A program made the translations under genes and the position numbers. The notes below the pieces were generated by a model. The model saw only the letters and a program-made list of their open reading frames with translations, ran no database searches and was not told the origin of the DNA. DNA of 37,320 nt, taken from assembly GCA_013360945.1 (NCBI GenBank), contig JABWAQ010000026.1, positions 1 to 37,320 of the forward strand. The letters are read 5' to 3'. Shown in pieces: positions 1-37,320 of this stretch (positions within the stretch are counted from its first letter, which is position 1; each line of letters starts with the position of its first letter). This stretch comes from Candidatus Brocadia sp. (lineage in GTDB: Bacteria; Planctomycetota; Brocadiia; Brocadiales; Brocadiaceae).

Positions 1-468
1 GCCGTTATCTCATGCTGTCCGGCAGACACGTTTGGTATTTCGTAAACACCCGCTACACCTTTTACGGTGTCTGTCGTAGTCGTTTCACCGGTATCAAGCA
101 TCACCGTCGCGCCATTAATACCGGCATCAGTCTGTGCGTCAGTGACCCGACCTGCAATGTTGCCAGTTCCTGGAGTTGGCGTTGGTGTTGGTGTTCCGGG
201 TACAGATACCAATTCAAAAACGAAAACGTTTTTACCCGTTTTGTCCGGGTTTCCCTCCTCTACCGTCACCGTTTGGGAAGATGAGGCATAGTTCGACGCT
301 GACGCCGTTATCTCATGCTGTCCGGCAGATACGTTTGATATTTCGTAAACACCCGCTACACCTTTTACGGTGTCTGTCGTAGCCGTTTCACCGGTGTCGA
401 GTGTCACAGTAGCGCCATTAATACCGGCATTAGTTTGTGTGTCAGTGACCCGGCCTGCAATGTTGCCC
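1..468 (-). repeat. Direct repeat, 303-base period, encoding two carboxypeptidase-regulatory-like domains
   Basis: Bases 1-165 and 304-468 are near-identical in-frame copies (period 303 bases = 101 codons), each encoding one Ig-fold domain. The 138 bases between them encode the end of the first domain and a Thr-Pro linker. The high nucleotide identity points to recent duplication. More copies may lie beyond the window edge. Confidence 0.9.
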
Positions 469-1637
469 CCCACAATTGATAGATCAATTGAAGCTTGTAC
501 CGGCACAGTGCTATCGCTGGTAGTCCCGTCTCCTAATTGACCAAAATCATTTTTTCCCCATGCCCAGGCTGTACCATCAGACTTTGTGGCCAGGCTATGA
601 TGCCCTCCACCTGCAATAGTAGCGGCGCCACTGAGGTTACTAACCTGTAGAGGAATAGTGCTGTTGTTGTTGGTTCCGTTTCCAAGTTGCCCATTGGAAT
701 TATTCCCCCACGCCAATACCGTGCCATTGGACCTCATAGCCAGACTATGAGAACGTCCGCGGTCAATAGCGACGACATCAGTGAGATTACTCACCTGAAC
801 CGGAACAAGGCTGTTCGTAGTAGTTCCGTTCCCCAATTGACCGAAGTCATTTCGTCCCCATGTCCGTACCGTACCATCAGACATCAGTGCCAGATTGTGA
901 AATCCTCCACCAGCAATGGCGATGACGCCGCTGAGATTGCTTACCTGAACGGGGACAGCGCTATTAACGGTAGTTCCATTACCCAATTGGCCGGAATCAT
1001 TTCGTCCCCATGCCCAAATCGTGCCATCTGACTTCCGAGCCAGACTGTGAAGTCCTCCACCAGTAATGGCGACAACACCGCTGAGATTGCTCACCTGTAC
1101 AGGGACAGTGCTATTAACGGTAGTTCCATTACCCAATTGGCCAAAATCATTTCGTCCCCATGCTAAAACGGTGCCGTCTGACTTCAGGGCGAGACAATGA
1201 TACCCTCCACCGTCAATGGCGATGACGCCGCTGAGATTACTTACCGGTACCGGGACACTGCTGTTCGTTGTAGTTCCGTTACCTAATTGACCAAAGTCAT
1301 TTCGTCCCCATGTCCAGACCGTACCGTCTGATTTTAGGGCCATACTGTAGTGCCGTCCACGAGCGATGAGGACGACATCGCTGAGATTACTTACCTGTAC
1401 GGGGACAGCGCTGTCGCTGGTGGTCCCATTGCCCAATTGACCAAAGTCATTCCAACCCCATGCCCAAACGGTACCTTCAGGCTTCAAGGCAAGACTATGA
1501 AACCCTCCGCCGGATACCTGAGGGTTCACCGCCGCTGATGTTGCGTCGCTAATGGACAAAAAGAGTGAAAACAAAACGGCAATGTATAAAAAAATGGTTG
1601 ACTTAACCTGGACAAGGCTAAAAGATGCGTTTCTCAT
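1..1637 (-). CDS. Secreted RCC1-repeat protein with carboxypeptidase-regulatory-like (Ig-fold) repeats; C-terminus beyond window
   Basis: The reverse strand is open from an ATG at 1637 to the window edge (about 545 codons), so the gene is 3'-truncated here. A GGAGG lies about 10 bases upstream of the ATG. An N-terminal hydrophobic stretch (FLYIAVLFSLFLSI) ending near SDATSAA is a signal peptide. Seven RCC1 units of exactly 50 residues follow, each with the pattern HSLALK.DGTVW.WG.ND.GQLG.GT; seven is the usual blade number of an RCC1 propeller. Then come two beta-sandwich carboxypeptidase-regulatory-like domains (GNIAGRVTD...GINGATV...AGVYEI.NVSAGQHEITA) separated by a PTPTPTP linker. This architecture is typical of cell-surface or extracellular proteins in planctomycetes and is probably involved in binding or matrix formation. 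Ligand and exact role are unknown. Expression is predicted to be controlled by the c-di-GMP riboswitch just upstream. Confidence 0.9.
   Translation of the reverse strand, partial: MRNASFSLVQVKSTIFLYIAVLFSLFLSISDATSAAVNPQVSGGGFHSLALKPEGTVWAWGWNDFGQLGNGTTSDSAVPVQVSNLSDVVLIARGRHYSMALKSDGTVWTWGRNDFGQLGNGTTTNSSVPVPVSNLSGVIAIDGGGYHCLALKSDGTVLAWGRNDFGQLGNGTTVNSTVPVQVSNLSGVVAITGGGLHSLARKSDGTIWAWGRNDSGQLGNGTTVNSAVPVQVSNLSGVIAIAGGGFHNLALMSDGTVRTWGRNDFGQLGNGTTTNSLVPVQVSNLTDVVAIDRGRSHSLAMRSNGTVLAWGNNSNGQLGNGTNNNSTIPLQVSNLSGAATIAGGGHHSLATKSDGTAWAWGKNDFGQLGDGTTSDSTVPVQASIDLSIVGGNIAGRVTDTQTNAGINGATVTLDTGETATTDTVKGVAGVYEISNVSAGQHEITASASNYASSSQTVTVEEGNPDKTGKNVFVFELVSVPGTPTPTPTPGTGNIAGRVTDAQTDAGINGATVMLDTGETTTTDTVKGVAGVYEIPNVSAGQHEIT
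480..1530 (-). repeat. Seven tandem 150-base RCC1-blade units
   Basis: The block encoding TVW-WG-ND recurs with exactly 150-base spacing: landmark TCCCCA(T/C)G-like segments end the ten-base blocks at about 560, 710, 860, 1010, 1160, 1310 and 1460. Period and frame are perfectly kept, so these are protein blades and not a CRISPR or satellite array. Nucleotide similarity between neighbouring units suggests unit-level gene conversion or recent expansion. Confidence 0.9.
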
Positions 1638-1777
1638 AACCTTACTGCCTCCTTTCTCCTGTTAGGGTCTTGTTTTTTTTTGTTTGATAATAGCCGGGCT
1701 TGCCCTTGCTGTTTCTCGACAATTGATAATAACAAGGTAATGTAAATGATAAAAAGATGCTTTTTGTGAATTTCCTC

Positions 1778-1835
1778 TAAAACAAAAAAGCCTTACTGCT
1801 AAGACATTCATGAAAACATCTTCGGCAGTAAGGCT
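1778..1835 (-). terminator. Rho-independent terminator, expression platform of the GEMM-I riboswitch
   Basis: On the minus strand AGCCTTACTGC (1835-1825) is complementary to GCAGTAAGGCT (1799-1789), followed by TTTTTTGTTTT. The 5' arm contains the 3' strand of riboswitch helix P3 (CCTTAC), so aptamer and terminator are mutually exclusive. That arrangement predicts read-through when the ligand is bound. Confidence 0.88.
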
Positions 1836-1928
1836 ATCTTTCTTTTTTTTCTGCCCTTGCAGAAAATAGCTTAAAGACCCTTTACTTTGCGTCCCATGGT
1901 TGCCCATGGTTTGCCTTTATCGTCATAC
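1815..1928 (-). promoter_or_regulatory. Cyclic di-GMP-I (GEMM-I) riboswitch upstream of the RCC1-repeat gene
   Basis: Minus-strand sequence shows the GEMM-I core: AAAGGCAAACC, a P2 hairpin CCATGG-GCAA-CCATGG with a GNRA tetraloop, GGACGCAAAG, then P3 (GTAAAGG...GTCTTT...AAAGATAG..CCTTAC) with an inner hairpin TTTCTGC/GCAGAAA, and TGCCGAAG at the 3' end. By alignment with the Vibrio Vc2 aptamer, the ligand-contacting position equivalent to G20 is G, which favours c-di-GMP over c-GAMP (A at this site), and the A47-equivalent is present in CGCAAAG. P1 pairing is not obvious to me. The sequence is a near-twin of the element at 12266-12370. Confidence 0.92.
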
Positions 1929-1951
1929 ATTTGTTGTTTAAAAGGTATATT

Positions 1952-1980
1952 TGTATAACATTTATAATATTTTATGTCAA
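1952..1980 (-). promoter_or_regulatory. Sigma70-type promoter for the riboswitch/RCC1 transcript
   Basis: On the minus strand TTGACA (1980-1975), a 17-base spacer and TATACA (1957-1952) form a near-consensus promoter. The predicted start near 1945 lies about 15-20 bases before the aptamer. The -35 box and following bases (TTGACATAAAAT) are identical to those of the promoter at 12211. Confidence 0.8.
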
Positions 1981-2068
1981 CTAAAAACCAATAGTCTGCC
2001 AACAGAGTTATTGCAGTATTGTCTGTGAAAAAGTTTATCGTAAACGTCGAAGCAACTTTTATATTTTC

Positions 2069-2097
2069 TTGACAGATTGCTGCTTGATAACTATCTT
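2069..2097 (+). promoter_or_regulatory. Sigma70-type promoter upstream of zwf
   Basis: TTGACA (2069-2074), a 17-base spacer and TATCTT (2092-2097) lie about 60 bases before the zwf start codon. Both boxes are close to consensus and the spacing is optimal. Confidence 0.6.
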
Positions 2098-2157
2098 GAT
2101 ACTAAGAAAATGATTCTTTAATAAGTCGCAGAGAACCAATTTGAAAAGGGGGGGCAA

Positions 2158-3696
2158 ATGGATCGCACAGAAGAAAAGGGTACTGTCAGTGAACCGCTTG
2201 GGAAGGCAGGTGACCCCTGCGTCATGGTCATCTTCGGAGCTTCCGGAGACCTGACCAAGCGCAAACTTATTCCTGCACTTTACAATCTGGCAAGTGAGCG
2301 TTTATTATCCAGAGAGTTTGCCGTCGTTGGATTTTCCCGCAGCGCAATGAGTCACGAAGAGTTCCGGGAGAAGATTAGCGAAGAAATGAAAGAATTCGCC
2401 ACGAGTTCACTTGATCCCGACTTGTGGAATAGTTTTGTCCAGCGGCTGTATTATTTGCCGGGAGATATACAGGATCCTAATGCCTACCAACGGCTTCAGG
2501 CTCTGCTATTGGAACTGGACAAAAATCACGACACCAGGGGGAATTACCTCTATTATCTGGCAACGGCCCCTGACCTATTTTCACACATTATTCAGCAGAT
2601 CGGCGAGGCCGGACTTGCATGTGAAGAAAATGGCTGCTGGCGGCGGGTCATCATCGAGAAACCGTTTGGACGCGACATCGAATCCGCCCGCTCCCTCAAT
2701 CGTGAAATCAGGAAGGTGCTGAGTGAGAGCCAGATCTATCGTATAGACCATTATCTCGGTAAGGAAACCGTGCAAAACATCATGGTTTTCCGTTTAGCCA
2801 ACGGCATCTTCGAGCCCATCTGGAATCGTCGTTACATTGACCACGTGCAAATAACGGTTGCGGAGGATATTGGTGTGGGCGAGCGCGGTGACTATTATGA
2901 CAAAGCAGGGGCGCTGCGCGATATGGTGCCGAACCATATCTTTCAGCTGCTTACTTTTACGGCAATGGAACCGCCGATCTCTTTTGATGCCGATTCCGTG
3001 CGCGATGAGCAAGTGAAGATCCTGCGCGCCATTCAGTCCATATCCCCTGAAGAAGTCCTCAGATATACCGTAAGAGGGCAATATGGCGAAGGCGCTGTTA
3101 AGGGACAGCGGGTGCCTGCTTATCGTGCGGAACCAAGTGTTCCATCCGGCTCCTTTACTGAAACGTTTGTGGCGTTGAAGCTGTATATAGATAACTGGCG
3201 CTGGGCGAACGTGCCGTTTTATCTGCGCACAGGGAAACGCCTTTCCTGCCGGGTTACCGAGATTGCTATTCAATTCAAGCAGGCGCCCTTTGTTTTATTT
3301 CGCAAAACCACCGTAAAACACCTGAAACCAAACATACTGGTGCTCCATATTCAGCCCGATGAAGGCATCTCTCTCAACTTTGGCGCTAAGATTCCCGGAC
3401 CACTCGTGCGACTGGGGACGGTTGACATGAAATTTAAGTATGAGGACTACTTTGGCCGCACGCCGAGCACCGGACATGAAAGGTTGCTTTACGACTGCAT
3501 GCTGGGAGACGCTACTCTGTTCCAACGCGCGGACATGGTTGAAGCGGGATGGAGCGTAGTGTCAACAATACAAGACGTTTGGAAGGCGCTGCCGCATCGG
3601 AAATTTCCTAACTATACAGCAGGCACCTGGGGTCCGCAGGAGGCCGACGACTTGATGGCGAAGGATGGGCGGGAGTGGAGGAAGTGTAATGGATAA
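2158..3696 (+). CDS. zwf: Glucose-6-phosphate 1-dehydrogenase
   Basis: The 512-residue product catalyses NAD(P)-dependent oxidation of glucose 6-phosphate to 6-phosphogluconolactone in the cytoplasm, the first step of the oxidative pentose phosphate pathway. The dinucleotide-binding motif [11 protein letters not shown] is near residues 27-37. The active-site signature RIDHYLGKE is near residues 195-203, with catalytic-pocket His at about 198, and the family segment LRTGKRL follows later. Length matches the usual 480-510 residues. The ATG at 2158 is preceded by a G-rich ribosome-binding site (AAAAGGGGGGG). The 6-phosphogluconolactonase gene follows 160 bases downstream on the same strand. A GGAAGGAGG at about 3700 has no start codon at the right distance and may be a relic. 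Confidence 0.97.
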
Positions 3697-3856
3697 TTGT
3701 GGAAGGAGGCATAAAAATCATCGATAGTTTAGTAGAGTATGAAAACGTGCTTTGCTAAATAGTTATGAAAGTAAATTTTGTATAGTATACAGACTCTCTG
3801 GATGGCGCCCAAAGAGGTAGTTATACGGTTGCTGTTATGCAGCGTTAAGGGAAGAT

Positions 3857-4618
3857 ATGGCCAAAGTAACTGCCAAACACGAAATCCTGGTTGTTCCGAA
3901 TCCCGATGAATTAAACCACAGGGCTGCGCAGGAATTCGTTCGGCTGGCTGAAGAAGCAGTGCGGACGAAGGGCTTTTTCTCGGTTGCGTTGTCTGGCGGC
4001 TCAACCCCAAAAGGCCTTTATGAACGGCTGGCCAGCGATCAATACCGGGAACAGGTACCATGGCCCAAGGTGTATGTATTCTGGGGTGATGAGCGTTGTG
4101 TTCCGCCGGATCATCCCGATAGTAATTACCGTATGGCCCGCGAGTCCTTCCTGGATAAGATTCCAATTCCGGAGGAGAATATCTATCGAATGATGGCAGA
4201 GTTGGAAGATCACGGTCGTGCGGCTGCGGGGTACGAGCAAACGATCAAGGCTTTTTTCCATTTAGAGACAGGCAAGAGACCCCGTTTTGACCTGATCTTG
4301 CTTGGTATGGGGGAAGATGGGCATACCGCTTCGCTCTTTCCAGAAACGCCGGCGCTTGAAGATGCAGTTCATTTGGTCTCTGCCAACTACATTGAGAAGC
4401 TCGGTGCATGCCGCCTTACCTTGACGGTACCGGTGATTAATCAAGCGTCAAATGTTCTCTTTCTGATTTTTGGTGAATCAAAGGCTTTGGTATTGAAAGA
4501 AGTGCTTGAGGGTGAATACCAACCGCAGAGATTACCCTCGCAGCTTATACGGCCAATAAGCGGCAGGCTTTTGTTTATCATTGACCGCGTGGCTGCAAGT
4601 AAACTGACGTGTATTTGA
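3857..4618 (+). CDS. pgl: 6-phosphogluconolactonase
   Basis: The 253-residue protein belongs to the DevB/NagB-like lactonase family, which hydrolyses 6-phosphogluconolactone to 6-phosphogluconate, the step after Zwf. Diagnostic segments are LSGGSTPKGLYERLA (about 47-61), FWGDERCVPPDHPDSNYR (about 75-92) and LLGMGEDGHTASLFP (about 149-163), the last holding the catalytic-site region. The ATG at 3857 has AAGGGA just upstream. Being next to zwf and on the same strand suggests co-expression of the oxidative pentose phosphate steps. A gnd gene for the third step is not in the window. Confidence 0.95.
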   Translation: MAKVTAKHEILVVPNPDELNHRAAQEFVRLAEEAVRTKGFFSVALSGGSTPKGLYERLASDQYREQVPWPKVYVFWGDERCVPPDHPDSNYRMARESFLDKIPIPEENIYRMMAELEDHGRAAAGYEQTIKAFFHLETGKRPRFDLILLGMGEDGHTASLFPETPALEDAVHLVSANYIEKLGACRLTLTVPVINQASNVLFLIFGESKALVLKEVLEGEYQPQRLPSQLIRPISGRLLFIIDRVAASKLTCI

Positions 4619-4648
4619 GATGGAGTTTAACAATGCAAGATAAACATG

Positions 4649-4712
4649 GCGCAGCATAGCCGCAACCAAGTCCCCCTCAACAAAGAAGGATCAAGGGGGT
4701 TGTGAAAAACTT
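4649..4712. repeat. Dispersed palindromic element (family also at 13659)
   Basis: CCCCCT (4672-4677) pairs with AGGGGG (4694-4699). The left flank GCGCAGCATAGCCGCAACCAA matches the left flank of the element at 13659 (GCGCAGCAAGCCGTAATCAA), and the right flank of both ends near AAACTT. This shows a mobile or duplicated unit and not chance GC-rich sequence. It lies in the 537-base gap between pgl and the M1 gene, where I see no gene. Confidence 0.6.
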
Positions 4713-5013
4713 GCAAAAAAAGAAAGATTTCACAGAGTAACACTATACGAGCGCAGGAATCTGTCCACCGAATTTTAAATGCAAAGAAACTGCTTTCAAG
4801 GCGCTTAACAAGGAGGATTTTCATAAACTTGCCCATATTTTTCTGTGACTGCTTTTCAAGCTGGTCAGCTTTACTTTCCTGATAAAGCAAGGGCATGTAG
4901 CAGGCATATTTGAAATTCTTTGCTATCAACTCTATGGTTTTGTCAAATATTTCGTCCTCCTTATTGTTGAGTTCATAGCAATGATGTTTTGTTACTGTTT
5001 GCTTTTTGTTTCA

Positions 5014-5043
5014 TTGACAGAGAATTTGCTGTAAAAATATACC
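5014..5043 (+). promoter_or_regulatory. Sigma70-type promoter upstream of the M1 peptidase gene
   Basis: TTGACA (5014-5019), an 18-base spacer and TATACC (5038-5043) predict transcription from about 5050. That leaves only about 10 bases before the first in-frame ATG at 5060, supporting the downstream GTG at 5156 as the translation start. Confidence 0.6.
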
Positions 5044-5155
5044 CATTTATAGGTATTATATGGATATGTTTTTACGCCGATATCAATATCGGCCCTCAAT
5101 GTCAATACGGAAATCTGTTTTAAAATACCCTAATATTTTGCAGAGGAGTTGCTTT

Positions 5156-7291
5156 GTGACCGTTAAAAAATTGCCTATAATGATGGCGTCATTCCTGCCA
5201 TTTTTCTTTAGTGCTATGTTATTCACTGTGTATGCTGTGGAGGCAAAGGAGAACAGGATTATTGGCCACGACCTTGAAGTTGAACTCCATCTTAAAGAAC
5301 ATACACTAAATGCCCTCGACCACATGCTGGTGTCATGCAGGAATGCTGAAAAATTTTCGTGTTTTATTAATAAGTCATTTCGGGTAGTATCAGTTAGCGT
5401 CTCAAGTAGAGAGGTTGGCGTCACGACTACACCGAGTGGAGACAAACAGCGTTTGGAGATTTCAATACCACCGGATTTGAGGGAATCGGATAGCCTGGTT
5501 CTGGATATTGCCTATGAAGGCTATCTTTTTGAAATGCCGGGTTCACCGGATAAGGAGGACGTGGGGGAAACTACCGGCACTATCGGCGAAGAAGGGGTCT
5601 ACCTGAGTCCTGCATGTGCATGGTATCCTGATATACCGGATTCCCTGGCAACTTTTCGGGTGACCGCAATTACGCCCGAAGGATATGAGGCGGTAACGCA
5701 GGGTACGCTGATAAATAAGAAATCGATGGCTGGTAAGATGTATACCACATGGGAAGAAAAGAACGTGTCTGAGGATTGCCATCTGGTAGCCGGGAGGTAT
5801 AAAGTAACGAGTATGAAGCATAATGGGATTGATATTTACGCCTATTTCTTCCCGGAGGAACAAGGTCTGGTAGAAACCTACTTAAATGCAACAAAACGTT
5901 ATCTGGATATGTACCAGAAACTTTTGGGAAACTACCCCTACGGAAAATTCGCTATCGTCGAAAATTTTTTCCAGACGGGGTACGGCATGCCTTCTTTTAC
6001 CCTGTTGGGGAGCACGGTCGTAAAATTACCCTTTATCGTGGATACCTCGCTGGGTCATGAGATATTGCATAACTGGTGGGGCAATTCGGTCTTTGTGGAT
6101 GAATCTCAGGGGAACTGGTGTGAAGGGCTGACCGTCTACTTGGCAGATTATTATTATAAAGAACTCAAAGACGCTGCTTTCGCCGAGGACTATCGCAGGG
6201 ATATTTGCAGAAAATATACAAATTATGTAACCGGGCAAAACGATTTTCCCTTAAAAAGCTTTGTCGGTAGAAAAGACCGGGTGACTCAGGCCATCGGATA
6301 CGGTAAGACGGCAATGGTATTCCATATGTTGAGGCGGATGGTTGGGGATGATTTGTTTTACCAATCATTGAGGAGATTTTACCAGGACAATATTTGGCAA
6401 CGTGCCGGCTGGAAGGATATCCAGCGCATATTCGAAGATACCTGTAAGATGGATTTATCATGGTTCTTTGAACAGTGGATTAGCCGTGAGGGCGCTCCCT
6501 TTATTGAATTAGGTGAAACAAGGGTGGAAAAGGTCGATGATGGTTGGCTGACCAAAGTAGAGGTCTTCCAATCGTACCCTCAAACATTATTGGGGAAGGG
6601 TAAACCGTACCGGCTCTTCCTGCCGGTAAATTTGGAACTGGAAGACGAAAAATTCTGCACCACTGCGGAGTTAACAGAGAGGTCTCATCTCGTTACCATC
6701 CGGACAAAATCTCAACCCAGGCATGTTGCTATAGATCCTCATTGTAATATCTTTCGTCGCCTCCATAGTGAAGAAATCCCATCTACCGTAGACCTGGTAT
6801 TGGGGGACGATGATAAGGTCATTGTGTATCCAACAGGTGGCGAAGATACTTTGCGGGAGGCATACAAAATGCTCGCAAAAACTCTGGCGGATAACAAGGG
6901 GGTTGTAAAGGCAGATACGGAGGTCACTGAAGAAGAATTAACACAAAAAAGTCTGTTTATTCTTGGAGGATTGAAGGAGAATAGACTTACTAAAGTATTT
7001 ATTAAAAATTTACCAACTAATTTTTCCCTGGAAGAGGGAGGGTTTATAGCGAATAAAGTAACATACAAGGACAGAGGCAACGCCCTGCTCGTAACTTTTA
7101 AAAACGTTAAGAATATGAAAAAAGGTGTGGTCTTGTTTACGGGTCTGAGTTCAGATGCAATTAAAAGTGTGGGATTCAAGATTCCACACTACGGGAAGTA
7201 TAGTTATCTCGCCTTTGCCGATGGGAAGAATGTGGATAAAGGGACGTTTGCTGTGACGGATAGTCCGCTCCGGCGCCTCTTGGGTAAATAA
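5156..7291 (+). CDS. Exported M1-family metallopeptidase (aminopeptidase-like)
   Basis: The product is a gluzincin zinc peptidase. The zinc motif HEILH is near residue 301 and the third ligand lies in NWCEG; 17 residues separate it from the second His, one fewer than the classical M1 spacing. Upstream, GYGMPSFTLLG stands where aminopeptidase N has its GAMEN exopeptidase motif, so substrate preference is uncertain. I chose GTG at 5156 because GAGGAG lies 7 bases before it and the product then begins VTVKKLPIMMASF, a clean signal peptide ending about AVEA. The longer form from ATG 5060 has no ribosome-binding site and would start only ten bases after the predicted transcription start. The last 200 residues after the catalytic domain are of unclear function. 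The protein probably acts in the periplasm or outside the cell. Neighbours are unrelated. Confidence 0.88.
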   Translation: MTVKKLPIMMASFLPFFFSAMLFTVYAVEAKENRIIGHDLEVELHLKEHTLNALDHMLVSCRNAEKFSCFINKSFRVVSVSVSSREVGVTTTPSGDKQRLEISIPPDLRESDSLVLDIAYEGYLFEMPGSPDKEDVGETTGTIGEEGVYLSPACAWYPDIPDSLATFRVTAITPEGYEAVTQGTLINKKSMAGKMYTTWEEKNVSEDCHLVAGRYKVTSMKHNGIDIYAYFFPEEQGLVETYLNATKRYLDMYQKLLGNYPYGKFAIVENFFQTGYGMPSFTLLGSTVVKLPFIVDTSLGHEILHNWWGNSVFVDESQGNWCEGLTVYLADYYYKELKDAAFAEDYRRDICRKYTNYVTGQNDFPLKSFVGRKDRVTQAIGYGKTAMVFHMLRRMVGDDLFYQSLRRFYQDNIWQRAGWKDIQRIFEDTCKMDLSWFFEQWISREGAPFIELGETRVEKVDDGWLTKVEVFQSYPQTLLGKGKPYRLFLPVNLELEDEKFCTTAELTERSHLVTIRTKSQPRHVAIDPHCNIFRRLHSEEIPSTVDLVLGDDDKVIVYPTGGEDTLREAYKMLAKTLADNKGVVKADTEVTEEELTQKSLFILGGLKENRLTKVFIKNLPTNFSLEEGGFIANKVTYKDRGNALLVTFKNVKNMKKGVVLFTGLSSDAIKSVGFKIPHYGKYSYLAFADGKNVDKGTFAVTDSPLRRLLGK

Positions 7292-7532
7292 GCATATCTC
7301 TTCTTGTGTTTAGAGCTTATGTTTTGACAAAAGGAATTATATTATGAAAACATCATTTCATCCATGAAACTGTACGAATGACGTCTTCGGCTAATAGCAC
7401 ATCATCATATAAAGATTTAAGTATCACTGAAATTTGCTACTTAGAAGATATTTTAAGTTTTTTATATTTTTGTTGCGTGTAGGAACGATTTTTGTCAGTA
7501 TTGTGGTCATTATTATTCGGATTGAAAAAAAC

Positions 7533-8276
7533 ATGCTAATTTATATGAAACAGTTACTTTTTCTTAGTGTCTTGTGTGTAATTTTCGGCTGGGATGCAAT
7601 ATCTTCAAAGGATATAAGGGCGGAAAAGGTTTATACCGAGATAGAGGTCACCGATGGCGGCACTGTTGTTGGCAACGTTAAATACATGGGTGATTTATCA
7701 GTGACAACATTGAATCTCTATCGTGATTGGGAATTAACCGAACCATCTAAGACGGCTTCCGAAAAACTCATTGTCAGCAAGCTTAACAACGGACTCAAAC
7801 TTGCTGTCGTTTCAATCATCGATATCACTGCAGGCAAAAAACGGGTAATACCGACCGTCCACCCGATTATAGACCAGCAGAGAAACACCTTTATTCCACG
7901 CGTTACTGCAATTCTTGCAGGGACTACGATTGACATCTTAAATGGGGATGAAGAGTTGCATACCATTCATACCAGAACCATAAAAAACCAGCCATTTAAT
8001 TTTGGGACCACCTACAAACAAAGGATAGCAAAAATGTTCGATTATCCCGAAATTATTAAACTGACTTGCGACATTCATAAAAAAACGTATGCATGGATTG
8101 TCGTCCTTGATAATCCGTACTTTGATACAACGGACAGAAACGGATATTTTGAAATTTGTGATATCCCGCCAGGAACATACAAATTCCAGGTATGGCATGA
8201 AGATTTGGGAAATTTAGAAAAGGAGGTAACGATTCATCCGAATGAAATTACGACTATAGAGTTTGTTTATTCTTAA
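7533..8276 (+). CDS. Exported cupredoxin-like protein with C-terminal carboxypeptidase-regulatory-like fold
   Basis: This is a roughly 247-residue exported protein. After a signal peptide (MKQLLFLSVLCVIFGW region, cleavage near IRA) it carries a His-containing stretch (HTIHTRT, His at about 143 and 146) and CDIH (Cys about 179, His about 182) followed by W-V-V-L. This resembles the copper-site layout of plastocyanin-like domains in the methylamine-utilisation/cupredoxin-like family. The C-terminal 60 residues (RNGYFEICDIPPGTYKFQVWHE) form a carboxypeptidase-regulatory-like beta-sandwich. It lies 88 bases before the diheme cytochrome gene and is probably co-transcribed, so electron transfer to or from the cytochrome complex is a reasonable inference. 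The start is uncertain: ATGs at 7434, 7533 and 7545 are in frame and none has a clear ribosome-binding site; 7533 or 7545 gives the better signal peptide. Confidence 0.75.
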   Translation: MLIYMKQLLFLSVLCVIFGWDAISSKDIRAEKVYTEIEVTDGGTVVGNVKYMGDLSVTTLNLYRDWELTEPSKTASEKLIVSKLNNGLKLAVVSIIDITAGKKRVIPTVHPIIDQQRNTFIPRVTAILAGTTIDILNGDEELHTIHTRTIKNQPFNFGTTYKQRIAKMFDYPEIIKLTCDIHKKTYAWIVVLDNPYFDTTDRNGYFEICDIPPGTYKFQVWHEDLGNLEKEVTIHPNEITTIEFVYS

Positions 8277-8364
8277 GAAGGGGAAGAGGAGCAAAAACTT
8301 GTATTGTTTAGACGAAGTGACGTAGTTAAGAAAATCGTAACCGGAAAGGAGGATGGGCATAATT

Positions 8365-9153
8365 ATGAAACCTAAAGTTTTATCGAATAAGGTTGGTTTA
8401 TGGTGTGCAACGACGGTAGTAAGCACTGCGCTAATGTTGGGTATTGCGCCGGTGGATGTTAGAGCCGGATTAAATGTACCAACAGAGGTTACCGAGTTGG
8501 GCAAGGATACTTACAAAAAATATTGCAGCCCCTGTCATGGAGAGGAGGGTAAAGGAGACGGACCACTGGCAAGGTCGATGCTTCCCAAGCCACGCGATTT
8601 TACGAGAGGCGCGTATAAATTTAGAACGACCCCGAGTGGTTCACTTCCTACAGATGAAGATATTTACAGGACCATTTCCTTTGGTGTTCCAAACTCTACC
8701 ATGATCCCCTGGGATGTCTTAACGGAGGAGCAGCGACTGTCGGTGATTCCTGTCCTGAAGAGTTTTTCTGAGGCGTTTGAAGTCAGGAAACCTGACCCAC
8801 CGGTAGAGGTTGGTTTGATGGTCAGACCTACGGAAAAATGTGTTGCAATGGGGAAAAAGATTTATGAAGAGAAACTGGAATGCTGGAAGTGCCATGGCAT
8901 CGAAGGACATGGAGATGGCCCCAGCGCGGCTGAGCAGGAGGACGATTTTGGATTCCCTATAAAGCCCTTTGATTTTACCACGGGAAAGTTTAAGGGAGGT
9001 AGCACACCCCAGGATGTTTATCTTAGATTTACTACGGGGTTAAACGGCACCCCCATGCCGTCGTTCGCCAAAGAGCTTAGCGACGAGGAAAGATGGTGTT
9101 TAACGTATTATGTAATGTCACTCATTAAACCAGAAGAAAATACCCATAAATAG
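8365..9153 (+). CDS. Periplasmic diheme cytochrome c, partner of the HAO-like protein
   Basis: The 262-residue exported protein has two class-I-like cytochrome c modules with CSPCH at about residue 54 and CWKCH at about 173. Each module has a following GKGDGP/GHGDGP motif and a distal Met segment (STMIPW; GTPMPSF), the probable axial ligands. AAAGGAGG ends at 8352, directly touching the ATG at 8353, so the ATG at 8365, 12 bases away, is the more likely start; it gives the signal peptide ending VDVRAG. The octaheme HAO-like gene starts 39 bases downstream. Anammox genomes encode such diheme/HAO-like pairs (for example kustc0457/kustc0458 in Kuenenia), where the diheme protein is a structural and electron-transfer subunit in the anammoxosome. 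That role is inferred from context. Confidence 0.88.
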   Translation: MKPKVLSNKVGLWCATTVVSTALMLGIAPVDVRAGLNVPTEVTELGKDTYKKYCSPCHGEEGKGDGPLARSMLPKPRDFTRGAYKFRTTPSGSLPTDEDIYRTISFGVPNSTMIPWDVLTEEQRLSVIPVLKSFSEAFEVRKPDPPVEVGLMVRPTEKCVAMGKKIYEEKLECWKCHGIEGHGDGPSAAEQEDDFGFPIKPFDFTTGKFKGGSTPQDVYLRFTTGLNGTPMPSFAKELSDEERWCLTYYVMSLIKPEENTHK

Positions 9154-9192
9154 CGTCTGAATTATGTTCTAATACCTATGGAGGTGAAAGAA

Positions 9193-10806
9193 ATGAAAAA
9201 ATTAGGGTTAGGTTTGTGTTTATCTGCGGTGATGGCGTTTACTTCTGTGGCATGGGCGGCAGAACCGCCACCCAAGAAGGAAACGCCACCGGATTTGTAC
9301 GAAGGAACGCCAGATTGGTATAAGGCGGTTTATAAAGATAATGTTGGATTGAGGGAGGGTTCAGGCCCTTTTAAGGACTATTTTAAGCCGCAGATGTTGG
9401 ATATGTACTGGCAACCTCTTAGGCATTATGAACCCATGAAGAATCTCGATCATACCATCTTCATTGAAAAAGAGAGAAGGGATTTGTGCGTAGTATGCCA
9501 TGAGGAGGCGACCCCTGGCGTGGTGCAGGACTGGAGGAGTTCGGGGCATAAAAATCCCAAAAGCACCCCATACTTGTCTGCAAGAACAGCCGAAATTGAG
9601 AAGCGTACGAACAGGATTTTAAATGAGGTTCACTGTTTCGACTGTCATGTTGACTCGAAAAAGAAGCTGATCCGGATGCCAACCGGTGATGTATGCGGGG
9701 AATGTCACAGACCTCAATTTGATGATTTCTTAAGGGAACGGGAAGTGGGCCGTCCCAATCATGTCCAATCATGGGAGGCGAATACGATTGTGCCATGGTA
9801 TGCCGAAGCTGCCCGGAGGGGTTATTTATATGGGCAACACGGTTGTGACTTGTGCCACTCGGGTGCAGAAAAATGTGATGTATGCCATACCCGGCATAAA
9901 TTTAGCGCTGCCGAAGGAAGGCAACCGGAGGCCTGCATTACCTGTCATATGGGACCTGATCATCCGGACGCTGAATCGTATGGCGAATCGAAGCACGGTG
10001 TAATCTATCATCAGGAGGAAGAACATTTTGATTTTACCAGGCCTTTAGCTGATGTAAGGCCGGGTAAGGATTATCGTACGCCGACATGTCAATACTGTCA
10101 TATGTACGAGAAGCATGGCAGGTTTATCCATAACCCCGTGATGAAGGGTATCTGGCGTATGGGTACGATACCGCCAAAAAATATTGAATACAAATCATCA
10201 CTCAAAGATTATCCGTACGGGATTAATATCATAGGAGACAAGATCGATATTTATTCAGAAGAAAATATCGCCAAGAGGTCATATTGGTTAGAAGTTTGTG
10301 CAAAGTGCCACAGCGATCGTTTTGCCGACACCTATTTGAAATCACTGGATGAATTCATGTTCCAGGCACATAAGCTGGCAGACGAGGCGCATAAGGTTAT
10401 AGACGACCTCATTGCGGATGGTCTCCTGTATCCCGGTTGGGAGGAAAAAGATCCATATCCGCTCAGCGATGGGATTGTGGCGCAACTCAGCCCCGCATTC
10501 CTTGGCGAACCGGTTTATAACGCCTTTAAGACGTTAAAAGGAAAATTCCCCGTTGTCGGACCGATTCTCGGTGTTTATGGTATGTTCTTGCAACAGCAGA
10601 ATAATCCCTCTACGATTGAGAATATGTATAATAGATTATGGTTCTGGTATAAGCTACAGGGATATAAGGGTACCGCTCACGTCCAGCAGGATGTTTCCTG
10701 GTGGTGGGGTCAGGCTCCTATGATGATGGAATTGACTAAAATCCATGGAGAAGCAGCCAGATTACGCCGGGAAGGACGTATCGAGAAAGTTTCTCTGACA
10801 AAATAG
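9193..10806 (+). CDS. Octaheme hydroxylamine oxidoreductase-like cytochrome c (probably lacking the P460 cross-link)
   Basis: The 537-residue exported protein has exactly eight CxxCH heme sites at about residues 99, 148, 168, 218, 228, 248, 299 and 369, the spacing of the HAO family. A signal peptide (LGLGLCLSAVMAF...AWA) precedes them. In P460-forming HAO enzymes a C-terminal Tyr cross-links to a heme of the next subunit. The corresponding segment here reads HVQQDVSWWWG (about 497-507), with Val near 501 where I would expect that Tyr. This suggests the reductive or non-cross-linked subgroup, of which the Kuenenia kustc0458 protein has been described as nitrite-reducing. ATG 9193 is chosen because GGAGGTGA lies just upstream, while ATG 9178 precedes that site. 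It lies behind its diheme partner and before a strong hairpin at 10850, closing the operon. Confidence 0.92.
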   Translation: MKKLGLGLCLSAVMAFTSVAWAAEPPPKKETPPDLYEGTPDWYKAVYKDNVGLREGSGPFKDYFKPQMLDMYWQPLRHYEPMKNLDHTIFIEKERRDLCVVCHEEATPGVVQDWRSSGHKNPKSTPYLSARTAEIEKRTNRILNEVHCFDCHVDSKKKLIRMPTGDVCGECHRPQFDDFLREREVGRPNHVQSWEANTIVPWYAEAARRGYLYGQHGCDLCHSGAEKCDVCHTRHKFSAAEGRQPEACITCHMGPDHPDAESYGESKHGVIYHQEEEHFDFTRPLADVRPGKDYRTPTCQYCHMYEKHGRFIHNPVMKGIWRMGTIPPKNIEYKSSLKDYPYGINIIGDKIDIYSEENIAKRSYWLEVCAKCHSDRFADTYLKSLDEFMFQAHKLADEAHKVIDDLIADGLLYPGWEEKDPYPLSDGIVAQLSPAFLGEPVYNAFKTLKGKFPVVGPILGVYGMFLQQQNNPSTIENMYNRLWFWYKLQGYKGTAHVQQDVSWWWGQAPMMMELTKIHGEAARLRREGRIEKVSLTK

Positions 10807-10849
10807 CAGACTCTGGTCTTTTACGAAAAGTCATGCTCAGTTCATAATG

Positions 10850-10884
10850 AAGAAGCCCATGATGTTATTCATCATGGGCTTCTT
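10850..10884. terminator. Strong hairpin terminator after the HAO-like gene
   Basis: A perfect 15-bp stem (10850-10864 with 10870-10884, loop TTATT) lies 44 bases after the HAO-like stop codon. It starts with AAGAAG and ends with CTTCTT, so it could stop transcription from either side, but it lacks a long U-tract after the stem. Confidence 0.7.
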
Positions 10885-10963
10885 TCGTTGTGAACTTATC
10901 AATACCGGTTTGAATAAATGGCGGGTGTTTTGTCTTTACCCTGATGTTAAAGAATTTCAAACA

Positions 10964-11005
10964 TCCCCCATAATCTCCCCGTTTACGGGGGGAAACAGAG
11001 GGGGT
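10964..11005. repeat. Nested GC-rich palindromic repeat
   Basis: An inner palindrome CCCCGTTTACGGGG (10977-10990) sits within outer C5/G5 arms (10965-10969 and 11000-11004). It belongs to the CCCCC/GGGGG palindrome type found several times in this window. It lies between the HAO-like and hemC stop codons, a 234-base convergent gap with no gene. Confidence 0.5.
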
Positions 11006-11040
11006 AAGTCGACGAAGTTCTGGTTAAAAAGGGAGAATTT

Positions 11041-11997
11041 TTATGTATTGTCAATACGCGCTTGGAATTCCTGACGTATCTCATGAAGAATTTTTCTGCC
11101 GCCGTTTTCCAGCATCCTCTCGGCAAGCTCATCTCCTACCTTTGCAGCCTTGCTGAGAGGACCGCTGTGTTTATCCCGTATTGTGTGGTCACCCTCTATG
11201 CTGCAAATGATTGCTTCAAGCTGTACTTCGTTACCTTGCGTCTGTGCATATGCTCCAATAGGCACCTGGCATCCACCCTGAAGTTTTGCTAATAAAGTCC
11301 GTTCCGCTTCTACTGCAATCCTGGTCTGCACGTCGTTAATACTTGAAACAATGTCATGAATTCGGGCGTCATTGTCACGTATTTCGATACAAAGCGATCC
11401 TTGTCCTACAGCGGATAACATAATATCGAATGGTATGATCTGGCTGATTGTACCCGTGTAACCCATTCTGCGTAACCCGGCGTAGGCAACGACAATGGCA
11501 TCCAGATCGTCTGTCTCCAGTTTTTTGAGTCTGGTATCTAAATTGCCTCGCAGGTCTAAAATTTTGAAATCAGGCCTGAAAGCCAGTAACTGTGCCTTTC
11601 TGCGGAGACTGCTTGTGCCAATACGCGCATCATCAGGTAGTTTTTCCAGGTTGGCGTGATTGTTACTGATAAGGGCATCATGGGGGTCCTCTCGTTTGGG
11701 CGTGGCGCCAATGGTTAATCCTTCATGCAACTCTGTTGGCACATCTTTAGCGCTGTGAACGGCAATATCAATCTTTCCTTTGATTAAAGCCATCTCCAGT
11801 TCCTTCGTAAACAAACCAGTCCCGCCTAAACGCGACAAGGGTGCATCGGTAATTTTGTCACCCTTTGTCGATATTTTTTCGATGTGAAATTCAAATCCAG
11901 GATGTAGTCTTTTGAGCTCTGATATGACCCAATTAGTCTGGGTAAGCGCGAGTTTACTACCCCTGGAACCGACAACAACTTTTTTTTCCTTTACCAA
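11041..11997 (-). CDS. hemC: Hydroxymethylbilane synthase (porphobilinogen deaminase)
   Basis: The 318-residue cytoplasmic enzyme polymerises four porphobilinogen units into hydroxymethylbilane in tetrapyrrole synthesis. Signature segments are GSRGSKLALTQTNWV at the N-terminus, the substrate-binding region HSAKDVPTEL, SSLRRKAQLLA, and LQGGCQVPIGAYA with the dipyrromethane-cofactor Cys at about residue 243. Length fits the family (about 310). The start codon is TTG (11997-11995), supported by GGAGAG 8 bases upstream; no ATG is available near it. The gene is alone on this strand and converges with the octaheme operon. Heme supply is a plausible shared need with the multiheme cytochromes, but no shared regulation is visible. 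Confidence 0.96.
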   Translation of the reverse strand: MVKEKKVVVGSRGSKLALTQTNWVISELKRLHPGFEFHIEKISTKGDKITDAPLSRLGGTGLFTKELEMALIKGKIDIAVHSAKDVPTELHEGLTIGATPKREDPHDALISNNHANLEKLPDDARIGTSSLRRKAQLLAFRPDFKILDLRGNLDTRLKKLETDDLDAIVVAYAGLRRMGYTGTISQIIPFDIMLSAVGQGSLCIEIRDNDARIHDIVSSINDVQTRIAVEAERTLLAKLQGGCQVPIGAYAQTQGNEVQLEAIICSIEGDHTIRDKHSGPLSKAAKVGDELAERMLENGGRKILHEIRQEFQARIDNT

Positions 11998-12210
11998 TGC
12001 AAAATCTCTCCATTATTAGAAATATGAAAGCGATTGAAAATCTATTAACAAGGTAATTTGTTTTTCTGATAATATCATAATGTGCCAGAAGTGTCAAACT
12101 ACTTTGTCTGTCGCTACTTTGAGAGAATGGATTAATCTGCCTTTATAAGCGTCATCAAAGGAGTTTCTTGCAGAATCATGCACGACTGGTAAATTTTATT
12201 ATATTTTTGC

Positions 12211-12240
12211 TTGACATAAAATGCCGTTCGGGTTTATATA
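12211..12240 (+). promoter_or_regulatory. Sigma70-type promoter for the riboswitch/tandem paralog transcript
   Basis: TTGACA (12211-12216), an 18-base spacer and TATATA (12235-12240) lie about 25 bases upstream of the aptamer. The -35 context TTGACATAAAAT is the same as in the promoter at 1952-1980 on the other strand. Confidence 0.75.
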
Positions 12241-12265
12241 AAACTATATAGTAACAAGAATACAT

Positions 12266-12370
12266 AACGACAAAGGCAAACCCTGGGTGATCAGGGGACG
12301 CAAAGTAAAGGGTCTTACTAGTCGTTTCAGTGGTTTAAACCGCCTATAAGATAGCCTTACTGCCGAAGAT
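12266..12370 (+). promoter_or_regulatory. Cyclic di-GMP-I (GEMM-I) riboswitch upstream of the tandem exported-protein genes
   Basis: The core motifs are AAAGGCAAACC, P2 CCTGG-GTGA-TCAGG with a GNRA loop, GGACGCAAAG and TGCCGAAG. P3 pairs GTAAAGG (12305-) with CCTTAC (12355-12360) and TCTTA (12313-12317) with TAAGA (12347-12351); an inner arm GTGGT-TTAA-ACCGC caps it. Compared with the copy at 1815-1928, P2 and the upper P3 differ in sequence yet keep pairing (TCTTA/TAAGA here, TCTTT/AAAGA there), which is covariation support. The G20-equivalent is G, favouring c-di-GMP. P1 is weak or not evident. Confidence 0.93.
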
Positions 12371-12410
12371 TTTTTCTATGAATATCTTTGCAGTAAGGCT
12401 GTTTTATTTT
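12353..12410 (+). terminator. Rho-independent terminator, expression platform of the riboswitch
   Basis: AGCCTTACTGC (12353-12363) pairs with GCAGTAAGGCT (12390-12400), followed by GTTTTATTTT. The 5' arm overlaps the 3' strand of P3, so ligand-stabilised P3 should prevent terminator formation and turn expression ON. The stem sequence is identical to that of the minus-strand copy at 1789-1835. Confidence 0.88.
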
Positions 12411-12442
12411 AAGGACGTTTAGTTTTTAAAGGAGATACAACA

Positions 12443-13003
12443 ATGTATTTCTTCAGGATACCGATAAAATGCATGATTATCGTAGCAGTCTTATCGATGA
12501 TGTATGTGGGAATCGAAGTTGTCGCATGGAATTCAATCACTTCATATACGGTATTCGGCGAACATCCGGAGCAAAAGGCGCGTCTTAAAGAAATTGAAAA
12601 ATCGATCGTAACCTTAGATGACGTTGCAAAGTATGCAGAGGAGTACATTCAGAAAAATTCCAGGGACGGCGTTTTCAAATACTATGATAAAAATGCCAAA
12701 AAAGAGTTGGAATTGACGCTTGACAAGATACACCGGGAGAAGCTCTCAAAAACGAAAAAGGATGAATATTTCGTCTGTGCAGATTTCAAGGGAAAGGATG
12801 GTAATACGTACGATCTTGACTTTTTTGTACAGGGGAAAAGCAAGAATTTTTTAAATGTTGATAAAAAAAGCATCTCCATCCACAAGGTAAACGGAAAGGA
12901 AAATTACACCTGGAACTACAATGAAAAGAAAGGGGTGTGGGAGAAGAAAACTATTAAAACCGGGAAGAAAGAACCAGAACATCCTAAGCCTGAGTATCCT
13001 TAA
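12443..13003 (+). CDS. Exported protein of unknown function, riboswitch-controlled, paralog 1
   Basis: I do not recognise this 186-residue family. It has an N-terminal hydrophobic segment (IKCMIIVAVLSMMYVGIEVVAW) consistent with a signal peptide or anchor. A conserved central region follows: DDVAKYAEEYIQKNS, DGVFKYYDKNAKKELEL, DEYFVCADFKGKDGNTYDLDFFVQG, then IHKVNGKENYTWNYN. A Lys/Pro/Glu-rich tail ends in PEHPKPEYP. The ATG has AAAGGAGATACAACA upstream. The next gene encodes a close paralog (most of residues 60-165 align). It is the first gene after the c-di-GMP riboswitch, so it is probably made when c-di-GMP is high and may act at the cell surface or in the matrix. The mixed alpha/beta core and charged composition suggest a small binding domain; no catalytic motif is visible. 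Confidence 0.85.
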   Translation: MYFFRIPIKCMIIVAVLSMMYVGIEVVAWNSITSYTVFGEHPEQKARLKEIEKSIVTLDDVAKYAEEYIQKNSRDGVFKYYDKNAKKELELTLDKIHREKLSKTKKDEYFVCADFKGKDGNTYDLDFFVQGKSKNFLNVDKKSISIHKVNGKENYTWNYNEKKGVWEKKTIKTGKKEPEHPKPEYP

Positions 13004-13110
13004 GAAAAGTCAGTGTCACCGGCATCGTCGGTAATACTGGCTGAAAATATCTGTATCAGTAAATTTGTGGCTTTTCATAAAGCAATATTTTTAATAAAGG
13101 AGATCCTACA

Positions 13111-13659
13111 ATGCGCGTGTACACAATATTGAAGAATGGCTTGACCGCAGCAGGAGTCTTATCGATTATGCTGGGATTGAGCGCCTCAACTGCCTTATCT
13201 CAAAGAGAGCATCCCGGCCAGGCAATACCTTACACAGCGGAAGAGAAACCGCGTATAACCAAAGAGGATGTAGCAAAATTCGCAGATGAATACATTCGAA
13301 AGAATTCCAAGGATGGTGTATTCAAGCATCTCGATAAGAACACAGGAAAGGAACTGGAGCTGATGCTTGACAAGGTGCACAAGGAAAAACTCTCTCCGAC
13401 AAAGACGGATGAATATTTTATCTGTGCCGATTTTAAAGGAAAGGACGGTAATACCTATGACCTGGACTTCTTTGTACAGGGCACCAGTAAGAATAATTTG
13501 AGGGTTGACAAGGCGAGCATTTCCGTTCACAAGGTAAATGAAAAAGAAAATTATACCTGGAGCTATAATAGGAAGGCAGATGTTTGGGAGAAGAAGGCTA
13601 TCATCATTGAAAAAGAATATCCTGAACCTGCAAAGAGGGAGCATCCGGGAAATCCATAG
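13111..13659 (+). CDS. Exported protein of unknown function, paralog 2
   Basis: The 182-residue tandem paralog of the preceding gene shares EYIRKNSKDGVFKHLDKN, KTDEYFICADFKGKDGNTYD and HKVNEKENYTWSYN with it. The N-terminus has a convincing signal peptide (GLTAAGVLSIMLGLSASTALS, cleavage near ALSQR). Just after cleavage comes REHPGQAIPY, and the C-terminus repeats the idea with KREHPGNP; both paralogs carry EHP motifs near each end. The ribosome-binding site is AAAGGAGATCCTACA. It lies 107 bases after paralog 1 with no terminator seen between, so both are probably on the riboswitch-controlled transcript. Function unknown. A palindromic repeat begins at the last base of its stop codon. Confidence 0.85.
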   Translation: MRVYTILKNGLTAAGVLSIMLGLSASTALSQREHPGQAIPYTAEEKPRITKEDVAKFADEYIRKNSKDGVFKHLDKNTGKELELMLDKVHKEKLSPTKTDEYFICADFKGKDGNTYDLDFFVQGTSKNNLRVDKASISVHKVNEKENYTWSYNRKADVWEKKAIIIEKEYPEPAKREHPGNP

Positions 13660-13739
13660 CGCAGCAAGCCGTAATCAAATTAACCACTCTTGTATCCCCC
13701 TCCTTCGCAAGGAGGGGGGCAAAGGGGAGGTAATAAACT
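13659..13739. repeat. Dispersed palindromic element, copy 2
   Basis: It has the same left flank (GCGCAGCA.AGCCG.AA.CAA) and right end (AAACTT) as the element at 4649-4712. The core is CCCCCTCCTTCGCAAGGAGGGGG, a perfect hairpin with the stem CCCCCTCCTT/AAGGAGGGGG, followed by AAAGGGGAGG. It joins the end of paralog 2 directly to a truncated redoxin fragment, so it marks a rearrangement point. It may also act as the operon terminator. Confidence 0.65.
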
Positions 13740-13923
13740 TACGAAAACATTGGGCGTCGATTATCCCATTTACCTTGACGGAGGAGATATTGGTCAAGTG
13801 TAGGACTTGCAGGCGTATCCGGCCACCATTATCTATGGGGAATACGGCAAAGTGGTTAACAAGCATCTCGGTCATTTGTCAGAAGAAGATTTGGGTGGTA
13901 AACTCAGCAAACTATTGAATAAA
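13740..13923 (+). pseudogene. Truncated redoxin/TlpA-like fragment with in-frame TAG
   Basis: Read in one frame this encodes TKTLGVDYPIYLDGGDIGQV, a TAG at 13801, then DLQAYPATIIYGEYGKVVNK and HLGHLSEEDLGGKLSKLL. This is the C-terminal half of a thioredoxin-fold redoxin (DYP.YLDG, the cis-Pro YPATIIY.., the GKVV..H.G hairpin, the final helix). The TAG sits where the family usually has Tyr (GQV-Y-.LQAYPAT), so one base change would explain it. The N-terminal half with the CxxC site is missing, and the fragment begins exactly where the palindromic element ends. Its frame continues without a stop into arsS. It is probably not functional on its own. Confidence 0.75.
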
Positions 13924-13947
13924 CGGCAATATAAGGGTTTAAATACG

Positions 13948-14922
13948 TTGCAGGAGTCAAAGATAACTTTCGAAGATAAATTAAGTCAGTATGGCTTTCA
14001 TCTAAGGCGTACGGCACTTAAAACGATTCAAATAAGCGTTGGGAAGTTGTGCAACCAGACTTGTATCCATTGTCATGTGAATGCCGGCCCGAAGAAGACT
14101 GAAATAATGACGGCAGAAACGGCAGATCGGGTATTAAAGCTCCTTTCCAATTCGTCATCAATTGATCTCGTAGATTTCACCGGCGGCGCCCCTGAACTTA
14201 ATCCGGCGTTCCGTTCAATGGTTGCCCGGTCTCATTCTCTGGGGTGTAGTGTTATGGATCGGTGCAATCTCACCGTTTTATTTGTCAATGGGCAGGAAGA
14301 TTTGGCAGAATTTTTCAAGAATAATTCCGTTGAAATTGTCGCATCGCTTCCATGTTATTCCCGGGAAAACGTGGATAAACAACGTGGCAAAGGTGTATTT
14401 GACAAGAGCATTGATGCACTGCGAAGGCTTAACTCTCTGGGCTATGGGCACGAAGGAAGCGGATTGAGATTAGACCTAGTCTATAATCCGGGCGATGCCT
14501 TTCTTCCGCCGCCTCAGGAAACACTGGAAAAACAATATAAAAAGGAACTATGGGGGCAATTTGGGATTGTTTTCAATCGTCTGTACGTGATGACAAACAT
14601 GCCGATTAGCCGATGGGAGGAATATCTTGAGCGTACAGGACAGGAGGGTCAATACAAGGAACTCCTTATTAACGCATTTAATTCGCAGACGGTGGGTGGT
14701 CTGATGTGCAGGACGCTCGTTTCTGTTGGATGGGACGGACGACTTTATGACTGTGATTTTAATCAGATGTTTGAAATCCCGATCGGTGGTCGTCACAAGA
14801 CAATATGGGACATTGAATCTTTTGATGAATTCAATGACGGTATAATTGCAACGGGTATGCACTGTTTTGGTTGCACTGCGGGGGCTGGAAGCAGTTGTGA
14901 GGGTTCGCTAATTAATAGTTAA
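13948..14922 (+). CDS. arsS: Arsenosugar biosynthesis radical SAM protein ArsS
   Basis: This radical SAM enzyme is thought to attach the 5'-deoxyadenosyl group of SAM to dimethylarsenic, the key step to arsenosugars. The cluster motif CNQTCIHC (Cys about 35, 39, 42) is followed by DFTGGAPELNP, MDRCNLTVL, VASLPCYSRENVDKQRG, GVFDKSIDALRRLNSLGYG, LVYNPGDAFLPPPQ, FNRLYVMTNMPISR, DGRLYDCDFNQM and the Cys-rich C-terminus HCFGCTAGAGSSC, all hallmarks of the family. The reading frame is open from 13807, but those extra 47 codons are the redoxin remnant. The TTG at 13948 gives an N-terminus of normal family length (about 35 residues before the cluster); its ribosome-binding site (AAGGG) is weak. No ATG exists before the cluster. 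arsM follows 293 bases downstream. Confidence 0.93.
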   Translation: MQESKITFEDKLSQYGFHLRRTALKTIQISVGKLCNQTCIHCHVNAGPKKTEIMTAETADRVLKLLSNSSSIDLVDFTGGAPELNPAFRSMVARSHSLGCSVMDRCNLTVLFVNGQEDLAEFFKNNSVEIVASLPCYSRENVDKQRGKGVFDKSIDALRRLNSLGYGHEGSGLRLDLVYNPGDAFLPPPQETLEKQYKKELWGQFGIVFNRLYVMTNMPISRWEEYLERTGQEGQYKELLINAFNSQTVGGLMCRTLVSVGWDGRLYDCDFNQMFEIPIGGRHKTIWDIESFDEFNDGIIATGMHCFGCTAGAGSSCEGSLINS

Positions 14923-14982
14923 AGCCATAAATGTACTATATTTTCGCGTTTTAATTAGGCTGCCTTTGGCAACGACTTTCAT

Positions 14983-15160
14983 TCTCCTTTCTAAAAAGGG
15001 GAGGTGTTACACCAAATGCCGGTGAAAAACAACCCCCTTGCCCCCTTTATTAAGGGGGAATTTCAATTTTTTCTTTCTTAAGGGGAATTTCCTTAGCTTC
15101 CTTAACTAAGGGGGATTTCCTCAAGTTCCCCTTAATAAAGGGGGATTCAGGGGGTTGTCT
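14983..15160. repeat. Cluster of about four degenerate CCCCTTAATAAGGGGG palindromes
   Basis: In the arsS-arsM gap, successive units contain CCCCCTTTATTAAGGGGGAA, CTTAAGGGGAATTTCC, CTTAACTAAGGGGGATTTCC and CCCCTTAATAAAGGGGGATT, the last followed by CAGGGGGTTG. These are intergenic palindromes of the kind that proliferate in many environmental bacteria, here accumulated in tandem. They could fold into several RNA hairpins between the two ars genes. Confidence 0.7.
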
Positions 15161-15215
15161 GATATGCTATGATACATACTTTGAAATTCTTTACTGATGA
15201 AAGAGGTGTGTCGTT

Positions 15216-16367
15216 ATGTTGATAGAACAAGCCGTTTTGAATCGTTATAGTACTGCGGCATTGCAAAGGAAAGAATCACTGTGTTGTCCTATTACGTATG
15301 ATCCAAAATATCTGGAAATAATTCCCAGGGAGGTATTGGATCGAGATTATGGCTGTGGTGATCCTTCACAATATTTACGCGAAGGAGAAACAGTCCTCGA
15401 TTTGGGCTCGGGTGGTGGAAAAATCTGTTTTATTGCAAGTCAGGTGGTTGGTCCATCCGGTCGGGTTATTGGGGTTGATATGAACGATGAGATGCTTGCA
15501 CTTGCCCGCGAGGCAAATAGTGAGGTCTCGAAACGCCTGGGATACGCCAACGTCGAATTCCGCAAGGGAAAGATACAGGATTTACGTATCGATAGAGATA
15601 TGCTTGATGAATGGTTGAAAAGGAATCCGGTAAAAAAAGAATCTGACCTTGTTCTTATGGAATCATATATAAAACAGATCGGTGAAACATCTCCCATGAT
15701 CTCTGATAGGTCAGTTGACGTGGTGATTAGTAATTGTGTCTTAAATCTGGTGAACCACCAGGACAAAACCGTGCTTTTCCAGGAGATTTATCGGGTGCTT
15801 AAGCGGGGCGGACGTGCCGCCATCAGTGATATTGTATCAGACGAACGAGTTCCACCGGAACTTCAGAAAGACACAGAGCTATGGAGTGGGTGTGTCTCGG
15901 GAGCGCTTCAGGAGTATGAATTTCTTAAGGCATTCGAGGATGCCGGATTTTATGGAATTACCATTGCCAAACGCGATGAAAGACCATGGCGAACGGTTCA
16001 AGGCATTGAGTTTCGAAGCATCACGGTACTGGCATACAAGGGAAAGGAAGGGCCATGCCGGGATCATAAAGAGGCAGTTGTGTACAAAGGGCCGTTTCAG
16101 GAGATTACCGATGATGACGGCCACCGGTATCGCCGCGGGGTGCGCGTGTCTGTCTGCCGTAAGACATTCAATATCCTGAGACGAGAGCCATATGAAAATC
16201 ACTTTGAGTTCATAAGGCCGCAGAAGGAGGTTCAGGAAGAGCAGGCACAACCCTTCCCATGTACAAATGAGATGCTGGTCAGATCTCCACGCGAGACGAA
16301 GGGGGAGGGATATAGCATAACACATGAAGGCAATTCTTCGTGTTGCGATCCTGGGGGTTGTTATTGA
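15216..16367 (+). CDS. arsM: Arsenite S-adenosylmethionine methyltransferase, arsenosugar-pathway type
   Basis: The 383-residue cytoplasmic enzyme methylates As(III), probably to the dimethyl form that ArsS uses. The SAM motif VLDLGSGGGKICFIASQ lies near residues 59-75. A CCPITYDPKYLEIIPREVL segment and YGCGDPSQYL precede it, and VDVVISNCVLNLV with the conserved Cys and RGGRAAISDIVSDE follow; these match the ArsM variant found beside ArsS. After the methyltransferase core there is an additional domain (HRYRRGVRVSVCRKTFNIL). The C-terminus is Cys-rich (SSCCDPGGCY), suitable for binding arsenic. The ribosome-binding site GAGGTG is upstream. The final 55 residues of the extra domain match a decayed copy at 18732-18908. 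Confidence 0.92.
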   Translation: MLIEQAVLNRYSTAALQRKESLCCPITYDPKYLEIIPREVLDRDYGCGDPSQYLREGETVLDLGSGGGKICFIASQVVGPSGRVIGVDMNDEMLALAREANSEVSKRLGYANVEFRKGKIQDLRIDRDMLDEWLKRNPVKKESDLVLMESYIKQIGETSPMISDRSVDVVISNCVLNLVNHQDKTVLFQEIYRVLKRGGRAAISDIVSDERVPPELQKDTELWSGCVSGALQEYEFLKAFEDAGFYGITIAKRDERPWRTVQGIEFRSITVLAYKGKEGPCRDHKEAVVYKGPFQEITDDDGHRYRRGVRVSVCRKTFNILRREPYENHFEFIRPQKEVQEEQAQPFPCTNEMLVRSPRETKGEGYSITHEGNSSCCDPGGCY

Positions 16368-16717
16368 AATATTGTAAACGTCTTAGATGAATTAACACTC
16401 AATTGCCATTGCAAACGATAGCAACCAGGTGACAAATAACAGGTTATACAATAGCTATTTTGGTTCAACGGATAAGCCTGGCTTCTGTGAGACCGTGCAG
16501 CGGTTAAGCGGTCAGCAGGGTTCCTTGGTGGGCATTACGCGCCTTGCCTGGCAAGCTCAAGTAATCCATTGCACCATACCCCATGCTACCCTTAGAGAAC
16601 CTTCTTTAGATTAATGGAATTGCCAAACCGCTTTAAGCGACACACGACGAAATTCTTTTCTCGGATCAGCCCTCGACTGTTGTGTTTGAATGGTTGTTTG
16701 GTCTTCGTAGTTTTTTG
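16368..16717. other. Gene-free region after arsM, with a short repeat of the arsM-relic end
   Basis: No coding region is convincing here. The segment AATTGCCATTGCAAACGATAGCAA near 16397 matches AATTACCATTGCGTACGATAGCAA near 18886, at the end of the decayed arsM copy, so both sites descend from the same sequence downstream of arsM. A GCCTTGCC-T-GGCAAGC palindrome lies near 16541-16556. The remaining sequence (about 16450-16700) shows no hallmark I can assign. Confidence 0.5.
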
Positions 16718-16747
16718 TTGACTACAAGTTACTAAATATTATATTAT
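16718..16747 (+). promoter_or_regulatory. Probable sigma70-type promoter for the DUF481 gene
   Basis: TTGACT (16718-16723), an 18-base spacer and TATTAT (16742-16747) would give a leader of about 180 bases before the start codon at 16935. A second -10 choice, TATATT at 16740, gives a 16-base spacer. Confidence 0.5.
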
Positions 16748-16934
16748 TTTTCCTTTTACAAACCAAAACAAGGACAATCAAGGGTGCAAGGTAAAGGATT
16801 ATTAGTAAAAAAAACGGAGAAAGGATGTTATAGAAAAGAGATTGTTCGTGAAATGACCAATTCATAGCGGAAAAAAATGCAATCAATGTGTTTGTTTTGG
16901 ACAAAGAAATAAGGGAAAGGAGAAGAAAATCTTT

Positions 16935-18107
16935 ATGAAAAGAAAAAGTATTTACGGTAGTATCATCCTGTTGATTTTTTTACTATGGTCATGTCCGATG
17001 GGTATGGATAAGGTATATTCAGATGAGATAAAGACTATTGATGGTAGTATAGTAGCGGGAGAAGTGGTGGAAGTTAATGAAGAATATCTTTCTGTTAAAC
17101 AAGGACAGGGGCAGGTAATCTCTGTCCCGTGGCATAATACAAGCCTTATTTCACGGGAAAAGGAGATTATTATTGTGACTCGTGAGGGAAATAAGAATAA
17201 ATTTTCTATTTTAACGAATCCTTCTATGAATATGTCCGCGAAGGACACAAATCTTAGAATAACGGATAAGCTATCGGATATTTTTCCCAGTGAAAAAATT
17301 GTTGCCAGTGCACCAGCCACACAGGGAACGGAACAACCGGTAGAGGAGGCTAAACAGATAGCTCAGGCAACGACAGAACAATCTGCGCAGGAAGGCGTGC
17401 AAACTGCGCAAGCAGTGAGTGCGCCGGCCGCCCCTCCGCCGAAGACATGGAAAGGGAATGTTGACGCAGGCGCCAATATTAAAGATGGAAATACTGAGTC
17501 AACTACAACTCATGTAAAGGGGGCATTTTCTAACGAAAGGAAGCGGGACAATATCTACTTTAACGCACTTATCATGTATGAAACAGTAACCAATCAAGCT
17601 ACAGACGAAGACCAGGAAACTGTGAATGAGCAACGAGCTACCGGAAAATATGAATATAAACACACCCCCAGGTTGTATTCTTTTTTTAACCAGTACTTTG
17701 AGCATGACGAGCTCGAAAGTTTAAATTATCGATCCATATCATCACCAGGCGCTGGTTATCGGCTTATTGACAAGGAGCGTTTAAAATATAAAACAGAAGC
17801 CGGTCCCGCGTATACTTACGAAAGGTTTCATGGAGATATTACGGATGAATTTTTGGGTATAAGGATCGGTCAATATTTGGATTGGATTATATGGACGAAT
17901 ACAAAATTTTATGCCAAATCGGAATATGTACAAAGCGTTGAAGATACTAATGACTGGCGGATAGATTCTGGTGTAGGGGTCAGGCATAATCTGACAAAGT
18001 CCATTGCATTGAATCTGGAATTCCTCGATCAGTATGACAACACGCCCGCCGAGGGAAAAGAAAAAGAAGACACGACGCTTATCGGCAGCATAGGCTATAA
18101 TTTTTGA
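16935..18107 (+). CDS. DUF481-family outer-membrane beta-barrel protein
   Basis: The 390-residue exported protein has a lipid-like or type I signal region (GSIILLIFLLWSCPMG). A short N-terminal domain (ETIDGSIV-like EIKTIDGSIVAGEVVEVN...VPWHNTSLIS) resembles the small beta domain often preceding DUF481. An Ala/Gln/Pro-rich linker lies at about 120-170. The C-terminal DUF481 barrel contains GNVDAGANIKDGNTESTTTH, strands alternating polar and aromatic residues, and a terminal Tyr-Asn-Phe (GSIGYNF), the expected outer-membrane insertion signal. The family includes E. coli YdiY; its function is not settled. GGAAAGGAGAAG lies upstream of the ATG. A Cys after the hydrophobic segment (LLWSC) may be a lipobox, though it is imperfect. 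Confidence 0.85.
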   Translation: MKRKSIYGSIILLIFLLWSCPMGMDKVYSDEIKTIDGSIVAGEVVEVNEEYLSVKQGQGQVISVPWHNTSLISREKEIIIVTREGNKNKFSILTNPSMNMSAKDTNLRITDKLSDIFPSEKIVASAPATQGTEQPVEEAKQIAQATTEQSAQEGVQTAQAVSAPAAPPPKTWKGNVDAGANIKDGNTESTTTHVKGAFSNERKRDNIYFNALIMYETVTNQATDEDQETVNEQRATGKYEYKHTPRLYSFFNQYFEHDELESLNYRSISSPGAGYRLIDKERLKYKTEAGPAYTYERFHGDITDEFLGIRIGQYLDWIIWTNTKFYAKSEYVQSVEDTNDWRIDSGVGVRHNLTKSIALNLEFLDQYDNTPAEGKEKEDTTLIGSIGYNF

Positions 18108-18258
18108 TTTACTATGCAGAGGTATGTAAACACGTTCTGCCTGCTTTTTTGAAGGGCGTCATATTCAGCCGTCAAACCTCATCGCCAGATGGCGTCAGGT
18201 ATTGGCTTTGGCTTCTCTACCCTCTCAGAGGCGTTTCTGAAGTTAGAAAGGAGGATAT

Positions 18259-18711
18259 ATGTTTAAAGATGTATTAAAAGATTTTAAAGCATTTGCCATG
18301 CGGGGCAACGTTCTGGATTTGGCAGTTGGTATTATCATAGGCGCGGCCTTTGGCAAGATTGTCACCTCGCTGGTTACTGACATCATCATGCCGCCAATCG
18401 GCCCGCTCCTGGGGAGGGTGGACTTCAGCAATTTATTTATCAATTTGTCGGGTACATCATATAGCAGCCGTAAGGAGGCACAGGCTGCCGGTGCGCCCAC
18501 AATTAACTATGGAGTATTTACCAATACCATCATCGATTTTATTATTGTGGCATTTGCCATCTTTATGTTAATAAAACTTATTAACAAACTATCACGGCCT
18601 GCTACGCCGCCTACGCCGCCGGCAACAAAGGTATGTGAATTTTGTATTTCAAATGTGCCGGTTAAAGCTACTCGTTGCCCGTACTGTACGTCTGTTTTGA
18701 AAGCAGCATGA
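18259..18711 (+). CDS. mscL: Large-conductance mechanosensitive channel with C-terminal zinc ribbon
   Basis: The 150-residue inner-membrane channel opens under membrane tension to release solutes in hypo-osmotic shock. The N-terminal helix and first membrane segment ([20 protein letters not shown]) carry the family gate signature, followed by [20 protein letters not shown]. The second membrane segment is [16 protein letters not shown]. After a Pro/Thr linker the C-terminus has two CxxC pairs (CEFC...CPYC), a zinc-ribbon-like tail seen in a subset of MscL proteins and absent from E. coli MscL. The ribosome-binding site AAAGGAGG precedes the ATG. It follows the DUF481 gene by 151 bases, a second envelope protein on the same strand. 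Confidence 0.95.
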
Positions 18712-18731
18712 AATGAGGGCGGAAAAACTGT

Positions 18732-18908
18732 AATGGATGACCATGATGGGATTATATGGAGTCGCTGGTATAAAGGAAATTCTGAGACGTTACTGAAGAA
18801 CATCGCTATCGATAGTGTCTCAGAGGTCATGCCTCTGTCTTCCGCAAGGCACTCAATATCCTGGGACAAGAGTTATACGCAAATTACCATTGCGTACGAT
18901 AGCAAAGC
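18732..18908 (+). pseudogene. Decayed copy of the arsM 3' end
   Basis: In one frame this reads, with stops, G*P*WDYMESLV*RKF*DVTEEHRYR*CLRGHASVFRKALNIL. It lines up with ArsM residues around GPCRDHKEAVVYKGPFQEITDD..HRYRRGVRVSVCRKTFNIL. Five or more in-frame stops show it is dead. After GQEL the match jumps to the sequence that lies downstream of arsM near 16397 (CCATTGC..ACGATAGCAA), implying a deletion of about 190 bases relative to the intact locus. It lies 2.5 kb from arsM, with DUF481 and mscL between. Confidence 0.7.
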
Positions 18909-19011
18909 AATCCATGGTTTGAAGTAGCCGCCCACCTCCCACCTCTGGCCTATTCCAAGGCAAAAAAATATCCCTCCTGCCTTATTTTTCATCGCTTTTG
19001 GCGGGCGGCGC

Positions 19012-19884
19012 CTACCCTACCCGGCTTTCATTGGACTTATTCCATTTCTTTTGACTGATTGAATAGTCAGTGATCTTACCAATAAAGGGAATTGCCAGCA
19101 TACCGGACAAATTTACGCAGTGATTGGTATCCCGAAAATCCCTGATACCGATAGTCAAGCCTTCGTGACCCATGCGAGGCTGATCCCGGTAGGTGCCTAA
19201 CAAGCGGTCCCACCATGACAGGTTAAAACCAAAGTTACTGTTGGTCTCATGGTCCTCCATTGAGTGGTGCACCCGGTGCATGTCCGGCGTTACCATGAAA
19301 CAGCGAAGCGCATAGTCTACGACGCGCAGCATGCGCACGTTTCCGTGGTTAAACATGGATGTTGCATTCAGCACAACTTCAAACACGACAACCGCCAGCA
19401 CGGGGGGACCCAGCACTGCAATCACCGCAAATTTGATCAGCATGGAGAGTATGATTTCCAAAGGATGAAACCGCACACCGGTGGTGACGTCGAAGTCCAG
19501 GTCTGCATGGTGCATGCGGTGCATCCGCCAAAAGACAGGGAGGGCGTGGAACATCACGTGCTGCAGGTAGATGGCGAAGTCCATAATAACTACTGATACT
19601 ACTACAACGATTGTGTAAGGTATCTGGACGTAATTGAAAAGACCCCATCCGTGTCTTTGAGCAAACACCGCCATGCCTGCTGCAGCGGCGGGAAAGATAA
19701 TGCGTAACAGGAAGCTGTTAAGGAACACGATTCCGATATTGTTAATCCAGCGGTGTACCTTCGAGACCGTGAGCACCCGTCTGGGCGCCATTAGTTCCCA
19801 CAAATACATTATCGCCAAGACACCGAAAAAGAATCCGAGGCGAATAACAATCTCATGGCTCATGACAAGCTCGCTCAAGTTCAT
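19012..19884 (-). CDS. Fatty acid hydroxylase / sterol desaturase family membrane enzyme
   Basis: The 290-residue integral membrane protein has the di-iron histidine clusters of the family: HVMFH (about 116-120), HRMHH (about 129-133), FNHGN (about 193-197) and HRVHH (about 218-222). Several membrane segments lie in the N-terminal half (IRLGFFFGVLAIMYLWELM; TIVVVVSVVIMDFAIYL). Such enzymes hydroxylate or desaturate lipid chains or sterol-like substrates with O2. In a putative anaerobe this raises the question of oxidant or of a microaerobic role. It stands alone on this strand; the nearest neighbours are mscL and the unknown gene at 20312. The substrate cannot be read from the sequence. The ATG at 19884 has no strong ribosome-binding site. 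Confidence 0.9.
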   Translation of the reverse strand: MNLSELVMSHEIVIRLGFFFGVLAIMYLWELMAPRRVLTVSKVHRWINNIGIVFLNSFLLRIIFPAAAAGMAVFAQRHGWGLFNYVQIPYTIVVVVSVVIMDFAIYLQHVMFHALPVFWRMHRMHHADLDFDVTTGVRFHPLEIILSMLIKFAVIAVLGPPVLAVVVFEVVLNATSMFNHGNVRMLRVVDYALRCFMVTPDMHRVHHSMEDHETNSNFGFNLSWWDRLLGTYRDQPRMGHEGLTIGIRDFRDTNHCVNLSGMLAIPFIGKITDYSISQKKWNKSNESRVG

Positions 19885-20027
19885 ATTGTTGATCGAAAAG
19901 TTAAAAGAGAGATAGAGGAGTACTATTCACTATAGCTGAATACAGACCATTTTTCAAGAGAAGCCCTTATTGTCCGATCTTTTCAAAAATTTGTCATTGA
20001 CAGATGGAGATAATAAGCAATAATAAC

Positions 20028-20141
20028 CTAACCCGAACGAGTCGGAAGAGATTATCAATACCATTGACTTTTATCATCTTTTAATAGCTCAACGGTCCTT
20101 ACAATAATATATCTTTCATTATTTGATTTAGTTCGGGTTAG
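20028..20141. repeat. Inverted repeat pair with 11-base perfect arms in the gap 19885-20311
   Basis: CTAACCCGAAC (20028-20038) and GTTCGGGTTAG (20131-20141) are perfect inverted copies, 92 bases apart, around an AT-rich centre without an open reading frame. This could be a miniature inverted-repeat element, a remnant of one, or paired regulator sites. The rest of the 427-base gap shows no gene. Confidence 0.5.
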
Positions 20142-20311
20142 TCAGTCAAAAACTTAAAGGCAACTGCTCCTGCATTATTAAAAAGTGAGCGCCTCTATGA
20201 TTTGACTTAGAAGTCTTGTATTACTCGGCAATCCAGTTAATGATAAAAATATTTTTGCCGAAAAATGTAAAGATATTTTTTATTAGATACTAAAAGGTGA
20301 ATAGACAAAAC

Positions 20312-21607
20312 ATGGCAGGTCATAAACAAGTTCTTGCAGAGATATCCAAAACCTGGGATGTTTTTACCGAACTGGATGATTTCTTCCGCAAGGCAGATAA
20401 AGATATTTCCCATGATCCGGATGATCCGCGGAAAGGAATCGGCCGTCTGCCTGGTCTTGACCGGCTGATGTTCCTCATACCTTGTGTAATCAACCGTCTT
20501 GAGGAAGATATATCTCAGAGTAAAGAAAGTGAAAATGTCGCATCAATCATAGAAGGTCTACAGGCGATACAGGAAGGCATACAGAGTGTATTGACCTATT
20601 ATCTCCGCGACGATGTCGAAGGCGCACTCAATATACTCAGAAATGTCCTGTCAAAGACAGACAAGCTTTCCGTCAAAAAATCCCCATCCGGCATTCGTGT
20701 CTTCCGCGACATGGCGAGACTTGCGCCGGACTTTCAGATTATCCTTGATATGTTGGAAGGATTCAGGGAAAGCAGACGAATAAGATCCAAGGAACCGGAA
20801 GCCAATACATCGTGGTCGCCTGAATGTTGGCTGGATTATTACCGGGAACAAGCCAGACTTGAAGAACCTCTCATAGCGGCAGTTGATGCTGAAGGACTCT
20901 CTGAGACAAGCCTTGAAAAAGGCTTTAAACGCATGATAGAGGAAAACGTACAAAGGGACAAGATAATGGAAAAACAATTCATCACTTATAACCTGATGAG
21001 AAGAAGGGATGCCGCCTTTAGCCCGGAAGAACCGGAAAGGTTCTTAGACTTTTCGGAGATTCCTGACATAAAAGACGAGCAGGACAATGATGATTATGAA
21101 GTCAGGGCTATAGACCTCTGTTACGAGGAAGAGGAAGAAGATCCACCTGAACCCTGGGCAAGTTCCCTGCCAGAACTTCGGGATTGGAATAAAATTACCC
21201 ATGAATCATCCTTTGACGATTCGGGATTATGCCGTCAGGATTTTGAAGATGATCCGGTGTACTGTCTGCTTAATCCTTTTGCGCATAATCTTTTTGAATG
21301 TCTAAAACAGGACAACCGCCGTCGGGTTAAAGAAGGTAAAAGCGGAGAAAACGAGATGCGCTCACCTCTGGAGCATTATTTAGTGATCCTTGCACTCAAG
21401 GCACAGGTGCGAATATCCTCGTGTGGGGTTTGGGTTGAAGGAGTCGGACACGATGCGCCGAGGGAAGGTGTTTATCTGTTTGCCATGGAATGTCTGGAAA
21501 GGATTGCTGAGGCCCTGGAAAGATTCTCTGTGGAACATCTTTATCATCTTGCTACCGAAGCACGAAGTGTCAAAAGACAGATTGCGGAGATACTTACCGA
21601 AAATTGA
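20312..21607 (+). CDS. Acidic, mostly helical protein of unknown function
   Basis: I do not recognise this 431-residue protein. It has no signal peptide or membrane segment and is therefore likely cytoplasmic. The N-terminal 150 residues are predicted helical (VFTELDDFFRKADKDI; LDRLMFLIPCVINRLEEDI; ILRNVLSKTDKL). A strongly acidic middle (SEIPDIKDEQDNDDYEVRA; YEEEEEDPPEP) lies at about 255-290. The C-terminus is again helical with HYLVILALKAQVRIS and LERIAEALERFSVEHLYHL. AAAGGTGA lies about 11 bases before the ATG at 20312; the GTG at 20297 within that stretch is an alternative start. Its stop codon overlaps the TTG start assigned to the CPBP gene, so the two are probably translated together. 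Confidence 0.75.
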   Translation: MAGHKQVLAEISKTWDVFTELDDFFRKADKDISHDPDDPRKGIGRLPGLDRLMFLIPCVINRLEEDISQSKESENVASIIEGLQAIQEGIQSVLTYYLRDDVEGALNILRNVLSKTDKLSVKKSPSGIRVFRDMARLAPDFQIILDMLEGFRESRRIRSKEPEANTSWSPECWLDYYREQARLEEPLIAAVDAEGLSETSLEKGFKRMIEENVQRDKIMEKQFITYNLMRRRDAAFSPEEPERFLDFSEIPDIKDEQDNDDYEVRAIDLCYEEEEEDPPEPWASSLPELRDWNKITHESSFDDSGLCRQDFEDDPVYCLLNPFAHNLFECLKQDNRRRVKEGKSGENEMRSPLEHYLVILALKAQVRISSCGVWVEGVGHDAPREGVYLFAMECLERIAEALERFSVEHLYHLATEARSVKRQIAEILTEN

Positions 21608-22218
21608 CAGTGCCTCCGATCCCGCCTGAATCACGGCATTATTATGAAGATTCAATGAAACTCGTTATTGTTTATCCCCGGTATAAACTTTTGGTTTTAA
21701 CCTTTATCATAGAGGGCGGGGTATTAGGAGTTGCTTTATTGCTGGCGGGACTTTTTAAAATTAAACTGCTCCCTTTGACTACCAACCTTTTCCGCGATAT
21801 CCTGCTGGGTACTTATTTTGTCTCATTCCCCCTGTCTCTCTTTGTTTTTCTCCTCTCAGAAAGGGCGGAAGGCATTCCCTTGATAGGTTCACTGAGAAAG
21901 ACCATCATAACGGACATAAAGGGTATATTCTCTAAAACCAGATTTATAGACATATGCCTGATTTCTATCCTGGCCGGTTTTGCGGAGGAGTTATTATTTC
22001 GTGGGGTAATTCAGGTTAAATTAGGGATAATTGCAACAAGTATAATTTTCGGATTTCTCCATTTTCTAACCCCCGCATATTGTATTTTTGCAACCATAAT
22101 GGGGTTCTACATAGGAATCTTGTTCTATAAGTACCAGAGTATTCTTATACCTATTCAGGTGCATGTTATTTACGACTTTGGAGCACTGGTATATCTGAGA
22201 TATTTTGTGAAAGTATAA
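21604..22218 (+). CDS. CPBP-family intramembrane glutamic endopeptidase
   Basis: This membrane protein of up to 204 residues has the Abi/CPBP (Rce1-like) motifs: EELLFRG (about 127-133), FGFLHFL (about 148-154) and HVIYDF (about 191-196), whose Glu, His and Asn/Asp residues form the catalytic site. Four or more hydrophobic segments are visible (VLTFIIEGGVLGVALLLAGL; LGTYFVSFPLSLFVFLL). The TTG at 21604 overlaps the stop of the upstream gene. An ATG at 21655 would remove 17 N-terminal residues, and the choice is unclear because neither has a good ribosome-binding site. Roles in this family range from prenyl-protein processing to immunity-like functions; nothing here decides between them. DsbD follows after 54 bases. 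Confidence 0.85.
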   Translation: MTVPPIPPESRHYYEDSMKLVIVYPRYKLLVLTFIIEGGVLGVALLLAGLFKIKLLPLTTNLFRDILLGTYFVSFPLSLFVFLLSERAEGIPLIGSLRKTIITDIKGIFSKTRFIDICLISILAGFAEELLFRGVIQVKLGIIATSIIFGFLHFLTPAYCIFATIMGFYIGILFYKYQSILIPIQVHVIYDFGALVYLRYFVKV

Positions 22219-22272
22219 AATAAATAGTCAAAAGGATACATAACTCGTTTCATTTGGCAAGGAGGATATAGC

Positions 22273-24105
22273 ATGAAAATAGGATTTCTTAAAAGGGGAT
22301 TCATTATTATTTTTTTAATTTTATTCTTATTTCAACTGAAAACCTTTGGACAGACTTCTCCATTTGAATTAAATGTTACACTTTTAAAGGAGCGTGTTCC
22401 GGCCGGCGACCTCGTACCCGCAACGATTACCATCAAAATTGCCCCCAAACATTACGTTTATAAGGATCAGATTAAGGTAGAAAGCGCTGATCCTTCACGA
22501 TTCACCGTAACTTCTACAGAGCTTCCCGCAGGAAAGATTAAATATGATCAATTCCTGGAAAAAGAGGTAGAAAATTACGAAGGGGAGGTTGAGGTAAAGT
22601 CGTTCGTTCAGGTATCAAAGGACACCCCCGCCGGTTCTTATAATATAAAGCTCAAGGTGCATTATCAGGGGTGTTCGGATAAAATCTGCTTTATCCCTAA
22701 GGTCGAGGAGTTTGTATTGCCTGTACAGGTGGATGCCATCGATTGGAAAGCGTCGGTATCACACGCAGAAGAAAAATCTCCAAAACCTGTTTCGAAACCT
22801 GAGAAAAAGGCCGAGGTTAGTGGTTTTCAAAAAACTATTGAAACCCGGGGGATTTTTGTATCTCTGGTCCTTATCTTTTTGGCAGGTGTGGGCCTCAGTT
22901 TTACCCCGTGTGTGTACCCCATGATACCTATCACCGTGGCTGTGATCGGTGGCCAGGCAGCTGGCGGTCAGACAGCGGCCAGAAGGCCAATGACGGCCTT
23001 CTTCCTTTCGTTGATTTATGTCCTGGGTATGTCCAGCGTGTATGCCACCATGGGTGTGGCTGCTGCCTCTACCGGGGCATTGTTTGGTTCGGCCTTGCAG
23101 AGTCCGTGGGTCATAGGCTTTGTAGTAGCAGTTTTTGTCGGGCTTGCCATGAGTATGTTTGGGGTATATTACCTGCGGGTCCCATCATTTATCTCAGATC
23201 GACTGGGGACAAAGACGGGGAAGGGTTTTATCGGGGTCTTTGTCATGGGACTGGTATCAGGAATTGTGGCGTCACCATGTGTTGGTCCTGCACTTGCCAG
23301 CTTATTAGTCTATATAGCCAGCACGGGGAATAAATTCCTGGGATTCTGGATGCTCTTTGTCTTTGCCTGGGGACTGGGCGTACTTCTGATTGTGTTGGGA
23401 ACCTTTTCCGGCGCTATAAAGGCCCTCCCGAAATCAGGGGGCTGGATGGAGACGGTGGAGAGAATATTCGGATTTCTTTTGATCGGCGCTGCACTGTATT
23501 ACTTAAGATTCATTGTCTCCGAAGGTGTCTTTGTCATCATCCTGGGACTATTCCTGATTGTTACCGGCGTATTTTCAGGAGGTTTTGATCTGCTGACTCA
23601 TAGGAGCACTACCTTTCAACGAAGCAAGAAGACATTTGGGCTTATAGCCTTTATCTTCGGAGCGTACTTTCTTGTGGGACATCTCATGATCAAGGGGTTT
23701 ATTTTGCCACCCTTCCCGACTACAACAGATGTCCGGTCTGTAGTAGCAAAAGAAAAGATCGATTGGATATTGGATGAAGAAGAAGGATTAAGGCAGGCAA
23801 GGGAAAGGGACAAGCTGGCGATCATCGATTTTTCGGCAGAGTGGTGTGCGGCATGTAAGGAACTGGATAAGTTTACGTATACCGACGCGGAGGTTATTCG
23901 TGAATCACGAAGATTTGTAAATATCAAGATTGACAGCACCAAAAGCGACGACCCAAAGATCAAACAGCTCTGGGAGAAGTATAATGTGGTTGGTTTGCCT
24001 ACGATCGTGTTTATCGACAAAGATGCAACCGTACTCCGGGACAAAACTATTACGGGTTTTGTCAATGCCAGGGAGTATCTCCGTATTTTAAGAAGTTTGG
24101 AGTAA
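22273..24105 (+). CDS. dsbD: Thiol:disulfide interchange protein DsbD
   Basis: The 610-residue inner-membrane protein carries reducing equivalents from cytoplasmic thioredoxin to the periplasm. A signal peptide is followed by an N-terminal immunoglobulin-like domain with its Cys pair (YQGCSDKICFIP, about 135-145). The eight-helix core includes FTPCVYPMIPI and ASPCVGPAL, whose Cys residues are the membrane redox pair. The C-terminal thioredoxin domain has WCAACKELDKFTY (about 524-536) and cis-Pro GLPTIVF. All three redox pairs are present, so the protein looks complete. AAGGAGGATATAGC precedes the ATG. DsbD supports cytochrome c maturation, which fits the multiheme cytochrome load of this genome. 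The 294-base gap after it holds no gene that I can see. Confidence 0.95.
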   Translation: MKIGFLKRGFIIIFLILFLFQLKTFGQTSPFELNVTLLKERVPAGDLVPATITIKIAPKHYVYKDQIKVESADPSRFTVTSTELPAGKIKYDQFLEKEVENYEGEVEVKSFVQVSKDTPAGSYNIKLKVHYQGCSDKICFIPKVEEFVLPVQVDAIDWKASVSHAEEKSPKPVSKPEKKAEVSGFQKTIETRGIFVSLVLIFLAGVGLSFTPCVYPMIPITVAVIGGQAAGGQTAARRPMTAFFLSLIYVLGMSSVYATMGVAAASTGALFGSALQSPWVIGFVVAVFVGLAMSMFGVYYLRVPSFISDRLGTKTGKGFIGVFVMGLVSGIVASPCVGPALASLLVYIASTGNKFLGFWMLFVFAWGLGVLLIVLGTFSGAIKALPKSGGWMETVERIFGFLLIGAALYYLRFIVSEGVFVIILGLFLIVTGVFSGGFDLLTHRSTTFQRSKKTFGLIAFIFGAYFLVGHLMIKGFILPPFPTTTDVRSVVAKEKIDWILDEEEGLRQARERDKLAIIDFSAEWCAACKELDKFTYTDAEVIRESRRFVNIKIDSTKSDDPKIKQLWEKYNVVGLPTIVFIDKDATVLRDKTITGFVNAREYLRILRSLE

Positions 24106-24399
24106 TATTACGAAATAAGGAATTATGGAGTCAACTACAGAAGGAAGTATTCTCACATGACGTAATACGGTAGATGCATTTTCTATTAAAGGTTATTGAG
24201 TTTTTTCCGAAAATACTAGGGTACAATTTTTATGGGATACCGATCGCAACATTTCCATAAAGACTACTATCTTTTGGAGAGAATTTAATAACCTTTTTCA
24301 TGTTTTATTAGGAATAAACCTTGATTATTGTTTGAGACCGTTATATCATACATCTTTTTAAAAATCATACATTAAAGGTGTTGTATTGGGAAATCTTTC

Positions 24400-25182
24400 A
24401 TGAACTGGGTACTTGCGCCGTTTAAATTCCTTGGTGGTATCACTCACAGTTTTATAAGAGAACTGGGGAGGATGGGATGCTTTTTTGCTGAATCATTATT
24501 CTGGATGGTGTTCCCTCCGTACCTGATTCAAAGAATTATCAGGCGGATTCACTTCATTGGTGTAAAGACCACTTCGGTCATTGTTCTGACAGGTTCGTTC
24601 ACGGGGATGGTCATGGCACTCCAGGTTTATTACGTTTTAGTCAAATTTGGCGCCGAAGCCAGCCTGGGTCCCGTGGTAGCCTTATCATTGATAAGGGAAC
24701 TCGGGCCGGTTCTTTCTGCAATGATGGTTATCGGATGCGCCGGTTCTGCATTAACGGCAGAGATTGGTATTATGAGAATCACCGAACAAATCGATGCCCT
24801 TGATGCCATGGCGTTAAACCCATATCAGTATTTGATTATTCCCAGTCTATTAGCTGGCGTAATATCGCTTCCCCTTTTAAATGCCATCTTTGTTGTTGTT
24901 GGTGTTTTTGGGGGATATGCAGTAGGCGTAGGGCTCATGGGCATATCCGGCGGAACTTATTTTGGCGGGATCAGGGATTTTGTTGAAGCCAAGGATATCC
25001 TCGAAGGTTTATACAAATCCTTAAGTTTCGGTGTTTTGATAACCTTAATAAGTTGCTACAAAGGATATTATACCGGATACGGGGCGGAAGGTGTCAGCAA
25101 GGCAACCACTCGGGCGGTGGTGCTTTCATCGGTTACTATTTTGGTATGGGATTATTTCATGACGTCTATATTGGTAACTTAA
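24400..25182 (+). CDS. mlaE: Phospholipid ABC transporter permease MlaE
   Basis: This is the 260-residue inner-membrane permease of the MCE-linked phospholipid transporter. It has the MlaE-family segments FTGMVMALQVYYVL, LIRELGPVLSAMMVIGCAGSALTAEIG and MRITEQIDALDAMALNP, the last being the coupling region that contacts the ATPase. Five to six membrane helices are visible. It is the first gene of a same-strand set E-F-D-C-A with gaps of 9, 33, minus 4 and 44 bases, clearly one operon. The ATG at 24400 has no strong ribosome-binding site; the 294-base upstream gap should hold the promoter, but no near-consensus pair stands out. Confidence 0.95.
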   Translation: MNWVLAPFKFLGGITHSFIRELGRMGCFFAESLFWMVFPPYLIQRIIRRIHFIGVKTTSVIVLTGSFTGMVMALQVYYVLVKFGAEASLGPVVALSLIRELGPVLSAMMVIGCAGSALTAEIGIMRITEQIDALDAMALNPYQYLIIPSLLAGVISLPLLNAIFVVVGVFGGYAVGVGLMGISGGTYFGGIRDFVEAKDILEGLYKSLSFGVLITLISCYKGYYTGYGAEGVSKATTRAVVLSSVTILVWDYFMTSILVT

Positions 25183-25191
25183 TGGGTATCC

Positions 25192-25938
25192 ATGATTGAA
25201 GTAGTCGACTTACATAAAAGTTTCAGGCACTTTGAGGTGCTTAAGGGCATTAACTTAAAGGTAGAAGAAGGGAAAACCCTGGCCTTGATTGGAGGTAGCG
25301 GTAAGGGAAAATCAGTATTGATCAAGATTATCATAGGTCTGATAAAGCCTGATCGGGGCAAGGTATTAATAGATAATCAGGATATCGGACGGGTTAGGGG
25401 CAAGGCGCTGAAGCGATTAAAAGAGCGATGCGGTATTGTTTTTCAGGGAGGCGCACTTTTTGATTCTCTTACCGTATTTGAAAATATTGCGTTTCCCCTC
25501 AGAGAAAAGACCAGGATGAAGGCTTCTCAAATCCGCGAGACGGTTTTGAAGGAATTAGCCAGAGTGAGGCTCTCTGGCGCTGAGAATAAATATCCGGCAG
25601 AGATAAGCGGTGGTATGAAAAAACGTGTTGCACTTGCACGGTGTCTTGTTATGAACCCTGAAATCGTCCTTTTTGATGAACCGACAACCGGTCTCGATCC
25701 ATTAACAGGCAAAGCAATACATAAATTGATTAGAGAGTGTCAGAAGAGCCTTAATTTTACTGCAATCATAGTTACCCATGAAATTCCAGCAATTTTTTCT
25801 ATGGTGGACCGTGTTGCCATGTTATATGAGGGAAAAATCGTTGCCGAAGGCGCACCAAAAGAGATTGAGACCTCTAAGGATCCCGTGATTCATCAGTTTA
25901 TTCATGGAGAACTGGAAGGCCCAATTACCATAACATAG
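25192..25938 (+). CDS. mlaF: Phospholipid ABC transporter ATP-binding protein MlaF
   Basis: This is the 248-residue cytoplasmic ATPase of the Mla complex. Walker A is GGSGKGKS (about 35-42), the Q-loop is GIVFQGGALFDSLTV, the ABC signature is SGGMKKRVALARC, and Walker B is IVLFDEPTTGLDP, followed by a switch His in VTHEI. The Met-Lys-Lys after SGG is typical of MlaF/Ttg2A proteins. It starts 9 bases after the mlaE stop, without its own clear ribosome-binding site, so translational coupling is likely. Confidence 0.95.
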   Translation: MIEVVDLHKSFRHFEVLKGINLKVEEGKTLALIGGSGKGKSVLIKIIIGLIKPDRGKVLIDNQDIGRVRGKALKRLKERCGIVFQGGALFDSLTVFENIAFPLREKTRMKASQIRETVLKELARVRLSGAENKYPAEISGGMKKRVALARCLVMNPEIVLFDEPTTGLDPLTGKAIHKLIRECQKSLNFTAIIVTHEIPAIFSMVDRVAMLYEGKIVAEGAPKEIETSKDPVIHQFIHGELEGPITIT

Positions 25939-25971
25939 CTATGTTCCAAAATATTCTGAGAGGTAACAAAT

Positions 25972-26418
25972 ATGAAAAAATTTGATGTTGAAATTGCCGT
26001 CGGTATCTTTGTCTTTTGTGGCATACTTTGCCTGGGTTATATCTCAGTAAAGCTGGGAAAAATTAATTTGATAGGTGATCATTATTACCCGGTAAATGCC
26101 GTCTTTAGCACAGTAAAAGGACTTAAAAAAGATACCGTTGTGGAAATAGCAGGAGTGGAAGTGGGTAAGGTTGCTGACATCAAGCTCATCGATTATGAGG
26201 CAGTGGTCACCTTGAGGATTCGAAACGATATAGAACTCCAGGAAGACGCTATCGCATCTATCCGTACCAAGGGACTCATGGGAGAAAAGTATGTAGAAAT
26301 CATGCCTGGAGGATCAGATGAATTGATAAAACCCGGAGGTTCATTGCATGAGACAGAACCTCCGATTGATTTAGAGAAATTGATAGGAAACTTTGTTTTT
26401 GGGAAAGTAAAGGAATGA
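25972..26418 (+). CDS. mlaD: MCE-domain protein MlaD
   Basis: The 148-residue protein has one N-terminal membrane anchor (IAVGIFVFCGILCLGYISV) and a single MCE domain (YYPVNAVFSTVKGLKKDTVVEIAGVEVGKV split across about 36-67, then SIRTKGLMGEKYVEI). MlaD hexamers form the periplasmic lipid channel on the permease. The length fits the short single-MCE type with no long coiled-coil needle. The ribosome-binding site GAGAGGTAA is upstream. Its stop overlaps the start of mlaC by four bases (ATGA). Confidence 0.94.
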   Translation: MKKFDVEIAVGIFVFCGILCLGYISVKLGKINLIGDHYYPVNAVFSTVKGLKKDTVVEIAGVEVGKVADIKLIDYEAVVTLRIRNDIELQEDAIASIRTKGLMGEKYVEIMPGGSDELIKPGGSLHETEPPIDLEKLIGNFVFGKVKE

Positions 26419-27038
26419 GACATAAAAAAACGCTATTTGCAATAAGTATCGGTATAATTTCGTTGACATTTATGCCTGCTTTTCTATGGGCGGCAGAGGA
26501 GCCGGGAAAACTTGTCATGAAGACTATCGACAGTGGTTTGGCCGTTTTGAAAGAACCTTCCCTGAATGGGCCTGAAAAGGCTCAAGAACGACAGCAAAGA
26601 TTATGGGAAGAGATATCCCCCATATTTAATTTCGAAGAGATGTCTAAAAGAGCGCTTAGCCAGCATTGGAAAAAACGGACATCCGAGGAAAAAAAAGAGT
26701 TTGTGGAATTATTTACCAATATCATTAAAGACGCCTATATAGGGAAAACGGATACGTATTCTGGCGAAAAGATTCTTTTTCTCAGGGAAAAACAAGACAA
26801 CAAATACGCAACAGTACAAACAAAAATTATCTTAAATACAGGAACTGAAGTATTGGTCGATTATCGCATGCTCAACAATAGTGGGAAATGGATGATTTAC
26901 GATGTGATTATTGAAGGGGTAAGTCTAGTCAATAATTACCGTAGCCAATTTAATAATATCTTGCTTAAATCTTCATATGAAGAACTGGTTCAAAAAATGA
27001 AAGAGAAAAAAGGTAAAGAGGAAGCATCAAAGAAGTAA
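26415..27038 (+). CDS. mlaC: Periplasmic phospholipid-binding protein MlaC
   Basis: The 207-residue MlaC/Ttg2D-family protein ferries phospholipid between MlaD at the inner membrane and MlaA at the outer membrane. A signal peptide (TLFAISIGIISLTFMPAFLWAAEE) is followed by the family pattern ISPIFNFEEMSKRALSQHW..RTSEEKKEFVELFTNI and the VDYRM...GKWMIYDVIIEGVSLVNNYR segments. The C-terminus is Lys-rich (MKEKKGKEEASKK). The ATG overlaps the mlaD stop, showing tight coupling. Confidence 0.94.
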   Translation: MRHKKTLFAISIGIISLTFMPAFLWAAEEPGKLVMKTIDSGLAVLKEPSLNGPEKAQERQQRLWEEISPIFNFEEMSKRALSQHWKKRTSEEKKEFVELFTNIIKDAYIGKTDTYSGEKILFLREKQDNKYATVQTKIILNTGTEVLVDYRMLNNSGKWMIYDVIIEGVSLVNNYRSQFNNILLKSSYEELVQKMKEKKGKEEASKK

Positions 27039-27082
27039 ATAAATGTCCTTTTAAAACACAAGATGCCTATGGTGGATAGACA

Positions 27083-28075
27083 ATGAAAAAAAGCATATCT
27101 TTGACGTTCTGTTTTGTTCTGGTAATTTTTTTCTCAATGACAAATTCATGGGCTGGGGGCTTGCCGGTGCCACTTCCCGAAGTGCCTCCAAACGAAACGG
27201 TGAGTGATGATGGTTCTCATACGGATACGACAAATAAAAACGCAGCGGCAGAACAGATTGAGCCAAAACCAGCCGTGTCCGAAACACATCCTGTTAAAGA
27301 TCAGGCATCTGAGTTGCCACGTAATGAGATATCAATCGGTGGTGAGGTTTCTGATAAGGATGCAGTAAACGAAAGTGAGGAAGTAGAACAGAATGAGCCG
27401 GAGCAAGCTGAGATGGAGCCGGAAATTCCTCTCATAAAAGACTCGTTTCCATCCTTTAACAGGGCTATGTTTGCCTTTAATGACAAGGCTTTTCATTATT
27501 TTTTTAAACCGATATATACCGGATACAATTCAATGGTGCCTGAAAAGGCACGGGTGAGTGTCAGAAATTTTTACACAAATATTAAAATGCCTATCCGTTT
27601 TTTCAATTGTCTCTTCCAGGCTGAATTCGAAGGTGCTGGTACGGAGATGCTGCGTTTTGTTGTTAACAGTACCATAGGGGTAGCAGGATTCCTCGATCCT
27701 GCAAAATCAAAATTTCATATAGAAAAACAAGATAGGGACTTCGGTCAGACACTTGGTAAATACAAAATGGAACCTGGGACTTACATCGTGTGGCCTTTTA
27801 TTGGACCTTCAAATAAGCGTGATACTATTGGGCTCTTGGGTGACGCAGCGCTAAATCCGTTAACCTGGGTTTCGTATTTTTTCCTCACGCCGATAGAGAG
27901 CATGGGAAATTATACGTATGATACTGTCAACGATGCCTCTATTGATAAAGGAAATACGTATGAGAGTATAACAAAACCAGCCATTGACCCATATATTGCG
28001 ATTCAGGATGCTTATACACAAAACAGAATGAAGAAGATCAAAGGAATCTCTGGATCCAACGAAACGATTGAATAA
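27083..28075 (+). CDS. mlaA: MlaA/VacJ-family outer-membrane protein with acidic N-terminal extension
   Basis: The 330-residue protein takes phospholipid from the outer leaflet of the outer membrane and passes it to MlaC. The MlaA core starts near residue 120 (FNRAMFAFNDKAFHYFFKP) and includes RFFNCLFQAEF, MLRFVVNSTIGVAGFLDPA, DFGQTLGKYKMEPGTYIVWP and DTVNDAS. Signal peptide: FCFVLVIFFSMTNSWAGG. There is no lipobox Cys, unlike E. coli MlaA. About 95 Glu/Pro/Thr-rich residues separate the signal from the core, probably a disordered tether. It is last in the mla operon, which is unusual since E. coli mlaA is unlinked. Confidence 0.93.
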   Translation: MKKSISLTFCFVLVIFFSMTNSWAGGLPVPLPEVPPNETVSDDGSHTDTTNKNAAAEQIEPKPAVSETHPVKDQASELPRNEISIGGEVSDKDAVNESEEVEQNEPEQAEMEPEIPLIKDSFPSFNRAMFAFNDKAFHYFFKPIYTGYNSMVPEKARVSVRNFYTNIKMPIRFFNCLFQAEFEGAGTEMLRFVVNSTIGVAGFLDPAKSKFHIEKQDRDFGQTLGKYKMEPGTYIVWPFIGPSNKRDTIGLLGDAALNPLTWVSYFFLTPIESMGNYTYDTVNDASIDKGNTYESITKPAIDPYIAIQDAYTQNRMKKIKGISGSNETIE

Positions 28076-28154
28076 AAGTGTATAGGAATTTTCACTTTAT
28101 TTAAGCCGTATTTTGGGTGGCACAGACAAACTTGTTTGTGCGTGTTTACCTTGA

Positions 28155-28796
28155 TCACAAATTGGAATCATGAGCCTTATCCTTACTACCAACTTTACTT
28201 TCTGTACCATTTAAGAGCCTTTTTATATTCGATTTGTGGCGGATAATCAGGAGAGTGGAAATGAATACAGAAAATAGCGTTAAGTATATTCCCTGACCAA
28301 AAGGATCCTTGCCCAGTAATATTAAACAGGTTACTAATGCGATTGAACTGAGCATTGACCCCAACGATATGTAACGGAAAATAGACACTATCAACAGCCA
28401 TACAGCGGCAGAAATAATGAGAGGCAGTGGCGCTAACCATAGAAATACGCCGCATCCGGTTGCTACGGCCTTTCCTCCCTTGAAACCAAGAAAAACAGGG
28501 AATGCATGGCCGCAGATTGCACCGGCCCCGCATAATAGTGATGGTAGCATGTGGCCGTGGCCTGCAAACAATCGATCAAAGATAAAAACAGGTAAAAATC
28601 CTTTGAGCATGTCTAAAATAAATACCAATATGCCATAGTGCCTACCCATGACTCTCGAAACATTTGTTGCCCCCGGGTTACCGCTACCCATGTTTCGAAT
28701 ATCGATACCTTTCACAATCTTAGCGATTAAAAACCCGAAGGAGATACTGCCGATAAAATATGAAATGATTGGACCGATAATATTTTGGATGAGCAC
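28155..28796 (-). CDS. plsY: Acyl-phosphate:glycerol-3-phosphate acyltransferase PlsY
   Basis: The 213-residue inner-membrane enzyme makes 1-acyl-glycerol 3-phosphate, the first step of phospholipid synthesis. Motifs are GSISFGFLIAKI, GSGNPGATNVSRVMG (conserved motif near residue 37), GHAFPVFLGFKGGKAVATG (about 96-114) and the later LG.D.FG region. Several membrane helices are visible. The start is GTG (28796), with AAAGG about 7 bases upstream. It follows the WaaP-type kinase gene by 40 bases and is probably co-transcribed with it, and it converges with the mla operon, placing lipid synthesis and lipid transport side by side. Confidence 0.95.
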   Translation of the reverse strand: MLIQNIIGPIISYFIGSISFGFLIAKIVKGIDIRNMGSGNPGATNVSRVMGRHYGILVFILDMLKGFLPVFIFDRLFAGHGHMLPSLLCGAGAICGHAFPVFLGFKGGKAVATGCGVFLWLAPLPLIISAAVWLLIVSIFRYISLGSMLSSIALVTCLILLGKDPFGQGIYLTLFSVFISTLLIIRHKSNIKRLLNGTESKVGSKDKAHDSNL

Positions 28797-28836
28797 AAGT
28801 AACCTTTCTTGCTGCGAAAATGTATGGGATTCTTCT

Positions 28837-29733
28837 TCAAGAAAGACCTAACACACGCCACCAAAGTTTATGCATGGCGTGTTGAGAACGGTATTGGCGG
28901 ACATACATTTTCCAATTTTTATCAAGCGGATTGCCATATAACAGATAAGATTTAAAAAACCTGATCCTGTCCGCCCTGGAAATCAAACTTATTTTTTTTT
29001 GAGATGTGGTTGCTGCGCCTGACAGCCATCGTAACTTCTCAATGGAGCGGTCAAGGCGTAACAGATTCTTAATTCTTAGATCAATGCTTAGTTTGTTCAG
29101 GATGACTGATTTATCCAGATCTATTATATACGCATTAAATTCACCGTTTGAATTCCTTTTCAAGAGTATATTTTTTAGATGTAAATCTGCGTGGAATATG
29201 CCCGCATCGTGCATATTCCTTATTAATCTTACGAGTGAATAAATGATAGACTTCTTAGACTTTTGTATAAAATTCAAGGGAGATTCGTTTAGGAACTGGG
29301 TTGTATCAACTGCACCGGATATCTCCTTCGATATAAAGTCTGCTTTGTAAAATAACCCCCACAGTTTTCTCTTGGTTACAGCAATTGCTTCAGCGGATGG
29401 CACACCTCTCTCGATGGCAACCTCATTTATATGTATTTCGTTTAAAGGTCGGTTTTCATTATAAAAGACCCCACCAAAAAGCCTCCCCAATAAACCACCA
29501 TGTCTATAGTTCCTGATAATAAACCTTTCTGTGCCGTTCTTTGTGCTGGGAATAGACAAATAAGTGCCCCTGCCGAATTTAACGTTAGGATTGTCTTTGT
29601 TTCTATCATGCAAAGATCCTGTATCAAAAACCATGGGTAAAATTATTTCTTTGTATCTATCTTTTACCAGTATGGTCGTATCACCTTTTTTAACCATGGA
29701 AAAAGCGAGTGGTATTTTTGATTTATGCAGCAT
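28837..29733 (-). CDS. Lipopolysaccharide kinase (Kdo/WaaP) family protein
   Basis: The 298-residue protein has a eukaryotic-like kinase fold. The catalytic loop is HADLHLKNILL (about 180-190) and the metal-binding Asp lies in YIIDLDKSVI (about 199-208). The N-lobe segment FIIRNYRHGGLLGRLFGG matches the Kdo kinase/WaaP family, where the nucleotide Lys is in VRKYRHGG-like sequence; here Arg (IRNYRHGG) replaces Lys or Lys is displaced. It probably phosphorylates a core sugar of LPS. Transcription runs to plsY, and a promoter is visible at 29780-29808. The heptosyltransferase-type gene diverges from it, supporting an LPS-core role. The acceptor is not known. Confidence 0.85.
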   Translation of the reverse strand: MLHKSKIPLAFSMVKKGDTTILVKDRYKEIILPMVFDTGSLHDRNKDNPNVKFGRGTYLSIPSTKNGTERFIIRNYRHGGLLGRLFGGVFYNENRPLNEIHINEVAIERGVPSAEAIAVTKRKLWGLFYKADFISKEISGAVDTTQFLNESPLNFIQKSKKSIIYSLVRLIRNMHDAGIFHADLHLKNILLKRNSNGEFNAYIIDLDKSVILNKLSIDLRIKNLLRLDRSIEKLRWLSGAATTSQKKISLISRADRIRFFKSYLLYGNPLDKNWKMYVRQYRSQHAMHKLWWRVLGLS

Positions 29734-29779
29734 AGTTGGTTAAGATTTAAAAAATAAGATTAAGATGATGAATGTGCAA

Positions 29780-29808
29780 ATTATATATGAGAATATAAAT
29801 TAATACAA
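29780..29808 (-). promoter_or_regulatory. Sigma70-type promoter for the WaaP-type kinase and plsY
   Basis: On the minus strand TTGTAT (29808-29803), a 17-base spacer and TATAAT (29785-29780) lie about 45 bases before the start codon. The -10 box is a perfect consensus. Confidence 0.6.
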
Positions 29809-29831
29809 ACGCAAATTAGGTTGGATTGTAG

Positions 29832-29860
29832 TTGAAAAGGGATTTTATAAAGGTTATAGT
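29832..29860 (+). promoter_or_regulatory. Sigma70-type promoter for the glycosyltransferase 9 gene
   Basis: TTGAAA (29832-29837), a 17-base spacer and TATAGT (29855-29860) lie about 40 bases before the start codon. Together with the promoter at 29780-29808 it forms a divergent pair in the 168-base intergenic space. Confidence 0.6.
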
Positions 29861-29901
29861 ATTGTAAGTCTTTAATACAGAATCTGTTAAGGTGTGTTTA
29901 T

Positions 29902-30981
29902 ATGGGAAAACGATTTGATAATCCAAAGAATATCCTGGTTGTGCGGTTAGGCGCCATGGGTGATGTCGTTCATGTTATACCGGCTGTAAAAAATTTGAGA
30001 CTCGAGTTCCCTTCTGCCCATATTGCATGGCTTGTAGAGGATAAACTGGAAGATTTGGTTGAAGGACTTCCGGGAATTGACGAGGTCATTGTTTTTCCAA
30101 GGAAACAATTGCAGGCAAAGCTTAAACATCCACGAAAATATTTTAAGGCATTTTCTGAGATGCGGATGTTTTTAGGAAAGCTAAGGGAAAAAAAATATGA
30201 CATTGCGCTGGATTTTCATGGTAATTTTAAAAGTGGTTTCTTGACTTACCTGAGTAACGCAAGGGTAAGGATTGGCTTTTCCCGGGGACATTGTAAAGAA
30301 TTTAATTTTATTTTTACTAATGTACAGATTACACCACAACAAAAGAAGATGCATAGAATTGATAAATACCTGAATCTTTTGCATGGTTTGGGTATGAAGG
30401 CACACTATCAAAGACCTGTATTTTCAATACCTGATACCGATCGCCATTACATTGACAATTTTGTTCGGCAGGCGCATCTTAATCAAAAATCCATTGCAAT
30501 AATTCATCCGGGGACTAGCCTCTTTGGGAAGTACAAGCGTTGGCCGCCTAAAAACTATGCCCGTCTTGCAGACCGATTGATACAGGAGCTCGGTTACTCG
30601 GTTATTTTTACCTGGGGCGCTCTGGAATATGAAATTGTAGAAGAAATCATTTCTTTCATGCATCATCGGGCTACGATCGCATGCAAGACCTCATCAGTAA
30701 AACAGCTGGTAGCGTTACTACAACATGCACGCCTTTTTATCGGAGGAGATACCGGTCCCACGCATATCGCTTCGGGTATTGGGATTCCCACGATAGCGAT
30801 TTTTGGACCCAAAGATCCAGTTGTTTATGCACCTTACGATGAAAATGCCGTGGTTGTTAAAAAAAATATTCCTTGCAGTCCATGTGAAAAACGAAGATGC
30901 AATCACGTCTTGTGTATCAGTTCCATTGCCCCGGAGGATGTTTTTAATGCCGTACGTAAGTTGAATTATTACTCAGAATGA
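29902..30981 (+). CDS. Glycosyltransferase family 9 (heptosyltransferase-type)
   Basis: The 359-residue cytoplasmic or membrane-associated enzyme resembles WaaC/WaaF, which add heptose to the LPS inner core. The N-terminal motif is ILVVRLGAMGDVVHVIPAV (about 13-31), followed by AHIAWLVEDKLEDLVEGLPG. The C-terminal domain has IAIIHPGTSLFGKYKRWP and GGDTGPTHIASGIGIPTIAIFGPKDP, the ADP-heptose-binding region. A Cys-rich stretch near the end (CSPCEKRRCNHVLC) is common in GT9 proteins. The ribosome-binding site AAGGTG is upstream. The divergent Kdo-kinase-like gene supports a core-LPS role. WaaC versus WaaF versus another donor cannot be settled. Confidence 0.9.
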   Translation: MGKRFDNPKNILVVRLGAMGDVVHVIPAVKNLRLEFPSAHIAWLVEDKLEDLVEGLPGIDEVIVFPRKQLQAKLKHPRKYFKAFSEMRMFLGKLREKKYDIALDFHGNFKSGFLTYLSNARVRIGFSRGHCKEFNFIFTNVQITPQQKKMHRIDKYLNLLHGLGMKAHYQRPVFSIPDTDRHYIDNFVRQAHLNQKSIAIIHPGTSLFGKYKRWPPKNYARLADRLIQELGYSVIFTWGALEYEIVEEIISFMHHRATIACKTSSVKQLVALLQHARLFIGGDTGPTHIASGIGIPTIAIFGPKDPVVYAPYDENAVVVKKNIPCSPCEKRRCNHVLCISSIAPEDVFNAVRKLNYYSE

Positions 30982-31043
30982 ATTCCTGTTATTTTGGAGG
31001 TGTGAAGCGGCTGAAAAATCTCTGCATTAAGTAGAAAAGAAGT

Positions 31044-31072
31044 TTGACTTTTTAAATATCGCCTGCTATCAT
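31044..31072 (+). promoter_or_regulatory. Sigma70-type promoter for the polyprenyl synthase gene
   Basis: TTGACT (31044-31049), a 17-base spacer and TATCAT (31067-31072) lie about 45 bases before the start codon at 31120. Confidence 0.6.
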
Positions 31073-31119
31073 AACCACTCTTTACTATTCTCAAAAATTA
31101 AAAAAGGAGTTTATTAATT

Positions 31120-32091
31120 GTGGAACCTGTGGGTATTTTCGACTCAATAAAAGTCCTTATGGATGAGGTTGAAACCCGATTCTATAAAGAACTACAACCC
31201 AGAACCAATTCATTAGCTGATCTTATTGCCCACATTAGTAAATATAAAGGGAAAAGATTACGTCCTGCCTTGGTGTTATTATCAGGTAAATGTTTAGGCG
31301 GTATAGCGCCTCAGCACATAGATCTTGCTGTAGTGGTGGAAATGGTGCACACCGCAACCCTTGTTCACGATGATATTATCGATGAGGCCTCCATGAGGCG
31401 GCACGTTGAAAGTGTGAATTCGAAATGGGGGAGAGAAATATCCATTCTGTTTGGGGATTATTTATTTTCCAGAGGATTTACAATACTTTCTGCCCTCGAT
31501 TCTCAAGTTGCAACCCTCTTGCTTTCTCAGACAGTCAATGTCATGTCAGAAGGTGAACTCATTCAACTTCAGAGACGATATGATATCGGACTGAGCGAAA
31601 ACGATTATTTTGATATTATTGAACGAAAAACTGCTTCTCTATGTGCCGCCAGTTGCCGTTTAGGAGCTACATTTGCCGGAGCCAATCGCAAGGTATCTGA
31701 TATACTATCCAATTATGGTCTGAAGATTGGTATTGCCTTTCAAATTGTGGATGATTGCCTTGACGTGATGGGTACTGAAGAAGAAATTGGGAAATCATTA
31801 AACACCGATATACAGAAGGGCAAGCTTACGTTACCTCTTATCCGGTTAGTCAATCAACTTCCCAGAAATAAGCTTGAAACGGCGCGAGAACTGATATTCC
31901 AGCACGATGCAAAAGAAACGAAAAATGCCATTATTGAATTGTTAACAGAACATGACGCGGTAGAATATGCTTTTAATACGGCTAAAAAAATAATAAAGCA
32001 GGCACAGGAGGAGATCGCGCCGCTTCCGGATTCTCCATATAAAACAACCCTCATGGAATTAGCCGATTTTATCGTGACGAGACGGTCGTAA
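31120..32091 (+). CDS. trans-Polyprenyl diphosphate synthase (octaprenyl/heptaprenyl type)
   Basis: The 323-residue enzyme condenses isopentenyl diphosphate units onto an allylic primer, giving the side chain of a respiratory quinone. The first Asp-rich motif is LVHDDIIDEASMRR (about 84-97) and the second is FQIVDDCLDVMG (about 207-218), with GKRLRPALVLL and GDYLFSRGF in between and KGKLTLPLIR after. Small residues before the first Asp motif (Thr-Ala-Thr-Leu-Val) favour long-chain products, as in IspB/HepT. The start is GTG, with AAAGGAG about 11 bases upstream. Its 3' end overlaps the convergent MBL gene by 23 bases. Confidence 0.93.
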   Translation: MEPVGIFDSIKVLMDEVETRFYKELQPRTNSLADLIAHISKYKGKRLRPALVLLSGKCLGGIAPQHIDLAVVVEMVHTATLVHDDIIDEASMRRHVESVNSKWGREISILFGDYLFSRGFTILSALDSQVATLLLSQTVNVMSEGELIQLQRRYDIGLSENDYFDIIERKTASLCAASCRLGATFAGANRKVSDILSNYGLKIGIAFQIVDDCLDVMGTEEEIGKSLNTDIQKGKLTLPLIRLVNQLPRNKLETARELIFQHDAKETKNAIIELLTEHDAVEYAFNTAKKIIKQAQEEIAPLPDSPYKTTLMELADFIVTRRS

Positions 32092-32875
32092 GATCAAACT
32101 TCATTCCATCTCCAGCTGCAATAATTTTCAATCCCGTAGCCTTCGACAATTGCTCTGCAACTACTCGTGGCTGTGCCTTGATCATCGTCATGCCAAAATG
32201 ATTTAATATCGTTACTTTGGGTTTAAGGACTGTTACAATCTCCTTCACGTCTCCGATGCTAAGATGATAAAGCCAACCCTTTGTATCTCTATCTACCTTA
32301 TAACGAACTACGTTGATGATTAAAATGTCTCCCCGGTAATGTTTCAATAATTCCGGGAAGTAACGGGTATCTGCAATCAGTGAAATAGTGTAGTTGGGAG
32401 TATAAAAATTTATGCCGTATGTCTCACTCGGATGCTGATGTTTTAGAGGAGTTTCGAAAGAGACTGTATCAGACAACTTATAACTTCCACATTCTTTAAT
32501 AATTTCTATCTGTGGTAGGTAATTTCTTACGTATTGTAATACAATGGGGTCTTCTGTCAATGCATCTTCAGGCGTATAAAGTATGCCGCGTTTTTTGAAT
32601 CCACCCTCGGTCATTGCCTCAATCATCACATTCACATCGCCGGCATGATCAAGGTGTCTGTGGGTAAGAATGATGGCATCCAGTTTCATAGGGTCCATCT
32701 TCGGCCTGCTTGAAATGCATCTCACCAAACATCCAGGGCCGGGATCCACCAATACATTAAAACCCTGAAGCGAATACCACATCCCTCCCGAAGCACGCAA
32801 TTGCTTAGACACAACAATCCTTGCCCCCGCTGTGCCTAGAAATTTTATAAAATCTGTTTCAGATATATCTTTCAT
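32069..32875 (-). CDS. MBL-fold metal-dependent hydrolase
   Basis: The approximately 268-residue cytoplasmic protein has the metallo-beta-lactamase fold. The metal motif THRHLDHAGD (about 72-81) is followed by a His near HQHPSETYG, an Asp in LIADTRYF and a final His in LNHFGM, giving the two-metal ligand set of RNase Z-like and phosphodiesterase-like members. The substrate is unknown. I prefer the ATG at 32875; a TTG at 32887 is in frame and extends it by four residues. The gene starts about 23 bases after the SBBP-repeat gene on the same strand, so they may share a transcript. Its end overlaps the convergent polyprenyl synthase gene. Confidence 0.88.
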   Translation of the reverse strand: MKDISETDFIKFLGTAGARIVVSKQLRASGGMWYSLQGFNVLVDPGPGCLVRCISSRPKMDPMKLDAIILTHRHLDHAGDVNVMIEAMTEGGFKKRGILYTPEDALTEDPIVLQYVRNYLPQIEIIKECGSYKLSDTVSFETPLKHQHPSETYGINFYTPNYTISLIADTRYFPELLKHYRGDILIINVVRYKVDRDTKGWLYHLSIGDVKEIVTVLKPKVTILNHFGMTMIKAQPRVVAEQLSKATGLKIIAAGDGMKFDLTTVSSR

Positions 32876-32898
32876 GTTTTTAAACAATACCAGAGATG

Positions 32899-35298
32899 TT
32901 ATTTTTTATTGTTCATAAGAGGTGAAGCAGAAAGACTATTGTTTAACTTTAGTACAAAGGCATCATAGGTATAAGAAGTATTGACATCACCGTTATAAGA
33001 AATGTCATAAGCGCCCGAAGTTGTTGGGAAGTTTGACGATCGTGTCTCACCGGTTACGTAAATATTGTTATCTGAGTCTAAAGCAAAAGAACGGGCGATA
33101 TCCCTATAGTTTCCTCCTAAAAATGTAGATGCTATGAGGCTTGTCAAATCAGCGCTGAATTTTGATACAAAGGCATCAAAAAAAACGCGTTTCGACGTGT
33201 TGTACGAACCACGGGTTGTTGGAAAATCTGACGAGGCAGTATGACCAGCCACATAGATATTTCCATCTGAACCTATGGCCAAAGCATTACCAACATCATC
33301 ATCCGCACCTCCAAAAAATGTGGATGCAAGAAGTTTTGTCAAATTCCCATTTAGCTTAGATAGAAAGACATCGCCATTATGAAAAGACGTATCGTAAGCT
33401 GCTGGGGAAGTTGGAAAGTCTAACGATTCAGTTTGACCAACCACATAGATGTTTCCACGCGGGTCTATAGCGATAGAACTAACGGATTCGTCAGTAGCCC
33501 CTCCCAGAAATGTTGATGCAAGCAGCCGTGTTAAATCCCAATTTAGCTTTGATACAAAAACATCACCAAAACCACCATTAAAAGAACTATCATAAGCATC
33601 AACACTTACAGGGAAGTCTGGCGACCAGGTGTCGCCCCCCACGTAGATATTCCTATTTGAGTCTATAACTACTGAATTACCGTAGTCATTGTTGGTGCCA
33701 CCTAAGAAGGTGGACGCAATAAGACGTGTTAAATTCCACGATAGCTTCGACACAAAGGCATCGCCATTTTCATATATAGTGTCAAACGCGTCAGGGGTAG
33801 TTGGAAAATTCGGTGATAAAGTCCTGCCAGTTACACATATGCTAATTCCATTCTGATCCAGGCATACCGAATACACATAATCATCCGAAGAACCTCCTAA
33901 AAAAGTCGATGCAATCAGGTGTGTTAAATCTCCGCTGAGCTTCGCTACAAAGGCATCACTGTAACCACTTTTCGAGGCATCATAAGCGCCATCAGTAGTT
34001 GGAAAGTCTAATGATGAAGTCTGACCGGCAACATAAACGTTATTACTTAAATCTATAGCTATAGAACGCACATAATCACTGGAAGCTCCTCCCAAAAATG
34101 TTGATGCAAGGAGTCGCGTTAAATCCCCATTAAATTTTGATACAAAGACGTCACCATTATGATAAGAAGTGTCATAAGCACCGGTGGTTGTTGGAAAGCC
34201 TGATGATTCCGTATAGCCAGCGACGAAAATATTTTTACCTGTATCAATGACTATGGAATTACCATAGTCAGACTCAATACCTCCCAGATATGTGGATGCA
34301 AGGAGCGGATCGATGATGAGATATTTGGTCTTGTCGTAGGAGGCGATATTGAAACCGTAAACATTTTCAATTTCAGAATTCGGATTTTGGAATTCGGATT
34401 TTGGATTTAAGAGGTTTGTTTCTCCGTTCTGACTTCTGTGTTCCGACTTCAGGATGCAATATTCCACGTCCACATTCACCCTTTCCCCATCAATATCCTG
34501 ATAAGCCACTGGTTTTGTGAATGTAACGGTCCCTAATGTCGTCTCAGCCTCAAGCTGTCCCATCTCATTTACCCTTAAAGCCAGTGCGCCGCTTAGTTTT
34601 ATCTTTATTGCCCCGGTATCTGCATCTGGATTTATATAAAACAGCTTTTCAACGTTGTTTCCATAAGCCCTTAGCTTTAGTTTTATTCCCTCGTATACTT
34701 CTCCAAGGTTTACAAACTCATAAACTGGGATATTGTCTTTCCATTTGGATGGATCGGTTCCTTTAAAATAGTTGATCTTTGTTTGAATTTCTCCTTCCCC
34801 TTCTATCGTTTCAATATTTTTCCCGCCGGTAATCTCCTCTTTCAGGGTAAGATGGGATGTGTTTTTTATCGCTCCGCTATTACCTTCTTCCATCAAGGAA
34901 GAGAGAGAATTGCTGGGCGATATATGAAAACGGAAAGGGGTTGGATAAGGATATCCTTCAGTGTCAGCTTCTTGAAGAGGCATTGTTCTATCCATACCAC
35001 AACCTTGATAGAACGTTTTCGTAGGGGATGATCGCTCAATTTTTGGCAGTGAATAGACAATCTCGCCATCTTTCGTAATGAAGACACTTCCCCCAAAGGT
35101 GGTGGCATAAAATTTTATCCTCTCATCTGTTTGTCCTGTATTGGCTATGAAAGGTATCTGAAGTCTTTGTATCTTTTCAAAAACCGCCACATCTGATAGT
35201 TTACTAATATCCGTCTGCTCAGCCAGAAGCGGTATAACCAAAAAGAGTGTTTGGAAAAGGGCTACAGGTATTCTATAGGCTTTGATTCTCATGAGCAT
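32899..35298 (-). CDS. Exported SBBP-repeat beta-propeller protein
   Basis: The 799-residue protein has a signal peptide (IPVALFQTLFLVIPLLAEQ). An N-terminal domain (IPFIANTGQTDERIKFYATTFGG split, then GSVFITKDGEIVYSL and GIKLKLRAYGNNVEKLFYINP) typically precedes SBBP repeats. Seven propeller units of about 65 residues follow, each with LIASTFLGG...D..SI.ID..GNIYV.G.T.S.DFPTT..AYD...NGDVFVSKL. The ribosome-binding site AAGGAG is near the ATG at 35298 (a second ATG two codons later is also possible). This is a surface or secreted protein of unknown ligand. A short repetitive, low-complexity stretch (residues near NPKSEFQNPNSEIENVYG) separates the N-terminal domain from the repeats. The MBL gene follows. 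Confidence 0.92.
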   Translation of the reverse strand: MLMRIKAYRIPVALFQTLFLVIPLLAEQTDISKLSDVAVFEKIQRLQIPFIANTGQTDERIKFYATTFGGSVFITKDGEIVYSLPKIERSSPTKTFYQGCGMDRTMPLQEADTEGYPYPTPFRFHISPSNSLSSLMEEGNSGAIKNTSHLTLKEEITGGKNIETIEGEGEIQTKINYFKGTDPSKWKDNIPVYEFVNLGEVYEGIKLKLRAYGNNVEKLFYINPDADTGAIKIKLSGALALRVNEMGQLEAETTLGTVTFTKPVAYQDIDGERVNVDVEYCILKSEHRSQNGETNLLNPKSEFQNPNSEIENVYGFNIASYDKTKYLIIDPLLASTYLGGIESDYGNSIVIDTGKNIFVAGYTESSGFPTTTGAYDTSYHNGDVFVSKFNGDLTRLLASTFLGGASSDYVRSIAIDLSNNVYVAGQTSSLDFPTTDGAYDASKSGYSDAFVAKLSGDLTHLIASTFLGGSSDDYVYSVCLDQNGISICVTGRTLSPNFPTTPDAFDTIYENGDAFVSKLSWNLTRLIASTFLGGTNNDYGNSVVIDSNRNIYVGGDTWSPDFPVSVDAYDSSFNGGFGDVFVSKLNWDLTRLLASTFLGGATDESVSSIAIDPRGNIYVVGQTESLDFPTSPAAYDTSFHNGDVFLSKLNGNLTKLLASTFFGGADDDVGNALAIGSDGNIYVAGHTASSDFPTTRGSYNTSKRVFFDAFVSKFSADLTSLIASTFLGGNYRDIARSFALDSDNNIYVTGETRSSNFPTTSGAYDISYNGDVNTSYTYDAFVLKLNNSLSASPLMNNKK
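34372..34412. repeat. Short in-frame tandem repeat AATTCGGATTTTGG within the SBBP gene
   Basis: AATTCGGATTTTGG occurs twice in a row (about 34377-34390 and 34391-34404), followed by ATTTAAGAGG. On the coding strand it encodes PKSEFQNPNSEI. Its base composition and periodicity differ from the surrounding propeller code, so it looks like a proliferating mini-repeat tolerated as a linker. Confidence 0.6.
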
Positions 35299-35453
35299 CT
35301 TACTCCTTATTTCTGAGGATGATTAAAAACCGATAACAGCACAAGACATACCGCAACAATGCCGAAACCAAAGCTTTAAAATTGTCCCCAATAGTGTATA
35401 TTTGATTTTATTGAAGTGGAATCCCAACCACTGATTTTTATACACGATAGAGG

Positions 35454-35729
35454 ATGACGTCAATGGAGAAGTTTCTTGAGCGATATCATAACAAAATCAC
35501 CGGGGTACTTTCAACGTTTGATCAAATGATCTTTAAAGGGAATTTGGTTTTATGCATGTACGGCCTCAGACGCGGTTTCCTTTTCAAATACAAATCTATG
35601 TCAATGGCTGCGAATGGCTTGCTTAATCAGTCCGGGACGGACATGGCCGATATTCCTGATTTAATCCGTGTGATAGGTGGTCAGCGTGTTCATGTAGCCG
35701 TAACTTTACTTGAAGTGTACTTTGATTAA
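35454..35729 (+). pseudogene. Remnant of a planctomycete-type transposase-like or DUF gene
   Basis: The 91-codon frame begins MEKFLERYHNKITGVLSTFD, then QMIFKGNL. This resembles the N-terminus of a long protein family common in planctomycete and metagenomic genomes (ME.F...Y...ITGVL..FDR.IF.GTL). After about residue 32 the resemblance ends and the frame stops at 91, far shorter than that family. No ribosome-binding site is clear. The following 130 bases up to 35863 hold no continuation that I can recognise. I consider it a decayed fragment; an unrelated small gene cannot be ruled out. Confidence 0.45.
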
Positions 35730-35863
35730 ACCTGAAAAAAACGGTTTGAAAGGGGATGAAGATCAATTCTATTGCGGCTCATTCCAATTTCTCTGCAAAC
35801 CTTTGTGAGTCTGAATTTATTTAGACATCGTGAAGGCATGCTGATATAATTTTTGAAAATTTT

Positions 35864-36595
35864 ATGAAGAACGACACAGAATTGTTAAAATGCCTTTATT
35901 GCGGGCAGACGTATCATTTTGATGAATCCTGCAGGAAAAAGAAAATGATATGCGCTGGGTGCGGTATGGAGATGGTCCCCCTGGTTGCCGGTAAAATAGA
36001 CGAAATAAACACAAAGGAGTTTTGGGTATTATTGGGTTTTTTCGTGATCATCGCCCTTATGGGAGCGTTGGGCGGTGTGATGCTGATTCATGGTTGGAAC
36101 TTCTGGGTTACATTTGCCATGGTAGGTGGAATAATCTATCTAATAGGTAAAATCTTTATGGGTAAATATAAGATTGTTGAAGTCGGCGAGTATTTACTGG
36201 ATGAAATGGCTACAAAAGATCCTGGCATAAAACATGCAGTAGTTTTCGATCAATTGGTGGTTGATGCGATTCACGAATTGCCACCCAGGTTGAGGAACCG
36301 TTTATCAAACGTATCCGTTGTTGTAGAGGATAAACCAAGCGACCATGTATTGGAAAAATTGAGATTAATGTCTAATAGAACCTTGCTTGGTTTATTTCAG
36401 GGTGTGCCGCTCAACAAAAAAAGTGTTTGGCAATCTGGTACGATGCCGGAAAAGATTACGATATTTCAAAAGAATATTGAAAAACTCTGTCACTCCGATG
36501 AAGAAATTAAGCAGAGAATAAAAGAAGTGGTGCGTCATGAAGTGGCGCATTACGTCGGTTTTACGGAGGAAGAAATAAGGGAAATGGGCTATTAG
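35864..36595 (+). CDS. Zinc-ribbon/two-membrane-segment protein fused to a minimal metallopeptidase domain
   Basis: The 243-residue protein has three parts. Residues 9-34 form a zinc ribbon (CLYCGQTYHFDESC...CAGCGME). Two membrane segments follow at about 50-95 (FWVLLGFFVIIALMGALGG; FWVTFAMVGGIIYLIGKIF). Residues 125-243 match the minimal zincin-like metallopeptidase family, with ELPPRLRNRLSNVSVVVEDKP, LLGLFQGVPL and the zinc motif VRHEVAHYVGFTEEEIREMGY split as HEVAH (about 225-229). Family members are usually soluble proteins of about 120-130 residues, so the membrane-anchored fusion is unusual. No ribosome-binding site is evident before the ATG. Substrate unknown. yajQ follows after 81 bases. 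Confidence 0.85.
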   Translation: MKNDTELLKCLYCGQTYHFDESCRKKKMICAGCGMEMVPLVAGKIDEINTKEFWVLLGFFVIIALMGALGGVMLIHGWNFWVTFAMVGGIIYLIGKIFMGKYKIVEVGEYLLDEMATKDPGIKHAVVFDQLVVDAIHELPPRLRNRLSNVSVVVEDKPSDHVLEKLRLMSNRTLLGLFQGVPLNKKSVWQSGTMPEKITIFQKNIEKLCHSDEEIKQRIKEVVRHEVAHYVGFTEEEIREMGY

Positions 36596-36676
36596 AATCG
36601 GTTAAAAGGCCAGGAATGTACTGTCTCAGACCGATAAAAAACAAAATGATATATTTATAGGTAAAGGAGATACCGT

Positions 36677-37171
36677 ATGGCAGAAATGCATTCTTTTGAC
36701 ATCGTGTGTAAGGTAGAAACGCACGAGGTTAATAATGCCGTCGATCAGGCAAAAAAACAACTTGCGGTGCGATACGACTTTAGAGGGAGCAAGTCTTCTA
36801 TTACATTAAACAGTGACAACTCGATAACGCTGATCGCTGACGACGATTATAAGATGGGAAGTTTGACAGATATTTTAAAAGAGAAACTTGAAAAGAGAGG
36901 AATCCCCCTGAAAGCGCTCAATTTTGGAAAGGCAGAAAAAGCACTAGGGGGTACGGTCCGGCAGGTGCTCACCTTTCAAACGGGCATCCCTATGGAAAAG
37001 GCCAGGGAACTTGTCAAATTCATAAAAGGTTTAAAACTCAAAATACAGGCCCAGATCCAGGAAGACAAGGTCAGGGTATCAGCCCAGAAGATAGACGACC
37101 TACAGACTATTATAAAGGCAATTAAAGACCAGGACTATGATTTTGCCGTGCAATTTGAAAATTACAAATAA
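36677..37171 (+). CDS. yajQ: YajQ-family nucleotide-binding protein (reported c-di-GMP-binding family)
   Basis: The 164-residue cytoplasmic protein has the full YajQ length and motifs: HSFDIVCKVETHEVNNAVDQ at the N-terminus (written as SFDIV...NAVDQA), VRYDFRGSK (about 31-39), LIADDDYKMGSL, ALNFGKAEKALGGTVRQVL and VRVSAQKIDDLQTII with RQ/KDQDYDFAVQF.NY at the end. YajQ homologues have been reported to bind c-di-GMP and nucleic acid; in some species they act in gene regulation. The ribosome-binding site AAAGGAGATACCGT precedes the ATG. Its presence beside two c-di-GMP riboswitches in one window is suggestive but not proof of a link. Confidence 0.95.
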   Translation: MAEMHSFDIVCKVETHEVNNAVDQAKKQLAVRYDFRGSKSSITLNSDNSITLIADDDYKMGSLTDILKEKLEKRGIPLKALNFGKAEKALGGTVRQVLTFQTGIPMEKARELVKFIKGLKLKIQAQIQEDKVRVSAQKIDDLQTIIKAIKDQDYDFAVQFENYK

Positions 37172-37291
37172 CCCGACCGCCGCAATTCGAGGGGTGGATC
37201 AGTCGCTAAGCCGGTAAATACGGATGTATTCCCAATTTTTTGTAAAAAATGAACGAACGGCATAACTGGGTATATCGTATAAAATTGTAGC

Positions 37292-37309
37292 GGCAAGGCG
37301 TGCCTTGCC
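37292..37309. repeat. Short palindrome GGCAAGGC/GCCTTGCC near the window end
   Basis: Two 8-base arms (37292-37299 and 37302-37309) flank GT. A related GCCTTGCC...GGCAAG palindrome occurs near 16541. It may be the edge of another dispersed intergenic repeat that continues beyond the window. No gene is seen in 37172-37320. Confidence 0.45.
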
Positions 37310-37320
37310 ATATGGAGTAG

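Follow-up and report, generated by a model that had tools for sequence, protein, structure and literature searches.

Several described systems come close to the one reported here. In Vibrio, Vc2 and its family RF01051 share with the Brocadia elements the aptamer architecture, the bases G20, A47 and C92, a GNRA P2 loop, and mixed targets that include surface proteins. Geobacter and its relatives carry large sets of GEMM-I riboswitches, with many copies per genome. CsrB and RsmZ are short CsrA-sequestering RNAs that show GGA hairpins. In Escherichia coli, the moaA leader contains a Moco riboswitch with CsrA sites in its aptamer, according to PMC7652899. Anammox bacteria form granules, and no pure culture of Candidatus Brocadia is available (PMC11224092), so its regulation is hard to study. 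The window analyzed here is a stretch of 37,320 nucleotides from Candidatus Brocadia sp. (GCA_013360945.1, contig JABWAQ010000026.1, positions 1–37,320 of the forward strand). It carries two elements that are very probably c-di-GMP-I (GEMM-I) antitermination riboswitches, two of about 36 in a regulon that has partly grown by cassette copying. The initial annotation had described two matching cassettes facing opposite directions, which was confirmed, and its interpretation of them was partly supported.

The left cassette lies on the minus strand, with a full-length aptamer at 1820–1924 (Rfam 66.1 bits, E = 1.2e-13, above the gathering score), and the right cassette on the plus strand, with a full-length aptamer at 12266–12368 (64.3 bits, E = 4e-13, also above the gathering score). 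Both aptamers have G20, A47 and C92 and a GNRA P2 loop (GCAA on the left, GUGA on the right). When folded alone, the left aptamer was more stable than its shuffles (z −4.5), while the right one folded no better than its own shuffles (z −0.8), a result that counts against the riboswitch reading. Intrinsic terminators were predicted at 1779–1835 on the minus strand (−28.3 kcal/mol, z −5.7) and at 12353–12409 on the plus strand (−31.8 kcal/mol, z −8.8). In both cassettes, AGCCTTACTGC in the aptamer tail is followed downstream by GCAGTAAGGCT and a T-rich sequence. The 5' arms (1835–1825 and 12353–12363) lie inside the aptamers and are their own 3' strands, and the 3' arms (1799–1789 and 12390–12400) are followed by the T-rich runs. 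This anatomy is that of a ligand-ON transcription switch. Without ligand, the P3/P1 3' strand AGCCUUACUGC would pair with the downstream GCAGUAAGGCU to form the intrinsic terminator; with c-di-GMP bound, the strand would be kept in the aptamer, no terminator would form, and the genes would be transcribed. ON is the likely direction of this switch. The shared 11-bp terminator stem pointed out earlier is present, but its likeness is partly forced because the 5' arm is a conserved aptamer strand.

The expectation of more copies elsewhere was confirmed. The window's own genome (G000, copies A) has 38 elements, 36 of them beyond the window pair and two probably on contaminating contigs, and each of ten other Brocadia genomes has at least 22–58 elements among the matches listed (the best 99 scored candidates or fewer per genome, and the best 11 in a second listing). 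One of these is the sister genome G006 (copies B, n = 58). An RF01051 search of G000 recovered the same 38 places as the RF03167 search, with scores that reach the curated cut-off (37 copies above 35 bits, the 38th at 33 bits). With positions numbered as in PMC4744006 and PMC3764141, and position 20 assigned by our own alignment, the ligand bases in G000 were G20 in 37/38, C92 in 38/38 and A47 in 37/38 copies (A26 was unparsed, with A by eye), and in G006 they were G20 in 52/58, C92 in 56/58 and A47 in 55/58, unparsed copies being scored as misses. The genome also encodes 13 GGDEF domains. A mutually exclusive terminator/aptamer overlap, defined as an arm able to pair with the aptamer strand (no more than one mismatch in 11) plus a T-run, was found in 36/38 copies of G000 and 52/58 of G006; the 2/38 and 6/58 copies that failed this test speak against the general reading. 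Four terminator pairs were changed on both sides in a compensatory manner (in A24, A29, B30 and B57).

A promoter-like pair precedes each window aptamer, by consensus match only: TTGACA at 1980–1975 and TATACA at 1957–1952 with a 17-nt spacer on the left (1952–1980, minus strand), and TTGACA at 12211–12216 and TATATA at 12235–12240 with an 18-nt spacer on the right (12211–12240, plus strand). The shared −35 context noted earlier, TTGACATAAAAT, occurred without mismatch at exactly two sites, 1980–1969 (−) and 12211–12222 (+), at −56 and −55 relative to the left and right aptamers. Allowing two mismatches gave 10 sites against 8.8 expected by chance, that is, no excess. By eye, among the 70-nt stretches upstream of the 38 copies, the exact context was confined to the window pair. 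A good sigma-70-like pair was found within 90 nt upstream of 16/38 copies (shuffles: mean 2.0, maximum 7). Promoters are thus common, but the idea of one promoter shared across the regulon was not supported and was rejected.

Both first genes in the window encode proteins with predicted signal peptides (by a home-made rule), in agreement with their earlier description as exported. The left target gene (3–1637, minus strand) has RCC1 repeats and CarboxypepD_reg domains and is open at the contig end. On the plus strand, right gene 1 (12443–13003, 186 aa) matched no Pfam family, and its homologue in G006 also lies behind a riboswitch (68% identity). The 182-aa product of right gene 2 (13111–13659, plus strand) is paralogous to that of gene 1, with 67% identity across some 150 aa, and its N-terminus is hydrophobic by eye; a riboswitch lies upstream of its homologue in 8/9 Brocadia genomes having one, its own genome included. 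Across the two genomes, we tested the 77/96 first genes of at least 100 aa, with gene starts called by a home-made rule, against a background of 167/294 open reading frames with a Shine-Dalgarno match, all from 20 hand-picked stretches of G006 away from riboswitches. Signal peptides were predicted in 44/77 first genes versus 43/167 genes elsewhere (pooled Fisher p = 2.4e-6). The proposed enrichment of exported targets thus held in the pooled data, and it depends on G006 (32/47), not being significant in G000 alone (12/30, p = 0.086).

Other targets included sigma-54 regulators, a radical-SAM gene and contractile injection systems. The operon behind A19 (contig C47) encodes a sheath, tube, spike/PAAR, gp25 baseplate and Pvc16, which mark it as an extracellular contractile injection system. 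The proposal of a surface or adhesion regulon was right in that many targets are exported, but the "surface regulon" label is too narrow for this target set. Six of the 96 copies (A26, A30, A37, B16, B47, B51) had no sense open reading frame within 700 nt by our rule, which counts against the main reading. The contig end truncates A37, and in A30, B16 and B47 a sense frame that the rule excludes starts inside the platform. YajQ (DUF520, 36677–37171), earlier suggested as a further c-di-GMP effector, could not be tied to the system: the Rfam search of the window found no riboswitch at this gene, and no link was found. The regulon probably serves the sessile, granular lifestyle of these bacteria, and the riboswitch set provides a gene-by-gene prediction of what rising c-di-GMP turns on, including extracellular proteins and injection systems.

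The Rfam names bring in another possible ligand, since both window copies passed the gathering cut-off of RF03167 (c-di-GMP-I-GGC) and could be GGC variants with an altered ligand. RF03167 outcompeted RF01051 on E-value within the clan (3.1e-15 and 1.0e-14 versus 7.7e-13 and 4.7e-13 in the genome search), and 21/38 copies of G000 reached its gathering score. We consider this very unlikely: RF01051 was slightly ahead in bits (67.1 and 68.1 versus 66.1 and 64.3), and the G at position 47 of the RF03167 consensus (our own reading of its alignment and name) was absent, being replaced by A in both window copies alongside G20 and C92. With A47 kept, the "GGC" label is unfitting and c-di-GMP is the likely ligand. 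Position 20 has been associated with c-AMP-GMP sensing (PMC9481103), and A33, with A at this position, is the only one of the 38 copies that deviates at G20, A47 or C92. As for the growth of the regulon, the suggested duplication of whole cassettes was upheld by three pairs (A16/A21, A15/A29 and A05/A26) that are alike in upstream DNA, aptamer and terminator and differ beyond. Ordinary descent plus selection acting on the aptamer could also make the cassettes resemble each other, without copying onto new targets, as similarity was confined to the cassette in most copy pairs and the targets of A15 and A29 have a common C-terminal domain, which makes a wider duplication possible. This is unlikely in view of A16/A21 (242/284 aligned upstream nucleotides in common, including a small open frame) and A05/A26 (120/122 nt), both of which part ways 36–39 nt past the aptamer, at the terminator, with unrelated sequence beyond and no sense gene within 700 nt for A26. 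More probably, the regulon grew at least partly through copies of a leader-aptamer-terminator block placed in front of new genes, many for exported or envelope proteins and others for regulators and injection machines. A semi-selfish repeat, spreading by itself and leaving many copies decayed or regulating nothing, would account for the A26 copy without a sense target, the transposase gene (Y2_Tnp) adjoining A08, the 139-nt P3 insert of A37, and the recurrence of only about 9/38 targets with a riboswitch in G006. It is quite unlikely given the terminator pairing preserved through compensatory change, the mostly retained ligand bases, and several riboswitch-target links kept at 62–86% protein identity. 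The GTAGGGGCG palindrome of some P3 loops was tried as a genome-wide mobile repeat and rejected, with 5/5 matches of the strict pattern inside aptamers (347 kb of G000 loci). A looser pattern gave four plus-strand matches in the G000 loci and one in the G006 loci. About 13/38 copies have this P3 type by eye; a regular expression gave 4, an undercount.

The P3 tip carries a second candidate signal. The CsrA/RsmE consensus A/UCANGGANGU/A was found there in 34/96 copies of G000 and G006 versus 0.5 expected, the window pair having no CsrA-like motif (the left P3 tip is a plain hairpin). Leaders A03, A33 and B07 are among those with the motif. GGA lay in the apical loop of 29/31 distinct hairpins (shuffled flanks: mean 15, maximum 22, 40 runs), and in the loop of 30/34 full leaders and 25/34 aptamers alone. 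In minimum-energy folds of full leaders, terminator pairing was present in 34/34 (motif-bearing copies, one position checked). P3 inserts were parsed for 93/96 copies (all except B41, B55 and B57; B41 and B55 carry the motif by eye). In a GGA-anchored count of 88/96 copies, after eight were dropped as duplicates or suspected contaminants, P3 inserts contained 74 GGA, of which 32 were CANGGANG. The search pattern partly determines the position entropies; the shuffled-flank and GGA-anchored counts are free of this effect. CsrA (PF02599) was encoded in 11/11 Brocadia genomes searched (one Brocadia CsrA lies at L300:1384–1731), and it adjoins FliW in G000; no match to CsrA was found in 3/3 Jettenia genomes. 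ACARGGA was found in 30/93 aptamers of the two Brocadia genomes (excluding A02, A06 and A24, and with B41 and B55 scored by eye) versus 1/24 in Jettenia G017 (p = 0.003), a weak control confounded by descent, as the motif was also lacking in other sampled genera (0/24 pattern-matched aptamers in 20 stretches). These stretches were the top-scoring, and hence short, matches listed, their P3 is mostly short, which explains the missing motif, and 5/8 of their genomes encode CsrA. The 80 loci from named records yielded 68 parsed aptamers, of which 24 had ACARGGA, with a range by record group from 0/4 in B. carolinensis and 0/3 in Jettenia ecosi to 6/12 in WS118 and 3/5 in B. sapporoensis.

These hairpins might instead be structural caps, or Shine-Dalgarno-like standby sites that resemble the CsrA consensus. 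In line with this, one motif copy came from a Jettenia-like genome (L310) where no CsrA match was found and another from a Scalindua record, B. carolinensis had the motif in 0/4 parsed copies, and the apical-loop position was less frequent in the aptamer alone. We regard this as somewhat unlikely, because the match covers the informative positions of the consensus beyond AAGGA, the loop placement exceeds that of the shuffles, and 32/74 of the P3-insert GGA are CANGGANG. Tentatively, about a third of the examined Brocadia copies may be two-input devices, in which the aptamer senses c-di-GMP and the P3-tip GGA hairpin binds CsrA. Terminated leaders also fold the candidate hairpin, so many short RNAs able to bind CsrA would be set free at low c-di-GMP, and two global lifestyle regulators would be coupled by way of the riboswitches. 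If so, a multi-copy riboswitch class would be wired to a global RNA-binding regulator, as in a sponge model. Our literature search, which covered subscription journals poorly, found no description of this regulon or of any CsrA site in a c-di-GMP riboswitch.

Compared to Vibrio Vc2 and RF01051, the Brocadia set has at least 22–58 copies per genome (among the matches listed) with one stereotyped terminator, and in two Brocadia genomes roughly one copy in three shows the CsrA consensus in a hairpin at the P3 tip. The GEMM-I sets of Geobacter likewise have many copies, in a different phylum, and we know of no CsrA-like P3 hairpin in them. The moaA leader resembles the Brocadia elements in having CsrA-type sites, which are candidates in Brocadia, within a riboswitch aptamer. 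It differs in its ligand and aptamer class, its translational control and its single locus, whereas Brocadia has a set of copies. Like CsrB and RsmZ, the Brocadia candidates are short RNAs with GGA hairpins that could bind CsrA, but these putative binders would be terminated riboswitch leaders with one hairpin each.

Rfam searches confirmed two elements of the c-di-GMP-I clan in the window, both full length and above the gathering score, namely a left aptamer at 1924–1820 (minus strand) and a right aptamer at 12266–12368 (plus strand). Each has a TTGACA promoter-like box ~55 nt upstream and a strong terminator. The observation made in the initial annotation is confirmed. The 5' arm of the terminator, AGCCUUACUGC, doubles as the 3' side of helices P3 and P1 in the aptamer, which makes aptamer and terminator mutually exclusive and suggests that the genes should be switched on by ligand binding: with ligand bound, this strand would stay in the aptamer, the terminator would not form and the downstream genes would be transcribed. 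The left target encodes RCC1 repeats and CarboxypepD_reg domains (Pfam), and the right targets are two small paralogous proteins, the first with a predicted signal peptide and no Pfam family. Elsewhere in the window, a DUF7948/SBBP propeller protein (32899–35298, minus strand) has no riboswitch; in the sister genome G006 (copies B01–B58), proteins sharing its Pfam domains have one upstream (B44, B50, B54). A snoZ266 match at 25958–26045 (plus strand; 34.8 bits, cut-off 43) is almost surely due to chance.

The window is an entire contig (C190) of a 3.85-Mb genome (G000; 196 contigs, contamination 5.29%). RF03167 (c-di-GMP-I-GGC) and RF01051 (c-di-GMP-I) recovered the same 38 places in this genome (A01–A38; the window copies are A07 and A10), and ten other genus members had 22–58 matches each. 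The further copies that would define a regulon were found, and by comparative sequence evidence the regulon is real. All 33 family genomes searched had at least one match (23–28 in the Jettenia-like genus g5, 1–23 in the rest of the family). Across the phylum, where filters were stricter than in the family scan (11 scored places), 135 of 392 genomes had a match, outside the family generally one. In a scan of genome contigs for the exact platform, all of the 80 matches listed came from Brocadia, Brocadiaceae, Jettenia, Kuenenia, Scalindua or unnamed planctomycetes. Two contigs of G000 are, from their sequence, probably contaminants or very recent transfers: C35 (carrying A06) and C161 (L052, carrying A24) were 100% and 99.9% identical, over 3,121 nt and 1,837 nt, to the Jettenia-like G017, 3 of whose 24 riboswitch loci were matched by Jettenia ecosi contigs at 94–100%. 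This leaves ~36 copies in G000. A02 has another platform, but as B02 and B06 in G006 do too, it may be native.

A terminator rule fixed for all copies (an arm of 11 nt with no more than one mismatch, and a T-run) was passed by 36/38 copies in G000 and 52/58 in G006, with no mismatch in the arm in 32 and 42, respectively; among the 96 copies scored, A02, A11, B02, B06, B47, B54, B55 and B58 failed. Four terminator base pairs were changed on both sides, one of them in A24 on the suspect contig C161. In other genera (L336–L338 in G024; L334 in G018), the downstream hairpin, judged by eye, ends in TTGGGTCTTTTTTT-like sequence repeating the P3 5' strand, and a different platform seems to be used. 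Upstream of A05, A26 and B01 (L035, L053, L063), a TTGACA box and the aptamer are separated by long arrays in which an 8-mer of ACACACTA type is repeated in tandem ~13–21 times, and a 9-mer array of 11 copies lies upstream of A08. A repeated TGTGACATG-CACA-like palindrome was found ~150–220 nt upstream of A15, A29, A34, B29 and B37, with about three tandem copies in four of the five loci (TRF; A15 by eye). We presume a resemblance to operators of a CRP/FNR-type regulator, the family being a guess. The P3 insert of A37 (L061, G000:C163:516–725) is 139 nt long and has ends that are inverted (TCTGTCCAAAAA ... TTTTTGGACAG), so that it resembles a small mobile element within the aptamer.

Positions were assigned from the numbering landmarks in PMC3764141 (P2 loop 32–35, G45-C22, G14-C93). 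The ligand contacts named in PMC4744006 are G20, A47 and C92, which were present in 37/38 (G20), 37/38 (A47; A26 unparsed, A by eye) and 38/38 (C92) copies of G000, and in 52/58, 55/58 and 56/58 copies of G006, with unparsed copies scored as misses. RF03167 was ahead on E-value and RF01051 on bits; the RF03167 consensus has G at position 47, and its family name is therefore misleading here. A33 has A20, as by eye does its homologue in G004, and A20 was seen in 2/6 sigma-54-linked riboswitches (L048, i.e. A33, G000:C47:34800–34919, and L264:9849–9975). One binding-pocket base is tied to c-AMP-GMP sensing in PMC9481103; by our own reading, it is position 20.

For first genes encoding 100 aa or more, a signal peptide or lipobox was predicted in 12/30 (G000) and 32/47 (G006), against 43/167 genes from 20 other G006 stretches. 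The signal-peptide enrichment was significant for G006 (Fisher P = 1.6e-7) and the pooled set (P = 2.4e-6), but not for G000 alone (P = 0.086). Many targets are of exported type (RCC1, laminin-G-like, IgGFc-binding, beta-propeller, beta-helix and Ig-like proteins in Pfam), but a surface-protein regulon proved too narrow a description, as the targets also include sigma-54 activators (A04, A33), injection systems and enzymes. Further Pfam assignments were LodA for A27, a radical-SAM gene for A21, a sugar transferase for A36, a caspase-domain protein for B52 and, for A11, a molybdopterin oxidoreductase, although the A11 terminator does not pass the rule. A38 and B57 are each followed by a GGDEF-EAL protein but are weak aptamer matches (38.3 and 28.2 bits, respectively); the A24 operon, on the suspect C161, also includes such a protein. 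The proteins of A13, A15 and A29 have a common C-terminal domain (seven matches, about six genes in G000); ~115 aa long with a basic tail, it sits on otherwise unlike proteins (L057:3157–4701, L044:1248–3338, L041:3496–4899) and is perhaps an anchoring or sorting domain. Behind A06 on the suspect C35, four small Cys-rich peptides followed by a radical-SAM/SPASM gene (L036:7595–8791) form a candidate RiPP cluster.

The A19 operon is a predicted injection-system locus, with genes for Pvc16, sheath, tubes, spike, PAAR and gp25, and its riboswitch lies 2.2 kb past the sigma-54 gene headed by A33. When the family was searched with the sheath (E ≤ 1e-20), five Brocadia genomes were matched (G000, G005, G006, G008, G010), all five with a same-strand riboswitch 0.4–4 kb upstream; such a riboswitch was found at 0/6 sheath loci in five genomes of other genera, the G016 locus having only ~0.95 kb of upstream sequence. 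Except in G005, the sheaths were only 41–49% alike to the query. Homologues of the sigma-54 gene (E ≤ 1e-110) were preceded by a riboswitch at no more than 0.4 kb in 6/7 Brocadia genomes (exception, G003) and at 0/3 loci in three genomes of other genera (one of two G018 loci scanned).

Judged by first-gene BLAST or common downstream DNA, about 9 of the 38 G000 targets were also riboswitch-led in G006. For the right-hand window target (20 of 29 homologue loci scanned, 1.5-kb flanks), a same-strand riboswitch lay upstream in 8 of the 9 Brocadia genomes that have a homologue (G000 counted; G008 is the exception), which indicates that this link is old; in other genera, 1/7 genomes had one (G031, 37.6 bits). 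In the pairs A16/A21, A15/A29 and A05/A26, 121–299 nt upstream are alike (84–98% identity) and the likeness ends 36–42 nt past the aptamer, at the terminator. This pattern supports copying of the cassette, in agreement with the proposed duplication onto new targets, although the A15 and A29 proteins have a C-terminal domain in common and the duplication may be wider there.

The most surprising part of the finding is a hairpin at the variable P3 tip, absent from both window copies. ACARGGA occurred there in 12/38 copies of G000 and 17/55 parsed copies of G006 (shuffles: mean 0.6, maximum 4; flanking 60-nt windows: 0–3/96). The Rsm motif A/UCANGGANGU/A, as given in PMC4353343, was found in 34/96 P3 regions versus 0.5 expected from the same loci, and in 6/6 sigma-54-linked riboswitches (first N = A or G in 5/6). 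In PMC7652899, the SELEX consensus is RUACARGGAUGU, with AC and GU mostly paired around a GGA-holding loop; A03, B07 and B10 match it exactly. The apical loop held GGA in 47/50 distinct hairpins, other species included, and in 29/31 of a stricter set (shuffled flanks: mean 15, maximum 22). In longer-context folds, GGA was in a loop in 25/34 aptamers alone and 30/34 full leaders, and the terminator was paired in all 34 full leaders. CsrA is encoded in 11/11 genus and 23/33 family genomes, and csrA of G000 adjoins fliW and a flagellin-like gene. Against a CsrA site count the absence of the motif from the parsed B. carolinensis copies (0/4), one motif copy in a CsrA-less Jettenia, and the absence of the motif from other genera (0/24 copies), where P3 is mostly short. 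These sequence and structure statistics are consistent with a putative second, CsrA-type input, in which P3 could be stabilised by CsrA or CsrA could be titrated by terminated leaders. A precedent for such sites is the E. coli Moco riboswitch, described in PMC7652899 as having CsrA sites within its aptamer.
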